Source of the DNA: a virus
Virus record (IMG/VR): IMGVR_UViG_3300020608_000013
Coordinates: 1 to 64,000 of that record
Strand: one strand, 5' to 3'
DNA length: 64,000 bases
The position numbers and the translations under genes are program-made. Below the pieces are notes generated by a model that worked only from the letters and a program-made list of their open reading frames with translations, did no database searches and was not told the DNA's origin. Shown here in pieces: positions 1 through 64,000 of the stretch (its first letter is position 1; each line of letters begins with the position of its first letter).

Positions 1-106
1 CTCGTTCCTTCGTAACTCGTACAATACATTACAACACAAGGTATAAAAATACAGAGTGAAAAATAGGCAAAAAAAATAACATAACGAATAGGTATGCCTT
101 AAGGGT

Positions 107-1291
107 TTACTCTAGCCAATCGCTTAGATCGAAATCATTGCACGCAACCCGAAGACGTTCCTCATAACTTTCCTCATCACAGTGAATAATATCGTCGTAT
201 TCTCCTAGTAGTACAAACAGTTGTTTATCCTCGTTAATGTAGTATTTGTCGATATTGTTATGTGTCCATGTCAATGGTGACTTAATTTCAGCTATATGCC
301 CACCCTCTTCCAGATGGGACTCTACTACCTTCTTGTCAACTCTGGTGTACCAACCATCATTAAGGTCAGTGTAACCACTTTGCAAAAGATCGATTAGTTT
401 GCGTAATGCGCTAGCTGCTGTTTGTCGATCGCCCTTTCTCCACTGTCTCCCTAGTTTGTAATCGATCGTGTACCGAACTATTGTGCTAAGCTCCACACGG
501 AGATTTACACGCGGCGTGATGGATAACATGGCTGTTTCTTTGTAGAGGGTATGTTTACCTTCTACAGAGTCAATCAACTGCTCTCTATCGAGCTTCTCGA
601 GAGTCTCTCCTTCACTGAGGAGTGGGGGTTTGTTCTCCCCTAAAAATAATTGACACTCCTCTCTCAACACACGAAATGCGTCGTCGGAATCGTAGTCAAA
701 CTCTTCGCAAAGATCGTTGATTGTTTCGAGTAATGTGGTGGGGTAATTTAGCCCCCAGAAAAGTTGTTGAAGATGTGCCGAATCCTCCACCTCTTTGTCC
801 TGGTAGGTTAATATATAGCGACCATCGTCACTACCATTAATAGTAGCAATACCACTCAACGCCTTTGACATCCAGAGGTACGGGGGTACTTTAACTTGAA
901 GTTCGTCGTCTTCAGAGTAACCAATTTCAAAGACTTCAAAGATTTCTTTGTAGGTGTTAAGCGATACTCTTGTAGTATCTAAGTACGTACGCGCTTCCAA
1001 TGGTAACGCGTTGTCAAAGATGGTATCGGTCAGTGCTTTAACTGTACCCAAATGATCGACCCCATCGTACTTTTCCTGTAGATGGTCAAGTGTTGCGGTT
1101 AGGGTGTGATGATCCACTTCTCCCATCAATTCTACGAACGCGTGTCCGCAAACATTACCGTCTTTTTCCTTTCTTCCATTAATGTACGCGTTAACAATTC
1201 GTTCGATAGCCTCGTATGTTTTTTGACAAACATAGTTGCAAAGATCGTCTTTATTGACCGATAGACCGTTGGTGGTTAAGTATAATGACAT
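107..1291 (-). CDS. Hypothetical protein, 394 aa
   Basis: I do not recognise this protein. It is acidic, soluble-looking, without a membrane segment, signal peptide or obvious catalytic motif. The start is placed at the ATG at 1291 because a GGAG lies six bases upstream; the open frame extends four codons further to a TTG, which is less likely. The gene follows the spike-like gene on the same strand with a gap of about 70 bases and probably shares its transcript. The 106 bases downstream, to the window edge, are AT-rich and hold nothing I can assign. A virion or regulatory role is equally possible. Confidence 0.8.
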   Translation of the reverse strand: MSLYLTTNGLSVNKDDLCNYVCQKTYEAIERIVNAYINGRKEKDGNVCGHAFVELMGEVDHHTLTATLDHLQEKYDGVDHLGTVKALTDTIFDNALPLEARTYLDTTRVSLNTYKEIFEVFEIGYSEDDELQVKVPPYLWMSKALSGIATINGSDDGRYILTYQDKEVEDSAHLQQLFWGLNYPTTLLETINDLCEEFDYDSDDAFRVLREECQLFLGENKPPLLSEGETLEKLDREQLIDSVEGKHTLYKETAMLSITPRVNLRVELSTIVRYTIDYKLGRQWRKGDRQTAASALRKLIDLLQSGYTDLNDGWYTRVDKKVVESHLEEGGHIAEIKSPLTWTHNNIDKYYINEDKQLFVLLGEYDDIIHCDEESYEERLRVACNDFDLSDWLE

Positions 1292-1359
1292 GATTTTCTC
1301 CAAGTTCCCTAAGTTTTCTACTAGATTCCACTTAGATAGTATATGTCTAAATTAATATT

Positions 1360-2247
1360 TTAAAACTTGTACGGTGTCTTATATTGAGGTTTAAGCTTGC
1401 CCTGGAACTTGTATTCAGAAAACGACCAATCGTATTCTTTTGGCACATATTCAAAAGTAGGGTAGGTCTCGTTTAAGGTAATGACGGGAGAGGTCAGTGT
1501 AATCGATTCTCTGGCGTTTAATTCAATCTTCCTAGAGTTTATTACCACTTCAATATCATCGCCCTCTATGAGGATTTTAGGGGCTTTTAAATGGACTTTT
1601 TTCTCAGTCTCTACTAAGAACAAATCTTCGTCACTTTTAAGTTTGTAGTGATTGCCTACGTCATCACGATGCTCTATCCAGTTCTTACGCGTGTCGACAA
1701 CAATGTCATATTCATAATCTTCTCCATCGCTTTTACTTGTGTGTGTCCAAATGTGTTTATCATGTGTTGAGTATTCATGCCAATAGGAGGTCGACTTATC
1801 CCACTCTACTAAACGAGGTTCTAGATTACCAAACATATAACAGACGGTTTCTTTACGTCGTATTAAGGGTTCGCGAAATAACGCTGTCCAGTAATACACG
1901 TCAGTGTCAGAGAAACGGAACATCAGTACGGTTTCATTCGCTATGAGGTCAGGTGGCGTGTTTCGATTACTGTCGTCCCCCAACGGTATCCATTTAGCCT
2001 TAATAGTTGCCTTACCCGTAGAAGTCGCTTTTTTCACGACATCGTTCGCTTCAGGTAGTTCACTACCTACAGTTACTGAATAACCTTTCACACTACCATC
2101 TATAATAGGGAGTTCTTCAATAGGGTAAAGTACTGCTATATCTGTACCTCGTGGCTTATCTTCCGTCACGATACCTAAACTAAAAATACGTAACCCAGAC
2201 GTTCGGTTATTATCGCCCGTAGGGTTCATACGTTTGTTATTTTCCAT
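1360..2247 (-). CDS. Probable baseplate central spike / gp5-like protein
   Basis: 295 aa. The N-terminal half (about 20-125) looks like an OB-type domain with short beta strands. Residues about 202-260 form a run of short alternating hydrophobic strands rich in E, K, I, V and L (VETEKKVHLKAPKILIEGD and following), the pattern of the trimeric beta-helix needle in T4 gp5 and related contractile-tail spikes. In that family the protein sits at the tip of the tail tube and pierces the outer membrane. No lysozyme domain is visible. The ATG at 2247 has AAAGGAA upstream. The gene is divergent from the Rad50-like gene with only 26 bases between starts. The spike assignment rests on repeat pattern only. 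Confidence 0.6.
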   Translation of the reverse strand: MENNKRMNPTGDNNRTSGLRIFSLGIVTEDKPRGTDIAVLYPIEELPIIDGSVKGYSVTVGSELPEANDVVKKATSTGKATIKAKWIPLGDDSNRNTPPDLIANETVLMFRFSDTDVYYWTALFREPLIRRKETVCYMFGNLEPRLVEWDKSTSYWHEYSTHDKHIWTHTSKSDGEDYEYDIVVDTRKNWIEHRDDVGNHYKLKSDEDLFLVETEKKVHLKAPKILIEGDDIEVVINSRKIELNARESITLTSPVITLNETYPTFEYVPKEYDWSFSEYKFQGKLKPQYKTPYKF

Positions 2248-2273
2248 TTTATTAATTCCTTTTGAGATTAACT

Positions 2274-4742
2274 ATGTCTACATTTATAGAAACGATTACG
2301 TTACATAAATTTAAACGTTTAAAATTAAAAGCTATCGAAACAATAACGATAGCTTTCACTACTAAAATGCACCTTATACTAGGTACACACGGGTCAGGCA
2401 AATCATCGATCTTTTCACAACTATCACCTCAACCAATCGATAAGAGCGATTACGATGAGGGCGGTTATAAGGAAATCACAATACGGTCTAATAATGAGAA
2501 AATTGTACTCTATAGCGGATGGGATCGACATGAGTTTATCGTTGGGTCACGCGGTAACATCAATAGTAGTCAAAATATATCCACTCAACGAAAACTTGTA
2601 AAAGAGTATTTTAATTACGATAATAGCATCCACCAGTTAATCGTTACCGACCAACTACAATTCACTGAAATGTCGCCTCAACAGCGGAAAGATTGGCTGA
2701 TGCGAATGTCTAAAGGTAATTACGATTACGCTATAGAGAAATATAATAAGGCTAAAAAAAGGATCGTCGAATTAAGAAACAATATAAACTACCTACAAAA
2801 ACAGTTAGAACTTACAAAAGGCAAGCGTGATGGCCTAAAGAAATACAACAGTGAATACATCACAGGTATCAGTAAAGAGATCGAGGTGTTAAATACGTTA
2901 CGTAAATTCGATTACGAAGTTGTTAATTTTACTGAAAAAGAGTATGTGGAAGAGGTGCGTAAATTATCACCTGCTATTAAAACACTATCGAAACGTTTTA
3001 TAAACTATATTGGTAAAAAAGATAAAGCGTTACTAGAAAGTGAGATTAGTGTATTAAAGAGTAACATTCGTGTGAAAGATGTCACATTGAACGAACTCTA
3101 TGAACAAAGAAAAGATGCGTTGAATAAAATAGCTAAATGTGAAAACATGGAGGATGTTGATATAATTAAATCGAAAATAGGCGAAGTAACTAAGAACTTG
3201 ATTAAGTTGGAGGTCACTTTACCCCCCTACTTAAAGAATAACTTTATTGTCCCTGTACTAGACATCTATTTAAAAGAACTGAATAGTTGCTTTAGTAAGT
3301 TCCCAGTAGATTTTGTCTATAAGCGAGCAATACATCTTGAGTATATTAGGCAACTAGACGAATGTAAGATGAAAGAAAGGCACTTTAATACAGAAATAGA
3401 CACGCTGACACGTAAACGTGCCGAACTTGAAGATCGTAAGAAAGAGACATTAACATGTCCAAAATGTACACATACTTGGCATCCTGATTACAGTGAAAAT
3501 GATTATGTAACGACCGTTAATAAGATCGCTACTTTAAACCATCGTCTAGAGGCTAACCAAACAGAAGGTCAAGAGCTTAGTCGTCGAGTAGATCAATGTG
3601 ACCTATACATCACTCAATTCAACCATCTGAAGCACCTTACTTTAGTAAGGCACAAGTATACTCTTATATGGGATCACTTAATACAGCGCGTTTTAGGCAG
3701 GAATACGTGCGAGTTTCATCTGTTCTACGGTGAGCTTAATAAACACTTTAATACACTACAAGAAATGAGTGAAGGTGAGGCGCAATTAAGTGAGTTGAAA
3801 CAAACACTTAGTGAACAAGAGAATATGAGTAAAGTGAGTGAAGAGCATGTCACTCGCCAGTACGAAACCCTTGAACATACGATACAAACTAAGCTACAAG
3901 AACGTGAGGTGTTGCACGATGAGTTAAACACGCTATTAAGCGATCTAGGAGAGTATAATACACTCTTTAAGAAAATAGACGTGTTGAGAAAAGAAGGTCA
4001 GACATTGCAAATTAAACGGTTGAAAGCGATAAACAGTGAGGCGCAGAAAGCGATCTCCACAGAACTCTCACGACTTAATAAAATATTCAGCGAATACCAG
4101 CGCCATCATGACCTCTATGATCGATACACTAGAACAATAAACGACTTAACAAACCAGATAAAAGAACTCGATGAACGCCGTACCATAGTCACTAAAATGC
4201 GTGATAAATTATCACCAAAAGACGGGCAGATCGCTAAAGACTTACTAGGGTTCATTAACCATTTTGTTAATACGGTAAACGATCGTATTAATTCAGTATG
4301 GTCGTATAATATGATCTTAGAAGCGCCCGTGTTCGATGAAGAAACAACTGAACTAAATTACCGCTTTCCTATTGTCGTCAACAACAATGTTGAGGATAAA
4401 GTTAGCGATATAAAGTTCGGTTCAGGTGCAATGAAGGAAGTGATTAATCTTTGTGTGAAAATCGCCACTATACAGTACTTAGACTTGGGTGGTTGGCCCT
4501 TACACATAGACGAGTTAGGTCATCGAATGAACCCTGAGCATAAGCGCGTAATGTACGATATGGTCTACACACTATCTTTACAAAGCGCTTATACCAATTT
4601 GTTTATGATTAGCCATGATTCACAGTGCTACGACACATTAATGAATACTAACATAACATACTTGGGCGATCGTAACGAACTAGAACTGGAGAATAATAAG
4701 AATAATATGGTTAATCAGACAACAAAAATAAGTTATAAATGA
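2274..4742 (+). CDS. Rad50/SbcC/T4 gp46-like recombination ATPase
   Basis: 822 aa. The ABC-type ATPase head is split as in SMC/Rad50 proteins. The Walker A is GTHGSGKS at 37-44, followed by long coiled-coil stretches. A zinc-hook CPKC lies at 395-398 in the middle, then a second coiled coil, then a Walker B HIDELGH near 750 and a switch histidine in MISHDS. Rad50 and T4 gp46 work with an Mre11/gp47 nuclease to resect DNA ends for recombination-dependent replication; no such nuclease gene is in this window. The start is the ATG at 2274, not the in-frame TTG four codons upstream. The gene is flanked by minus-strand genes on both sides and its stop is 2 bases from the next stop, so it is a single-gene transcription unit. 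Confidence 0.85.
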   Translation: MSTFIETITLHKFKRLKLKAIETITIAFTTKMHLILGTHGSGKSSIFSQLSPQPIDKSDYDEGGYKEITIRSNNEKIVLYSGWDRHEFIVGSRGNINSSQNISTQRKLVKEYFNYDNSIHQLIVTDQLQFTEMSPQQRKDWLMRMSKGNYDYAIEKYNKAKKRIVELRNNINYLQKQLELTKGKRDGLKKYNSEYITGISKEIEVLNTLRKFDYEVVNFTEKEYVEEVRKLSPAIKTLSKRFINYIGKKDKALLESEISVLKSNIRVKDVTLNELYEQRKDALNKIAKCENMEDVDIIKSKIGEVTKNLIKLEVTLPPYLKNNFIVPVLDIYLKELNSCFSKFPVDFVYKRAIHLEYIRQLDECKMKERHFNTEIDTLTRKRAELEDRKKETLTCPKCTHTWHPDYSENDYVTTVNKIATLNHRLEANQTEGQELSRRVDQCDLYITQFNHLKHLTLVRHKYTLIWDHLIQRVLGRNTCEFHLFYGELNKHFNTLQEMSEGEAQLSELKQTLSEQENMSKVSEEHVTRQYETLEHTIQTKLQEREVLHDELNTLLSDLGEYNTLFKKIDVLRKEGQTLQIKRLKAINSEAQKAISTELSRLNKIFSEYQRHHDLYDRYTRTINDLTNQIKELDERRTIVTKMRDKLSPKDGQIAKDLLGFINHFVNTVNDRINSVWSYNMILEAPVFDEETTELNYRFPIVVNNNVEDKVSDIKFGSGAMKEVINLCVKIATIQYLDLGGWPLHIDELGHRMNPEHKRVMYDMVYTLSLQSAYTNLFMISHDSQCYDTLMNTNITYLGDRNELELENNKNNMVNQTTKISYK

Positions 4743-4744
4743 CC

Positions 4745-5746
4745 TTAACCTTCATGGTTAAATAACACTATAGGGTCTGTAGGGAAACAGTTAAAACACT
4801 CGTCTTCCTCGACATGTTTATAAACTACACGTTTTGTAGGGCGTTTAGTGCTGATTTCCCAAAATAAGAAAAACGATAAAGGTGTAGAAGGGAAGCCGTC
4901 GAAACATTCATCAAATTCGTCTTGTTGGAAAGGTGTGCGTTTAGCATGTACTTGAACGTTAGGTTCGTCAAATAAGAACAGACTCTCAGGTGTGAGAGGG
5001 AAACAATCTTGCGTTTCTGTTAAGTCAGTTGAAGTGTCCGTAGGGTCGTTAATATTACTGTCGTCGTCTCCATTATCCCCATTACCATTATCTTGGTCAT
5101 CTGTAGGTGGTTTATCTTTACAGTGTTCCAGTAGTTGATTTTTACACATACATTCTTCGATGAACTTCACAAGTACATCGCGCTGCTCGACAACAATGGT
5201 GAATTCCTCTAATAGTTCATCGTAAGTCTGCTGTGCCTCAATATCAAGATCGGGTTTATTACCATCCCTTAGTAATTGTAGAGCACTGTGCTCCTCAACA
5301 GAGATATATTCAACACTGGAAATTTCGACAGGTTGTGTGTTTGAAGCAACGCCTAAAACATCTAGTACGGTTTTTTCAATCGCATCAACTACCGCAGTGT
5401 AGTCGTGACCAAGTGGCATGGCACCTAAATTTACACTTAGGGAGACGGCATGGTAGGGGATACCCACCTCTTCTTCACGGTCAACATAGTGTAACGGTAA
5501 CTCAATTTTACGTCCAGTGTTACTAACTAAGGTAATGAGTGTTTCATTACCTTTAAGGTCTTGCACATAACTGTCTTCTATACCGTGTAGTTGATAAATG
5601 GTTATTTTAGGATCGACACCTATCGCAAGATATTCTGTAATTTGTGCAAGTTTAGTACACTCGTAACTTACATGGCTGTCGTTGTACGCGGTAAAAGGTT
5701 CTTTAAATACAAACCCTCCTTTATCACCTACTTGTATACTACTCAT
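4745..5746 (-). CDS. Hypothetical acidic protein with three CFPxxP repeats
   Basis: 333 aa, not recognised. Residues 1-210 look globular. About 213-243 is an Asp/Asn/Gly-rich linker, probably disordered. The last 90 residues carry three copies of a motif of the form D/E/Q-C-F-(x)-FP-x-x-P-x-x-x-F: at about 246-259, 279-297 and 315-333, spaced by basic or polar linkers. The repeats could bind a partner or coordinate something through their cysteines; this is inference. ATG at 5746 with AAGGGG upstream. It follows the 422-aa gene with a 12-base gap, so the two probably share a transcript. Confidence 0.8.
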   Translation of the reverse strand: MSSIQVGDKGGFVFKEPFTAYNDSHVSYECTKLAQITEYLAIGVDPKITIYQLHGIEDSYVQDLKGNETLITLVSNTGRKIELPLHYVDREEEVGIPYHAVSLSVNLGAMPLGHDYTAVVDAIEKTVLDVLGVASNTQPVEISSVEYISVEEHSALQLLRDGNKPDLDIEAQQTYDELLEEFTIVVEQRDVLVKFIEECMCKNQLLEHCKDKPPTDDQDNGNGDNGDDDSNINDPTDTSTDLTETQDCFPLTPESLFLFDEPNVQVHAKRTPFQQDEFDECFDGFPSTPLSFFLFWEISTKRPTKRVVYKHVEEDECFNCFPTDPIVLFNHEG

Positions 5747-5758
5747 GTCACATACCCC

Positions 5759-7027
5759 TTATTTAATAAGAACGTGATACACAATCCCATCGTGAGACTT
5801 AGATAGGTAGTAGTGGCCATTTTTCATATAGACGTTGCTACTAATATAAAATGCTTCGTCTTTAATTTGATTAGCCTCAATAACTAAGTCATTAATGAAT
5901 TTCGACCACACTTGTGTCTCTACGGTCATATCGTTGTAGGCTCTGGATAGCGGCGATACAGGGATGTATGTACTGTACTTAACGGCTAGTTTATTACCAT
6001 ACTGTTCGTTATCAGGACTTGCTATCGTTACCAACAAACTTTGGTTATAGGTGATGCTAAACACACCTAGATTACGAATTAAGCTATCTGTCGAAATGTT
6101 AAAGATTAGTGATTTCACATACTCGATAATTTCGTCAATATTAGCAATCCCCCTACTAGCGATTTCGTGATTGTACATCGTCTCGGGTTTAATAGGGATG
6201 ATTATATAATCATTACCCTCATAGAGTCTAGGGTAAACATAATACCCCCAATCAATCGGTGTACGTTCAGTATGCTCGTTAATATACTCTTTAGTCGCTG
6301 TATTAAGGAATTGTTCATCGGGTAAACGACCGTTTACAAGGAATACCCATGTTGTCTCATAAATAACACCTTCTTCATTAGAAGGTTCGTAGACATAGTT
6401 TTTAGATATGATGTTGGTAGGCGGTGTATTACCAATCACATCGCTAATTCGTTGATAGTTTAACTGGACATCGTTTTGGTAAGCTTCTAATTGTCTTATG
6501 ACGGTTGTGGGCTTTTGGAATAGATCGTCAAGCACATCAATTGGAGGAATGATTCTTAGTGTGTAATGATCATATTCTTCACTAAAGAGTTCGTTATTTA
6601 ACCAAACTCTTATTTCGTCACCCGTATCAACCGACTTGATGTTAATCCATTTAGGCAGCATCACCACGGAAGGTATGCTGATCACTTCACCTGCTGTAAT
6701 TATATATGTGTTTTCAGCATATATTGTACTAAGATGGGCGATTAACGTGTCATTAGTGAGTAGTATATCATTCATGTTTAGAAAGCGAAATGTTTCATGG
6801 AAGATATTTCTAACTAATGTTAAATAGTCGTCTGGTATGACAACATCGACCCCGTTGTTTTTTGAAAGGAAAACATTGATTGACCACCCATCCTCTAATG
6901 TGGGGTATTTTTTAATGTCGGTTGCGTATGTTATTGTCTGGTTAGACAGTTCGCCGAGCGGCGCTATTTGCTCTTCATCGTTATCGACTAACGTGTCGTT
7001 TGTTAAAAAAAGTCTGGCTTGGTACAT
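5759..7027 (-). CDS. Hypothetical protein, probable virion component
   Basis: 422 aa, not recognised. It is rich in aromatic and beta-prone residues with no membrane segment, which is typical of phage structural proteins, but no domain is identifiable. ATG at 7027 with GAGGT seven bases upstream. It is first in a two-gene minus-strand unit with the CFPxxP-repeat protein and is divergent from the 111-aa gene at 7063 with a 35-base gap. Function unknown. Confidence 0.75.
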   Translation of the reverse strand: MYQARLFLTNDTLVDNDEEQIAPLGELSNQTITYATDIKKYPTLEDGWSINVFLSKNNGVDVVIPDDYLTLVRNIFHETFRFLNMNDILLTNDTLIAHLSTIYAENTYIITAGEVISIPSVVMLPKWINIKSVDTGDEIRVWLNNELFSEEYDHYTLRIIPPIDVLDDLFQKPTTVIRQLEAYQNDVQLNYQRISDVIGNTPPTNIISKNYVYEPSNEEGVIYETTWVFLVNGRLPDEQFLNTATKEYINEHTERTPIDWGYYVYPRLYEGNDYIIIPIKPETMYNHEIASRGIANIDEIIEYVKSLIFNISTDSLIRNLGVFSITYNQSLLVTIASPDNEQYGNKLAVKYSTYIPVSPLSRAYNDMTVETQVWSKFINDLVIEANQIKDEAFYISSNVYMKNGHYYLSKSHDGIVYHVLIK

Positions 7028-7062
7028 TATTGTTACCTCGTTAAAAACTCAAGTTATTTAAA

Positions 7063-7398
7063 ATGGCAGATAATTCTGTCAAGGTTAAATTTATGCCGTA
7101 TCTTAAGATATTTTTAAAGTTCGTTAATTACATTTCGCCTAAACGCCCACATGAAAGTAAAGTTGGGCATTTTTTACGTACCTCCTTCTTAGGGGCGTGT
7201 ATGGTACTAGCAGTTCGTACTATCCCACTATCCAGCGAAGTAATTGAGTTGGAAAAGGAAAACGCTCGAATAAACCACTTGTGTCTAGATAAAGTGATGG
7301 AAAGTAATAAAAACTACACGCCCACCTTGTATGGCGAACATCTATTACGCGAGGCAGAAGAATCAGGGTTAAGTGATTCCAACGATAATAAAGAGTAG
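7063..7398 (+). CDS. Small hypothetical protein, possible membrane segment
   Basis: 111 aa, not recognised. The N-terminal part is basic and contains a moderately hydrophobic stretch at about 44-59 (FLRTSFLGACMVLAV), followed by a short charged helix of coiled-coil character and an acidic tail. It may be anchored in the membrane or bind one, but the hydrophobic part is short. No strong ribosome binding site is visible before the ATG at 7063. It is followed 6 bases later by the 475-aa gene and likely co-transcribed with it. Confidence 0.6.
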   Translation: MADNSVKVKFMPYLKIFLKFVNYISPKRPHESKVGHFLRTSFLGACMVLAVRTIPLSSEVIELEKENARINHLCLDKVMESNKNYTPTLYGEHLLREAEESGLSDSNDNKE

Positions 7399-7404
7399 TT
7401 GACC

Positions 7405-8832
7405 ATGTACATTGTTTTTTATATAGACTTCTATGCTGAGAATACTGGTTATGTTGGTGTAGGTTATCATGGGTATCTCGGAGGTGTTCAGGATAATCTT
7501 AAGAAGATCACTGACGAGACCTCTTACGGATACCTACCAAAGAAGGCAAGAGGTGCTTATGATGCTGTTAATGTAAATGTTTTAAAGTATATAAATGTGC
7601 TTAAATCATTACCCGTTAAAGAGGGGAGTAGTAAGAATGATATTACTGTGATGGGATTTACTTGGCTGATTGATTATATAAAAGAAATATCGTCTATCGA
7701 CCAACAATTTACGCAAGCGACATTACTCTACAACGACCCTGCAATTGATAACAGAGTGCTAAAATTAGGACTAAAGGATAAAATCAATACAGTCTTAACT
7801 AACTGTAAAGTTTTAATAAGCTCTATTTATGAAGCTGAAAATATTTCAGAGAAAGGTAGTTTCAGGACTAAACCACTTGCTTACATTGCGTTTAGAAAAT
7901 CACTCACTGATGGCACGATTACTGAAGTGAAGCTTATCGATAAGAAAGACTTCTCAAAAAAACCTAAATTAAACCCACTTATAAATAGCACTTATCTGTG
8001 GATTAGTGTACTTTACGACACAAACACTTATTGCTTTGCCAATGGGTATGAAGATATTAATGATATGGGTTTATTGTCTAACCTTGTAGGGTTTAATATT
8101 GTCGTACTTAACGACCCCGACCCTTATTTAGAACGCTTGTTAAGTGCTTTAAGAACCTTTAGAAATGGCGCGACATACCCTATCACTGGCTCGCTCCCTA
8201 TGTTTTTCAAAGCTGATGTCCTTAATATGCTGAGTGAGTACAACGATGTCTTTTACCCTAAATTAGCTTTAGACGGAGGTCAAATACTCTACTATGGAGA
8301 TCGTGCGACACCGCTGTTAAAGGAAAATACTAATCCTCGGTATACGGCACTTTGTAACGAAATGTATGAACCGATGTATTATTCACTAACACATAATGTT
8401 GTTTTTGCAGATACTGATGAAGTAGCGACCTTCTTAGAGAGTGGTGTATTACCGAATACACCTACATCAAAAACAGACTTAACAGAAACGTTCTACGACA
8501 CCACGTTCACAAAACAAAATAAAGTGAAGAAGACTTTGCGAAAAGATGTCTCGACCTCCCTAAAGAAGTCGAGACATCGGTTGACAACAGTTGAATTGCC
8601 TAATGGCGCAAAGAAAACCATCCATGTTTGGCTATTATATGGTCTAAATTTCCCGTTACGAAATACGTTAAAGGCGATTGAAAAACTAGACCCTGTTGTT
8701 TATATACAATACCGTATCATCGATGGTAATTTCCTCCGCTATCAAGCTATTGTAGAAACAACTCAAGGGAGAAGTATATGGTCTAGACACCATATAGATC
8801 ATGTGTTAATCGATATTGAAAATAACAAATAG
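7405..8832 (+). CDS. Hypothetical protein, 475 aa
   Basis: Not recognised. The N-terminus (MYIVFYIDFYAENTGY) has a short hydrophobic strand ending in an aspartate, which recalls the first strand of RNase H-fold enzymes; nothing else supports that firmly. No membrane segments. The start is the ATG at 7405, two codons after an in-frame TTG, with AGAGTAG upstream. The last 27 bases overlap the 3' end of the convergent membrane-protein gene. Codons around 8545-8578 hold a perfect 11-bp inverted repeat, listed separately. Confidence 0.75.
   Translation: MYIVFYIDFYAENTGYVGVGYHGYLGGVQDNLKKITDETSYGYLPKKARGAYDAVNVNVLKYINVLKSLPVKEGSSKNDITVMGFTWLIDYIKEISSIDQQFTQATLLYNDPAIDNRVLKLGLKDKINTVLTNCKVLISSIYEAENISEKGSFRTKPLAYIAFRKSLTDGTITEVKLIDKKDFSKKPKLNPLINSTYLWISVLYDTNTYCFANGYEDINDMGLLSNLVGFNIVVLNDPDPYLERLLSALRTFRNGATYPITGSLPMFFKADVLNMLSEYNDVFYPKLALDGGQILYYGDRATPLLKENTNPRYTALCNEMYEPMYYSLTHNVVFADTDEVATFLESGVLPNTPTSKTDLTETFYDTTFTKQNKVKKTLRKDVSTSLKKSRHRLTTVELPNGAKKTIHVWLLYGLNFPLRNTLKAIEKLDPVVYIQYRIIDGNFLRYQAIVETTQGRSIWSRHHIDHVLIDIENNK
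8545..8578. repeat. Perfect 11-bp inverted repeat inside a coding region
   Basis: The arms GATGTCTCGAC (8545-8555) and GTCGAGACATC (8568-8578) are exact reverse complements with a 12-base spacer. They lie inside the 475-aa gene, about 250 bases before its stop, in a Ser/Lys/Arg-rich segment. It could be an mRNA hairpin or a protein-binding site, or be fortuitous. No T-tract follows. Confidence 0.5.
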
Positions 8833-9168
8833 GATTTCCAACACACCTTTATAAAGCATCGTAGGGTCATCCATATTTAAAATAGAAAGAACTAATGCCA
8901 GACCAATGAAAATTAGAGGTAGCGTAATTAAAATTAACCCAATCAACTTACGATGGTAAAATTCTAAGTCTACCTCTGCCTTTCGACGGTACGTCTCAAG
9001 TGACTCTTCGATGCGTAAACTATCTTTGTTAATAACACCATCTCTCAAGTCCAATAGAATGGTCTCCTTTTCCTCGTCTGTCAACTCTTCTAGTAGCGCA
9101 TCAATAGCTAATACTTGCTCCTTACTTAAGCTTTTTAACCGTAGCGTCACTTCTTCATTAAGAGCCAT
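8806..9168 (-). CDS. Small membrane protein with N-terminal charged helix
   Basis: 120 aa. The first 73 residues are highly charged and predicted helical (alternating E, L, K, R), then comes a clear membrane segment at about 75-96 and a second hydrophobic stretch at 107-118. The ATG at 9168 is chosen because GAGGTG lies eight bases upstream; an in-frame GTG three codons earlier is less likely. It is last in the operon led by the 748-aa gene and lies just after the LysM membrane protein, so the two could work together in the envelope. Function unknown. Confidence 0.7.
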   Translation of the reverse strand: MALNEEVTLRLKSLSKEQVLAIDALLEELTDEEKETILLDLRDGVINKDSLRIEESLETYRRKAEVDLEFYHRKLIGLILITLPLIFIGLALVLSILNMDDPTMLYKGVLEILFVIFNID

Positions 9169-9182
9169 GTTAAACACCTCTG

Positions 9183-10166
9183 TTATTGAAATGGTAAGGT
9201 AAGCACATCCCCCACTTGTATTGTATTAATACTCTTTAAGCGATCAGCGTTTAATTCATAAATTTTCACTACGAAACGTTTATCACCGTAGAGTTTCATG
9301 CTCACTTTCTCTAGAGTGTCGCCTGCCTTTACAATATAAGTCTGGCGCGTACTCTCCCTATCAAGGGATATATCCTGTAATAGATGTCGACTATACCGCA
9401 TATACTCCCCACTTATCCTTACTAATTCCTCCCTATATTTATCATATATTACCCTATTTATCAACAACTTTCTAGATGTTTCTTGTTTCTTAAGAAGCGT
9501 TGTGAAAAATAATGGTTGGTCTGTAGCCTGACTACCCATATTAACGGGCGCATTTAACACTAGGTACATGACTGAAATTAAAGTTAGTGCTAGAATTAGT
9601 GTCACGTAAACAGTGTATATAGGACCTTGTTCGTAAAATAAAGGTACAGGTCCTTTATTCTTAAGACTCAAGCGGTAGTGTTTTAAATGGCCGTTGCGGT
9701 AACTATTATACCCTTTACCTGTAAAAGGGTAGTATAAATCGTCATAAACATCACTCATACCCCGATCGTTATAATAATGTTGTCTAGTCACTTTTCCTAA
9801 AAACTCATAGCTTCTCAAACCAACAAACGCTGATAATTTACCTTTGCTTAAATGTTGTACTAGTTCGGGGTTATTACAACAATCTTTATAAACCTTATTT
9901 TTCTCTAGCGTTTTTTTATGACGCATCTCACGTCGTTTATTTATAAGTTTCATCCGCTCTGCGCCAGTTGAACTCGCTATATCTTTATCTAACGAATCCA
10001 TAACAGATTCTGAAAGGGTTTTGCGGTAGTTATACCCTCTTCGCAATCGAGCGTCTTCTTTAACTAAATCAGGGTCTTCTTGACCTGTAACATAAACAAG
10101 CTCATCGTTGTAATCGCCAGCGCGACGGTGATGGTGTTTCATTGGGTTTTTTTTGTACGTATTCAT
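9183..10166 (-). CDS. LysM-domain membrane protein
   Basis: 327 aa. A basic, histidine-rich N-terminus is followed by a charged region, then one membrane segment at about 183-204, and a C-terminal LysM domain at about 276-327 (YIVKAGDTLEKVSMKLYGD ... IQVGDVLTLP). LysM domains of about 50 residues bind peptidoglycan or hold parts of contractile-tail baseplates together. The membrane segment argues for a protein acting in the infected cell's envelope, with LysM on the periplasmic side, rather than a simple tail protein. ATG at 10166 with GAGG upstream. It follows the RuvC-like gene with a 4-base gap. Confidence 0.75.
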   Translation of the reverse strand: MNTYKKNPMKHHHRRAGDYNDELVYVTGQEDPDLVKEDARLRRGYNYRKTLSESVMDSLDKDIASSTGAERMKLINKRREMRHKKTLEKNKVYKDCCNNPELVQHLSKGKLSAFVGLRSYEFLGKVTRQHYYNDRGMSDVYDDLYYPFTGKGYNSYRNGHLKHYRLSLKNKGPVPLFYEQGPIYTVYVTLILALTLISVMYLVLNAPVNMGSQATDQPLFFTTLLKKQETSRKLLINRVIYDKYREELVRISGEYMRYSRHLLQDISLDRESTRQTYIVKAGDTLEKVSMKLYGDKRFVVKIYELNADRLKSINTIQVGDVLTLPFQ

Positions 10167-10170
10167 GAGA

Positions 10171-10719
10171 CTAACCTCTATGGTATCTTTTAAAAGTATG
10201 TGTAAAGGCGATGGCTATAGCGTCTACCTCATCGTTGGTTTCTACATTCGATATGTCGACCAATTCAGACAACTGTCGATTAGCCAACATACCCTTCTTC
10301 ACTTTTTCCTTGGCGTTGCCTTCGTATTTATGAGTATTGAAAAACGATTTAATCGTGGTTGGGTAATACTTGTGTAGTACCATACGATCAAACCTACGAA
10401 AAAGCGCCGATTCTAAGAAGTTGACTTGCGCCATTAAAGGTGGGTAAGCGCTCTGATTACCCTGATTGCTAATATAAGGGTGTTCGGTAGCAACTTCATT
10501 AGGTTTTACGTGATGGATGATGCCTAGTAGAATCTCTGCATAAACAATACACTTTTGTAAATTAGGGTTGAGTGAACGATAGTCTTGTAACTCGCCGTTT
10601 GTTAATTTAATATTACCGTATTTAATGTTGGTAAATGTTTGTTTTGTTATGTCGTAATCAACGACACTATAACCCAGAGAATTAGTCCCTGGGTCTATAC
10701 CTACTGTACGTAAATTCAT
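10171..10719 (-). CDS. RuvC-like Holliday junction resolvase
   Basis: 182 aa, the normal length for RuvC. The N-terminal GIDPGTNSLGYSVVD holds the first catalytic aspartate (D9). The later EHPYIS region (a Glu in strand context) and the C-terminal NDEVDAIAIA motif supply the remaining acidic metal ligands of the RNase H fold. The enzyme cuts four-way junctions, which phages need to clear branched DNA before packaging. It is located between probable virion genes in an operon, a position common in large phages where the resolvase is made with late genes. The start at 10719 abuts the upstream stop. Confidence 0.85.
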   Translation of the reverse strand: MNLRTVGIDPGTNSLGYSVVDYDITKQTFTNIKYGNIKLTNGELQDYRSLNPNLQKCIVYAEILLGIIHHVKPNEVATEHPYISNQGNQSAYPPLMAQVNFLESALFRRFDRMVLHKYYPTTIKSFFNTHKYEGNAKEKVKKGMLANRQLSELVDISNVETNDEVDAIAIAFTHTFKRYHRG

Positions 10720-11586
10720 TTAATCGCTAGTGTAGTCGTAAATTGGATTATCTGCTGCGCTATCGACAGTGTATTTAAAACCACCGTTTAACGAAGGTAA
10801 GTGGTAAATACAGTTAGTGAAACTCATACTCTGCGCGTGGGCTATTTCTTGGTAACGTGACATTACGCCATTGATAGATTTTTGTGCAGTGAATTCAACA
10901 CCTGAACAAATTGCAACTTCACTAATAATGGAGTAAGTCTCGTCGCCGTAGAGCGTTATGATTGAGTTATTCAGCTCCTCAACCGTCTTAGCAGCTACAT
11001 CGGCTTCTTGTGTGTAGCGTGTAATATAAGCTTCGTTAATAGGGTAAACAGCTTCATTAAACACCGTCGCTTGATTATTAGTAACAGTGTCTTGTAATGT
11101 AGGTTCGTAAACCTCTAGACCGTCAAGACGATCCTTATCAGGCATACCTTTTAAGATGGTAGGCGGATGAACTTCATCAAGTAGCTTACACCAATAAAGT
11201 TCACACATAACGCCGTCAATCTCTTGCTCTGTACGTAGACGTAAGGTTGACCGTTCTTCAGAAGTCAATGGTTGGTCAAGAGGGCGAATGACAAACGGTA
11301 CCGCTCGGTTGAGTATTGGTTGGTTACGTTTAAACTCTACAGGCATGTTACGTTGTAAATCGTTACTACCTAGTGTAATTTTATGACCTCCAATACCTAC
11401 CATATAGTAAGTACTAGCAGGGTATTTTGTAGTCTCAAAGTCTTCTGGGATCGGGATTGAAAGTTTCTCATTCAGCGTGGAGTGTAGATGAGGTATAAAG
11501 GGTTTTCCTGAATCGATAATAGCGTGTAAGTAATCATTCCATATTGTGTTAGTAACGTCACTCAGTAGTGTTGCAGAATTAGACAT
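10720..11586 (-). CDS. Probable virion structural protein, 288 aa
   Basis: No recognisable motif. The sequence is of mixed alpha/beta character without membrane segments or coiled coils. ATG at 11586 with AAAGG upstream; the gene abuts the resolvase and follows the 748-aa gene with a 3-base gap. Translational coupling with both is likely. Its location beside the portal suggests a head, neck or tail-completion protein, but that is inference from context only. Confidence 0.7.
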   Translation of the reverse strand: MSNSATLLSDVTNTIWNDYLHAIIDSGKPFIPHLHSTLNEKLSIPIPEDFETTKYPASTYYMVGIGGHKITLGSNDLQRNMPVEFKRNQPILNRAVPFVIRPLDQPLTSEERSTLRLRTEQEIDGVMCELYWCKLLDEVHPPTILKGMPDKDRLDGLEVYEPTLQDTVTNNQATVFNEAVYPINEAYITRYTQEADVAAKTVEELNNSIITLYGDETYSIISEVAICSGVEFTAQKSINGVMSRYQEIAHAQSMSFTNCIYHLPSLNGGFKYTVDSAADNPIYDYTSD

Positions 11587-11589
11587 GTT

Positions 11590-13836
11590 TTAACCTTTGT
11601 TTGTTTTTAGGTGCTTGAATAAATCGAGTGTATTAATCTTTAAGAGATTTGGTAGACTATGTTTACCAAGTCGTGATCGATAGTCTTTTGTATTATATAC
11701 ATCAGATAAGCGTACATTAGTAGGGAGTCCCATAAACCGATTGGGTGAGAATTGTTTCCGGGCCACTTCTATCCGTCTTATCATATAATGTTTTGTTTCA
11801 ATAGCTTCTATTCGACGAGCGTTAGCGGGTCGCATTATATGATGTTTTACCTCGGTAGGCGTGAACATCGGTTTCGCGACAGGTATCGTGCGTTTCATTG
11901 GTATTTCGGCACTACCGCGACTACGTAGTCTACCATAAAGCCAAGTATTAGTCGAACGATGGTCGCCGCTACCTTCATGAAGAAAACGGTCTTTATGCAA
12001 ATCTCTTAATTGTATATTAGTTACATTTTCTTTTAAAATATGTATCGTATAGCTCGTCAGTTCGTTAAGCATATCGACTAACGCTTTACGACGCTCGTAG
12101 ACTGTTGTCGTGGCAGAATAGTCGTTAAGGATACTATCGTATATAGATAGTAAGAGTGACTCATACTGCTCTTTAGAATATTCCCCAATAGCGATACCGC
12201 GACTCACCAACCACTCACCATATTCAAAATAATTAGGGGGTTTAATTACTACATTTCGGTAACGGTTAGTGTATAAATGATTCGACCAAAAATGTCTCAA
12301 AGTATTGGTTTCGTTGCGAACATAAACCCCAATGTCGTTTATATCTTCATGTATTTTTATAATAGTGTGTTTAAACTCATGAAGGGTTGCGTAACTATCC
12401 TTCAACTCAGTTCGGTTCTCTATATAATTAATAGCTGTTTGTGACAACCATTTTTCATAAGGGATATTGAATTCAAGCGCATTCCTTATTTTTGACAATT
12501 TGTGATTAGGTAAGTATTCCAAGGTAACACCCATTGTCTTCATACTGACATAGGTAAAAAGATAAAATAAGTCATGGGCGGGCAAGCGGTGCGTCTTGTT
12601 ACTCACTTTATCAGTAAAAATAATAGGCGTGGTTATCCTTTGTTTACTCCCTAAGTACATAAAGTAATCTAAATAGATACGGTTAAAAGAATAGGAAGTG
12701 AATGGTTCGTTAGAGCGCAATACGGTTTCGTAAGTTTTTATATCATTAGATGATAACATACCTAACTGGACATTACCCTCTGTAACAACTTTATCAATTA
12801 AGGGGTTGTGTGGTGCTAGCGAGTCTTGTTTCTCCAAACATTCCAAGATCGTCATGTTTTTATTATCATGCACCTCTTTTACCAAATCAAAAACACGCCG
12901 ATCTACCTTTAATAATGTCGCGTGAGTCTCATCTTGTTGGAATGATCGTAAGTAATTTTGGTAAACAGGTATGTTTGATTCGAGTAATAAAACACGCACA
13001 AGCGTTTTAAAAACAGCATAATGACCGAAATGTCGTTGAATGTAATCGATGTTTCTATAGAAAAACATTCTCTGTTTATGGGTAAGAAAACGATAGTAAC
13101 GATCTAAATACTGATGACTTGCTAAATGTTGCCTTACGTGGAAACTATGCACCTCTTGAGTCTTAATACGCTCTATTCTCAAATTTATTATTTTAGGTAC
13201 AAGGTGTGAAATTACTAAACCGTATTGGACAGTAGAATAAAATTTTTCTATTAGTTGGTAAGCCTCAATGTGGAAACGTTGTATATAATTATATAACCAA
13301 GTTTGTAATTCCGACATTAACGTTATTTCATTAAACTCTACTAATGTTTTATCGTAATTAATTATTTCCCATTCAACAGCATCGATAGCTTTTTGTTTAT
13401 CAATAGGATTTATTACGTTAATAATATAAAGTATTTGGTCTGGGTATGTATCTAAAAGTTCATTAAAAAGTCTATTACCGTAACGTAACGCCTCTTTCGT
13501 TCTAGGGTGCTCGTCAATCGTTTCTTTTTCTAGAATGTAATCACTATACGTGTCTAGCGAAAGCAATTTTATAGGTACGTCTAACGGATGATACTCGCCC
13601 GCAACATGACAATACCACCGCCATGTATGTGGTTTCTGTTCATCCACTGCGTATGCGCCGTAACGATAACGTATCGATTCATTCATTTGTTGTATGATTT
13701 CGGTAGATTTAATAGTCATTGTTGTAACGAGACTATGAATTGATCGCATATACTCATCGTAAACCACATTAGGTTCAGGAGATTCGTATCTATGTTGTGT
13801 AGGTAGGCGACCTAGTGTATTAACTAAAGTAAGCAT
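11590..13836 (-). CDS. Large probable virion protein, 748 aa
   Basis: I do not recognise the family. The protein is long, rich in Tyr, His, Arg and Ile, with helical segments and a basic C-terminal 120 residues containing repeated H-Y/H-M-I/M-R elements (ETKHYMIRRIE, KHHIMRPANARRIE). No enzymatic motif is seen. It starts 16 bases from the divergent portal gene and leads the five-gene operon that includes the resolvase and the LysM protein. A head-tail connector or tail role is possible. Confidence 0.75.
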   Translation of the reverse strand: MLTLVNTLGRLPTQHRYESPEPNVVYDEYMRSIHSLVTTMTIKSTEIIQQMNESIRYRYGAYAVDEQKPHTWRWYCHVAGEYHPLDVPIKLLSLDTYSDYILEKETIDEHPRTKEALRYGNRLFNELLDTYPDQILYIINVINPIDKQKAIDAVEWEIINYDKTLVEFNEITLMSELQTWLYNYIQRFHIEAYQLIEKFYSTVQYGLVISHLVPKIINLRIERIKTQEVHSFHVRQHLASHQYLDRYYRFLTHKQRMFFYRNIDYIQRHFGHYAVFKTLVRVLLLESNIPVYQNYLRSFQQDETHATLLKVDRRVFDLVKEVHDNKNMTILECLEKQDSLAPHNPLIDKVVTEGNVQLGMLSSNDIKTYETVLRSNEPFTSYSFNRIYLDYFMYLGSKQRITTPIIFTDKVSNKTHRLPAHDLFYLFTYVSMKTMGVTLEYLPNHKLSKIRNALEFNIPYEKWLSQTAINYIENRTELKDSYATLHEFKHTIIKIHEDINDIGVYVRNETNTLRHFWSNHLYTNRYRNVVIKPPNYFEYGEWLVSRGIAIGEYSKEQYESLLLSIYDSILNDYSATTTVYERRKALVDMLNELTSYTIHILKENVTNIQLRDLHKDRFLHEGSGDHRSTNTWLYGRLRSRGSAEIPMKRTIPVAKPMFTPTEVKHHIMRPANARRIEAIETKHYMIRRIEVARKQFSPNRFMGLPTNVRLSDVYNTKDYRSRLGKHSLPNLLKINTLDLFKHLKTNKG

Positions 13837-13852
13837 ATAAAAAGGTACTCTA

Positions 13853-16405
13853 ATGGTTAAAAAAATATCAGTGAAGGACTACATCGAGAAAGCACCTATT
13901 TCTGCCGCTATACAGTCAAAATTGATAACTGATAAAAAGCGACAGCATCATGGTTGGTTAGATGAGAGTAACCTCAATCTCGCTCAAATAGACAAAATTG
14001 TAAACACACTCATACAAAAGGAACAAGATGTTGAAAACATCTTGAAATTGTTCCCTGATACAGAACTAGGTATATCTATCCTCGTTAGTTCAATCATTAG
14101 TCCTAAAGACATGGTTAGTAACGAAATCACTTATGTTGCAAAGAAGAGTAATTTCCCATCTGACATGCAAGCATCACTTTTAGAAGCTATGAAAGAAGAG
14201 CTAGAAGAGGTGTATAAAATAGAAGAGAATTTGCCTGATTTAATTCGCGATGTGCTTTTTTATAAAGGTAGTTACGTTCAATTAATCATTCCAGAGAACG
14301 TTTTGGATAGTATTATTAACGACAAAATCAAAGACGTAAGTAAATCGCGTGCCGTACTTAATGAGGTTTTATGGGGTGTGGGTAGTGTAGAGAGTAGTAA
14401 CGTTTGTTATAAAAACATCGCTTTCTTGAAGGGAAAGGAGTCTGAGAAGGACACGAGCCTACGGGAAGTATTAAAGGTTGATATTAGTGACAATTTCTGG
14501 GCTATCAAAACAGGTGATGTTAATGATAAGATTAACACAAACGCGCAATCGGCGAGTTTAGAAGCTGTTTACCGTACTGATGGTTATCGGAGAGACAAGT
14601 ATGATAACCTATACAAAAACCTTGAGACAACTAATGAGAAAATGTTGTTCATCGATGATTACCGCTCGGATCGTGCAAGTATTGGTCGACCTTTCAGAAA
14701 AACCCTACCATCTACAGCAGTCATCCCTATCTATAGCCCAGATAGCCCTGATAAACACCATTATTATTACATTGTGGTTGATCAGGATGGGTACCCAGTA
14801 ACACCTTATAGTAATACACGAGGCAGTGAACTTGTTAATGTTCGTAACGATTACAGTACAAACTTAATGAGTCAACTTACCAACGAAGTAAAGAGTCAAT
14901 TAGGTGGCAATTGTGATGAACCCACAATAGATCAAATGGGTGCGATTTACTCCAGACTAGTCGAAGAGCAAGTGATTAAGAACTTATCGCATGTTGGTAG
15001 GGGTCTCAAAGCAGACTTAACCAATGAACTATATGACATCATGTTCGCAAGAGCATTAGCTAATCGCTACACGAGGTTAATTTGTGTACCTGCTGAATTT
15101 ATATCCTATACGGCTGTGAAATATCACCCAAATGGTGTGGGTAAAACATTGTTCGATAATTTAAAAATACTATCCATCTTACGTGCCGTATCCTTGTTTA
15201 CAAAATTATTCGCCATGATGAAGAATGCGACAACACAGACTAAAGTAAACATGAAGTTGGACGCGAACGATCCTAACGTCACTCAAACGATTGAGGATAC
15301 GCAACATGAAGTAATGAAAGCGCTGAGTAAGAACTTTCGATTAGACAGTACAGACCCAAATGATATTGTCCATGCAATCCGCACCTCTGGCGTAAGCTTC
15401 TCATTTGAAGGTCATCCTAAGATACCTGACACACAGCTTGATTTTGAGAACACGACGACTAATATGGCTATACCTGACATGGACTTTGATCAACATCTAG
15501 CCGATAAGACTATACAATCAATGTGGTTGACACCCGAGATCGTTGAACAAGGGCTTCGTGGCGATAGCCAGTTAGCAACATCAATCACTTTTAAGAATCT
15601 TAATTTAGCCAAACGCGTACTACAAGTACAGAAACCCATCATGCGAGAGCGTACAAATTACGCAAGATTAGTTTGTAAGCATGATCACATATTGAGAAAT
15701 AGGTTAAAAAAAATAATCTATAATAATCGTGAGACCCTGAAGGGTCTCACAAATAAAGACTTTCATGGTCTTTTAGATAAAAATGATCCTGGTCTCTATG
15801 CCCGTTTATTAGATGACTTTATAGAAACCGTTGAGTTGCAGTTACCTAAACCCGATACCACTACATTGGAAGGGACGAAAGAGAGCTTCTCCTTGTATAG
15901 AGATGCTGTCGAAGATGCGTTAAATGAATTCCTTTCTGAAGATATTGTGAGTGAAGGTCTCATGGAAGAGCTTGGGATGGATGTAAATATCATCAAAGCA
16001 AATTGGAAAAGTGTTTTACTTCGTGATTGGATGAGCGATCATAACTACTTACCAGAAGTAAGTACGTTAGTTAGCCCATACACTGATAAGGGTTCTAGTA
16101 ATACGCTACTCGATGCGTTTAAACCTCACTTATTAAATATTGTAAGAACGACAAATAGTTTTAGTCGTTTCATCGCTGAAATGAATAAAGATACAGGTAT
16201 AGAATCTACTGATGAAACACCTGCTGATTCTGATGACGATGCGCCAGATAGTACTGAAAATGACGATGGTGTAGATACGACAGAGGGTACTGATGGCAAC
16301 GACACTGAGACATCTCAACAAGAGGAAGAGAATGTAGATGATGAAAACACCAAGGTCGATAATGACGACCCTGATGATTTCGATAACTTCACGCTAGACA
16401 TTTAA
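13853..16405 (+). CDS. Portal protein (phiKZ gp129-like)
   Basis: 850 aa, close to the length of the phiKZ portal (about 870). The portal is the dodecameric ring at one capsid vertex through which DNA is packaged and the tail attaches. Support: the N-terminal helical region followed by a mixed wing/stem (DMVSNEITYVAKK, LIRDVLFYKGSYVQLIIPE), an internal segment about 400-470 with VPAEFISYTAVKYHPNGVG and helix-rich text, and LTPEIVEQGLRGDSQLATS with a following helix as in large myovirus portals. The last 70 residues or so form a very acidic D/E/T/N-rich tail. It is a single-gene unit flanked by minus-strand genes and ended by a strong hairpin. Assignment is by pattern, not search. Confidence 0.7.
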   Translation: MVKKISVKDYIEKAPISAAIQSKLITDKKRQHHGWLDESNLNLAQIDKIVNTLIQKEQDVENILKLFPDTELGISILVSSIISPKDMVSNEITYVAKKSNFPSDMQASLLEAMKEELEEVYKIEENLPDLIRDVLFYKGSYVQLIIPENVLDSIINDKIKDVSKSRAVLNEVLWGVGSVESSNVCYKNIAFLKGKESEKDTSLREVLKVDISDNFWAIKTGDVNDKINTNAQSASLEAVYRTDGYRRDKYDNLYKNLETTNEKMLFIDDYRSDRASIGRPFRKTLPSTAVIPIYSPDSPDKHHYYYIVVDQDGYPVTPYSNTRGSELVNVRNDYSTNLMSQLTNEVKSQLGGNCDEPTIDQMGAIYSRLVEEQVIKNLSHVGRGLKADLTNELYDIMFARALANRYTRLICVPAEFISYTAVKYHPNGVGKTLFDNLKILSILRAVSLFTKLFAMMKNATTQTKVNMKLDANDPNVTQTIEDTQHEVMKALSKNFRLDSTDPNDIVHAIRTSGVSFSFEGHPKIPDTQLDFENTTTNMAIPDMDFDQHLADKTIQSMWLTPEIVEQGLRGDSQLATSITFKNLNLAKRVLQVQKPIMRERTNYARLVCKHDHILRNRLKKIIYNNRETLKGLTNKDFHGLLDKNDPGLYARLLDDFIETVELQLPKPDTTTLEGTKESFSLYRDAVEDALNEFLSEDIVSEGLMEELGMDVNIIKANWKSVLLRDWMSDHNYLPEVSTLVSPYTDKGSSNTLLDAFKPHLLNIVRTTNSFSRFIAEMNKDTGIESTDETPADSDDDAPDSTENDDGVDTTEGTDGNDTETSQQEEENVDDENTKVDNDDPDDFDNFTLDI
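15729..15750. repeat. 10-bp inverted repeat inside the portal gene
   Basis: GTGAGACCCT and AGGGTCTCAC (15729-15738 and 15741-15750) are exact reverse complements with 2 bases between them. It lies within coding sequence for the C-terminal third of the portal. No T-tract follows. It may form an mRNA hairpin; no function can be claimed. Confidence 0.45.
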
Positions 16406-16420
16406 ATTAAATAGACTGTG

Positions 16421-16454
16421 GTGATCTAACAGGTGCGTCCACCTGTTAGATCAC
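16421..16454. terminator. Perfect 15-bp hairpin between convergent portal and 2102-aa gene
   Basis: Arms 16421-16435 and 16440-16454 are exact complements with a CGTC loop. It is placed 16 bases after the portal stop and 19 bases before the stop of the minus-strand giant gene, so it can end both transcripts. There is no T-tract on either side, so a simple rho-independent mechanism is not certain. Confidence 0.75.
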
Positions 16455-16472
16455 TATTTAGCCCGTCTAATA

Positions 16473-19400
16473 TTAAGTGCGCCAGAAATCATTGTTTAAA
16501 CGAATAGCGAACGTGTCTTCATTACCTAAGATAGGTTGAATTTGGTACGCGTTATTCTCATCATCTACGATGACATAAGCATGATAGCTTTTACGGTATA
16601 GAGAGGCATGGTCAATCATAACCTTAGCTAGTCGAGCAGTTGTATCACCTGCACCATTTACTTGAATGTACTTGTAGTCTGGCAAACCTCCCAAATCCAC
16701 GCCAATATCGCTAGTTACTGATAATGCGTAGGGTATTGTGGTTGCCACATGATCTACATGTTGACACTCAGTGAAATGTGCGGGTAATGGTTCGTTTGCT
16801 TGACTAACGTCTGATTCGATATAAGTCTCATCAGCAATTTCCTCACCCTCATTGCTTAATTTAATTGCTTTATTTACCTCTTGACTAATGCGTAAATCAT
16901 CTTCCGCTAGGAAATCGAGATCGCCCAACTCATCGTCTTCACTATACTGTACGACTGTACTAGACTTCTCTGGTGTAATGACATCACTGTCTTCTTCATC
17001 AGATTCATCGATCAACTCTTTGTTGGTGACATACTGTACGGTAACGCCTGTCGCCTTATAGATTTCATCTGGTGTGGCGAACCCCTCGTCGTTAGGGATA
17101 AAAGTAGTATTTAATTGCTCGATATAAGTATCATAGGCGATTAAATACTTTCCGATCATGTTGTCGCAGATAATTTTTCTTAGTAAATTAATGCACTCTT
17201 TCTCGAGTAATTTCAATTTACTAGGTTTAATATCAATCTCGAAAATTTCACGTAGTTGCACGATCATATCTTTCTCAAGACGTAATACTAAACGTTTCAA
17301 GAACTTCGGTAGTTTACCTTCTTCATGAAGCGCACGTAGTTTATCAAGTTTACCTGATAAAGTCATACCCTCTAGTTCAGTAACAAGCCCTTCGTGTTCT
17401 GCTTGACCGAAATGTTTCTCGGAAGTAGTACCTACAACAATACGAGCAGGTAATTCAACCCACTCACGTTCCATACGCGCCGAAGTAACTAAAGATGCAA
17501 AGTTACCCGCATCGATAGTTGGTAGACCCGTACTATTCGTGAGTTCCTCTGCAATTACTTCCCGTAACACCTCCTCATTTTCAATAGGGGCTGTTTTAGC
17601 AGCCACCAGTTCTTTCTCAATAGGTTTTAGTTTAGCACTTGCTCCACCAGGGAGTGAAGCACCTAACACTTCTGGATCAGTTTCTTCAGCACGATCGATC
17701 GTATCCACAGTAGGCTGTGCGCTAATTTTTTGCTCGATTGCCTTGGCAACGCTAGTTTCAATTAGGTCGGTAAGGTTTACCTCACTGAAGTTCTTGATCA
17801 ACCCTCTTAACGCTTTCACTTCCTCAGCACCTAAACGCGTTGTCGATGGTGTGTCGTCTACAACAACATTGGCTTTCGACGCTGTTGTATCTACAGTATT
17901 AGAAACTGGTTCTGACTCAACCGCCGCTACAGATTTACGTTTACCATGCTCTTTAAGATTATTTGCAATCTCCTTACTAATAGTGTCGTCAGTAGGTTTA
18001 AAACTCTTTCTAGGTCCTTTAGGTTTTTCATCACGTAAAGGCGGTAGAATCGCTTTACTGCGACGACTACGTGAAAGATGCCCGTCTAGTACACGTAGAC
18101 GCTCATCATAAGCTTCAATAGGATACTTTAACTGATGGTACAGCATCGTACAAATAACAGAAAAAGGGACGTTTTCTTTCTTACTATTAATATACTCTAG
18201 GAACATCTCCATCACAACTTCAGCATCTACACCTTCAATCGTGTGATATTGATAACCATCTTCACCCATAACCACAGTAGGTTTTTCCTTTACAGTGTTC
18301 GTTTGTTCGACCACTGGGTCAGGTTCTGCTATAGTAGGCTCAGATTGGTCTAGCGTGGGGAGGATTCCATGACTGGGTATATCGCTATCAAAACCACTCA
18401 CATACGCACTATCCTCAACCTTTGGTCGATCATGTCGTACTGTTTTAAACGGATTGAGTGTATCTAACTGCTCTTGCGTTGGACATAGATGCGGGTTATC
18501 CTTATCAAGCGTTATGCTAAAGTAATAGTCAGAATACGCATTAAGAAACTCTGACAAGTGAGGGTTATCAATAGCGAACTTCTCTGCGGTAGATATGACC
18601 ATATCGAGGTGTCCGCAATGCGCTTCACTGTAATTGTCCGCCTTAGCTTTATTGATAATGTTATTAATTTCCTGTATAAGGTAATCGTCGGTTAAAGGTG
18701 GCTTGACTCCACGTTCCGCTGTACCTTCTTTACTAGGCGTTTTACGATCATCTTGCACATTAGAAAAACCATTACGCGCTGCCCATTCCGCCTTACTCTG
18801 TAGTTGTTGTTCGATGGTATCTACTTGTGTAAACTCATCTGGCAATAATGTCGCACTAGACGCTTCCTTCTTTACAGGTGTGCTGGTATCGTCAGTAACT
18901 TCATCTGCGTAACGTATAGAGCTTGGGTCGGCATACTGTTCAGTCACATCATATTTACTACCCGTTAGAATCTCACCTCGACCATTGTCGAACTTACCTA
19001 GTGTACGCTCTGCGGGTGTCACACCTGCGTACCGCACAGCCTCCCGATCGTTCAAAACGGCCTCATGACCTTGTGCTGTCTTTACGCGTAATCTAGGCAC
19101 ATCCTCGAAAGGGTCGGGTGTTTCTGCGTGTTCAAGCATCATGCTTGTTAACTCGCGTTGCTCCTCCGACATAGGACGTTCTTTAATAATAGGTCCTTCG
19201 GCCACAGAAGGTGTTGGGTCTAGATGTATAGTGTACCCAGGGATAGGGGCGGGTTGGTGTTCGACAAACGATTTAGGGATTGTGAAGCTAAACTGCTTAC
19301 CACACTTTTTAAGCGTATCGATAGATGCATCCACCCAAATGTGGTGAAGTGATCTTAAAGTTTCTTGATCCTCAGCGCCGATACGAAGTCGTTGTATACG

Positions 19401-22400
19401 ATTCGCAAAAGCGTTCTTAAGGCGCTGTAGTAAACGTTTGTGCGCTTCTGTACCAAGATTGTCATTCACTACGTCCAAAATCGCATGGATGTCTAACGCA
19501 AGTTTTGGAAGTTCTGCACCTTTATGAGCAACCATACCATCGTTAACAAAACTGTCAAAAGCAATACTATGATCTTTACCGACATTCACATACTTTAACG
19601 GCTCTAATAGCATATATGCACCTAACACATCGCAATCATTAGGCCATAACTCGCAATGCTTCTTAGTGCTTAACCAACTATGACGTGTACACACTTCTGT
19701 AGAAATCTCTACAATAGGGTTCGCACCTTTTGTTTGGATGCATTGGTTAATACGCTCAAGCTTTTTCGCATCATAACGTTTAGCAATCTCGCGTAATTTA
19801 GGATGCATCGGTTTTAAGTGGTTATCAATAAGGAAAGCACGCTCATCATACCATTTACGACCACTGTCTGGATTAACCGAGAAACAACGGTTGAAGAAAC
19901 CATCGTCAGTATCTTTTAGTGTCATATAGTATGCAATGTCTTCTGATGCGTGTACGAAATGACCCTCAACATCTACCACGACCTCGCGTGCTGGATGTAT
20001 GTAGTCAATATCTGGACGAACACGTTCGCGCAGTATATCGAGACTTCGTGGACTAAGTACTTGTTCTCCAAATTCAATACCTTGTTTTAAATAAGGGCGA
20101 TAGTGTTGTGAAATCGGTTGCCCTGTTTCAACATAAGGTGCGCCATACTGATCGCACAGAATATCGCCTTGCATGAAATCGTGCGCCTCATCTTTATCGA
20201 GAAGCACGCCGTAATCTTCCTCAATATTAATCCCGAGATAGGGGGTCAAGTACTCAGGGCGCACTAGGTCGTCTTTCACCAACCTTTCAGGACTTGGGTA
20301 GGGTAGCGCGGCTTTATCATGAAATAATTTATAAAACCCTTTAGCCTTATACGCCTCATACACTTTTGCTAGATCGTCAGCATTAACATTAATAGGTTTT
20401 TCAGTCGCTCTACCCCGTAAGTCACATAGCGGGATAAGATCGTTTTCAGGTACTAGTTGTTCTTTGCGGGCTTCGATAAACGAATCCATTTCGCCTAATA
20501 CACTAGCCAACCTATTCCGATTCACTACCATCTCTTTTTCACGTCTAGCAGTTTCTTCTTCAAGTGTGTTACTATAGGTAGACGCTGGATTATCCACAAA
20601 TGTCTTGCAACTAACGGAGACCCGTTGATCGCCTACACCGTAACCAAAACTGACAACCGAACCTCCATCTTTAACAGTTTCAGCTAAGGCTGCTTCATCT
20701 GGTTTAGACAGTGGGAATTCATCATCCCCCATCGCGTAAGGTTCGGTACGTTGTTTTGACTTATGTGTTTTTGGTGAGCTGTCTCCTGGGTTAATATTTA
20801 TCGACAACTGCGATAAGTCCTCTACGGAGCTTTCCTTCACCACAGGTTTTTCTTCAACTACAGTTGGTTCAGGTACATGTTGATCTTCTGCTGTCAATTT
20901 TGCTAATAACGCATCATACTCCTCTTTAGTTACCATCGGAGGAATCTCAATATAGTTATCATCTGTTGTTTTGTTTACATTGAAGTATTCAACATAACGT
21001 TGAGCGTTAGTTGTTAATACCGCTCTCCCGAGATGAAGCGCGAAAATGAAGTCGTAAGGGCGATCATCCATATAGAGTCGACCTGGAGTGCGTTTGTAAA
21101 CGTATTCCAACATCTCCTTCACGGTAACGGCACTCATATCGAAACCGCCGACAAAGTAGTCGTAAGAAGGAACATGTGCTCTAGAGTTTGGACGGAACTT
21201 CCCTATAGCTTCCTCAATTTCACTATCCGTTGCCTTGCAAGGGTGTGCGGGTATGTTGTTAGGTAGTCCTAGTTTAGGGATACGATTGTATCGAGCTTCA
21301 TATATTCGTTCCGCGCCCTCATTGTTACTAAAACTATTCTGTTGTACTGAGTTGGTTATGCAGGCCTCATACTCGGCACGACGTTTTTTCACATCCGCCA
21401 CAGCTTCGTCATACAACTCTTGGGTCACTGCATGAAGATTACTGAATAACTCACTTTTAGAGTCGTAGCCTAACTTTTCGCGTAGGTAGCGAATAATTCC
21501 ATAAGGCGCATTTCTTATTTTATCGTACAGCTCTCGGTTATTGGGGTTCGTTTGCTGGCGATGTGAAGAACGCCCTGTACCAATGGGTGTGGCTAATGCC
21601 GCCAACCCGCTATTATCGAACACAGTGTTCATATTTGTCATGTCTCCTGTTTTATTCAAGGGTAGTATATGTGCGTTGTTTCCAGACCCTCTTAAATTAG
21701 AAAGCGTGTCAGTCCCAACTCCTTCTTTCTTCTCTTGATGTAGATCGTGTAAACTCACACGCTTTGTGAAGGGTACAGGTGGGTTATCGCCACCTAATAT
21801 ATGTCTAGGTTTTTTCATAATTTTATTTGCGTCTAGTGTGCCAGCTCTGGCTTCTTTACCGTAGTCAAAAATATCATTGTTATTGTTTATAACTGCATGG
21901 TACCCTACCTCTTGTAGGTAAGCCATTTGTTTATAATATTCTCCTATGTTAAGGTTAGTAATTGATCTTGCAAAAATGACACTACTTTGGATAGTCCCAG
22001 TCGCTCGATTAATCTCAAAACAAAAGTAGTGTTCAAAGATGTTAGCTTCGTGATACGGGTACCCTGGTATAAGTCTTGCGTTTTTGTTACCTTCAGGGTA
22101 TCCCTCAATACAAGGTGGCGGACACTTCTCATCATAACCCAGTTCTTTAAGATAACCTCTATTAATATCGATAACCGCCGCTGTTGGTTCAGCAGCCCTG
22201 TCGTAATCCCAATACAATAATTCTGGGAAGGCGAGTTGAGTTTCTGTCTTCCAGGTAGGGTACATACCCTTTCTACATATTTTATTATGAAGTTCCTTAC
22301 ATTCGGCGAATAAAGCATTTTCGAGTAAAGGGATAATGTCAAGCGCTTCAGCACCTACCAACCCTTTATATAAAGATTCTCTAGTGGCTAGTACCGCAGC

Positions 22401-22781
22401 AGTCACAATGGCTTTAACTGTCCGTAAGCGGAATTCTTTATAGGTTTCCTCCCCGTAGGGCTTGGTTAATATCATAGCCCCTATCATGATATTATCGTGT
22501 ATACGTCTGTAACGGTGGTCTGACCGCCGCCATGTATCACTTATATCTAACCAACCCTTTATAAAGTCTTGGAAACCTGGCACCCGTGTACTTTTTTCTA
22601 ATAAATCTTTTTTCGCCCTCACAAGGTGTAGTAGAATCAACTCTTTGTTGAATCGATCGAAGGGTAGGTCTACTATGTCGTGGTCGTTATGGATTAGTGC
22701 ATTTATGTCTTGGGGTCTTTTATAAACCATCTGTATAGATGGGTATCTGGCTTCAGCGCGTGTTTTTGTGATGTTGCTCAT
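16473..22781 (-). CDS. Giant protein of unknown function, 2102 aa
   Basis: The largest gene in the window and not recognised. It alternates globular-looking regions with charged, Pro/Ser/Thr/Glu-rich linkers. The first 620 residues are globular, about 630-690 disordered (VVKESSVEDLSQLS region), about 700-1250 globular, then a long low-complexity stretch to about 1700, and a final region with an acidic segment near 1940-1990. There is no membrane segment, long coiled coil, tape-measure repeat, RNA polymerase NADFDGD motif or transglycosylase signature that I can see. ATG at 22781 with AAAGGAA upstream; last in a three-gene operon. A virion scaffold, internal protein or tail component is possible. 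Its linker design suggests a multi-domain hub. Confidence 0.8.
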   Translation of the reverse strand: MSNITKTRAEARYPSIQMVYKRPQDINALIHNDHDIVDLPFDRFNKELILLHLVRAKKDLLEKSTRVPGFQDFIKGWLDISDTWRRSDHRYRRIHDNIMIGAMILTKPYGEETYKEFRLRTVKAIVTAAVLATRESLYKGLVGAEALDIIPLLENALFAECKELHNKICRKGMYPTWKTETQLAFPELLYWDYDRAAEPTAAVIDINRGYLKELGYDEKCPPPCIEGYPEGNKNARLIPGYPYHEANIFEHYFCFEINRATGTIQSSVIFARSITNLNIGEYYKQMAYLQEVGYHAVINNNNDIFDYGKEARAGTLDANKIMKKPRHILGGDNPPVPFTKRVSLHDLHQEKKEGVGTDTLSNLRGSGNNAHILPLNKTGDMTNMNTVFDNSGLAALATPIGTGRSSHRQQTNPNNRELYDKIRNAPYGIIRYLREKLGYDSKSELFSNLHAVTQELYDEAVADVKKRRAEYEACITNSVQQNSFSNNEGAERIYEARYNRIPKLGLPNNIPAHPCKATDSEIEEAIGKFRPNSRAHVPSYDYFVGGFDMSAVTVKEMLEYVYKRTPGRLYMDDRPYDFIFALHLGRAVLTTNAQRYVEYFNVNKTTDDNYIEIPPMVTKEEYDALLAKLTAEDQHVPEPTVVEEKPVVKESSVEDLSQLSININPGDSSPKTHKSKQRTEPYAMGDDEFPLSKPDEAALAETVKDGGSVVSFGYGVGDQRVSVSCKTFVDNPASTYSNTLEEETARREKEMVVNRNRLASVLGEMDSFIEARKEQLVPENDLIPLCDLRGRATEKPINVNADDLAKVYEAYKAKGFYKLFHDKAALPYPSPERLVKDDLVRPEYLTPYLGINIEEDYGVLLDKDEAHDFMQGDILCDQYGAPYVETGQPISQHYRPYLKQGIEFGEQVLSPRSLDILRERVRPDIDYIHPAREVVVDVEGHFVHASEDIAYYMTLKDTDDGFFNRCFSVNPDSGRKWYDERAFLIDNHLKPMHPKLREIAKRYDAKKLERINQCIQTKGANPIVEISTEVCTRHSWLSTKKHCELWPNDCDVLGAYMLLEPLKYVNVGKDHSIAFDSFVNDGMVAHKGAELPKLALDIHAILDVVNDNLGTEAHKRLLQRLKNAFANRIQRLRIGAEDQETLRSLHHIWVDASIDTLKKCGKQFSFTIPKSFVEHQPAPIPGYTIHLDPTPSVAEGPIIKERPMSEEQRELTSMMLEHAETPDPFEDVPRLRVKTAQGHEAVLNDREAVRYAGVTPAERTLGKFDNGRGEILTGSKYDVTEQYADPSSIRYADEVTDDTSTPVKKEASSATLLPDEFTQVDTIEQQLQSKAEWAARNGFSNVQDDRKTPSKEGTAERGVKPPLTDDYLIQEINNIINKAKADNYSEAHCGHLDMVISTAEKFAIDNPHLSEFLNAYSDYYFSITLDKDNPHLCPTQEQLDTLNPFKTVRHDRPKVEDSAYVSGFDSDIPSHGILPTLDQSEPTIAEPDPVVEQTNTVKEKPTVVMGEDGYQYHTIEGVDAEVVMEMFLEYINSKKENVPFSVICTMLYHQLKYPIEAYDERLRVLDGHLSRSRRSKAILPPLRDEKPKGPRKSFKPTDDTISKEIANNLKEHGKRKSVAAVESEPVSNTVDTTASKANVVVDDTPSTTRLGAEEVKALRGLIKNFSEVNLTDLIETSVAKAIEQKISAQPTVDTIDRAEETDPEVLGASLPGGASAKLKPIEKELVAAKTAPIENEEVLREVIAEELTNSTGLPTIDAGNFASLVTSARMEREWVELPARIVVGTTSEKHFGQAEHEGLVTELEGMTLSGKLDKLRALHEEGKLPKFLKRLVLRLEKDMIVQLREIFEIDIKPSKLKLLEKECINLLRKIICDNMIGKYLIAYDTYIEQLNTTFIPNDEGFATPDEIYKATGVTVQYVTNKELIDESDEEDSDVITPEKSSTVVQYSEDDELGDLDFLAEDDLRISQEVNKAIKLSNEGEEIADETYIESDVSQANEPLPAHFTECQHVDHVATTIPYALSVTSDIGVDLGGLPDYKYIQVNGAGDTTARLAKVMIDHASLYRKSYHAYVIVDDENNAYQIQPILGNEDTFAIRLNNDFWRT

Positions 22782-22792
22782 AATAATTTCCT

Positions 22793-24325
22793 TTAGTCTA
22801 ATGGTTCAGTTAAAAGGCCTTGAGTATGGTCAATCAAAGCCCTGTCTTCCGCATCAATGATGGGTTGATTGTGTTTGTCCAAAAATAAGTGGTTGTTCAT
22901 AGTGTTAAAAGGTGAAAGATTGGATTTTCTTACACTGAACACGTTACCAAGCGCCGACGCTACAGCAGGTGTTCGTTCTATTTTACCACCACCTTTACTC
23001 TTCTTGTTACGTGTACCGCCTATTTCTACGTTACCCGTACTCGCTTTTATCATGTTATCACCAGGGTAGTTCATGACATGCGTGTTCGGGTGTTTCCTCA
23101 TTGAATAGACCATCTTCGCTAACGGACGAAGAAGTTTATTCGCGTCGTGGACGCGTAATCGACGTTTACTCGACGCCTTCACCAATTCCCTGACCAAACG
23201 ATTCACCATGATGGACATGAATTGAAATGGCGGTGATAGGTCATAAACTCTGTTCTCAATACTGAGGGGGTCACGCTCACTCTCTAGGAAAGAATCGTAG
23301 TTCATTGTGACATAAAGACATATATCATATATATCACGAATGGCTAATATTTCAGGTTCTTTAAAGTAGATTTGAATTGATTCAAGCGTCATCTTATCGA
23401 CATATTGCTCTAAATGAGTGAAGTGTGTTTCTAACTCATTGACCCTTTTTAGCTCAGGCGATTTTGGATAGATGGCTAGTCCTAGACATCGGTGATAGCT
23501 ATACCGATCGTGTACTTTCTCAACCGTATTGAGGTATTGCGGGTACTGATCGAAAACATCGAGTATGTTTGTCACTAAAATAGATGCTTTGAAACTACAA
23601 CTCGTGTCCTCGGGATGTGGTTTGTAGTGTATATACAACAACGGTGCAGAAGTTGATGTGCTTTTAAACACTTTGGTTTCACTATCCGTTGTCTCGGGCG
23701 TATCAAGTACTTTAAAATCATTAAACCCACATAGTTTAATAGTCTTCTTTAGATTATGTTTAACTAATACATAAAGTAAAGTACTCACCTTATGCTCTTT
23801 TATTATCTCAATATTAGGTACAGTACCGTTTACACGGTGTTTGTCGGTTATGTTTATGGCAAACCGATTATCTTTATGTATTACTTTACGATCTTGTTGT
23901 AATCGTAAGAAAATGGTACTGTTGTTATTTATCGCGATAACACGATCTAATAATGAACGACTAATACCGTACCATACACCTGACAACTCCAAGGTATGTC
24001 CAGGACTCATTACGGGCAGTAGCACGTACTTCTTCACTTCAACATCACCCACTAAAAATGATGTTACTACGCACATTAAACGACTTCTAGACAGGTCAAA
24101 AAGTCGGACTGTGTTACGCAAACACGTTTGTGCCACCTCTTCATCTACAGACGCTCGATAACATCCGTTGTACCGAACCCCTTCAGGTAAGTTACCTGCT
24201 GAAGTACGCCATTGTTTGTCGTACCATTCTAATACAGGGAATAAACAGTGCTCTCCTCGCAATAACTCTATATTGAACGGCTTTCTATTTGGCTTACTTA
24301 AAGCTTTCTTCAATAGAGGATTCAA
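22793..24325 (-). CDS. Hypothetical protein, 510 aa, TTG start
   Basis: Not recognised. It begins with a TTG (24323-24325) preceded by AGGAG at good spacing; the next in-frame ATG is about 90 codons downstream and would remove conserved-looking sequence, so TTG is preferred. The protein is mixed alpha/beta with a basic, glycine-rich stretch near residues 430-455 (GGTRNKKSKGGGKIE). It lies between the 334-aa gene (9-base gap) and the 2102-aa gene (11-base gap) and very likely acts with them. The rare start codon may lower its translation relative to the neighbours. Confidence 0.7.
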   Translation of the reverse strand: MNPLLKKALSKPNRKPFNIELLRGEHCLFPVLEWYDKQWRTSAGNLPEGVRYNGCYRASVDEEVAQTCLRNTVRLFDLSRSRLMCVVTSFLVGDVEVKKYVLLPVMSPGHTLELSGVWYGISRSLLDRVIAINNNSTIFLRLQQDRKVIHKDNRFAINITDKHRVNGTVPNIEIIKEHKVSTLLYVLVKHNLKKTIKLCGFNDFKVLDTPETTDSETKVFKSTSTSAPLLYIHYKPHPEDTSCSFKASILVTNILDVFDQYPQYLNTVEKVHDRYSYHRCLGLAIYPKSPELKRVNELETHFTHLEQYVDKMTLESIQIYFKEPEILAIRDIYDICLYVTMNYDSFLESERDPLSIENRVYDLSPPFQFMSIMVNRLVRELVKASSKRRLRVHDANKLLRPLAKMVYSMRKHPNTHVMNYPGDNMIKASTGNVEIGGTRNKKSKGGGKIERTPAVASALGNVFSVRKSNLSPFNTMNNHLFLDKHNQPIIDAEDRALIDHTQGLLTEPLD

Positions 24326-24334
24326 CTTTATCTC

Positions 24335-25339
24335 CTAATTTTTGAAAAATGTTATTATCAATTTACCCAGACTAAGAAAACTACCGACCATCTTTGAAAA
24401 ACTCGCCATTAAAGATACCGTATTTTTCACTTTGTCAGGTGGTGGGTGGGGTTTAGTAATTGTAGTTTGCGGGCAGGCGGTCTTTAAATCAAGTAACCTC
24501 TGTTTCTCCCAATCTTCATAATCAATCTTACTCAACTCCTTAATCTTTTCAGTCACGCTTTTTGCGGGCGCATACTCGGTGTATACTATACCTAACTTTA
24601 ACGCGACCTCTAAAGGGTACTCCATACAGTCATAGATATATGAACCAATGGTGTGGTTGTAGTCATATTCTCTTATCCTGACTATAGCTTTTTCGCCTTT
24701 ACGAGGCTGGGACGGTATTTGCACTACACGACCGTAGATAGTCGTGTAATAAGTTTTATCGTCTCCACTTGCAACATAGATGCCAGTGAAATGATAAAGG
24801 TCTTTTCTAGTACCAGGTAATTCGCGACGTATGTCGCGTTCTTTCAAATCCGTTAAAAGTAAAATATCGTGTTGAGGTAGATACACATCTTCCTTCAACA
24901 TCGCAGCTTCTTCTAAATCCTCCTCGGGTATAATGGTTTCTAATTTAATGATTTTACAACCCTGGGCTGTCATTACGCCGCTCGCATTCTCACGTTCCTC
25001 ATCTGTTTGACTTATTTTAAATGAATCAAGGATTGATGTGAAAACCCTACGGTGATTGCCTATCAATACACCTTTTTCAATGAGTAATCTATACATATCT
25101 AAATCACTTTCAAGTGATTCTAAAGGTATATGTAAATGCTCTTGTATAACAACACACCCACGGTATTTAAGTGGCGCATTTTTTAAATCGGGTTCTTTTT
25201 TAACAGGGACTAAAAACCGCCCCTTTAAAAAATAATCCCTACTAGTATAATTAATAAAAACCTTATGTTCGTGGTAACTATTTCTCGTTAATATAGGAGG
25301 TGTTACACGAGCGGTTGGGTCTTTTATTATTTCTCTCAT
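24335..25339 (-). CDS. Hypothetical protein, 334 aa, hydrophobic C-terminus
   Basis: Not recognised. The central part is beta-rich (about 175-245) and the last 25 residues (SFSKMVGSFLSLGKLIITFF) are hydrophobic enough for an amphipathic or membrane-associated helix. It is first in the three-gene operon. The 86 bases upstream, up to the capsid-gene hairpin, are AT-rich with a TATAAT-like element and are the only room for a promoter of this unit. Confidence 0.7.
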   Translation of the reverse strand: MREIIKDPTARVTPPILTRNSYHEHKVFINYTSRDYFLKGRFLVPVKKEPDLKNAPLKYRGCVVIQEHLHIPLESLESDLDMYRLLIEKGVLIGNHRRVFTSILDSFKISQTDEERENASGVMTAQGCKIIKLETIIPEEDLEEAAMLKEDVYLPQHDILLLTDLKERDIRRELPGTRKDLYHFTGIYVASGDDKTYYTTIYGRVVQIPSQPRKGEKAIVRIREYDYNHTIGSYIYDCMEYPLEVALKLGIVYTEYAPAKSVTEKIKELSKIDYEDWEKQRLLDLKTACPQTTITKPHPPPDKVKNTVSLMASFSKMVGSFLSLGKLIITFFKN

Positions 25340-25425
25340 ATTATTTAAACATCCTGTATTTTTTTACACATAACCCATTATATGTGATCAATACAATAAT
25401 ATATGTTTATGGAAAAATAAATTAT

Positions 25426-25456
25426 ACACGCTAACAGGTAATGCCTGTTAGCGTGT
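25426..25456 (-). terminator. 13-bp hairpin after the major capsid gene
   Basis: ACACGCTAACAGG (25426-25438) and CCTGTTAGCGTGT (25444-25456) are exact complements with a 5-base loop, 13 bases beyond the capsid stop. On the minus strand the stem is followed by ATAATTTATTTTT, so it resembles a rho-independent terminator. It would insulate the very highly expressed capsid gene from the next unit. Confidence 0.8.
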
Positions 25457-25469
25457 AGGGTTCAGTCAA

Positions 25470-27749
25470 CTATGGCGTTGTGGTAGCGGGGTCTTCTACT
25501 GTTGGGTCTGTGCTGTAATTTAACATTTTAGTTAGCATAGCAGATTCAACACCAGTAATAGATAAGTCAGCCATAACAACAGTATCCATTACATGGGTAA
25601 AGCGAGGTTGTACACACACTTCACGATTTGTTACACCATTACGCTTAATAGGTAAGATGCTTGTAGTCTCAGGTGCGAAGGAGAACGTACCAGGTTTTAA
25701 AGGGTTCAAGTCTTTAGAGTTTGATGGTACGTCAATACACATGATCACACGATCTTTAAACTCTGGGTAAAGTACATCAGCGATGACAGGTTTAGCAAAC
25801 TGAGGGCCTAGTGTACGGAAGTCGCCTTCAATCATCATATACTGGCTCAGATTATATGATGTAGCGATTTTAGGTACTAGTTTCACAGGTGCGCCACCGT
25901 TTAGGCGAGAAGCCACATACTCAATTTCACTTTCTTCTACTAACCGATATAATGTTTCACGCAAGATGTTCACGATGGCTTCACGAGTATCGCGTACTAA
26001 ATCACCACTACTACGTGAATCAACAATATCTGGTAAATGATATTCTTGGCGAATGTAGGCACGGTTAATCAATAAGTCAGAAATACCGAACGCTTGAGGG
26101 TTAACCACCTGATGATCTTCAACACCTACTGTACGGTGTAATAGATCACTACGGTTTAATAGGGCACGCGCAGCGTTAGCGTTAGCTTCAACATGTGTAC
26201 CTTCAATTAAAGTCGCTAGGTCGCTGGTATCTGTCTTATCGTCACTATCTACAGGGTGTAGAATCGTTAAAGGTTCGCGGAAAGGAACGTTATAACGAAC
26301 AGCAAATTGAGTCGACCCTAATAAACGACCACGCGCACTTTTATTGGCTAACGTACGGTTTGCGTTAATTTTGTAGTAGCTTTCACAAGTTTGGAATAGT
26401 GTCTCGATAGCCTTAAAGGTCGCACTATCTTTTGCTAAGACTTCACCATCTGGACCTACAACACTACCTAGTTCAACAATGATGCTGGTAATAATGTGAT
26501 TACCTGTCTCAACATTAAACTTACCATCAACAATCATCATCACGCGTACTTTAAGATCATTGTCGACCACTGCACTTAATGATGTTAATGCTGCATTACC
26601 GACACCCTTAGTATCTTTATGGATCGTAAGGTTAGCTGTCTCAAAACTCAACGCCATCTCACGGCTCTCACCTTGAGTAGTGTGCGTGAAGTTGCTGAAA
26701 GGCATGTCTTTCACTGGGAAGATGATCGCATCGTCACCAATTTTACATAACACGCTGTTTAAAGCAAGTGATCCTGGATCAACGTCATGGGTAATGTCAG
26801 GCTTACCCTCACCTAACATATGATCTGTTGCACACAGGCTAATATAACCCATACGACGACCAGGTTTCAAGAACGAGGTCATGACTGGTTCTTGGTTAGT
26901 AACGTCACGTAATTTAGGTTCTACAACATCTTCAGGTGCAAAATAGTCTTTTGTACTTTCTTTATACACAGGAATCATTTCTGTGACGTTGCTTTCTAAT
27001 AAGTGCATGTCACTACCCGCACGTAGTAAGTTACGACGGTTGCTGTCGAACGGTGTACCATCTGTTTCGTGCAACTTATCATCTTGTACAAAATGTACAG
27101 GTGCGGTGATTACATAACCAATAGAGTTTGGTGAAATGATGTTAGGCTGGAAGAATGCTTGCGATAACGCATCTTGAGCAGGTGCATGTAAATTATACTG
27201 GATGGTATAACTTTCGGCAACTTGTGTCTCAGTTTCATTGTAAGCTTCAAGTGAAGCAATGTTCTTCAATTCCGTAGAACGACTTAGTGAAACATTAGTT
27301 GTTTCACTCATACCTGTAAAAGCAGCCGTTTCTAACCCTACAGTAGGTACTGCGTCAGGTGTAGCTAACGAACTACGTTTGATATTATGGGTCAAACCAG
27401 CACCAATCGCAGCAGCCTGTAATTGAGCGTTCGTATAGGTAAATGGTGTACCATCACCTTCACTCATATTGTTCAACGAGAAATCGGTCTCAAGGCTAGC
27501 TGTCTCGATAGACATGACCACTTCATCAGTAAGTTGTTTTAAACGTTCGTGTGTGTCCGTTAAAAACTTCTTACCTGAATGTAGCATTTCTGGAGACGAG
27601 CTTTCTAAACTAAAAAGTACTTTCTCTACAGATTCAGGTGTATGTGTGTTGCCCAAATGAAGCATTGTGCGATCATGTAATTGATCTAGCATAGTACCAC
27701 TACCGACTTCAAGCGGAGTGTTATCGAATAAGTTGTTAATGTTAGGCAT
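25470..27749 (-). CDS. Major capsid protein precursor (phiKZ gp120-like)
   Basis: 759 aa, close to the 747 aa of the phiKZ major head protein, which loses roughly its first 165 residues to the prohead protease after an S/A/G-x-E site. Here several such sites occur in the N-terminal arm (SLE 47-49, SLE 85-87), and IASLE|AYNET places a cut after E168, leaving a 591-residue mature shell protein of HK97 type. The first 160 residues are helical and charged as expected of an internal scaffold domain; the rest is beta-rich with no membrane segment. ATG at 27749 with AAGGAAAA upstream overlaps the previous stop by 8 bases. A dedicated hairpin follows. The identity rests on length, cleavage position and context. 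Confidence 0.75.
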   Translation of the reverse strand: MPNINNLFDNTPLEVGSGTMLDQLHDRTMLHLGNTHTPESVEKVLFSLESSSPEMLHSGKKFLTDTHERLKQLTDEVVMSIETASLETDFSLNNMSEGDGTPFTYTNAQLQAAAIGAGLTHNIKRSSLATPDAVPTVGLETAAFTGMSETTNVSLSRSTELKNIASLEAYNETETQVAESYTIQYNLHAPAQDALSQAFFQPNIISPNSIGYVITAPVHFVQDDKLHETDGTPFDSNRRNLLRAGSDMHLLESNVTEMIPVYKESTKDYFAPEDVVEPKLRDVTNQEPVMTSFLKPGRRMGYISLCATDHMLGEGKPDITHDVDPGSLALNSVLCKIGDDAIIFPVKDMPFSNFTHTTQGESREMALSFETANLTIHKDTKGVGNAALTSLSAVVDNDLKVRVMMIVDGKFNVETGNHIITSIIVELGSVVGPDGEVLAKDSATFKAIETLFQTCESYYKINANRTLANKSARGRLLGSTQFAVRYNVPFREPLTILHPVDSDDKTDTSDLATLIEGTHVEANANAARALLNRSDLLHRTVGVEDHQVVNPQAFGISDLLINRAYIRQEYHLPDIVDSRSSGDLVRDTREAIVNILRETLYRLVEESEIEYVASRLNGGAPVKLVPKIATSYNLSQYMMIEGDFRTLGPQFAKPVIADVLYPEFKDRVIMCIDVPSNSKDLNPLKPGTFSFAPETTSILPIKRNGVTNREVCVQPRFTHVMDTVVMADLSITGVESAMLTKMLNYSTDPTVEDPATTTP

Positions 27750-28299
27750 TAAATTTTCCTTGATTTTTTAACTCAATAAATATATGTTTAAAAGTTGTTT
27801 GTGCTACTAGATTATAAGGGTAGGTATCTAAAACACGTTTTAAAATGTATCGCACGAATTCATAACTCACCCTCTCGTCTGTTAATGCGTTGCGATTAAA
27901 ATTATTCTCAATGATTATAAAAATACACCCTTTGTTATTATTTTGATAAACGCTTGCACCCAATCCATCTTTAGACGGTATAATGCAAGTCTCGTCTAGT
28001 AGGCGACCCAACGCATCATTATCGCGTGCTCTCATATCATAGATGATATTGATAGCTTGTTTTAAGTTTTCATCCGTTGTACCTGTCACCCAAGCACTGA
28101 AAAGATTATCAGACACTTTGTGATTTTGTATTAACATATCGTTAATAATACACACATCAACCAAATCCTCTAAAGTGAAATGGTGGCTGAGATACTTTAA
28201 ATCATGTATATTATCAACACCCTCTGGTAGCGTCAAAAGCTTGTCCATAAACCAGTGCGGTGTAATATATGTTTTCATCGAACTTTTAGTTACGATCAT
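27742..28299 (-). CDS. Hypothetical protein translated with the capsid gene
   Basis: 185 aa, not recognised, mainly helical with no membrane segment. ATG at 28299 has GGAG eight bases upstream; the open frame extends 16 codons further but without a ribosome binding site and into the divergent helicase leader. Its stop overlaps the capsid start by 8 bases, so the two are translationally coupled. A capsid chaperone, decoration or assembly factor is a fair guess from that coupling alone. Confidence 0.7.
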   Translation of the reverse strand: MIVTKSSMKTYITPHWFMDKLLTLPEGVDNIHDLKYLSHHFTLEDLVDVCIINDMLIQNHKVSDNLFSAWVTGTTDENLKQAINIIYDMRARDNDALGRLLDETCIIPSKDGLGASVYQNNNKGCIFIIIENNFNRNALTDERVSYEFVRYILKRVLDTYPYNLVAQTTFKHIFIELKNQGKFNA

Positions 28300-28332
28300 A
28301 ACGTACTCCGTGTAGAAGAAAAAGGAATTAGA

Positions 28333-29856
28333 ATGAATATCGAACACATTTTACTAAAATGCGTGGTTTTAACATACAGAGAAACCCTAGCTCAACTAAT
28401 AGAAACTTCATCTGATTTAGTGCTAGACGTTTTCAGTTTAGTGAAGAGCGATCAAGTTAAGGCTGCGCGATTTGAAGTCGATTGCGGTATACGCGAATCG
28501 TTAATGGAATACTTACATAATTACACATCCCGTCCTGTTGAGGAACGCCTTAATAAAAACGCCATCTTAAAAGAAGTGAAGTTTATTTGCCGAACAAACG
28601 AATACCTTTACGAGGCATTCGTAGACCAAATGGATGACCTCGATGAAAAAGAAAATACATTAGCCATCATAGCGTTGAAAGGTAATCTACACGCACATAT
28701 CAATGATAAAAAGATTGCTAATCGGTTGAATAAGGCAGCAATCCGATACATGTATGAGAGACATACTATAAAAGATATGGGGGCGTTTTTTAATGAGTTT
28801 ATCACAGACCTTAGAGATTTAACAAAAGGGAATGATGGTGAGATTAAGGGGCGTATTAGAGGTGTTCGATCAACTGATGAGGACTCGTTTATTGAAGTTT
28901 TAGATGATGCGAGTGACACGGATACGGGTGTTACGGGTATTAAATTTGGCTGGCAATGGTTTGAGAAGATGTTCGGTCATCTAGGAAGAGGAGATTTCTT
29001 TAACGTTAGCGCGTTACCAAATAACTATAAATCAGGCCTTCTATTGAGTCTATTTGGTCAAGCACCTATTTATACAAAACCTGTCATGAAAGACCCTAAT
29101 AAGAAACCTGCGGTGGTATTCTGGTCATTCGAGGACTCTATTGAGAAGAAGCTTAATTTACTATACCGTGCGCGTAAGTTTAATGATGGTGAACGCGTTA
29201 CTAATATTAACGCGACCACTAGTAAAGAAAAATATGATTATCTGAGAAAAGTGTTTGGTGTGAACGGTTATGAGTTTATCATGGAAGAGTTCAACCCTAA
29301 AGAACTCACTTTCATGGACTTGTTCGACCATTACAACCGTTATGAGGCAGAGGGTTTTGAAATACATTTATTGACTATCGACTATCTTTTAAAGATGCCT
29401 ACCACGGGTTGTGATAATAGTATGGCAGGAAACGATGTTGTCGATCTCTATGAGCGAATGAAGGCATTCTTATCCAGTAAAGGTTGTGCGTATCTAAACG
29501 CACATCAGTTAGGGCCAGGCGCTAAGAGACTTCTTTCAGAAGGTATTATCGAATCAAGTTTTGTGAAGCAGTTAGTCGGTAAAGGTTTCTATGACAAATC
29601 GTCGAAAGTTAACCAAATTTTCGATAAAGAGATTTTTACTCATAAGATAACACACGAAGGTAAATCATACCTTAGTGTTGGCTGGGGTAAATTGAGAGAT
29701 GGGGTAACACCTGATAACGCTAAGTACTTTTTACTACCCTTTCCACAAACAGACGAATCTCGTGTAGAGTTCCCCATCCCTGATGATGTAGGGAAAGAGC
29801 CGATACATTTAACTCGCCTGTATACGGAAAGTGCAGACGTAGATAGTTTCTTTTAA
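28333..29856 (+). CDS. DnaB-like replicative helicase
   Basis: 507 aa. A helical N-terminal region (1-200) is followed by a RecA-type core. It has a P-loop position at 227-235 (ALPNNYKSG), an FWSFEDS segment, the Walker B HLLTIDYLLKM characteristic of DnaB (DYL), and a motif like DnaB H4 at LNAHQLGPGAKRL. DnaB rings unwind DNA ahead of the replication fork. The P-loop is odd: Lys-Ser are kept but the glycines are replaced. ATG at 28333 follows AAAGGAATTAGA; upstream codons in the same frame have no ribosome site. It is a single-gene unit, with start 34 bases from the divergent gene and stop sharing bases with the convergent one. Confidence 0.75.
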   Translation: MNIEHILLKCVVLTYRETLAQLIETSSDLVLDVFSLVKSDQVKAARFEVDCGIRESLMEYLHNYTSRPVEERLNKNAILKEVKFICRTNEYLYEAFVDQMDDLDEKENTLAIIALKGNLHAHINDKKIANRLNKAAIRYMYERHTIKDMGAFFNEFITDLRDLTKGNDGEIKGRIRGVRSTDEDSFIEVLDDASDTDTGVTGIKFGWQWFEKMFGHLGRGDFFNVSALPNNYKSGLLLSLFGQAPIYTKPVMKDPNKKPAVVFWSFEDSIEKKLNLLYRARKFNDGERVTNINATTSKEKYDYLRKVFGVNGYEFIMEEFNPKELTFMDLFDHYNRYEAEGFEIHLLTIDYLLKMPTTGCDNSMAGNDVVDLYERMKAFLSSKGCAYLNAHQLGPGAKRLLSEGIIESSFVKQLVGKGFYDKSSKVNQIFDKEIFTHKITHEGKSYLSVGWGKLRDGVTPDNAKYFLLPFPQTDESRVEFPIPDDVGKEPIHLTRLYTESADVDSFF

Positions 29857-30527
29857 ACGTAACTGAAGTGGCCGTTGCGCTTCAACTTGGCAAATTTAAA
29901 CTCATCGTTTACCTGTTTCGCCCATACGTAGTGTCCGTTACGACCCTCTGCCAAAGTAACGCGACTATCCTTAAACACACCGTACCGTTCAGAATGATCT
30001 AGTGTGAAGGTAATGATAGGTGAACCGATTGTCTCTCGACAATGGAGTACTAAATAACTATAAGTACCCATTTCGACAACAATAACATCGACTACAGGCG
30101 GAACATACTTTACATAACTTGGGTCAATATCAAAAGGGAAATTAAAAGTTTCGTAATGATGCTTGATATGTAAATAGAACTCGTTTCTAACCCTGTTTAA
30201 ATCAAACATTTTTAACAAACTTCTATTAGTACGCTCCCTTACCTTGACATCTCGAGCATAGAAAAGACTATAGCAACCTGTGGGCGTAGTGCTCTCACAA
30301 AAATGTCTCGGTAATGAAATAGGCGCGTGGAAATAGAAAGGATGGATGGTCCCCTCTTGGGGCCATAGCTCAAATTTCTTATTATCTAATAAAATAGTTT
30401 TCGGTACAATATTATAAATTTTTAAACAATTATACTCTTCGATTTTACATAACTTATCATAGGTATTTGATGTACCAAACGTGTCGTCGATAAGGCGTAA
30501 TAACGTTCTAAGTTTTAAAGGTTGCAT
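29853..30527 (-). CDS. Hypothetical protein, 224 aa
   Basis: Not recognised; beta-rich with many aromatic residues, no membrane segment. The ATG at 30527 has AGGTGG upstream. The open frame runs 27 codons further but crosses the hairpin at 30569-30600 that ends the previous unit, so the longer form is unlikely. Its TAA shares two bases with the TAA of the convergent helicase gene. Confidence 0.7.
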   Translation of the reverse strand: MQPLKLRTLLRLIDDTFGTSNTYDKLCKIEEYNCLKIYNIVPKTILLDNKKFELWPQEGTIHPFYFHAPISLPRHFCESTTPTGCYSLFYARDVKVRERTNRSLLKMFDLNRVRNEFYLHIKHHYETFNFPFDIDPSYVKYVPPVVDVIVVEMGTYSYLVLHCRETIGSPIITFTLDHSERYGVFKDSRVTLAEGRNGHYVWAKQVNDEFKFAKLKRNGHFSYV

Positions 30528-30568
30528 AATTCCACCTATTAAAGAAAAAAAATCTACCGTAGGGTAGT

Positions 30569-30600
30569 CCAGCCATACTACACGGAGGTAGTATGGCTGG
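30569..30600 (-). terminator. 13-bp hairpin after the 90-aa gene
   Basis: CCAGCCATACTAC (30569-30581) pairs exactly with GTAGTATGGCTGG (30588-30600), loop ACGGAG. It sits 14 bases after the stop of the small gene at 30614 and about 40 bases before the next start. There is no T-tract on the minus strand. Confidence 0.65.
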
Positions 30601-30613
30601 TGGACCAAGTTTG

Positions 30614-30886
30614 TCAGTATATCAAGACATTGAGGAGAGCCTCAATTAAAAATCTTGCAATTAGGTCGAAAACGACCTCTAACAAAAATTTCGTGCGATG
30701 ACCCTCAGCCTTTTCTACTAGGGCTTTGGTTAACTTCTTCGCATAACGCGTAAGAATTTTTTTGAAGGCTCTTTTGAATAAGACCCTTATTATTACTTTT
30801 AAAAGTAATAATAATAGTTCGGTTAAAGAACTTGGACGAAGCTCGTCTAGGTTAGAAGCTACGTCTGTGATAATATCTGCAAACAT
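30614..30886 (-). CDS. Small amphipathic helical protein, 90 aa
   Basis: Two leucine/isoleucine-rich helices (LTELLLLLLKVIIRVLFKRAF at about 21-41 and LLEVVFDLIARFLIEALLNVL at about 68-88) flank a lysine/arginine-rich middle. The pattern fits a membrane-associating or holin-like small protein, or a small helical bundle; neither is proven. ATG at 30886 with AGAGG upstream. It lies downstream of the dTMP kinase gene and is followed by a hairpin. Confidence 0.65.
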   Translation of the reverse strand: MFADIITDVASNLDELRPSSLTELLLLLLKVIIRVLFKRAFKKILTRYAKKLTKALVEKAEGHRTKFLLEVVFDLIARFLIEALLNVLIY

Positions 30887-30943
30887 GGTCTTGTACCTCT
30901 TAGGGTTATTTAGTTAGACTCATGCTTATAATATACAGCTATC

Positions 30944-31639
30944 TCAATCTAAAATAGCACTTTTCTCCGTAGTACAGACAAGTTCTTTAATGTCTTCAAT
31001 ATGTAACCGCAACTCACGTTCTAGAACGCTCCTTACTGTCTCGATGGGTTTAGTGCAGTCTAAATGCACACATTTATCCCAACCTAGTAGACTACAGTTT
31101 TCATAAAAACGTTGGTAATTTTTAACCAACGTTTCTTTGAAGGTACGGTTCTCTTTATCGAAAGTTTTTAAGTTTGTACGTGTACTTTCGCGCTCTAACA
31201 TAGTATCTACATCAATATCACAATAGACATATAAGACGGGTGGTTTGATGAACGATTTATAGTGTGATAAAATCAAGTCCATTGGCGGCATACCGTTCGA
31301 CTCACTATTAATCGACTGGTACGCGAAGAAAGAAGCGATACCCCTGTCAGTGATTGCTATACGATCGTCTTCACGGAGGTTCGGTATTGCGATTGCGTTA
31401 GTGTAGAAGTTAGCTGCGTAAACCGCCATCTTAAGCGCCTCTTTCGACTGAGGTGTACCAGCACGTTTACTTTCTTCATAGATTTCTGTAATGTGGTTAG
31501 CAGCCTCACCTAATTGTGTGCGCTTATAGGACTTAATCTCGTGATCCTTATACAGTGTTTCAATGATTGTTGGTATAACGACACTTGTCTTGCCACTGAA
31601 GTCAGGTCCGTCTACGACGATTAATGGTTGGTATTTCAT
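30944..31639 (-). CDS. tmk: Thymidylate kinase (dTMP kinase)
   Basis: 231 aa, normal length for the family. The P-loop VVDGPDFSGKTS (8-19) has the dTMP-kinase form GxxxxGKT, and ITDRGIASFFAYQ in the middle is the DR-containing nucleotide-binding motif. The enzyme phosphorylates dTMP to dTDP with ATP, feeding phage DNA synthesis. The start overlaps the upstream membrane-protein stop as ATGA, with GGAG upstream, so the two are coupled. phiKZ-like phages also encode one. Confidence 0.85.
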   Translation of the reverse strand: MKYQPLIVVDGPDFSGKTSVVIPTIIETLYKDHEIKSYKRTQLGEAANHITEIYEESKRAGTPQSKEALKMAVYAANFYTNAIAIPNLREDDRIAITDRGIASFFAYQSINSESNGMPPMDLILSHYKSFIKPPVLYVYCDIDVDTMLERESTRTNLKTFDKENRTFKETLVKNYQRFYENCSLLGWDKCVHLDCTKPIETVRSVLERELRLHIEDIKELVCTTEKSAILD

Positions 31640-32007
31640 AACGTTACTCCATAACTAATCATGGCGAAAATGATCCCGACGCTGGCTACGGTTAACGCTA
31701 TTTTCAAACTAAGGTAATTTAATAACGCATAGCGAAACCCATCTCTGTTAATTTGGTCGTAGGATAACGAACGTGTTAAAGATGACTGAATTGCTTGCTC
31801 GTCTGCTTCAGGGTAATCGTAAATGTATAGAGTAATGACTTTAAGAATCCCGACAGATAATAGTATTAAACCAACATTTAGTAACAATCTAAAAACAGCT
31901 TCATAAATGGGGTATAGCTCATGGATTAACGCATAACCCGCACAGCCCGCAAGTCCTAAACCCGTAAGGAAAAAGACAATGGTAAGAAAATTTGAATATT
32001 GCATCAT
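31636..32007 (-). CDS. Small membrane protein, three predicted segments
   Basis: 123 aa. Hydrophobic segments at about 6-28, 37-58 and 98-121 with a charged loop between the second and third. No family recognised. Two ATGs are adjacent at the start (32007, 32004) after AGAGGT. It is coupled by a 4-base overlap to dTMP kinase, which has no obvious functional link to a membrane protein. Confidence 0.7.
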   Translation of the reverse strand: MMQYSNFLTIVFFLTGLGLAGCAGYALIHELYPIYEAVFRLLLNVGLILLSVGILKVITLYIYDYPEADEQAIQSSLTRSLSYDQINRDGFRYALLNYLSLKIALTVASVGIIFAMISYGVTL

Positions 32008-32024
32008 AAACCTCTTGAAATAAT

Positions 32025-33107
32025 TTAATCGTTAAAAAAGAAATTCACATCATCACAGCCCGTAGAATCACACCCGAATAAAATCTCAGGCGTAATGTCG
32101 CAAACAACATCTTCTAAATAGTGGCTTGCGACAATAGGTATTGGTGTGGCTGTGTGCGGGTAGTTCTCAACACTTGTTTCGTGTACGAGAACTTTAAAGA
32201 TACGCCCCTCGAACGCATGTTTGTTGGTAAAAACTAACGTTACTTCACCACCGTCTACCAAACCAAACGTGCTTACAAAATCACCATCTGTTGTCGTCAT
32301 GTTGTAAATAGACCACATGTATGTCGATTTCTTATAAACTCCTTCTAACTTGAAAGTCATGGTGTAGACACCATTTTTTACAAATGCCTCTTTAGGATGT
32401 AAATAGAAGTACTTATCCGACACTTGCGGGTAAACTTTATAACGATCATAAAAGAAAGCGTTACTATTAACTATTCCGCCATCAGCTACTACTTCATCAA
32501 ACAACGGTAAAGGCGTAAAAGTTTTAGATTTCAAAGCGTCGTCAATATATCTAAGCAATGCGTCATATGTATGTAAGTGACCTAACTCTATTGCCTTGAC
32601 CACACGTTCAAGAGCTGAAATAATCGGTCCAAAGCCGTATAGGTCGCTAAGCATGTGTTCGTGTAGAGTAGGCGGGTAGCTAGCAGGTTTATCAATAACG
32701 TGTATAAAGGGTACTAAGCGATCGTCGTTCATGATAGCTTCGTAGAGCGTTTTCAAATTACCTGAATCGTTTACATAATTCCCCCCGACGGTCTGATACC
32801 TTAACCGTACAGCCGTTGCATCACAAACCTCATTGTCAACGACTAACATTGCATAGGCTTCATGCCCTGTCTTACCCGACACATATTCAGCATAGGCGAT
32901 GAAGCGGTAGTCCTTCCCTTCCCCTTCTTCTAATAGCGTGTCAGTCACATCATCGTAAATGCGAAAACCCGCTTTATAGAACAATGCGTAAGTAGGCATG
33001 ATAATACTATATTGACTACCCCGATCTAATTTATGATATTCGTCCACTACGAGATTGTCAGGGTTGTTCGCATAGCGGTCATATTCATGTCTAGTTTTCA
33101 TTACCAT
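32025..33107 (-). CDS. Probable tail/baseplate-associated structural protein, 360 aa
   Basis: It contains YAEYVSGKTGHEAYAMLVV and AVRLRYQTVGGNYVND, a pattern I associate with virion proteins in tail-fibre regions of jumbo phages, with beta-rich text throughout. The last residues hold a CDSTGCDD cluster. ATG at 33107 with AGGAAG upstream; the start overlaps the stop of the fibre-like gene before it. It is last in the tail cluster that starts at 41260. Exact role unknown. Confidence 0.65.
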   Translation of the reverse strand: MVMKTRHEYDRYANNPDNLVVDEYHKLDRGSQYSIIMPTYALFYKAGFRIYDDVTDTLLEEGEGKDYRFIAYAEYVSGKTGHEAYAMLVVDNEVCDATAVRLRYQTVGGNYVNDSGNLKTLYEAIMNDDRLVPFIHVIDKPASYPPTLHEHMLSDLYGFGPIISALERVVKAIELGHLHTYDALLRYIDDALKSKTFTPLPLFDEVVADGGIVNSNAFFYDRYKVYPQVSDKYFYLHPKEAFVKNGVYTMTFKLEGVYKKSTYMWSIYNMTTTDGDFVSTFGLVDGGEVTLVFTNKHAFEGRIFKVLVHETSVENYPHTATPIPIVASHYLEDVVCDITPEILFGCDSTGCDDVNFFFND

Positions 33108-33457
33108 GTACCCTTCCTATAAGAAACGCTAATTTCATTTTGTTGGTTCTCTTCAATCTTTTGTTCAAGAAAATTGAGAAGCTCTGCAAGACCTTCCACA
33201 TCTGTTATTTCGTGTTGATGTGTAACCGAAGCTTTACCCCGCAAAGCATCTCGTGTAGCGTCAGAAATAGGTTTTTCTAAATCACTTGTATTATCGACCT
33301 CATCAAGTCCGAGGTCAGCTAAATCAATATTATTTAATAAAAAATTAAGCGTATTAACCTTTACTTTGAAATTCAGGCCCTCATAAGCGATGACAAGATA
33401 CTCGTCTCCGCCCAACTCTAATAGTTCGTGTAATTCGGAGATTTTTTTACCACTCAT
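33101..33457 (-). CDS. Small tail-fibre-like protein, 118 aa
   Basis: The first 35 residues (KISELHELLELGGDEYLVIAYEG) and the segment GLDEVDNTSDLEKPISDATRDALRGKAS with the following HQHEITDV are typical of trimeric phage fibre proteins; the latter resembles the short repeats in fibre collars. It ends in YRKGTW, nearly identical to the end of the 217-aa protein at 33834. It may be a fibre cap or adaptor. ATG at 33457 with TTGGAG upstream. Confidence 0.65.
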   Translation of the reverse strand: MSGKKISELHELLELGGDEYLVIAYEGLNFKVKVNTLNFLLNNIDLADLGLDEVDNTSDLEKPISDATRDALRGKASVTHQHEITDVEGLAELLNFLEQKIEENQQNEISVSYRKGTW

Positions 33458-33500
33458 TTGTTAAACTCCAATTATTAATCAAACTATTAAATTACCTTTA

Positions 33501-33725
33501 TTAACGAGTGCGACCTCGGAACAAGTCGGTTAAGAAACCTGCCTTAGAACGTGTATTACCACTAAAAGGTACTAGACGATCACCTTCTTTAGTACTCACA
33601 TATAAATCAAACACTTGTTTGTCCTTGCGAATAACGAAGTAAACAGCTTCTTTTATAATATCCTCTCCTTCAGGTATTTCATCTTCATTTATTTTAGTGA
33701 AGATGAATGGGAACGTATCGCTCAT
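33501..33725 (-). CDS. Small hypothetical protein, 74 aa
   Basis: Not recognised; acidic centre and basic C-terminal end (GRTR). The ATG at 33725 has GAGGTG upstream; the open frame continues 16 codons upstream but into the hairpin 33756-33793, so that form is rejected. Located among tail-fibre genes, so a minor tail protein or chaperone is conceivable. Confidence 0.65.
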   Translation of the reverse strand: MSDTFPFIFTKINEDEIPEGEDIIKEAVYFVIRKDKQVFDLYVSTKEGDRLVPFSGNTRSKAGFLTDLFRGRTR

Positions 33726-33755
33726 ATAACACCTCATCTTAAAAAATAGCGAACC

Positions 33756-33793
33756 AATATAAGTAACCTGCACTATAGCAGGTTACTTATATT
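33756..33793 (-). terminator. 16-bp perfect hairpin in the tail cluster
   Basis: Arms 33756-33771 and 33778-33793 are exact complements around ACTATA. It begins about 40 bases after the stop of the 217-aa gene and 30 bases before the start of the 74-aa gene, dividing the tail cluster into two units. No adjacent T-tract on the minus strand. Confidence 0.7.
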
Positions 33794-33833
33794 GTTTAAA
33801 CTAACTTGCTATTGCGTTAGTAGCTATTCAATA

Positions 33834-34487
33834 CTACCAGCTACCTTTACGGTAAGTAGTATTCAAGGTAACGTTATTCGCTACTAAGAAGTTATCCGCA
33901 TCAAAGGTGATTTTAGCTAATTTAGACATCGCCGCATCAATTTGTGCAGGTGTAGCATTAGGACCATCTGTAATACTATCCCATGTGATAACAGTATCCA
34001 TAGACTCGAACTCAGCGATACGATGATAACCACCTAACGCAGTATCATAAACATAAGTCGCAGCACCAGAATCAACATCAGGGTCAGCAGTCGCGTCCAA
34101 TACTAAAACCATTTGATTAACAGTGTGGTTGTCCGCATCACGAGCTGTAATGTTCTCACGAATGATCGTAGTACTGAAACCTTGAGTACTCATATTGATC
34201 ATTTGCTGAACATCTGAACGGTTGATAAGAGAACGACGGACTGTCGGGTCATCGCCAATAATTGTGATCTCTGCTTCATCTGCAACATCACCTTTAGTGA
34301 TATAAACAGTGTTAATTGTAGGATCAGCAGGCACGTTTTCTTCACGCGTGAAAGTTAGTAAATCTGTAGAAGCCATTAAGGTTTCCTCTGTATTAATATT
34401 AGTTTGATTAAAATCGTTATCGACTGAACAATCGTCGCAGTTTTGACTGAATAGTTGTTCAGGAGTATTAGGTATGTCATAACTCAT
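33834..34487 (-). CDS. Probable tail-fibre structural protein, up to 217 aa
   Basis: The C-terminal two-thirds read like fibre or fibrous shaft sequence (NTVYITKGDVADEAEITIIGD, ALGGYHRIAEFESM, SITDGPNATPAQIDAAMSKLAK) and end with TTYRKGSW. Two starts are possible. The ATG at 34376 (MASTDLL) has AGAGGA six bases upstream and would give 180 aa. The ATG at 34487 gives 217 aa with an extra 37-residue N-terminus (FSQNCDDCSVDND) but no ribosome site. I favour the shorter form, giving the long coordinates because the frame is open. A hairpin follows. Confidence 0.65.
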   Translation of the reverse strand: MSYDIPNTPEQLFSQNCDDCSVDNDFNQTNINTEETLMASTDLLTFTREENVPADPTINTVYITKGDVADEAEITIIGDDPTVRRSLINRSDVQQMINMSTQGFSTTIIRENITARDADNHTVNQMVLVLDATADPDVDSGAATYVYDTALGGYHRIAEFESMDTVITWDSITDGPNATPAQIDAAMSKLAKITFDADNFLVANNVTLNTTYRKGSW

Positions 34488-34500
34488 TATATGTATTTTT

Positions 34501-34947
34501 TTACTCTGTGGTATTAATCAATATATTCTCATCATTTTGTAAGTATATGTCACCCTCTACCTCATGTTTCAGCACGAACTGCGAATTGAGGGCGGGGCAC
34601 CTATCTTTAATCATTTCTGATAACGTTCTTAAGTGAATAAATTCAATCTCTGCTTCTACAGTGTAAGTCAACTCATCAGGTGTATTATGTGATTGGGAGA
34701 CTTGTGGTATAAATTCACCAATATACGTGCGATTACTGGGTTTGAAATAAAGTTTTATAATGATGTTTGGTAAGTACTTACTAGACCAAACCTTAAACAC
34801 ACAACGTCGAGTACTCTCGGGACCAACGAGTGTTTCTGGTAGGCTAGCTATCTCGAAATAAGTAGCGTTGTAAAAGGTATTCATTCTTTCATTAAATACA
34901 CTAACCGTTGCCTCTATTAGGTGTTCACCAGGGTCTACTTTACTCAT
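34501..34947 (-). CDS. Hypothetical tail-cluster protein, 148 aa
   Basis: Not recognised; beta-rich, with no membrane segment. Its ATG at 34947 overlaps the TAA of the preceding gene over 8 bases (ATGAGTAA), so translation is coupled. A longer open frame to 34965 lacks a ribosome site. Probably a tail or baseplate component by context. Confidence 0.65.
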   Translation of the reverse strand: MSKVDPGEHLIEATVSVFNERMNTFYNATYFEIASLPETLVGPESTRRCVFKVWSSKYLPNIIIKLYFKPSNRTYIGEFIPQVSQSHNTPDELTYTVEAEIEFIHLRTLSEMIKDRCPALNSQFVLKHEVEGDIYLQNDENILINTTE

Positions 34948-36583
34948 TAACGACAAAGACCTCATTTATTTCGACATCACCAAACCAAAGAAAATCTGTG
35001 TTACCATCAATATCGTAACGCCAGAGTAAATTCCGCACACCTGTTTTTGGCTCATCATAAGTGTAGGGTTGATAACGCCCATAAACTAAATTGAAGTCAT
35101 CTGCATTGAGTTGTGCAGTAACCTCTACCCATTTTGGTAAATCAATGGGGTTTATTAAAAGGGGTTGTGGATAACCATCTAAGCGAAAACTAATAGGCTG
35201 GTTGAACCGAAACCCACTAAACCCATCTGTTTTAGTAGTAAGTAATGCGATACCTCGATCATTGACTGCAATAGACCCACGACTTCCTATACTCGTCGTA
35301 CTATTAGTCTCATGTATAGAGTTTGGGTGGTGTGTATAGAGTAGCTTCGCAAAGGTTTCATCAACTTCACCTTCACTAGTAAATCGTATTAAAGGATTCC
35401 ATGCATGTACGCGAGTACTTGTACTCTCGTCGTACATCTTGCCATTAATTAACGGCGTTGTATCTTTAGCATCATAAGTTTGTTTTGTACTGAATAACAG
35501 GTAAAGACGATCAATATCATCAACACTAATGTCACTAACTCCTGTGACACCATCGTCAGCTATCTTAATCTCGTAACCCTTTTCGACTACACCGTTCTTA
35601 CTAAGACGATTAACGTAGTACCCATCTTCTCGATGTGTGACAACAAAAAGCTTACCCTTTTTATTTGTTCTAAAGAATAGTAACTCGCCCTCTAATTTAG
35701 TTTTATATTTAGAATCGATTAAGCCAGAGTCTTTATACCTTTTTAATGTGTTGTCCTTTATAAAATAACGAAACTGTGAACGTATTAAATTATAATAATT
35801 ACCTTCCAAATGTTCAAATAGGGGAGCTTCCTCACCTCTAATTAAAAATCCAGCGGTATCTACAATAAGGGTTTTAAAATCACGTTCGATCGTCGTACCG
35901 TAGTAAGCTGAATATTCAGTTAATTTAAAATCCCCTATTAAATAGAAAAAATCATTAACCGTTTTAATAACCTTATCTAGACGATATTCTAAAATATCTT
36001 TATCCAGTACGTTACTTAAGAAATTAAAAGATTTATCAATCACGCCCTTTTTATCGAGACGTATAACAGACTCTTTTACAAAGTCGACGTTATCTATATT
36101 TAAGAATAAATAAATGTTCAGTGGGTTTTTAGGGATATGGTAATCCACGCCTGTTTTAACACTGAAGATGCCCTTATAGTGGTAGGAATCTGGTCGTATC
36201 TTAATACTATGTTCTTGTAATGTATAGGGGTCAGGCGAACGAATGAGCGTTTCGTTATACACATCATGTTCGGTTAAAGAAAGACCGAATCTTAGATTTA
36301 ACGCGGGAAGCAAATCTAGCGTAGAACGGTATGCAGCTAATTCAATCCGATAAACCTCTCCGTCCAAATCCGTCCGTTTAAAATAGACAGGAGGCTCTCC
36401 GTGATAGGGGCTGTGTAGCCTTGGTTTGAGGAAGATTTTTGTATCACAGTCTACCTCATCTGCAAATTCAGGTAGCGTGATGTCGAAGTCGTTTGGGTCT
36501 AAATCTAACTTCTTATTGTACTCTGAGATTATTGCAAGAAACTTATCTTTTGCGTTATTTACATATTCGTTATAGGTCATCAT
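34940..36583 (-). CDS. Probable tail-fibre/baseplate protein with propeller-like repeats, 547 aa
   Basis: The N-terminal 80 residues carry the pattern LPEFADEVDCDTKIFLKPRLHSPYHGEPPVYFKRTDL, seen in large-phage tail fibre and baseplate proteins. The middle and C-terminal parts contain repeated blocks of the type GKLFVVTHREDGYYVNRLSKNG, suggesting a beta-propeller-like or repeat domain that might recognise receptors. The start is the doubled ATG at 36583, sharing one base with the upstream TAA. Assignment is from pattern and context. Confidence 0.6.
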   Translation of the reverse strand: MMTYNEYVNNAKDKFLAIISEYNKKLDLDPNDFDITLPEFADEVDCDTKIFLKPRLHSPYHGEPPVYFKRTDLDGEVYRIELAAYRSTLDLLPALNLRFGLSLTEHDVYNETLIRSPDPYTLQEHSIKIRPDSYHYKGIFSVKTGVDYHIPKNPLNIYLFLNIDNVDFVKESVIRLDKKGVIDKSFNFLSNVLDKDILEYRLDKVIKTVNDFFYLIGDFKLTEYSAYYGTTIERDFKTLIVDTAGFLIRGEEAPLFEHLEGNYYNLIRSQFRYFIKDNTLKRYKDSGLIDSKYKTKLEGELLFFRTNKKGKLFVVTHREDGYYVNRLSKNGVVEKGYEIKIADDGVTGVSDISVDDIDRLYLLFSTKQTYDAKDTTPLINGKMYDESTSTRVHAWNPLIRFTSEGEVDETFAKLLYTHHPNSIHETNSTTSIGSRGSIAVNDRGIALLTTKTDGFSGFRFNQPISFRLDGYPQPLLINPIDLPKWVEVTAQLNADDFNLVYGRYQPYTYDEPKTGVRNLLWRYDIDGNTDFLWFGDVEINEVFVVNE

Positions 36584-37932
36584 TATAGTTGCTCCATTGG
36601 TCTATTACTATACATTATTATAACGGCGTTAACCGTGTGTGTTTTCGCCGTCACACTACGCCCATCTACTTGGTATAGGGCTTCTACATACGCGATCGTA
36701 CCCTTACGTAACACGGTTTTACCTTTGTGTAAAAATACATACTGACAGGGCATACCAGGGTGTATTTCACTAGGCACAGCGTTCTCCCAGAATAGCGTTA
36801 TTCTAGCCCCCCTTGCTGCATTAGTACGCGACGTTTGAGCAAAGAGGTTTGAGGATACACGTCTGTCACCGTATCTCGCATAATTTAACTCATCTTTACC
36901 ATCGTAAGCAACGATTTCAGTATTCGCACGACTACGGGACGCTATGGGTTCATCAGGTGTCATGATAATAGGTTTTAACATCATTGGGTCGGCATGTGTT
37001 TGTTTAAACCCGCCTCCTTCATAATACTGACCTTTTTGTTTATTATCCGTGTAGTTTTTATCAGCAGTGGTGGCGATAAACAACGTGTCTCCTTCTTTAC
37101 GATGTGTTCGTTTAGGGTTGCGGTAGTTTTGACGAGGCACGTAGTAAAAGATCGCTTTAGGTACATTTTGGTCAAAACGGTAAGGTGTGTATATTGGGTA
37201 TATAAACCACGTTAAACGGTTTTTCCAACGTTGAATATAGTTACCTAGCCCTGAGTGATAAACACCTCTAAAGCGCTCTTGTAGAGCCACTGGTAGCGTT
37301 ACCAAGGGCGTGTCACTCGGTATTATTATATGGTGTATCCTTTCTTTATTATCGGGTGGGATGAGGTCTAGACCATCAATAATCTTTTTACCATCGACAA
37401 GTACTTTAGCCGTCTCACCGCCTAGTACAGAACGTATAAGGACCTCCATCGTTATACCTTCAAAAGACCGCCCTACGGTTTTAGCGACAAGGGGTTCAAT
37501 TTCGCGATGGATTAACTGGAATCTTATCGTTTCTATTTTTTGAGTATTGAGTGAAAAATGGTCAATATTAGCATGTTCTTTACCAATACTCATTTGGTTT
37601 TCACCATCTAGTAAAATGGCTTTAAAACGGATATGTGTTGTTTTCTTATTGTCGCCTATATAGTAATCAACATAAAGTGTGAACTCATAAAGTTCTCGTT
37701 CATCTAAGATATAGGCTTGATAATCACCTGCACCTAATAAGACCTCTATAGTCGTACGATCCGCGTATTTCGTCGTATAGTCACGCATTAAATTATAGGT
37801 CGTCACTTTCAATACAGGTACGTCGTTAGACTTAGTATGGATAACACCCCTCAACCCAAGATTGGGGGTGACGATACCTTCCGTCATAATACGCAAAGCA
37901 TCTTTGTGTATAGGGTTATCGACATATCGCAT
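36583..37932 (-). CDS. Probable baseplate hub-like structural protein, 449 aa
   Basis: It begins with a region (VPVLKVTTYNLMRDYTTKYADRTTIEVLLGAGDYQAYIL) whose layout resembles the first domain of tail hub proteins such as T4 gp27 or phage P2 gpD. It is beta-rich throughout. It shares one base with the stop of the preceding gene (TAATG). A hub would connect tail tube and spike. Confidence is moderate because only the overall pattern is available. Confidence 0.5.
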   Translation of the reverse strand: MRYVDNPIHKDALRIMTEGIVTPNLGLRGVIHTKSNDVPVLKVTTYNLMRDYTTKYADRTTIEVLLGAGDYQAYILDERELYEFTLYVDYYIGDNKKTTHIRFKAILLDGENQMSIGKEHANIDHFSLNTQKIETIRFQLIHREIEPLVAKTVGRSFEGITMEVLIRSVLGGETAKVLVDGKKIIDGLDLIPPDNKERIHHIIIPSDTPLVTLPVALQERFRGVYHSGLGNYIQRWKNRLTWFIYPIYTPYRFDQNVPKAIFYYVPRQNYRNPKRTHRKEGDTLFIATTADKNYTDNKQKGQYYEGGGFKQTHADPMMLKPIIMTPDEPIASRSRANTEIVAYDGKDELNYARYGDRRVSSNLFAQTSRTNAARGARITLFWENAVPSEIHPGMPCQYVFLHKGKTVLRKGTIAYVEALYQVDGRSVTAKTHTVNAVIIMYSNRPMEQL

Positions 37933-38459
37933 TAACTCCCCCTCGTACGCATTAAATACTCACCTAACTGGTCTTCGTAATTGATATGTTTATTACGATT
38001 TGGGTTGTTTTGTATTTGCCATTGTCGTTTAAAATCAAGGGGGTCTACTAAACTTTCACGCTCCTTTTTAATAGTGTCATAAATACTGTATAAATGTTCG
38101 TGATATTTATTTAGTCTAAAAAGTAAATCAATGGGTACATCAATACTAACATAGGGGTTTTCTAAATAAACAACCACTTGCTCAAAATACGACTTTAGTA
38201 ACTCATACATCTCAATAACAACTGCATCGCTTTTAAAACGAACAACTGACCCGTAATCGATAAGGGTACTGATCTTACTTAACGGGTAGTAGACTTCACG
38301 TAATGCTGTTCGCATTTGTCTGTCTAGCGCTGTATTGCCTGTTATATACTCATCGCCCCCATTGACAATCTCTATGATGTAATTTGGGGCAACGACAGGG
38401 AATAATTTTTTAGTAATAGACTCATGTAGGGGGACTGCATTTCCCCATGTTTTGAACAT
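37932..38459 (-). CDS. Hypothetical tail-cluster protein, 175 aa
   Basis: Not recognised; largely helical, no membrane segment. The start has GGAG at the end of the upstream gene, and the stop overlaps the next start by one base. It is embedded in the run of tail genes and is probably a small baseplate component, by analogy with small wedge proteins. Confidence 0.6.
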   Translation of the reverse strand: MFKTWGNAVPLHESITKKLFPVVAPNYIIEIVNGGDEYITGNTALDRQMRTALREVYYPLSKISTLIDYGSVVRFKSDAVVIEMYELLKSYFEQVVVYLENPYVSIDVPIDLLFRLNKYHEHLYSIYDTIKKERESLVDPLDFKRQWQIQNNPNRNKHINYEDQLGEYLMRTRGS

Positions 38460-38460
38460 A

Positions 38461-39738
38461 TCAATCTCCTTTACGCAAATGGAGTAAAAGTAGTAAAATG
38501 GGTATGAAGTAGTATTGTTGCAATTTTGTTAAATTGAATATTTCTTTTGAAAGTAATGCCAGATTATCGATTAAAAGTGATTTATTTTTTAACCCATCAT
38601 GAATGGTTTTCTCGAAAAGTGTTTTAGCGACACCCTGATAAAACTCATCGTTAAACAAATACGGTTTGAAAGACACTAAAGGGTAATATTCGTTAACTTC
38701 GCTTAATAAATTTTCTCCCTCGTATTGCTCTAGAATAACCGAATCTTCAAGCGTATCTTTATCGAACGTAAGGTAGTGGGTGAGACCTATTAACGAACTA
38801 ACATGGTCGGACAACCAATGGCCTGTGTATACTTTACGTTGAGCTACTTTAGCCGTCTGCATACACGCCTCTAAATGCTCATATTCGCGTTTCTCAAGCA
38901 CGTCCCATAGATTAACATAATTTTCATCATCGTCGTTATGACGCACCGCATAGGCGGCTAGATTTGGACGTATCCCTAACGCGATAACAAAATTGTTCAC
39001 CCACGCATCGTAGTACCACGTCGTCACATCCTTGTCGGTGAGGAAAATTGTTTTGTAAATTTTGTTACGGTTATCGTAAAAGCAATTGTGGTAGAAAACT
39101 TGAAGTTTAGCTTGTAGCTCTTCTAGGGTATTGAGTCGACTATACTCCTCTTTAGTCACTAAGGGTAGTTTATTATACTTTAGCCGATCTTTCACATAAT
39201 GGTAAGTTTTATATACCTTACTTTCTAATGCAGCAAGCGTCTCCTTATCTACATCATCGTAAAGTTGAAAACTTATAACGTACAAAGAGCGTTTATCCGC
39301 AGCTAGTTTTTCTGACCCATATACTTGAAAAACACTCTCTTCAACAGAACCTGTGTTTGCTGTGAACATGTCACCAATAGAAGGCACTACACCACTATGC
39401 ACAAAACCAACACCCTTCAACCCTTTAGTGTTCGATTCTTTATCATTTTCATACTCTACCGCATCTTTTAAATAGATGGGGTAGTTTAATATCTTTTCAA
39501 ACGCTTGGTTTATCGAAGATTGGTGGACATCGTAATGGTCGGTAGGCGCGTTATGTGACTCTCGTTGCCTATAGTAGGCGTTGGTCTCCCAGACCTCACC
39601 ATCTATATAAGGTACTGAGCTTAAATAAAGTTCGTCTTGCGAGTGGGTAAAGAGACGATCTGAATCTGTACTTAAGGGCGCATGTTCAGATTTAGGCTCT
39701 AAACGCTTTCGCGGGTTTAGTGTACTTACTATACTCAT
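38461..39738 (-). CDS. Hypothetical tail/baseplate protein, 425 aa
   Basis: Not recognised. Mixed alpha/beta, with several charged helices; the C-terminal 60 residues are leucine-rich and helical (LLIDNLALLSKEIFNLTKLQ, FIPILLLLLHL). Its start lies 47 bases inside the preceding gene, so the two are coupled and overlapping. Context points to a tail role. Confidence 0.65.
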   Translation of the reverse strand: MSIVSTLNPRKRLEPKSEHAPLSTDSDRLFTHSQDELYLSSVPYIDGEVWETNAYYRQRESHNAPTDHYDVHQSSINQAFEKILNYPIYLKDAVEYENDKESNTKGLKGVGFVHSGVVPSIGDMFTANTGSVEESVFQVYGSEKLAADKRSLYVISFQLYDDVDKETLAALESKVYKTYHYVKDRLKYNKLPLVTKEEYSRLNTLEELQAKLQVFYHNCFYDNRNKIYKTIFLTDKDVTTWYYDAWVNNFVIALGIRPNLAAYAVRHNDDDENYVNLWDVLEKREYEHLEACMQTAKVAQRKVYTGHWLSDHVSSLIGLTHYLTFDKDTLEDSVILEQYEGENLLSEVNEYYPLVSFKPYLFNDEFYQGVAKTLFEKTIHDGLKNKSLLIDNLALLSKEIFNLTKLQQYYFIPILLLLLHLRKGD

Positions 39739-41260
39739 TGTTATGTCCTATTGAAATAATGTTAGTCGCCATAACCGTGTACATTTTTAAATCGTCGAGC
39801 GGTAATTTAATTATCAACTCGAATAAAGTTCGTAGAATAGACTCTCTATCCTCTACGCTATACGATTCTATTGTTTTCAAGCGATTAAATTGTGGGTCTT
39901 CAAATAACGTTTGGTTAATATCCTCAAGAATAATTTTAAGCGCGTCTACGTGATTTACGAACCGAAGAAGGTGCTGTCGATCTAGTTTACTAAGGTCTCT
40001 GAGCACACTGAACTTAACACGGTACATACGTCGTAAATCTAAATCCATCGACAGTTTAACATTAAGACAGTTATCGATCTCAATTAAGCGCCCGTCTATG
40101 AGGCGTTCGTTCTCGTAGATAGAGATGTGGAGTAGCGATTGAAACTCTTTTGTGATATACTCACGCTCTACTTCGCTAATGAAATCAATGATGTGTTTAT
40201 TGATGTTCAACACGCCTAGTTCATTCAGATTGAATAGAATGTCGTTCTTATTCGTTATCTCACATAGTGCAATGAAGAGGGGGCGCATATAGGGATACTC
40301 ACCCCGTAATGTAAATTGGTCTGTTTCTGGTAATCTTACACAAGGGAGCGTTTGATTCGGCACGCCCATTTGTGAAAAGTATTTCATCCTAAAACTATCA
40401 GCATCGTAATAGAAAAGATTCTTATTATATTCGCCATCTGTCACCCAATTATAACATTCCTCGGGGAGTAGTTTGTTATACACCATAATAGGGTAGTCAG
40501 CCAACATCTCGAACACGCGACTAAATCGTAAAGTTAATGAAAACTTTAAGTCATAAAAACGGTCTGTTTCATTGACCTCAATTTTCTCAGGTCGTTCCTC
40601 ATCGCTAAACGTTAATAGTCCCATCACATCTCGCTGGATTTCGTTAATACCGATTATTGTACCATTCCCGCTAAGATTTTTGTATAAACTATAACGTCCA
40701 GTAAGGTGTTTATTAAGATACTCGATAAAGTGACCTTGATTAACCAATCTTGATTTATTTTTATAAACATAAAATAGTAAATTTAACAGCCCTACAGGGA
40801 TTTGGTAATAGTAGTTTAACTTTAACATTAGTGTACCCATATCTCTACCCGTGCGGGCTAATAATAGGTCACTAATTTGATTAACTTTATCCCTACTCGT
40901 TGTTTTATAATTAATTTCAAATTCTAACGTAGTGTCGATGTACGATAATCGAGCGTGGACTAGCACATCACTATCTTTAAAGACGTACGGGTAAACATTA
41001 TGGAGGGCTTCAGTGTGGTTAAATGTCTCGACATGGCTTTTATCCACTACATCTACCATCATTATATCGTCGCTAATGTTAAGCTCTTCGTCCTTACTCG
41101 TTACTCGTTTAGCTCTAGTCGCTTGGTTGTGGTGATATTGACGAATAGTTTTAACGCCCGCGATATTCAACAGCTCTTTCAATTGTGTTAAAGTATCGTT
41201 AACTACGGGGTTTATTACAGTACGCTCTGTTTCCTTGACTTGTTCTATTATATTAACCAT
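39692..41260 (-). CDS. Hypothetical tail/baseplate protein, 522 aa
   Basis: Not recognised; long, helical and acidic, no membrane segment. The ATG at 41260 is preceded by AGGAG with 7-base spacing. The open frame continues 18 codons upstream, into the hairpin at 41287-41318, and is rejected. This is the first gene of the tail cluster that reads down to 32025 as an almost unbroken chain of overlapping genes. Confidence 0.65.
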   Translation of the reverse strand: MVNIIEQVKETERTVINPVVNDTLTQLKELLNIAGVKTIRQYHHNQATRAKRVTSKDEELNISDDIMMVDVVDKSHVETFNHTEALHNVYPYVFKDSDVLVHARLSYIDTTLEFEINYKTTSRDKVNQISDLLLARTGRDMGTLMLKLNYYYQIPVGLLNLLFYVYKNKSRLVNQGHFIEYLNKHLTGRYSLYKNLSGNGTIIGINEIQRDVMGLLTFSDEERPEKIEVNETDRFYDLKFSLTLRFSRVFEMLADYPIMVYNKLLPEECYNWVTDGEYNKNLFYYDADSFRMKYFSQMGVPNQTLPCVRLPETDQFTLRGEYPYMRPLFIALCEITNKNDILFNLNELGVLNINKHIIDFISEVEREYITKEFQSLLHISIYENERLIDGRLIEIDNCLNVKLSMDLDLRRMYRVKFSVLRDLSKLDRQHLLRFVNHVDALKIILEDINQTLFEDPQFNRLKTIESYSVEDRESILRTLFELIIKLPLDDLKMYTVMATNIISIGHNNEYSKYTKPAKAFRA

Positions 41261-41286
41261 AGACAATCTCCTAAATAACAAAATAT

Positions 41287-41318
41287 AAACATGCCGAAGA
41301 GAACACCCCGACATGTTT
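41287..41318 (-). terminator. Imperfect hairpin ending the internal-head-protein array
   Basis: AAACATG (41287-41293) pairs with CATGTTT (41312-41318) with one mismatch and a CCG/CGG-like extension. It lies 12 bases after the stop of the 709-aa gene and 27 bases before the tail-cluster start. Weaker than the other hairpins; no T-tract. Confidence 0.45.
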
Positions 41319-41329
41319 AAACGTTACAT

Positions 41330-43459
41330 CTAACAAATATACTGTGCCGTACAAACACTAAGCTGTGTAATTAATAAGTTTCTTAAATTGAGTAACTCTG
41401 TTCTCCCACTATACAACATGTTAAAACGTTCTCGTAAACAACTTGAACGCCCTGATAATCGATCTAGCTTTACTAATTTCTTCAATGTGTTATCATATTG
41501 TTCAACCGATAATGCTAAAAAGGCATTTGTAAATAGAAACTCTTTTAATCGAGCGGCTAAGACTTCACTTGTGTCTGCGGTGGGTTGCTGAACAACCCCT
41601 TGATCGCCACCACGTTTACCACCCATGAAAACACGCGGTACTTCTGTAGTAGGGTACGATACGTCATAACCCTCAAAGTCAATAGAAACGCGCTTGCCAA
41701 AGACGACACTTCTACTATAATAAAAACATCGCCCCTGATCATCAAACCCTGGTAAATTACCATTGATAAGTCGTTTGTTTAATAAAGGCTCGAGTTCTAC
41801 TTTGTATGCATTTTGTAAATCATTAAACCCAGAACGGTTAATGAGTTTTTCATGACGGTCCATGAAGTAACAGATTTCATCTAATAGCTCATTCACTGTA
41901 ACGCCCACCGTCGCCATCGAAGTACACACAACTTCCGTCGCATCAATGGTTGCTAGTACAGTGCTTGTATCAACAATTCCGCCATTACCGAACGCCTTCA
42001 ACATGGTGCTCTCGTCGTAGAAATGATGGGGGTTGTAATTTGAATTAGCTAGCGCATGAAGGCGTGCTAGAATGTCACCGTGTAAATTAAGTTTATCGAC
42101 AGGTTTTATCAAATGGTAGACATTGACTCCACTTTCAAGCGAGGATTCTTCATCCTCATCTTTTTTAAGCGGTATCGCATTCTTTTCTGCCTTCTCTGCA
42201 ACATCCAGAACTTTCTGCAATGCCTCATTTTGTTCATCTTCCTCTGCAAGGTCCTCGTTTTCCATGTAGTTTTTAAGTATCTCAACTTGTTCTGGAAACG
42301 CTTGGGTAGCTTTACTCTCTACACTAGACGTGTCTTTACTTATGCCACGGTAGATGTTTAAAGAATGGCGGACATAAGTGAATAATGCTAACGCGATGTT
42401 GCGTCTTGCCTCAATGACGGCTCTAGTCGCTTTAAGTAACTCTTGTGTATTAACTAGATAGAAGTTAGATACCTCGATAATAACAGTTTCTAGCTCCTTT
42501 GGAAGGTCTAGATTGGCTATGTCGTTACTTGCTTTATTAACCGTATTAACTTCAGCCTTGTGTATTTTCTCAATACGCTTGATATACCCCGACAACTGAG
42601 TTTTAACTTGCTTAACGTAGACCACTACTTGATCAATTACTTTTAAATCGAGTGCAAGAATTTCTAAATTATCTTTCACGCGCACATCGCTTGTTTCGAC
42701 GTAGAATTTATTATTATAGAAAGGGGTGACTACACCACCAAGCTTCTTCTCCGTCTTCACAGTCAGACTACCAATTTTCTTATTCGGGGGTAGTAGTGGT
42801 GTGAAACGTGCTAAGAGACCATCTTTCGGTTGAGTGTTAAACGCATCTTGGTTTTCTTCAAACCAATCATCAAATAGCGTACAGACTCCCAATTCTTCTA
42901 ACGCTTTCTCATCTACGCGCATGGCTGATCCATTACGTTTAAAATCTGCGTTAAACTTCGTGTAGAAGTCGAATGTCTTATCGTGAATAGCTTTAGAAGC
43001 TAGACCTAAATGCATCGCATATTTTCCTAACGTCCGATCATAGCCCATTAAACGCTGTGCGGCATTATTAAATCCATCTTTATTTACCCCCATTTGTGTA
43101 AAAACAGGACCTAACATACGATAAACGAAAGGAGTCGCTTTAGGCGATAATGGTTTTTCCTCAACCTCTCGTCGAATTTTAATCGGAAAGATGTTCATAT
43201 ACTGAGCAACTTGTCCTGCGTAACGATTTAATACTTTTACGGAGGCAAGATTGTCTAACGTAGCACCTGCTTTAGACACTAAGTTCATCAACATTTCTTT
43301 CAGTTTTGAAATCGCTGTATTGATTGCTTTAATTAACTCGATGAGTTTTGACTTAACATTTTCACCCCACCCTGTTTCTAAACTAACAGTTGGTGTATTA
43401 TGGTACATGGTATATTGTGTTTTATAATAGACTAAAGCCTCATTAAGCGTTGTCATCAT
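41330..43459 (-). CDS. Internal head protein precursor (family A), 709 aa
   Basis: Largest member of the array. The leader of 28 residues ends in TVSLE|TG, the S-x-E type of prohead-protease site; the next 60 residues form amphipathic helices (KSKLIELIKAINTAISKLKEMLMNLV). The rest holds charged helices and an acidic patch near 400-440 (EDLAEEDEQNEALQKVL). In phiKZ-like phages such proteins fill the capsid as the inner body and are cut during head maturation. It starts with a doubled ATG after GGAGGATA and overlaps the preceding gene by 17 bases. Last in its module. Confidence 0.65.
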   Translation of the reverse strand: MMTTLNEALVYYKTQYTMYHNTPTVSLETGWGENVKSKLIELIKAINTAISKLKEMLMNLVSKAGATLDNLASVKVLNRYAGQVAQYMNIFPIKIRREVEEKPLSPKATPFVYRMLGPVFTQMGVNKDGFNNAAQRLMGYDRTLGKYAMHLGLASKAIHDKTFDFYTKFNADFKRNGSAMRVDEKALEELGVCTLFDDWFEENQDAFNTQPKDGLLARFTPLLPPNKKIGSLTVKTEKKLGGVVTPFYNNKFYVETSDVRVKDNLEILALDLKVIDQVVVYVKQVKTQLSGYIKRIEKIHKAEVNTVNKASNDIANLDLPKELETVIIEVSNFYLVNTQELLKATRAVIEARRNIALALFTYVRHSLNIYRGISKDTSSVESKATQAFPEQVEILKNYMENEDLAEEDEQNEALQKVLDVAEKAEKNAIPLKKDEDEESSLESGVNVYHLIKPVDKLNLHGDILARLHALANSNYNPHHFYDESTMLKAFGNGGIVDTSTVLATIDATEVVCTSMATVGVTVNELLDEICYFMDRHEKLINRSGFNDLQNAYKVELEPLLNKRLINGNLPGFDDQGRCFYYSRSVVFGKRVSIDFEGYDVSYPTTEVPRVFMGGKRGGDQGVVQQPTADTSEVLAARLKEFLFTNAFLALSVEQYDNTLKKLVKLDRLSGRSSCLRERFNMLYSGRTELLNLRNLLITQLSVCTAQYIC

Positions 43460-44636
43460 TATCCTCCTTTTTTAATGCTTTTTGAACTGAATTAATCGCG
43501 TTGACGGTATCGTCGTGAATTGTCGTGAGTGTCTTAAAATTAGCTAATCTATTCTTAACAATGAACGTGACCTCGTTACTGATCTTAACATGTAAGTCAT
43601 AGAAATTATTAACCAAATCTAATACTAATCGTCCTACTTCAGTATCCGCCATGTCTTCAGGGACTTTCGTCTTCTGCATGGTCTTGATAATCTTCTCTAA
43701 CCCTTTAAACGACTTACTAAACCGATTACTATGTAATTCCAGCGCTCGTTGGTTAGTGGTACTGGTGAAACTTTTTAGTAGATCAAAAACCTGAGTTGAA
43801 GGTGGGTTAAATGCTAAAACATCTTTATCTACTTTGATAGGTAGTTTGAACACCCCAATGTTTGAAAATACAACAGGCTCGCTGTCATAATATTTCGTTT
43901 TTAATGAATGTGTCATTGTGTAACTGTGGAGACTTTCTGTACGAGGTAAAGTCAGCGTTGTGGAAGCCCCCTCACCTCTTTTAAAATTGACCTCACCTGG
44001 TAATGCTAATGTCTTAAAAATGTTTACGACACCCGCATCTTTTGACACACCCTCACGCACACTATTTACATTGCACAACCTTTCAACAGTGCGGTTTAAC
44101 TTATCGACCTCTACACGATATTGCTCAACCAACTTGTATTCTAAATCTTTCAAGAACTCATGTTCATCATAGATCATGCGGACGGTTTTATTAATATCAT
44201 ACCCTTCCTCAGCCATGACTAAACTAAAATACTTGCTCTTTTGAGAAGAAAGGATAATGCCGCCAGGGTCTTTTAGTGTAACGCCATCAATATCACCCCT
44301 TTTCTTATTGATTGCTTCTTCAACAATCTCATTACGCAATACAGTAATATCGATTAATTTATCACTCTTACCACGTAACTCATCTTCAATATTTAAAGGC
44401 TTACCTTCACCCATAATTTCATTCGCCAATAAACGTACTATACTCCCATAGACCTTGATGAATATTTTTAGCACCAGTGAAAGGACACGCGTAAACATTT
44501 CAGCAAACGCATTAGCACCTTTACGAAAGTTGCTTTCGTTACTAACTGTTTGTTGAACGTTAAGTGAGCTAAAACATTCTGTTTGAACGGCGAGTAATTT
44601 ACTACCGATAACAAGGTACTGATCTTCTTTAGTCAC
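43443..44636 (-). CDS. Internal head protein precursor (family B), 397 aa, GTG start
   Basis: Starts at a GTG (44634-44636) with GAGGATA upstream. The leader is 34 residues, longer than in its relatives, and ends in VSNE|SN, an S-x-E site. The helical region after it (ANAFAEMFTRVLSLVLKIFIKVY) is more hydrophobic than in relatives. The central part is charged and helical; several Lys/Glu-rich helices follow. It lies between the 709-aa and 349-aa genes with near-zero gaps, so all three form one module. Confidence 0.6.
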   Translation of the reverse strand: MTKEDQYLVIGSKLLAVQTECFSSLNVQQTVSNESNFRKGANAFAEMFTRVLSLVLKIFIKVYGSIVRLLANEIMGEGKPLNIEDELRGKSDKLIDITVLRNEIVEEAINKKRGDIDGVTLKDPGGIILSSQKSKYFSLVMAEEGYDINKTVRMIYDEHEFLKDLEYKLVEQYRVEVDKLNRTVERLCNVNSVREGVSKDAGVVNIFKTLALPGEVNFKRGEGASTTLTLPRTESLHSYTMTHSLKTKYYDSEPVVFSNIGVFKLPIKVDKDVLAFNPPSTQVFDLLKSFTSTTNQRALELHSNRFSKSFKGLEKIIKTMQKTKVPEDMADTEVGRLVLDLVNNFYDLHVKISNEVTFIVKNRLANFKTLTTIHDDTVNAINSVQKALKKEDNDDNA

Positions 44637-44642
44637 GATACT

Positions 44643-45692
44643 CTATCCTCTTTTTTGTTTCAAATAATATTCCGTCATGACGAATAAATAGTATTCAACA
44701 TGTGCCGCCAACTCTGCCTCAATCTCTAACGTCTTTGTTGAAAACTTAACCATGAACTGTACTTCCTTTGCCACTTGTTTAACTAATGCCCTTGTGAACG
44801 GAATACTACCACGCCACACTTTATTAATTTTCTTACTAAAATCATTAATTAGCGTAAGTTGATCTACACAAGCTTTATAATAACGGCGCAAATCTTGTTG
44901 GTAAAATTTATTACGATCTTGTTGCGTATAGTTTAATAAATAATCAAGCTCATCTGGTTTAGGTACTATAAAATCAGACATCTCTTTTACAGAGGGTCTG
45001 CCCGTTATCTCGACAATATCTAAATCGAGGTAATTGAATGTAAGCCCACCGTAGTCTTTCGATTCCTCTTTAGCAACCATTACTAAGTCAACGTTTTTAT
45101 CTTTAGTCGCCACAGGTAGATAGGCTAACGTATAAAAAGTAATATTCTTATTAACTGCCGTGACTAACGCGTGTGGCTCAACCACCTTAGCAAACGTCTC
45201 ATCAACAACGCTCAGTGTCGTTGACGAGGGTTTACCTCTAGTTAGTGATTCTAATACATCGTAGTAAGCTTCAAGGCGTTGTTGGATGGTATGGAGAACT
45301 GCTTTAGAAACGTTTGCTAAACGCATGTCTGCACGACAAATTGAGATTAAGGGATTTGGACTATCTTCTAACATATAGTAAGCAATCGTCTTATAATACT
45401 CCCCCTCTCTTTTTTCTAGGGTAGGTCGTAAGTCTTCTAGTGGGATAGGTCCTTTTAATGCATCGCGAGCTTCTCTTACATGTTCACCTAAAGGATACCC
45501 AAAGAAAACTTCCTTTTTAAGTTTAAGTTTACGCCGCGTCTCTAGCCGACTAATCGCGTCAAGAACTTTTTCTTTTGCTTGGGCAAAAATATTTAAAAGT
45601 CCCGCACTCTCAAGACTAGCCTCGCCAAAATGCTCATTTGCGACATCTTGGATTAGACTTTGGACAATACGACTTTCTTCATTTATAGACAT
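44643..45692 (-). CDS. Internal head protein precursor (family C), 349 aa
   Basis: The ATG at 45692 has AAGGA upstream; six more codons are open but lack a site. The 28-residue leader ends in GEASLE|S, a clear protease site, followed by an amphipathic helix (AGLLNIFAQAKEKVLDAISRLE). The remainder is basic and helical. It is first in the C-B-A module, behind the hairpin at 45757-45797. Confidence 0.65.
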   Translation of the reverse strand: MSINEESRIVQSLIQDVANEHFGEASLESAGLLNIFAQAKEKVLDAISRLETRRKLKLKKEVFFGYPLGEHVREARDALKGPIPLEDLRPTLEKREGEYYKTIAYYMLEDSPNPLISICRADMRLANVSKAVLHTIQQRLEAYYDVLESLTRGKPSSTTLSVVDETFAKVVEPHALVTAVNKNITFYTLAYLPVATKDKNVDLVMVAKEESKDYGGLTFNYLDLDIVEITGRPSVKEMSDFIVPKPDELDYLLNYTQQDRNKFYQQDLRRYYKACVDQLTLINDFSKKINKVWRGSIPFTRALVKQVAKEVQFMVKFSTKTLEIEAELAAHVEYYLFVMTEYYLKQKRG

Positions 45693-45756
45693 ATAACTAC
45701 GTTCCTTCATTAATTTTAATCAATCTATGAAACATCGCTGAGTAGATCAAGCGATA

Positions 45757-45797
45757 AGGTTAGGTCGTATGGGCGCTATACCCATACGACCTAACCT
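45757..45797 (-). terminator. 17-bp perfect hairpin inside the internal-head array
   Basis: Arms 45757-45773 and 45781-45797 are exact complements around a 7-base loop. It lies 27 bases after the stop of the 373-aa gene and 65 bases before the next start, so it separates two modules. No T-tract on the minus strand. Confidence 0.7.
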
Positions 45798-45823
45798 AAC
45801 ATAAATCTAATTTAAAGTATTAT

Positions 45824-46945
45824 TTAAACACCTAAAGACCTTTTAGACCACAAGTACATTAGGGTTAAGTAAGCTACATTTTGCGAAACCAATTCATTCA
45901 ACACTTTAATTAGCGTCGTCGTTTGTGTTGTGCGATTTGTTATGTACTTCACAGCCTGATGAATCATTGGTAGTTTATCAATTGGCACAGTGTCTTTTAA
46001 ACTAAGCATCTCTTCACGCGAGTGATCTAGGAAACGGTTTGCTGACCGTCTATAACCTTCCCACATTTTCTCCAGCCTGTTCTCTAAGGGTAAGTCTGCA
46101 CACACCTCGCGCATCCCCTCCAAACCACTAGGGGGAGCGACATATAATTTTTCTGGAGTAGCTGGCTTGTCGCTCACCCCTGTATTCTGTATGTGAGGGG
46201 TTTGACAGACCACAGACCAATCGAAAAATACGAAGTGGTCTGTTTTCTCTTTGTACGTGTAGTGTACGCCCATCGGTAAAAGGAGTAAATCGAAACCTGT
46301 CTCGCCTAGATCATCCGTTTCAATAAGACCGTCAAGAGTGTTCTTAAAAGCACTTGCATGACCAGCGTCGTGAAAAACCACCTTTTTCGGATACTTTGAT
46401 CCATTAATTTGTTGCTTCCCATCAGGCTCGTAAGGCCTAGGCGGGTTGCCTTCTGCAATAAGTAAGATATTCTTTTGTAGTACCTCCATGTACGTCTGTT
46501 CCTTTACTATAAAAACATCAATCGCTTTAGCATACGCTTTATGTAGACGATTGAAGTGTTTTGTAATAGTAATTAACGCTTCAGGGTCGTCTTGACTAAT
46601 ATTAAGCGCCTTGAGTACACGCGTATGTTGTTCCACCCATTTTTCGTACCCTATATCAAAATCAAAATATTTGTTTCCCTTAACGTATGCAGTAGCGTAG
46701 TCTGCTTTTATCTCTTTTGGTTTAACTGTCTTTGAAACTAACGCCTGCAATTGCCTGCGTTTCTTACTAAGCCACTCACCGATCTTTTTTAAGAGTTCTT
46801 GCGCCATAACGTTTAACGCACTAAGCATTTTCCCAAACTTACCGCGACTTGATCCCTCATCGCTTTCAAGTCCTGTTAAAAGGATGTCTTGAGTGCCCGC
46901 CAGAATGAGTGTATTAACTTCACGAATATGGTCTTGTTTAGACAT
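45824..46945 (-). CDS. Internal head protein precursor (family D), 373 aa
   Basis: The leader ends in LTGLE|SDEG at residue 27, a G-x-E site, followed by amphipathic helices (GKFGKMLSALNVMAQELLKKIGEWL) and then a lysine-rich stretch. The rest is charged with a proline-rich loop near residues 250-270. It follows the decayed member after a 17-base gap and is last in that module. Confidence 0.6.
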   Translation of the reverse strand: MSKQDHIREVNTLILAGTQDILLTGLESDEGSSRGKFGKMLSALNVMAQELLKKIGEWLSKKRRQLQALVSKTVKPKEIKADYATAYVKGNKYFDFDIGYEKWVEQHTRVLKALNISQDDPEALITITKHFNRLHKAYAKAIDVFIVKEQTYMEVLQKNILLIAEGNPPRPYEPDGKQQINGSKYPKKVVFHDAGHASAFKNTLDGLIETDDLGETGFDLLLLPMGVHYTYKEKTDHFVFFDWSVVCQTPHIQNTGVSDKPATPEKLYVAPPSGLEGMREVCADLPLENRLEKMWEGYRRSANRFLDHSREEMLSLKDTVPIDKLPMIHQAVKYITNRTTQTTTLIKVLNELVSQNVAYLTLMYLWSKRSLGV

Positions 46946-46962
46946 TTTAAATACTTCTTATA

Positions 46963-47907
46963 TTAGTCTAATTGATCTCTTGTATCGCTACTAATGAAAG
47001 CTGTCATATGCCATGCGTAAAGCGCTGCTAAATACGCAAGGTTCTTCTCAGCGTTACTGCTCAACCAAACCGCTATTTTACTCATGCTGGTGCGACGCTT
47101 GCCGATATAAGCCATGATAGCTGTTAAAAAAGCTTGTCCTTCATCATCTATTTTATCACCTAACTCAACAACAGATTTTTCAAACTTCTTAAGTATCTTT
47201 TCGAGTGTATCGACCGAATGGTTTTTCTTTGCGTTTTTTATATCGTAAGCCAAAACGGTTACAGCGCGTGCAAGTGCCTTCATTCCTCTAGGGTCAAGAG
47301 GTTCGTACGAATCGTTTAGCAGGGGTAGGTTAGCTGGTCGACGTGTAATATCGAGGGTTGTGAAGTTATATTTCGCACCTTTAAATATAATTGTTTCAAT
47401 ACCCGACTTTAACGTAGTGGTCATACCATCAACTTCATAGTCTGTCGTGAGCGTATTTCCTTTGCTATGAGCGTCTACTTTAGTATATAAACCAATTCCG
47501 ATAGAAGGGACAATACCATCATTAAACGTTAAGGTATTATCTATGTCGTCACTTAGACCGTGTTCCACTCTTCTATTTAGATTCTCAGGAGTTATACCCT
47601 GCACAATATTAATCGCACCCATACTTACGTTATAAAGGTGCTCTGCCTCACCCTTCATGTATTCCGTATATACCGACACATATCGATTATGGACATCTGC
47701 GGCATAGAGCGCCTTTTCATAGACACCATTTTCAGTACCTTCTATAAGATTAGGACGGTCGTCACTTCTATCTTTACGATTTAAAAGTGCCGTATGATAG
47801 TTCAACACCTCCTCTTCTAAAGTTGTTTTATCTAAAATGATTTTACCTCCATCATATACTTTCTCATACTTAGTATAGAACTCTTCTGTAGCCTTTTTAG
47901 TTACCAT
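46963..47907 (-). CDS. Remaining open frame of a decayed internal head protein, 314 aa
   Basis: The open frame starts at an ATG (47907) in the middle of what would have been a longer protein. It lacks the leader and the first amphipathic helix seen in its relatives; those are encoded just upstream, in the same frame, but interrupted by two stops (listed separately). The remaining sequence is charged and helical like the relatives. Whether it is translated is unknown; the ATG has no good ribosome site. If made, it would lack a protease-cut leader and may not enter the capsid. Confidence 0.5.
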   Translation of the reverse strand: MVTKKATEEFYTKYEKVYDGGKIILDKTTLEEEVLNYHTALLNRKDRSDDRPNLIEGTENGVYEKALYAADVHNRYVSVYTEYMKGEAEHLYNVSMGAINIVQGITPENLNRRVEHGLSDDIDNTLTFNDGIVPSIGIGLYTKVDAHSKGNTLTTDYEVDGMTTTLKSGIETIIFKGAKYNFTTLDITRRPANLPLLNDSYEPLDPRGMKALARAVTVLAYDIKNAKKNHSVDTLEKILKKFEKSVVELGDKIDDEGQAFLTAIMAYIGKRRTSMSKIAVWLSSNAEKNLAYLAALYAWHMTAFISSDTRDQLD

Positions 47908-48126
47908 GGTGAGTATACGACCTATAGCTTGCTCAGCTTTTTCATTAAGCCATTTAAATAGTCGTTTAACAGCATCGTTAATTATTTTACCCAGTTTTTT
48001 GAGTAAACGTATAAACGCATGTTACCCATCGCTAAGAACGCCTTCTGTGCTGGATAACACAATACCTTGTGTTTTCGCTTGTAATAGGGTAGCGATCTCG
48101 TCTGATTTTATTTCTCACATATACAT
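47908..48126 (-). pseudogene. Decayed leader of an internal head protein, two in-frame stops
   Basis: In the same frame as the 314-aa frame, an ATG at 48124-48126 reads M-Y-M-stop, then EIKSDEIATLLQAKTQGIVL, SSTE (protease-type site at codon 28), a TAA (48022-48024), and HAFIRLLKKLGKIIN leading into the 314-aa frame without a frame change. Codon 4 is a TGA (48115-48117) and codon 35 a TAA. The segment matches the leader of the 527-aa relative (SEVALMLSLHTQGTILHSNE), so this is a real leader, not chance. Either the gene is inactivated, or the sequence has errors, or the stops are read through. Confidence 0.65.
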
Positions 48127-48164
48127 AATAATTGTTAAACCTCTTGTTTGGATTCGTAACACCA

Positions 48165-48191
48165 AGACACTTATAGTAATTATAAGTGTCT
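48165..48191 (-). terminator. 11-bp hairpin after the 527-aa gene
   Basis: AGACACTTATA (48165-48175) and TATAAGTGTCT (48181-48191) are exact complements around GTAAT, 36 bases beyond the stop of the gene at 48227. It is the boundary between the G-F module and the decayed member. Confidence 0.65.
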
Positions 48192-48226
48192 CTTTTTATA
48201 AAAAACTGCCTGTATAGTATAAACTA

Positions 48227-49810
48227 TTACACAGTAGGCACTTCATTCTCTATTGTGGTAATAGTATCCTCAATGAACTTATATATTCTAGCCCAATATT
48301 TAATGATGGTTGTCTGGTAAGCCACAATCTCACTTGCAATCTCATTCACTTGTGTAATACGTTTATTGTACCGTGGGGTTGCATCTTGTATTTCCTGTAA
48401 AACAAACACGCCTTCAGGTGTGTTGGGATCAAAATTCTTTTCAATCAATTTTTCAGCAGCTTCTTGTGCTTTAATACTCGCCATATACTCCTCTACCACC
48501 TTCTCAACTTTCTTAGAGGGTTTCTTTACGCCATCGAGCACATCTTCTAACGCTCCACTACCTCTTTTAAAGATAAGTGTAGTGGTAGTTGTGTCGAACA
48601 TTCTTTTTGGACCTATGTACGATCTGGGGTAATGTAGTTCTGGTAAACTCAGCTCATTAAACCTCTTACCACGAATATCATAAAAACCCATACCCTTTGG
48701 CGTAGGGAAATGTTGAATATCTTCAGGTAATAAATACTGTTCTATACCACTATGTACATCGAACGCGTGCGACCAACGTGTGTAACCGTAAGACCGATCA
48801 AGTTTTTCTTTAGACGGAGGTGATTTAACCCATTCTTTAATTACCCCAGTAAAGCGATCAGACGTTCTTTTACCGTAGTCATATATCCCTACTAACATGT
48901 TTTCACTAGCAAGCCAATCTTCTTTAATAGTTTCTGCCAGAAAATCCAACGTTGTGTTACTAGGTGTGATTGCTTTCCCAATATGCGGATTAAATAGACG
49001 TTGTAAATATGCATCGAGGTCTTTTGGTAGGGCGATGTTATCTAAACGATGGTTGTCGCCCTCACGACTATAGGTAGGTGATAACGACCCATCTTTAATC
49101 CCAGATTTAACCTTCACAACCTCTCTTTTATATGCCTCTCTATTAGCTTCATATAAAGCCAGCGTTTCTTCTTGTTTCCGCTTACGTTCAACTAATTCCC
49201 TTTCCTCTTCTTCTTTCTTTTTCTTTTCAGCGACCATCTTCGCTTCCAGCTCTTCCCGTTCTTTATCAAGTCGAGCCTTTTGTTCAGCTAAAGCTCTAGC
49301 TTGACTATCAGTCTCCTGCTCGCTTCCCTCTTCGTCTACTGACACCACTCGCTCCTCAACACCCGCTAGCGCTTTTTCAAGTTGTCTGATCGTGGTGTTT
49401 CGTCTACGGAGAGCGTTTTCCAAATCTTCCACTTCTATACGATGCTCTTCCTTCAGCTTAGCCACATCTGTGCCATGATGTAGTGTCTGTGTTGTAAGCT
49501 CACTTTTGAGACCACTATTAGCCTCTTCTGCTTCCTTCAACTTAGTCTCCAACTTTTTGATTCGAGCCTCTAACATTTGACGTTTATTACTAAAAAGGTT
49601 GTCGGGGAGTTGTTTAAGACGAGCTAGTCCGCGCCCTAACATTTTAAAGAAACTCACCACTTTCTCTCGTAAGTAACTAAAAAACTTTTTAAGTAATTGT
49701 AATAAACGCGAGCCGTCCCCAGAAGCGCTTTCGTTACTATGCAAGATAGTACCTTGCGTGTGTAAGCTAAGCATTAACGCTACTTCACTAACTTGGTTAC
49801 TTCTCATCAT
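48227..49810 (-). CDS. Internal head protein precursor (family F), 527 aa
   Basis: The start is the doubled ATG at 49810 after AAAGGAAATAAAG; the longer open frame reaches into the preceding gene. The leader ends in LHSNE|SASG at residue 27. An amphipathic helix follows (RLLQLLKKFFSYLREKVVSFF), then a long coiled coil of alternating E and K residues from about 60 to 245, then a globular C-terminal half. The coiled coil sets it apart from its relatives and could be the part that assembles the inner body. Confidence 0.65.
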   Translation of the reverse strand: MMRSNQVSEVALMLSLHTQGTILHSNESASGDGSRLLQLLKKFFSYLREKVVSFFKMLGRGLARLKQLPDNLFSNKRQMLEARIKKLETKLKEAEEANSGLKSELTTQTLHHGTDVAKLKEEHRIEVEDLENALRRRNTTIRQLEKALAGVEERVVSVDEEGSEQETDSQARALAEQKARLDKEREELEAKMVAEKKKKEEEERELVERKRKQEETLALYEANREAYKREVVKVKSGIKDGSLSPTYSREGDNHRLDNIALPKDLDAYLQRLFNPHIGKAITPSNTTLDFLAETIKEDWLASENMLVGIYDYGKRTSDRFTGVIKEWVKSPPSKEKLDRSYGYTRWSHAFDVHSGIEQYLLPEDIQHFPTPKGMGFYDIRGKRFNELSLPELHYPRSYIGPKRMFDTTTTTLIFKRGSGALEDVLDGVKKPSKKVEKVVEEYMASIKAQEAAEKLIEKNFDPNTPEGVFVLQEIQDATPRYNKRITQVNEIASEIVAYQTTIIKYWARIYKFIEDTITTIENEVPTV

Positions 49811-51062
49811 CTTTATTTCCTTTTTTGTTTGTAAGGTCACGTATCAATAAATCTATTCCGTCATTATACAACTTACCATTAGCTTCAAATACGCCGTACC
49901 ATACTTTTAAAATAAACCGTTGGTAATTGATCATCTCCTGACAAATGTTCGTCGCACTTAAAAACGCTTTATCAAGTTCAGTACAAGCACGCACCACACA
50001 CTTTAGTAACAACTCGTTACTTGTAGCCTCAATCTTTTTAATAAGCACTTCACGAAACTCAAGGTGCTTCTTAATCGTTTTATCAAGATCACTCATGTCT
50101 ATCTGATATTTAAAATGTACCTCGTCAAGTTTTTCACAAAGTAAATCTACTTCGTCTTGAGGCGTATTATAGACCTTTATTTCAGTATCTAGCCCATCAA
50201 TATTACTCTTCTCTAACTTAAGGAAAGGTAATCCATTACTATCTAGCGTACTTTTTAACGAAACTTGCTGGACAACATCTCCCCCTACAAAAGCTTTAAT
50301 CGCGTAATCTTTATCTTCCGATAATTTCTTAGCATATTTTTTATTTAAATCACGATCGAAGAGTTTATTAGTGAACGTCTCCTTTGTACGACTAAAGGCC
50401 GTGTCGGCTGGTGTCAATTGCGGTGGTTTATCAATCGCTTGTTTAATCACATTGAAAAACGTTGTCATTAAGGTCGCTTGGTAGTCGATCACCACATTAC
50501 TAATATAATTAGATATACCGAACTCTTTTTCTAGTATTGCGCTAAAACCCTTTATACTAACCGCTTTACCGCTGGGTAGACCCCCATTCTTGGCAGCGTA
50601 CAGTGCATTGAGGTAGCGTTTTGTCACCTTCGGGTAGGTAGGGTTAAGGTACGTAACATCTTTCGCTATAACCGCCATCGTCTTTTCAATTTCGTCTAGT
50701 GTTACAGCGTTCTCTTCCTGTTGTTTTTTATAAGTTTCAAGTTTTTCACTAATATCACCCAGCGCTAATGCAGCCTCTCCAACACGCTTCTTACTTTTCT
50801 CCACTGTCTCTTTAGTCAACTTAGTCGCGTTACCTTTCTTCTTAAACAACCCTTTCGGTATTTTCTTTATAGCCTCTATTTTTTTATTAATGTAGTTAAT
50901 ACCACTAAGAACCTTCTCTTTAAAGTATCGTCCCAGTTTCTTAAACATTTCTATAAGACGAGTAAACGTACCCTCATCTTTCTCTAGTGTGTAGAACGCG
51001 AACTCTTTTTCAAGCGCGATCTGACCTAGTTTAATTTGCACTATTTCGTCGTTATTAATCAT
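49797..51062 (-). CDS. Internal head protein precursor (family G), 421 aa
   Basis: The leader may end in FYTLE|KDEG at residue 27, with T instead of S, A or G at the first position; an ALE at 16-18 is an alternative. A lysine-rich amphipathic helix follows (TFTRLIEMFKKLGRYFKEKVL), with basic and helical text after it. ATG at 51062 with TTGGAG upstream. Only about 20 bases separate the start from the hairpin behind it, so a promoter must overlap the hairpin. Confidence 0.6.
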   Translation of the reverse strand: MINNDEIVQIKLGQIALEKEFAFYTLEKDEGTFTRLIEMFKKLGRYFKEKVLSGINYINKKIEAIKKIPKGLFKKKGNATKLTKETVEKSKKRVGEAALALGDISEKLETYKKQQEENAVTLDEIEKTMAVIAKDVTYLNPTYPKVTKRYLNALYAAKNGGLPSGKAVSIKGFSAILEKEFGISNYISNVVIDYQATLMTTFFNVIKQAIDKPPQLTPADTAFSRTKETFTNKLFDRDLNKKYAKKLSEDKDYAIKAFVGGDVVQQVSLKSTLDSNGLPFLKLEKSNIDGLDTEIKVYNTPQDEVDLLCEKLDEVHFKYQIDMSDLDKTIKKHLEFREVLIKKIEATSNELLLKCVVRACTELDKAFLSATNICQEMINYQRFILKVWYGVFEANGKLYNDGIDLLIRDLTNKKGNKDDEK

Positions 51063-51082
51063 AAAAACTCCAAAGTAAAAAA

Positions 51083-51120
51083 GTAAGTACCGTAAGGCAT
51101 ATGTGCCTTACGGTACTTAC
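51083..51120 (-). terminator. 17-bp perfect hairpin with T6 tract
   Basis: Arms 51083-51099 and 51104-51120 are exact complements around TATG, 16 bases after the stop of the 441-aa gene. On the minus strand TTTTTT follows directly, so it fits a rho-independent terminator. It marks the end of the K-J-I-H module. Confidence 0.8.
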
Positions 51121-51136
51121 CATAATAAAAGAAAGA

Positions 51137-52462
51137 CTATTTATCGTCTTTATCAGAGCTACCGCTTTTATCTGATTCGTATTTCTTCAAACTACCGTTA
51201 ACATAATCTAACGCGCCGTAAACTGCGGTTGTACTTAAACCAGCCGCATTACGCGTATAGTTCGCATAGGCTTGCGATGCGTCGTTAACCATATTCTTAA
51301 GCTCTTTAGTTGCTTTAGAATTATCGCCTGATTCTTTAACCAGTTGTTTCAAAAGCTCTTGTGCTTTCTTACTAAAGTTCTTCAAGTCTCTAGAATTACG
51401 CTCGTAACTTTTGATTGCTTTAGTTACGCTTTCTGCTGATGATAAAATACCATTCATATCAGATGTTGATAAAATGTCAAGCGCATCACCTTTAGGCGTA
51501 ATAGCTTCATCTGCTTTAGTATCCACTACAACAATACCTTTAGTACGACGAGACTCTTCCCCAACACTATAAGACATATATACCTTAGTGCCGTTTACTA
51601 ACGTTTCTGTCGCTTGTGTTTTATAAAGTAGATTGTTATCGTCTTTACCAAGTTTACTTTCTTTCATACCTTTAAACTTAGCATTACTGAAGATTTTAGC
51701 GATGGCGATTTCTAAATTAGCCATGTGTCGGTTATTTACACTCTTACTAATTTCATCATCTAACTTCTTAATGACATCGTTAAAAACTTTCTTAAACGCA
51801 TCGGCGTTATCCAACAAGTCTTTATGCTCGCTTAAGACATCTTTAACTGCTTGCGCTGACAGTTTTTTAGATTTAGTACTAAATGCCTTTTCAATCGTTT
51901 TACTCTTGAATTCAGCATCTTTCTTAACCTTTTTCGCTTTCTTTACTTTACCTTTTAAAGAATTAATCGCACCTGTCATGCGACCATTTTGTGTGAAGAC
52001 TTTAGTAAGCGCTTCATTAACCATTTCCCATAGTTTAGCAAGAGCTGCCGCTACCGATTTACTAATACCTTCGTTAGAATCTTCTAATGAAGCGATGGCT
52101 GTCTTAGTCTCTTCTAAACGACTATTAAAGCGACCATAATCTTCTAGACCGATCGTTTCTCGCAAATCCGAGCGATCGATATGATCATAAAGTGTCTCAC
52201 AACAAGCGACCATGAAACGTGCTTCAGTGTCTGTCATTCCACCATCATCTAACGTGAGACGAGCACTAGCAAGAACAGATTCAAGCGCTGTCAATGTAAC
52301 AACATTCTTATCAATATCATCAGCTAACAGTTCGCAATCGTCGAAATCTGACTCTAGACTCCATTGCTCTAAACCTGTATCGTCAAAATCAGCGTCAGGT
52401 ACTACTGGGTTTGTGTATGAATTCTCTAGTGCGAAAGATGCAACATTTAAAAAGTGGCTCAT
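51137..52462 (-). CDS. Internal head protein precursor (family H), 441 aa
   Basis: Carries several S/A-x-E motifs: FALE at 13, WSLE near 37, TALE near 61 and IASLE|DSNEG at 127. An amphipathic helix follows the last (SKSVAAALAKLWEMVNEALTKVF), as in the relatives after their cut sites, so the mature protein probably begins near residue 128. The acidic first 125 residues would be a much longer propeptide than in relatives. Lysine-rich helices follow. ATG at 52462 with AGAGGT upstream. Confidence 0.65.
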   Translation of the reverse strand: MSHFLNVASFALENSYTNPVVPDADFDDTGLEQWSLESDFDDCELLADDIDKNVVTLTALESVLASARLTLDDGGMTDTEARFMVACCETLYDHIDRSDLRETIGLEDYGRFNSRLEETKTAIASLEDSNEGISKSVAAALAKLWEMVNEALTKVFTQNGRMTGAINSLKGKVKKAKKVKKDAEFKSKTIEKAFSTKSKKLSAQAVKDVLSEHKDLLDNADAFKKVFNDVIKKLDDEISKSVNNRHMANLEIAIAKIFSNAKFKGMKESKLGKDDNNLLYKTQATETLVNGTKVYMSYSVGEESRRTKGIVVVDTKADEAITPKGDALDILSTSDMNGILSSAESVTKAIKSYERNSRDLKNFSKKAQELLKQLVKESGDNSKATKELKNMVNDASQAYANYTRNAAGLSTTAVYGALDYVNGSLKKYESDKSGSSDKDDK

Positions 52463-52505
52463 AGATACCTCTTTAGGGGGTTAGTATAAAAATTAAATCG
52501 AATTG

Positions 52506-52967
52506 TCAATGTATGACTCTCAATACATGGAGTAAATACATCAACGATTGTTCGGAGTCTGTTAATCGCTTTAACATAAATTTAGTTGTGAGTTCAACAG
52601 ACAGTTTAGGCGTGAGCGGTGTTTTGCGGTAACTTGAAAAATCACCTTCTGCACGCATGAGAACGCTTTTTAATAGAAGGGGATTGTGGTCACACGACCC
52701 CACCATAATACGTTTAATAAACTCACTCACAAAGAGATTGTGAGTATTCGTCCAGTGTTGTGAATGGTTTTGTAACATAACCCATTTTGTCAACGATGGT
52801 CCGAAAGTGAAGAGTGCATGATCAACTAATTCATCTAAGTCCTCAAATCGCCACCCGTTAGACACGCTCCTACTCTCCCAAAACCGTTCAAACGCTAACG
52901 CATGTTTTTCACAATTAGCAGAATCATTAGGTGTTACGAAACCACTATCGAGCATGGTAAAAGGCAT
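52506..52967 (-). CDS. Hypothetical protein inside the internal-head array, 153 aa
   Basis: Not recognised and unlike its neighbours: no leader motif, no lysine-rich helix. The ATG at 52967 follows a strong GGAGGG and lies 23 bases inside the preceding gene. It could be a chaperone for a head protein or a diverged remnant. Confidence 0.6.
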   Translation of the reverse strand: MPFTMLDSGFVTPNDSANCEKHALAFERFWESRSVSNGWRFEDLDELVDHALFTFGPSLTKWVMLQNHSQHWTNTHNLFVSEFIKRIMVGSCDHNPLLLKSVLMRAEGDFSSYRKTPLTPKLSVELTTKFMLKRLTDSEQSLMYLLHVLRVIH

Positions 52968-53955
52968 CACACCCTCCTTTACAAACATAAGGTCGCATCG
53001 CTAATATTTCGTTAACACTTACACTATTCGTACTGTATGCGCTTTCAAGACTACTACGATCTAAACCTACCTTTTCTTCTTCTTGTTTTATTTTTTGTTC
53101 GTAACGATCTACATCAGCCTGTAGGTTATCGATAGTTGATGCTAGTTTAGGATTATGCTCACCGTCGTTAATATTCTTTAAATGAAGTAATCTAAACTCC
53201 GCCGACGCTTTACGCGCTTTCATAGCCTCGTACCGTGCGTTATCAGCTACCGCGTTATTCAACCGAATATAGAAGATTAGACTATGAACAAAACCAACGT
53301 ACCGTTCAGGTAAGAAAGGGTCAATGTGTCCTGCTACCATTGTTTTAATGGTCGACTCATTACGTTCATTAATCTTGACTAACGGTATCTCATTCCAACG
53401 TTTCTCAAAGTCATCTAACGGGACACTGTAACCTTTAACCAACATACCAAAAGTTGTGACATGGCGATTCAAATAAGCTACCGTTATTTTTGGTATGTTA
53501 TCAACACCATCACTACCTTCAGCACTCAATAACTTAATCTCTCGATCGTAGATGAAATTGAGTAAATCCATACTGAACTGACTAATGAAAACACAATGCT
53601 CTACAAGACGTATTGTCATGATTTCCTTTACATTGGCTTCTTTCGTTACAAGATCATCCGTTACTAAATCATCAAAGTTACGATCGATGTATTTAACCAC
53701 TTCGCGTATCTTCAACAATTGACGGTATAGGGAAACATGTAAAGGAGCATTCTTTACAGGTATGTAATTAGAGAGTAGTCGTTTAACACGTATTAAATCG
53801 TTTGATTTATAGGTGATTAGATTACTTGACGATAGTGTTTTGTAGGAAGGTAAAACAATCTTGTCAAACTCTGTTACTACTTTCTCGAACTCACCAAAAA
53901 CCTCACCTTTATTTAATACAGGTAGTAAACGCTTGATGTAGTTTACAATACTCAT
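52945..53955 (-). CDS. Internal head protein candidate with C-terminal cut motif, 336 aa
   Basis: It starts directly with a helix like those that follow the leader in relatives (IVNYIKRLLPVLNKGEVFGEF) and has no N-terminal S-x-E leader. Instead SSLE|SAYST lies near residue 304, leaving a 32-residue C-terminal tail containing SVSVNEILAMRPYV. A coiled coil precedes it (about 265-300). ATG at 53955 with AAAGGAG upstream. If the motif is used, this is a head protein with a removable C-terminal tail. Confidence 0.6.
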   Translation of the reverse strand: MSIVNYIKRLLPVLNKGEVFGEFEKVVTEFDKIVLPSYKTLSSSNLITYKSNDLIRVKRLLSNYIPVKNAPLHVSLYRQLLKIREVVKYIDRNFDDLVTDDLVTKEANVKEIMTIRLVEHCVFISQFSMDLLNFIYDREIKLLSAEGSDGVDNIPKITVAYLNRHVTTFGMLVKGYSVPLDDFEKRWNEIPLVKINERNESTIKTMVAGHIDPFLPERYVGFVHSLIFYIRLNNAVADNARYEAMKARKASAEFRLLHLKNINDGEHNPKLASTIDNLQADVDRYEQKIKQEEEKVGLDRSSLESAYSTNSVSVNEILAMRPYVCKGGCDAFYHAR

Positions 53956-53970
53956 CTTTTCTCCTTTCGA

Positions 53971-55059
53971 TTATATTAACGATCCACCAATATTCTTCTG
54001 TTCGAGAAGATCAAGAATATTTGGATTCTTTTTTGTTTTCTTCAACTCTTTCCATGTTACTGTCGCACCAACATCATCACCTTTCAAGTACACAGTAATG
54101 TTCTCCCAATCACGATCGACAATAATAATCATCATCGCATAAGAATCTTGAAACACGCGATCGCGTATACTCTGTACGGTTAGTGGACCACCTAATTCAA
54201 TTTCAGCGTTCTTAGCTGTAGTCTCATCGATAATATAAACATTCGAGTGAGTGTTCAACGAAATGTTTTGAGAGATCGCACCTGCTTTCTTATTGGTCGT
54301 CGCACGCTTAACGATTTTTCGATAAATACCTTTATCATCAAGCATCATCAACCGCTTTTCTTTCTCAATACTATCTTGCCAGAAAATAAAATCTTTAATC
54401 CAACGACGTTCACCATTCCATGACTTACGGAAAAGTTCTGAAAAACTAGGGCGATGCGTCTGCTTCGATAGAATAGCTGTGGAGAGTTCGTCTTCTATAA
54501 TATTCACATAGAGACGTGCGTTGACTGTTACTGTGGCGGTCTCTTTACCTGCACCAATAGTGATCTCCATACGTTTTCCGACAGATGCGCTCGCTTCCTT
54601 TGGTGTTACGTCTTTAATCGAATAATTCTCAACATCTTCAAGTGAGGGAAGTTGGTGGTGATAATTTTCTCGATTGTTAAAAACATGGTCTGCTTTAGAC
54701 TCTAAAGATAAGAAAGCATCGCTTAGCTTACGGTTAGGGTTGAACTTATCAAGTAATTTAATAACCCGCATGCCATTCACTCTAGCGCCATAAAGTGATA
54801 CTGCTTGACAATAACGTTCTGCAAAAACAGTTAGTGCGAAAGAAGTGATGTCGGGTAGGTTGTCTAGTACCGAACACGTTTTACTAACAATACAGATTGG
54901 ACTTAAGGTAGCCACACCTAGCGCATCTGTTAAAGAACTACCGTGTATTGCTTTATCTGCGCTAATTAAGCCAGTAGCGATGGTTTTTAAATTGTTTAGA
55001 AGTCCCGTAACTTCACCACTCTCTAATGAAAATGTTGTATATGTTTGATCTTTAACCAT
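53971..55059 (-). CDS. Internal head protein precursor (family K), 362 aa
   Basis: Several candidate sites: TFSLE|SGE at residue 13, FLSLE|SKAD near 120 and LPSLE|DVEN near 138. The cut position of the mature form is not certain. The first 110 residues are helical and rather hydrophobic; the C-terminal two-thirds are mixed alpha/beta, unlike the helical relatives. It is first in the array and starts 25 bases from the divergent gene at 55085. No strong ribosome site before its ATG. Confidence 0.6.
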   Translation of the reverse strand: MVKDQTYTTFSLESGEVTGLLNNLKTIATGLISADKAIHGSSLTDALGVATLSPICIVSKTCSVLDNLPDITSFALTVFAERYCQAVSLYGARVNGMRVIKLLDKFNPNRKLSDAFLSLESKADHVFNNRENYHHQLPSLEDVENYSIKDVTPKEASASVGKRMEITIGAGKETATVTVNARLYVNIIEDELSTAILSKQTHRPSFSELFRKSWNGERRWIKDFIFWQDSIEKEKRLMMLDDKGIYRKIVKRATTNKKAGAISQNISLNTHSNVYIIDETTAKNAEIELGGPLTVQSIRDRVFQDSYAMMIIIVDRDWENITVYLKGDDVGATVTWKELKKTKKNPNILDLLEQKNIGGSLI

Positions 55060-55084
55060 ATTTATTTATACCGAGGATTATTTA

Positions 55085-56176
55085 ATGTCTAGTTTAGCTG
55101 GCCATATTGATGACTTCTTTAAATCGAAACCAATAGGGTCTATTAAGAGTGCCTTCACAAATACTTTGTACGGCATCAACCACCGCCAAGTGAGACCTGC
55201 TTTACTACAGAATAGAGATTTACAAGGCCTATTCTTTATTGTTCGACCTCAACTCAATTTTCAATCGGACAACCTTCGCAATATGCGTAAGTTATACCCT
55301 TTGTTAAACGATAACTCATTATCACTACAACGTTATATAAGGTGTATGCTCGATCCGCGTCAAATGCTAGGGTATGATAAAGTCCCACCAATAGATTGCC
55401 CTTTAGTCGATAACGAACTAGCCTTCATACCCCCTTTCACTAACCTAATAAAAAGTTGCTCTGGTTGGTTGGATAGTGTGACTGAACTTTTTATTTCAAA
55501 ACCAGGTCTCTATAAGGAATCCTATATGCAAGTAGATTCCATTATAGATCAATACAATACGTACGACTTAGACTTCACTTTTAGAAATATACGTAGCGAC
55601 CCCATCATTTCATTAATCAATTATTGGCGGTATTATCAAAGCTATGTCTTCCAAGGGAAATTACTACCTTACCCAGATTTCTGGATAGAGAACGAGTTAG
55701 ATTATATGACTAGAGCATACCGACTTGTACTGAAAGAAGACCGCTACCATTTAAGTAAAATTGCTGCAACAGGTGTGTCTATCCCCATTAGTTCACCTAA
55801 TGGTATGTTCTTCGATTTTGACGACAGTGTACCTTATTCAGAACAAACGAAAGAATTCACCATACGATTTAAAAACCTTGGAATGCAAATTCATGATGAC
55901 ATACTTATCAAAGAATTTAATAATAGTGTACAAATTTTTAATCGAGCAATGTTAGATGAACATCGTGAAGAACGTATGGTAGAGATACCTATTGCGTGGT
56001 TACAATACTTCAACCATCGAGGTTATCCACGTATCGATCCTGATAAATATACCCTAGAATGGTGGATTAAGAAAGATGTATTCCATCGTCGTGTTGACGC
56101 TTACCTGAGTAACAAATACATATTCAATGATCGTCATAAAGATACCTTAAGAGAAATTGCTAGAGGAGTCAACTAA
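55085..56176 (+). CDS. Probable virion structural protein, 363 aa
   Basis: Not recognised. Rich in aromatic and Asp/Asn/Arg residues, with short charged helices; no membrane segment. ATG at 55085 after GAGGAT. It shares one base with the start of the 985-aa gene (TAATG), so the two are coupled. A small baseplate or wedge protein is likely because its partner looks like a wedge. Confidence 0.65.
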   Translation: MSSLAGHIDDFFKSKPIGSIKSAFTNTLYGINHRQVRPALLQNRDLQGLFFIVRPQLNFQSDNLRNMRKLYPLLNDNSLSLQRYIRCMLDPRQMLGYDKVPPIDCPLVDNELAFIPPFTNLIKSCSGWLDSVTELFISKPGLYKESYMQVDSIIDQYNTYDLDFTFRNIRSDPIISLINYWRYYQSYVFQGKLLPYPDFWIENELDYMTRAYRLVLKEDRYHLSKIAATGVSIPISSPNGMFFDFDDSVPYSEQTKEFTIRFKNLGMQIHDDILIKEFNNSVQIFNRAMLDEHREERMVEIPIAWLQYFNHRGYPRIDPDKYTLEWWIKKDVFHRRVDAYLSNKYIFNDRHKDTLREIARGVN

Positions 56177-59133
56177 TGTTCAACCTATTACCGAGCGATA
56201 ATACCAACCACAACGAGTTTTCTGATGCGTTCAGTGAAGAGAGCGCTAAGGAACTCTATGAGAAACTTTTGCGCTACCGTGGTAATTCTGGTCATTTACA
56301 AATCGAATTACTGCAAAACATATACGCCTTATCTAAAGGACAATACGCTATCGCGAACCCAACAAACGCAGTCATGTTTTTACTAGGCGCAATGACAATG
56401 ACTGCTAGTGCTAGTGTACATGAAACACGGTTAGCGACTTATAAAATGTATCCCTCATTAGCTGCTGATGAGAATGATTTATATACGCACATGTGTGATG
56501 TCGATTACATCCAACGTTTCTCACAACCAGCTACCGCAGATTTCACTTTTATTATACAATACAATAGTCTCATTACTACTATGGTCTACGAGGAAAGTAG
56601 TGATTGTATGCGGGCGACAATCCCTCGCGACACTAAAATTACTATTGATCATACTGCATACACGTTAGCTCAACCTATTGATATACGACACTACGCGAAC
56701 AACATTATTAAAGTAAGTTACGATAACACCTACCCATCAGAAATTAGTGAATTGTCGACCAACATACTCACGAGCCAGTTGATCGAGGACGCTAATGAAG
56801 AGAAGTATGTTTTATTTCATCTACCACTATTACAGTACGAGATTATAAGTACAACAGCGACCATTAGCTTCACGGATAATTTCAAACGAACAATCGAATA
56901 CACCAACCAATACTATTTCGGTAAAGTATACCATCAAGACCCAACAACTCGAGAATGGCTACCGATTAAAGTTATCCATACTGATGAGATATATGACCTG
57001 CGTACACCTACAGCTGTGTTTAAAGTGTTTGAGGGTTATGTTGAAGTACATATACCCTTACCCTATCTAATGAATAAGAAAATCCACTCGAATATTCGGA
57101 TTGATATTTACACAACACAAGGTAATATAAAGCGGAGTTACGCGGATCGATTACAAGATGATTTCACTTGTGAGTTAAAACCTATTGATGTGTTAAGGGA
57201 TACTACTCCTTACACGAACGCTTTCGCACAATGTTCCTATCGTGTGTTCAGTAGCGATCGAACAAAAGGTGGTAGAAACCGTCTTAGTTTTGAAGCATTA
57301 CGGGAAAAGGTTATTAACAACACTATTGGGCCAATCGATACGCCAATACACCCTTTACACTATCAAGAACGGGTTGGTCGGTTAGGCTACGACCTACTTA
57401 AAGAGGTTGATAATATTACAGATCGGTTTTACGTCGCTACCTCGCTTGTCGAGGACTCAGGGCATGAGAATATCCTAACACCTGTCAATGTCGCGCTACT
57501 AACGATAACCCTCGATTCAATGATAACGAGTGAGTTGAGTAACTTTGTCATACACGCATCAAGAATCACTATATTACCTGAACAAATCTACCAATCAAAA
57601 AACTACATCACAACACCGATAAGTGATAAAAAGGCGCTTGAGTTCGATACTTTACGTGCGCCTGAAAAAATCAAGATGATTAATGCGGGAGATTACTATG
57701 TAACGCCCTTCCATTTCGTCATCGATTATACAAACCAAATATTAAGCTTACATCCCTATTATCTAAAAGAGCCTAGCGTCGACAAAATTAACTTCAAAGA
57801 CCAGAACCATACAACATCTTTAACGGTCAACACACAGTATGCGGAAATTGTAAAACATAAACATCAATATGTTCTTAAAATCTACACCATGTCGGGTGAT
57901 CTATACAAAGGGTTGTCTAATAACGATCTTAGTATTTTAATCCGCTTTAACAAGACTGATGATGTGCTTGCCTACACCTACCTCCATGTGCAAGACATCG
58001 AGACACTACCTACGGAAGAAAAATGTTTTACCTTCACACTTGATACTGATCATGATATAAACGACACACACAATATTAGGATACTTAATACACAAACCGC
58101 GCCTGATGTAGCGAAAGAAAAGTATGTACCTTTAACCATTGATGTTGATTTATACTACTTAGTTAAGTCTACGCCTGTGAACTACTTGCGTACAATAATG
58201 GATGCGGAGATCGAACCTTTTATTTCGCGTAACGTTGTAACCAAAGAAACGTTGACGATTAAACTTGGTGATTACTATGAATACTATTACCGCAACATTC
58301 GTGAGATCAATCCTCAAGGACATATAAGACGCTACCCTGACGATGTATACTGGGTTAGGCAACAAAACCAGTATGAGAAAGATGATAGTGGTAATATCTT
58401 TAATATAGATAGAGAGAACTGTGAATTAGACTTCAAGTTAATTGGTCGTGCAGGTACAGTGGTACGCGATGAAGATGGTGTGCCGATCATACGACATCGT
58501 AAAGGCGACCCTATGCTTGACAGCGATGGGAACCCTATAAAAGACCCTTCTGTCGTTAATGATTACTATCTAACGTTCAATTTATACGACGCGAGTTTCC
58601 GATATGCTAACACACCGTATCATTATAACTACATCGATAACCATTTGAATAGTCTACGCAAAACTGTTTTAACCGACCTGCCTGAAATTAATAATTTCAA
58701 TTTAGAAAAGACTACTACTCACTATCGCTCAAAACAAACTAAAGGAATGTTGTACGGGAGTAACACAGCTAGTGAACGAGGTGCTTACACTATTGAACGA
58801 GAATACCATCTCATTTTTTATGTGGTTAGTGCAGTTTATGAAGATAGTAAACTAAAAACAACTATTCAGAATAATGCGATAGGTGTTATTAACGACCTTT
58901 TTAAAGCGAGTATACATGCTAAAAACGAACTGGAGCAACACATCGCAACCTACATGAAAACAAGTGTTGTAAAATGTGTCGTCGAACCCCTAAACATGGA
59001 TTTAGAGAACTTAATGAGTTATGATAGAAATGACTACACTATTTCATTAAAGAAACGATTACGGACTGACGATAATCGCTCAATTTACAGTGAAGAGTGT
59101 GTTGATTTTACTTTTGTTAAGTACGTTGAATAG
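56176..59133 (+). CDS. Probable baseplate wedge protein (gp6/gpJ-like), 985 aa
   Basis: The N-terminal 70 residues with LLQNIYALSKGQYAIANPTNAV, followed by a long beta-rich region, have the layout of baseplate wedge proteins such as T4 gp6 and P2 gpJ. The size fits large-phage wedge proteins. There are no membrane segments or enzymatic motifs. Start after AGAGGAG in the coupled TAATG junction; a strong hairpin follows the stop. The wedge assignment is by layout and size, not by search. Confidence 0.5.
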   Translation: MFNLLPSDNTNHNEFSDAFSEESAKELYEKLLRYRGNSGHLQIELLQNIYALSKGQYAIANPTNAVMFLLGAMTMTASASVHETRLATYKMYPSLAADENDLYTHMCDVDYIQRFSQPATADFTFIIQYNSLITTMVYEESSDCMRATIPRDTKITIDHTAYTLAQPIDIRHYANNIIKVSYDNTYPSEISELSTNILTSQLIEDANEEKYVLFHLPLLQYEIISTTATISFTDNFKRTIEYTNQYYFGKVYHQDPTTREWLPIKVIHTDEIYDLRTPTAVFKVFEGYVEVHIPLPYLMNKKIHSNIRIDIYTTQGNIKRSYADRLQDDFTCELKPIDVLRDTTPYTNAFAQCSYRVFSSDRTKGGRNRLSFEALREKVINNTIGPIDTPIHPLHYQERVGRLGYDLLKEVDNITDRFYVATSLVEDSGHENILTPVNVALLTITLDSMITSELSNFVIHASRITILPEQIYQSKNYITTPISDKKALEFDTLRAPEKIKMINAGDYYVTPFHFVIDYTNQILSLHPYYLKEPSVDKINFKDQNHTTSLTVNTQYAEIVKHKHQYVLKIYTMSGDLYKGLSNNDLSILIRFNKTDDVLAYTYLHVQDIETLPTEEKCFTFTLDTDHDINDTHNIRILNTQTAPDVAKEKYVPLTIDVDLYYLVKSTPVNYLRTIMDAEIEPFISRNVVTKETLTIKLGDYYEYYYRNIREINPQGHIRRYPDDVYWVRQQNQYEKDDSGNIFNIDRENCELDFKLIGRAGTVVRDEDGVPIIRHRKGDPMLDSDGNPIKDPSVVNDYYLTFNLYDASFRYANTPYHYNYIDNHLNSLRKTVLTDLPEINNFNLEKTTTHYRSKQTKGMLYGSNTASERGAYTIEREYHLIFYVVSAVYEDSKLKTTIQNNAIGVINDLFKASIHAKNELEQHIATYMKTSVVKCVVEPLNMDLENLMSYDRNDYTISLKKRLRTDDNRSIYSEECVDFTFVKYVE

Positions 59134-59150
59134 AAAAAAAAACAAACTAA

Positions 59151-59190
59151 TTAAGAGTAACTACAGCCAGAAGACTGTAGTTACTCTTAA
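59151..59190. terminator. 16-bp perfect hairpin between convergent wedge and tube genes
   Basis: TTAAGAGTAACTACAG (59151-59166) and CTGTAGTTACTCTTAA (59175-59190) are exact complements around an 8-base loop. It lies 17 bases after the plus-strand stop and just after the minus-strand stop at 59193. The minus-strand side is followed by a T-rich run; the plus side is not. Confidence 0.75.
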
Positions 59191-59192
59191 GG

Positions 59193-60098
59193 TTAAGTTG
59201 TAGGCGTAGCACTTTCTGCGGCAGGAGCTTGCGTTTGAATAATATCTTCACGCGCATTATCCACTGTCTCTTTATAACCCTTAACGGCTTGTTCAAGATC
59301 AGGGTGGATTTTCTCAATGAACTGTTTGCGACGGTATGCGTTAGCGTTAATCGTGTTCAGTGTGTCAAGAATGTTCTGCGCCATCACATTAGACCCGATT
59401 GTGAACTGGGTCAATCCTGTGAATGGGATTTCTAACTTAACAACTTCACGAGCTTCGGCTTTATTACGCTTACCTTCGATAGGTCCTGTAGTAGTAGGGA
59501 ACATGTTTGTGACAATCCAACTCCATTGCACTTTCTTATGCATAGCGTCAGTTGCCATATACAACATGGTTGCTGTGTACTGATCTGCTAATAAATCAGC
59601 AGGTCTGTTTTCGTCAGGCATTGTCCCAACACTAGCAAACTTTGAGTCGGGATGCATACGACCCATAGTGATCCAATGATAGAAGAATTGTCTGAACGGA
59701 CTACCATTTTTCTCTACAAGTGAGTGAACGATCTCAGATTTAGTCTCAACAACATCAATAATCTCTTGCTGTACTTTAGACCCGCCAACAATGTTAGTGT
59801 CATCATCTGTCTCTACTTCAAGCCCACCCTGTAAACCATCAATTTCAATACTATGTGTTGTCATGATAGCATTAAGGGTACCTAACCACGCTTGTGCGTT
59901 AGGTTGTCTAGTCATGAACAACGGAGGTTCTAAAAGAAATGGGACAATATTGGTTGTAACTTGCGCTTGGTTATTAACCCATTCGTGCAGGTCAACATTC
60001 CACCCTTGCTGCCCCCCGAATTGCGGGTTAAGCGTAGGGTGGAGTTGACCTTCATTGAAAGCCTCGCCACCCATAAGCGCGTCGGTAATTCTTGCCAT
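59193..60098 (-). CDS. Tail tube protein candidate (phiKZ gp30-like)
   Basis: 301 aa, about the length of the phiKZ tail tube. It has the tube-type layout: beta-rich core with FLLEPPLFMTRQPNAQAWLGTLNAIM near the start, AREVVKLEIPFTGLTQFTIGSNVMAQ as a core strand pair, and a helical, acidic C-terminal tail. The tail tube forms the inner channel of the contractile tail; a sheath gene is not visible here and may lie outside. ATG at 60098 with AGAGG upstream, strong hairpin downstream, suggesting high expression. Assigned by length and pattern. Confidence 0.6.
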   Translation of the reverse strand: MARITDALMGGEAFNEGQLHPTLNPQFGGQQGWNVDLHEWVNNQAQVTTNIVPFLLEPPLFMTRQPNAQAWLGTLNAIMTTHSIEIDGLQGGLEVETDDDTNIVGGSKVQQEIIDVVETKSEIVHSLVEKNGSPFRQFFYHWITMGRMHPDSKFASVGTMPDENRPADLLADQYTATMLYMATDAMHKKVQWSWIVTNMFPTTTGPIEGKRNKAEAREVVKLEIPFTGLTQFTIGSNVMAQNILDTLNTINANAYRRKQFIEKIHPDLEQAVKGYKETVDNAREDIIQTQAPAAESATPTT

Positions 60099-60163
60099 GT
60101 AATTTTCCTCTTATAAACATGCATTCAATTTATAAATCAGGTTTATACATGGCTAAGGGCTAC

Positions 60164-60502
60164 CTACGTGACACGATTGTAAACGTTGAGATTATTAACA
60201 TTACCATTCCTATCAATATTGAAACGAAGTGTACTCTTATGTTGTTCACTCTCAAGTAGAATGGTTGTAGGGTTTGGCGATGTTACGATAGTCCACGGTT
60301 TACTAACAGGACAGCTATCAATAGAAGCAGATTCTTTTTTAAACGCTTTGACCCAATCGAAAAAAGGTTTGGATACAATCGTAGTTTGACCTAATTTTAC
60401 TTCTGTAAGTAAACTGTCATCATCCACAACTGAATAAAAAATATCCCCATGTATTACAGCAGGTAGCTCGCGCCCATTAACAGAAGAATATAGTATAGGC
60501 AT
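60164..60502 (-). CDS. Small hypothetical protein, 112 aa
   Basis: Not recognised. Small beta-rich protein with the segment STLRFNIDRNGNVNNLNVYN near the C-terminus, resembling a segment in the gene before it (KDYRLDFNDNGDLVNTKVSD). GAGAGG precedes the ATG. The two may be distant paralogues with a shared fold. Confidence 0.6.
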   Translation of the reverse strand: MPILYSSVNGRELPAVIHGDIFYSVVDDDSLLTEVKLGQTTIVSKPFFDWVKAFKKESASIDSCPVSKPWTIVTSPNPTTILLESEQHKSTLRFNIDRNGNVNNLNVYNRVT

Positions 60503-60545
60503 GTGTTTACTGACCTCTCATTACTGACGATTAATGGTTACGGTT

Positions 60546-60950
60546 TTACTCTTCCCATGATGTTAAAAAAGGACATACTTCAATACTACCAGGTTCACTA
60601 ATAGGTTTGTCATGGATCACCGATTTAAAACGACTAAGATAATTTACTATGGCTACACTATCGTGTTCTATAAAGGTTAGTGTGGGACTGTTTTCTACTA
60701 CGGCATCACTGACCTTAGTATTAACCAGGTCTCCATTATCATTAAAGTCTAAACGGTAGTCTTTACCTCGTACCTTATCTTTAAGCGTGAATGAAGATGG
60801 TCCGTGTACAACCAACCCAAGTTCCCACCGATAGTTCATTGACACATCATCAGGTGAAGTGGGAGAGCCATTACTAAAATCCATCTTACCCAACGTTTCA
60901 TCAACGATTTCACGAAAACGATCATCGCTGTTAATTTCTTTCACTGACAT
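60546..60950 (-). CDS. Small hypothetical protein, 134 aa
   Basis: Not recognised. The ATG at 60950 has GAGG upstream; the open frame continues into the helicase gene without a ribosome site, so the short form is preferred. It contains DYRLDFNDNGDLVNTKVSD, similar to its neighbour at 60164. Gap of 13 bases to the helicase stop. Confidence 0.65.
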   Translation of the reverse strand: MSVKEINSDDRFREIVDETLGKMDFSNGSPTSPDDVSMNYRWELGLVVHGPSSFTLKDKVRGKDYRLDFNDNGDLVNTKVSDAVVENSPTLTFIEHDSVAIVNYLSRFKSVIHDKPISEPGSIEVCPFLTSWEE

Positions 60951-60963
60951 AAGTTTTATAACC

Positions 60964-62982
60964 TCATAATGTTGATTCAAAGGAAATAGTTGACGAGATA
61001 CCTGTGATCCCTTCAACTTGGTCTGCCGCCCATTGCATAATGTCTTTCGAGCGTTCTGCAATGTTATCTTCTTCACCTGTATCAAGTTTAGTATAGATGA
61101 AGTAAGTTTGAGTATCTTGACCAATGCGATCGACCCGTGCAGTCGCTTGCGTCATAATGTACTCTCTAAACGGTATATCAATAAACACTGCAGTATTTGC
61201 AGCGATAAGGGGCACGCCAGTCCCTAACGATTTATACGTCGTTACTAACGGATTAGCGCTACTGTCTTTGTTGAACCGATCGACTGTTTTATTTAAATCT
61301 TTCGTATTCTCCCCAAACACAGAAATAGCATTCATCCCCAGTTTATGCAAACGATCGAGTATTTTTTTACCCACTTCAACATACGAGGTAAAAATAACAA
61401 CTTTCTTTTCACTTTGCTCAACAATCTTTTTAAAGTCTAATTCTTCTGCAATCGCGATAAAACTATCAATACGCGCTTTGGTAAACACGTTACCCAAACA
61501 CTCACCACGAACTTTTAAGTGAACGTACTTGACAATAGACTTAACTTCTTTAAACCGTTTCGCTCTCACTGGGTCTAGTGCAGGTATAATAACTTCTTTT
61601 TCAAATTTGTTAACCTGTGCGAATAGTTCAGTGTCAATACCGAAACCCCCTCCTGATTTAATAACTTTCTGTAGTAGGTAACGATACTCAGCGTACTCTG
61701 CGTTCTCATGATTAGTGAAAATGCGATCGTTGTAATATCCCAATATATCGTAAAAGTCTTTATGAGTTTCTTGTTTAATCGAGTCGTAATAAGCTGTTCT
61801 TTCTTTAATGAATTTAATCATATCATCTCGAACACTACTCAATAAGAAAGGTTTTACGTTCTTAGGACGTACGTCAATCGTCGATGAGATTGGTGGTATT
61901 GTTTGTATCTCTTTCTTTTCAATGGTGAACATTAACTCCTCTAACCGTTTACGTAAAATACCTGTTGTAGAATTGACATTACCTCCGTAGAGACGTTTAA
62001 AACGCTCTTCTATTTTTAGTGTAAATCTAACAGGGTAAACACAACGGTAGGTAGGTACAATTTCAGTTGCTTTAGCTTTGAAAGGCGTTCCTGATAAGAA
62101 TAGTAAATGCGCGGGTCTAATCTTTTTACAAAGCTCTGTGAACAACTTGGTACGGTTTGATTTAAGATCGTTAAAATTGTGCGACTCGTCTAATATGATA
62201 ATCGTTTTCTCAGAGGGTTTAGCGCGATAATTTGTATAAAAACTACCTAGTGCCTCATAATGACAAATATAGTGTCGATACCTATCATTCATCGGCGTAT
62301 TTTCATCTTTAGACGACCATGCCTTTACAGGGTTTTTATAAATACTCTCTACGGTCTTTACCCAGACTTTATTTATAACAGGTAGCGGACAGACGATAAC
62401 AACTTTCACACACTTCTCTAACTCTGCTAAGAATAGACTAGCTGCCGTCTTACCAGAACCAGCAGCGCCGTTTAGTAAAAGCGCGTTGTTACCGTAACGT
62501 TGGCATTTAATACTGTAGTCATCAAGAAAGTTTTGTTGATGAGGTAGTGGTTTCCAATGCATCGTGTCCAGTAGTTTCAAATTGTAATGGGGTAAATAAG
62601 TTTTACTTAACCGCATTATTTCGGGTAGTTGTTCAAACTGGGTAAGAATATCCTTAATATCTTTCTTAACTCGTCTTGGGAAGCGTGCATAATCCTTGTT
62701 TGTAGTTAACTCATGTAAAATACGTTTAGCAAATTCATAAAAATCGCGTATAAAGAAAAGTGGTATCTCTAAACGATTATGGGTAGATTTCTTAAACAAG
62801 TAAGTTTTTACGCGTTCGGTACTAAAAACCTTTTTCGCCATATACAGGAATAGGTGCGCGTCTATATTATATACATAGACAGTCTCACCTTTAACCTCGA
62901 TAAGTGTAGGTAGAAAACGACTTGTGATGACAGTCATAAATTGATTATCCTCTTTAGTAAAAGGTTTAAAAATGTTTAACAT
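60964..62982 (-). CDS. SNF2/SF2-type DNA helicase, 672 aa
   Basis: Helicase motifs in order: a Q-type element (PLPHQQNFLDDY, about 145-156), Walker A NGAAGSGKT (171-179), DESH box (IILDESHNF), SGTP motif (LFLSGTPFKAK), and a C-terminal RecA fold with QATARVDRIGQ, the SNF2 motif VI. SNF2-like phage helicases remodel DNA-protein complexes, unwind recombination intermediates or support late transcription. The start ATG (62982) lies inside the 5' end of the divergent metallopeptidase gene. First gene in a four-gene minus unit that ends with the tail tube. Confidence 0.85.
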   Translation of the reverse strand: MLNIFKPFTKEDNQFMTVITSRFLPTLIEVKGETVYVYNIDAHLFLYMAKKVFSTERVKTYLFKKSTHNRLEIPLFFIRDFYEFAKRILHELTTNKDYARFPRRVKKDIKDILTQFEQLPEIMRLSKTYLPHYNLKLLDTMHWKPLPHQQNFLDDYSIKCQRYGNNALLLNGAAGSGKTAASLFLAELEKCVKVVIVCPLPVINKVWVKTVESIYKNPVKAWSSKDENTPMNDRYRHYICHYEALGSFYTNYRAKPSEKTIIILDESHNFNDLKSNRTKLFTELCKKIRPAHLLFLSGTPFKAKATEIVPTYRCVYPVRFTLKIEERFKRLYGGNVNSTTGILRKRLEELMFTIEKKEIQTIPPISSTIDVRPKNVKPFLLSSVRDDMIKFIKERTAYYDSIKQETHKDFYDILGYYNDRIFTNHENAEYAEYRYLLQKVIKSGGGFGIDTELFAQVNKFEKEVIIPALDPVRAKRFKEVKSIVKYVHLKVRGECLGNVFTKARIDSFIAIAEELDFKKIVEQSEKKVVIFTSYVEVGKKILDRLHKLGMNAISVFGENTKDLNKTVDRFNKDSSANPLVTTYKSLGTGVPLIAANTAVFIDIPFREYIMTQATARVDRIGQDTQTYFIYTKLDTGEEDNIAERSKDIMQWAADQVEGITGISSTISFESTL

Positions 62983-64000
62983 GGCTTCAATGGATGTACC
63001 CTCGCTAGAGTACGTCCGACAACAACATGGTGAGGAGGTATTCGTACCCCTAACTCACCATATTGACCAACTCTACGAAATACTCCACATAGATACTATG
63101 AAGGAGGACAAACTTAAAAAGATCAGCGCTTTTTTAAAAAATCGGTTTAAATTGAAATTTAAAGTGCGTGATGTAAAGAACCAAACTATTTGGGTAAACA
63201 TGCCCATCTTCAATGAAGATCATGTCTATAACAACCCAAACATGCCTAAAATGCCCAAACGTAAAAAATACATCGCAACTCAATTACTCGAAAAAGGGTT
63301 TGAGATTGATTTAGATACGGGTGCTGTAAAGGGAGCTGTTAGTGACATATCTGTTAGTATTGAAGTAGATTTTAAATTCATCCTCAACCAGCATAAACTA
63401 AATAGTAAAGAAATAGCGGCCTGTATACTCCATGAGGTTGGCCATGCGATATATTCGATGATACTTATCCATAACATCACTCGAACAAACACGGCATTAG
63501 AAACTGTCGCACGAATGAAAACACCTAAAAAGAAGAAACTTGAATACGTATTCAAACATCTTCTGACAGCAGAACAAAAGAGACAAGTAGAAGACAGTAG
63601 TTCAGAAGAGGCGGGTCGACTCAGAACGATAGACTTCGTATCCGCCCAAGCGGTCGAAAAGTTACCTGCAAGATATGGTAGTTTACAACACCGTAGAGAT
63701 GAAGAATCATTCGCAGATGCTTTCGCTATTCGTTTGGGGGCAGGTAGTGCGCTACTCACCGCACTTGAGAAACTGACTATACGTAAACGGTACTTTTTGG
63801 GTGGTGTTATAATGTTTCTATTAAATAAATTAATGAGTTCGATTAAGTTATTAGCCATCGCCATTGGGTCGACAGGTCTTGCTACCATTGCTAGTATCGC
63901 AGCCCCCTTCTATATAGTTTTCTCCGTTGTCCTAACTTTCTTCCTGCCATCAAGCGAATTTAATTCATACGGTACTTTTCGTATGCGATGCGCCCGAATA
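62972..64000 (+). CDS. Zinc metallopeptidase-like membrane protein, cut by window edge
   Basis: An open frame from the ATG at 62972 runs to the window end without a stop, giving at least 343 aa. It contains ILHEVGHAI with the zinc-ligand pair and catalytic glutamate HEVGH at 154-158. About 90 residues on is RRDEESFADAFAIRLG (E244/E245), a downstream acidic helix like the third ligand segment of gluzincins such as M48-type peptidases. A hydrophobic stretch follows at about 291-325. AAAAGG precedes the ATG. It is divergent from the helicase gene, with starts overlapping by 11 bases. Targets could be virion or host proteins; unknown. The C-terminus is outside the window. Confidence 0.75.
   Translation, partial: MFNMASMDVPSLEYVRQQHGEEVFVPLTHHIDQLYEILHIDTMKEDKLKKISAFLKNRFKLKFKVRDVKNQTIWVNMPIFNEDHVYNNPNMPKMPKRKKYIATQLLEKGFEIDLDTGAVKGAVSDISVSIEVDFKFILNQHKLNSKEIAACILHEVGHAIYSMILIHNITRTNTALETVARMKTPKKKKLEYVFKHLLTAEQKRQVEDSSSEEAGRLRTIDFVSAQAVEKLPARYGSLQHRRDEESFADAFAIRLGAGSALLTALEKLTIRKRYFLGGVIMFLLNKLMSSIKLLAIAIGSTGLATIASIAAPFYIVFSVVLTFFLPSSEFNSYGTFRMRCARI

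Follow-up and report, generated by a model that had tools for sequence, protein, structure and literature searches.

We assign the gene array described here to the inner-body, or ejection-protein, locus of a giant phage. It consists of one canonical protein of family PF12699 together with six intact paralogues and one broken one, and we put the probability of this reading at about 0.84. Judged by its sequence, the source phage is a phiKZ-related giant phage, and the array is a phiKZ-type internal-protein locus of a known kind, here expanded, very divergent and furnished with unusually short leaders. The window, that is, the whole 64,000-nucleotide stretch of DNA analysed, corresponds to positions 1-64000 of a virus record of 212,020 bp. 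The assignment to the phiKZ type comes from PHROG profiles, which identified the major head protein (25470-27749), a DnaB-like helicase, a polymerase and several phiKZ-type virion families. The major head protein is at most about 29% identical to those of known phages. No close relatives were found in the viral and genome contig collections with gp89, gp87, A and the major head protein as single queries, the alignment of D-G being too divergent to serve as a query. A tblastn search of 50,697 phage records with gene A and the PF12699 internal protein (IP) returned no matches.

All seven units of the array, A to G, were found where the original prediction had placed them, on the minus strand. 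The predicted range extends to 55059 and also takes in four genes that lack the array leader, namely the PF12699 protein and the homologues of gp91, gp90 and gp89. The units and their flanking genes are as follows.

39692-41314, minus strand: phiKZ gp98-type gene at the border of the slot (phrog_3289 and synteny).
41330-43459, minus strand: gene A, 709 aa; its leader MMTTLNEALVYYKTQYTMYHNTPTVSLE spans 43459-43376, with a cut predicted after E28.
43443-44636, minus strand: gene B, 397 aa with a GTG start codon; S-N-E at residue 34, leader at 44636-44535; evidence from its motif, its position and the amphipathic helix after the motif, family homology not being detected.
44643-45692, minus strand: gene C, 349 aa when read from its second ATG, the preferred start; S-L-E at residue 28, leader at 45692-45609; evidence from motif, position and helix, family homology not being detected.
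45824-46945, minus strand: gene D, 373 aa; G-L-E at residue 27, leader 46945-46865; placed by a leader alignable with those of F and of remnant E (E'), and by weak C-terminal matches to E and F.
46963-48126, minus strand: remnant E; broken leader frame 48126-48025, open body 46963-47907 of 314 aa.
48227-49810, minus strand: gene F, 527 aa from the ATG at 49810; S-N-E at residue 27, leader 49810-49730; placed as a homologue of G and by matches to family profiles at both ends.
49797-51062, minus strand: gene G, 421 aa; T-L-E at residue 27, leader 51062-50982; placed as a homologue of F and by a low-confidence model with a helix at 4-19, a loop with the site, and a helix at 32-66.
51137-52462, minus strand: phiKZ_IP homologue (PF12699), 441 aa, the neighbour of the array on the G side; short leader MSHFLNVASFALE (E13), maturation motif A-S-L-E at E127.
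52506-52988, minus strand: gene in the phiKZ gp91 position (synteny).
52945-53955, minus strand: phiKZ gp90-type head protein (phrog_3187 and synteny).
53971-55059, minus strand: head protein of the phiKZ gp89 type (phrog_3239), which has an S-L-E of its own at residue 13.

The starts of C (second ATG, 45692) and F (ATG 49810, behind GGAAATAAAG) were chosen for their better ribosome-binding sites. Gene F contains a long coiled-coil-like insert. Gene A is far longer than its neighbours, and its second half (from about residue 370) holds a second S-L-E near residue 440.

In phiKZ, genes 87 and 88 lie on one strand and are followed by 89, 90, 91, the internal head proteins 92-97, and 98-101. The order in the window is the same, with 87-88 (divergent), 89, 90, 91, the array, 98, 99, 100 and 101, and the array sits exactly in the slot of the phiKZ inner-body genes 92-97, between the gp89-91 and gp98-101 homologues. 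PCH45 and LucasX share this gene order, as do most of the 39 further giant-phage loci recovered in two profile scans of IMG/VR. Those of the further loci that could be read far enough mostly have 2-6 long (internal-head-protein) genes in the slot. Several loci repeat one phage-specific leader on their paralogues, among them L018 (MLRRIYGYRAGIEELMEEVN twice and a near copy), L015 (MAKL[YF]...) and L023 (..W[LI]..KE or similar). At L018:13409-18895, three of four paralogues have a nearly letter-identical leader, M-[SL]-R-R-I-Y-G-Y-R-A-G-[LI]-E, on diverged bodies. A short-leader look-alike of the internal proteins occupies this slot in a phage contig of 203 kb (L034:1364-2392), with A-S-L-E and then S-Q-E-G before a basic helix.

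The IP scores 68.5 bits against PF12699, which has a curated cut-off of 27, and also matches PHROG 2497, "internal head protein". None of A-G exceeds the PF12699 cut-off. Pfam did not match A, B, C, D or G at all, PHROGs linked none of these five significantly to a head protein family, and across A-G the two collections gave nothing significant except coiled-coil noise. We built two profiles from the family. The maturation-site profile, made from 19 family segments and with a consensus of roughly [SA]-x-E-G-[IL]-x-x-x-[IL]-K, ranked the IP first in this genome (1e-19) and A second (E 0.001-0.004, residues 25-75). Gene A is in register with this profile, its E28 falling on the cleavage Glu of the family. 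F and the E' frame came next among the best matches, the register of F being approximate, and the best match among reversed proteins was 0.35. The mature-region profile, made from 70 mature regions of the family, matched the E body at E 2e-5, and A and F weakly but collinearly. With the IP of the window left out of this profile, the E body scored 3.6e-4, compared with 0.0086 for the best match in 20 shuffled proteomes, and A dropped to E 0.03, within the range of the best matches of the shuffled proteomes.

Among the units themselves, F and G are homologous (phmmer about 1e-9), and the C-termini of D, E, F and G have weak collinear matches to each other. B and C had no detectable homology to the internal-head-protein family or to anything else searched. 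Alignment of the array to the family by hhalign gave very low probabilities, two of the best alignments falling at the cleavage site, and a structure model of G from a 4-sequence alignment reached a pLDDT of 43. The original prediction held that the proteins differ strongly beyond the leader. This is true of their pairwise identity (about 13-28%), but F and G are homologous, and the E body, A and F match the internal-head-protein family. For these reasons the bodies appear to be mostly fast-diverging paralogues and not arbitrary cargo. The E body is a diverged paralogue of the internal-head-protein family, as A, F, G and D probably are, D and G being connected to the family only by way of F and E.

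Remnant E retains a leader (EIKSDEIATLLQAKTQGIVLSSTE, 48114-48043) that is bracketed in frame by a TGA (48117-48115) on one side and a TAA (48024-48022) on the other. The TGA falls at the second to fourth codon of the leader frame and the TAA seven codons after the leader. The open body starts only at 47907, the first usable downstream start, which has no ribosome-binding site, and it carries no leader, cleavage site or helix. Both stops are within the leader region and none is in the 314-codon body, a distribution suggestive, though not proof, of a body that is still kept. The E body is the best match in the array to the internal-head-protein family, and it represents a natural case of leader loss.

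The T4-type protease profile PF03420 had no match in this phage, and the phiKZ gp175 sequence was therefore taken as the query. A homologue of this prohead protease was found at 119417-120229 of the record (E 3e-19, 31% identity), adjoining a gp176 homologue. The regions of His81 and Ser162 are aligned and conserved, which suggests that these residues are catalytic. Enzymes of the gp175 family cleave after S/A/G(/T)-x-E (PMC5694885, PMC9026906); the sites are S/A/G-x-E in phiKZ and S/A/G/T-x-E in 201phi2-1, and each of these phages has 19 processed head proteins (PMC5694885). SPN3US gp53 is cut in vivo at (E)GWKETLKDLFER, just before GWKETLKDLFER, and this site fits S/A/G/T-x-E (PMC10052503). 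The gene A site TGWGENVKSKL lines up at the motif that the gp53 cut fits. The protease homologue itself has S-M-E and S-L-E in its C-terminal part, as expected for a self-cleaved C-terminal propeptide.

The proposal that A-G are internal head proteins, putatively cut by the prohead protease, is thus well supported by the gp92-97 slot, the PF12699 neighbour, the gp175-type protease and the register of A in the family profile. Our best reading is that A-G would be internal head proteins that are targeted to the head and matured by removal of the leader.

The leader was predicted to end in S/A/G/T-x-E at residue 27 or 28 in most units and at 34 in one. With the better starts, the motif does end at residue 28 in A, 34 in B, 28 in C, and 27 in D, F and G. 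It ends at residues 25-34 in six of six intact array proteins compared with 29 of the 186 proteins encoded elsewhere in the genome (P about 1.4e-5, a figure calculated post hoc). The amphipathic helix said to follow the motif was also recovered. Beyond the motif, the chain is amphipathic with a net basic charge, and it has a moment in G above that of every background protein and in the other five intact genes within the top 3-11%. The motif followed immediately by such a helix is present in the six intact genes and in the E' leader.

Conservation of the leader sequence itself, originally ascribed to all seven units, proved to be confined to part of the array. With the three motif columns left out, the residues upstream of the motif are alike beyond chance in D, E', F and G (two nulls, P<2e-4), but not in A, B and C (P 0.11 and 0.20). 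All seven leaders tested jointly, again without the motif columns, gave P<1e-3, with the signal carried by D, E' and F. A global MAFFT alignment of all seven units was unreliable outside D-G. The leader sequence is conserved only in D, E' and F, and weakly in G; A, B and C agree with them in nothing but the motif and where it stands. A different leader, 13 residues long and ending in A-L-E or S-L-E, is found on the IP and the gp89 homologue, much as on phiKZ gp93 (S-L-E at 13) and gp97.

This partial conservation bears on whether the leader does anything beyond being removed. The motif could be a cleavage site only, with no role in targeting, and the proteins could be packaged through the mature body or the amphipathic helix. 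In favour of this, motif, spacing and helix are conserved across the seven units while the leader sequence is not, and in SPN3US about 80% of the head proteins are packaged uncleaved (PMC10052503). We regard it as unlikely, since the leaders of D, E', F and G are conserved upstream of the motif, and near-identical leaders occur on diverged paralogues in L018, L015 and L023, as published likewise for SPN3US gp53/gp54. Targeting by leaders of this kind is proven in T4 and proposed for giant phages (PMC5694885, PMC9026906), and by analogy it is plausible that the array leader targets proteins into the head as the T4 capsid targeting sequence (CTS) does.

The original prediction went further, to a modular system in which any body joined to the leader could be packed. 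The leader would then be a self-sufficient tag and the bodies unrelated proteins that had been captured. The extreme divergence of the bodies, the lack of any match for B and C and the leader common to D, E' and F are in keeping with such a system, and in T4 foreign proteins fused to the CTS are packed (PMC9026906). This idea is not supported, because the majority of the bodies appear to be related and the leader is confined to the array. A leader profile run against 3,681 open frames from the 212-kb genome, a check that the original prediction had advised, turned up no additional copy; the leaders of A, B and C (three of the seven) are not alike beyond the motif, and in related phages the bodies in the slot are usually more alike than the leaders. 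We consider open modular cargo improbable. We give equally little credence to an evolutionary version in which the long inner-body propeptide has shrunk in this lineage to an independent tag some 27 residues long, B and C are captured non-homologues, the array is a growing effector cassette, and E, having no tag, goes unpackaged.

The length of the leader is itself unusual for the family. Among 92 profile hits from other phages, the position of the maturation site ranges over residues 65-531 (median 127) and is never near 27, whereas that of gene A is at residue 28. The array leaders therefore look like propeptides without the long middle part, and not like something added to a mature protein. 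Short propeptides can work, as those of SPN3US gp45 and gp225 are 20 and 24 residues long (PMC10052503).

The array proteins could be core components, and as scaffold or core proteins they might be destroyed instead of retained. Most members have a single N-terminal site, however, and the phiKZ and SPN3US homologues persist as abundant mature virion proteins, which makes this alternative very improbable. It is scarcely credible that ordinary proteins without an assigned role carry so loose a motif by chance, as 16% of the other proteins do, when all six intact genes are adjacent and in the inner-body slot and A is in register with the family site.

If A-G are internal head proteins as we propose, each precursor would be made late, and its N-terminal propeptide, here cut down to about 27 residues, would dock it to the prohead core during assembly. 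Once the prohead is assembled, the gp175-type serine protease would cut after S/A/G/T-x-E, within a loop that joins the leader to the amphipathic basic helix. The leader would then exit the head and the mature helical protein would stay with the DNA, probably to be ejected into the host. We infer packaging, cleavage, association with DNA and ejection for the array proteins, the last as a probable step.

The closest known system is phiKZ, in which gp92-gp97 (with gp89, gp90 and gp162; PF12699) are tandem paralogues in the same gp91-gp98 slot. The phiKZ inner-body proteins have S/A/G-x-E before an amphipathic helix and a phage-encoded gp175 protease, as here; gp93 and gp162 are present as chains in PDB entry 8y6v. 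The present locus differs in its seven extra, far more divergent units, which are below the Pfam cut-off, and in a predicted propeptide of about 27 residues compared with 65 or more in phiKZ. Paralogue family A of SPN3US (gp53, gp54) resembles the array in having a common N-terminal stretch on diverged bodies and the same cut-site motif as gene A. These two proteins have 15 identical N-terminal residues and 34% identity overall, and the propeptide is removed by gp245 (PMC5694885, PMC10052503). Unlike the array, the SPN3US family comprises just two proteins, whose propeptides of 125 and 137 residues are cut several times, and its motif is A-x-E only.

The T4 proteins IPI-III and Alt also combine a short leader with diverged bodies, and they are ejected. 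Their leaders, of 10-19 residues in the IPs and 7 in Alt, are cut after Glu by the gp21-type protease (PMC9026906). The T4 site is L/I-x-E, however, the array leader is longer and its targeting predicted, and no sequence relation between the two was seen. The uncultured giant phages (L018, L023, L015, L034) have the same slot and a phage-specific leader common to several proteins, M-L-R-R-I-Y-G-Y-R-A-G-I-E in L018, but their bodies are still recognisably alike and the cleavage site is far from the N-terminus in nearly all.

With this locus the giant-phage inner-body family gains one of its largest and most divergent arrays, and the known picture of head maturation is left unchanged. With such short propeptides, targeting could be probed on some 27 residues rather than on over 100. 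Elsewhere in the record, at 188178-205826 (L007, L008), there is an array of 15 similar minus-strand genes, mostly of 245-325 aa with one of 144 aa, which has weak leucine-rich-repeat matches only; more small paralogue clusters are present at 159-210 kb.
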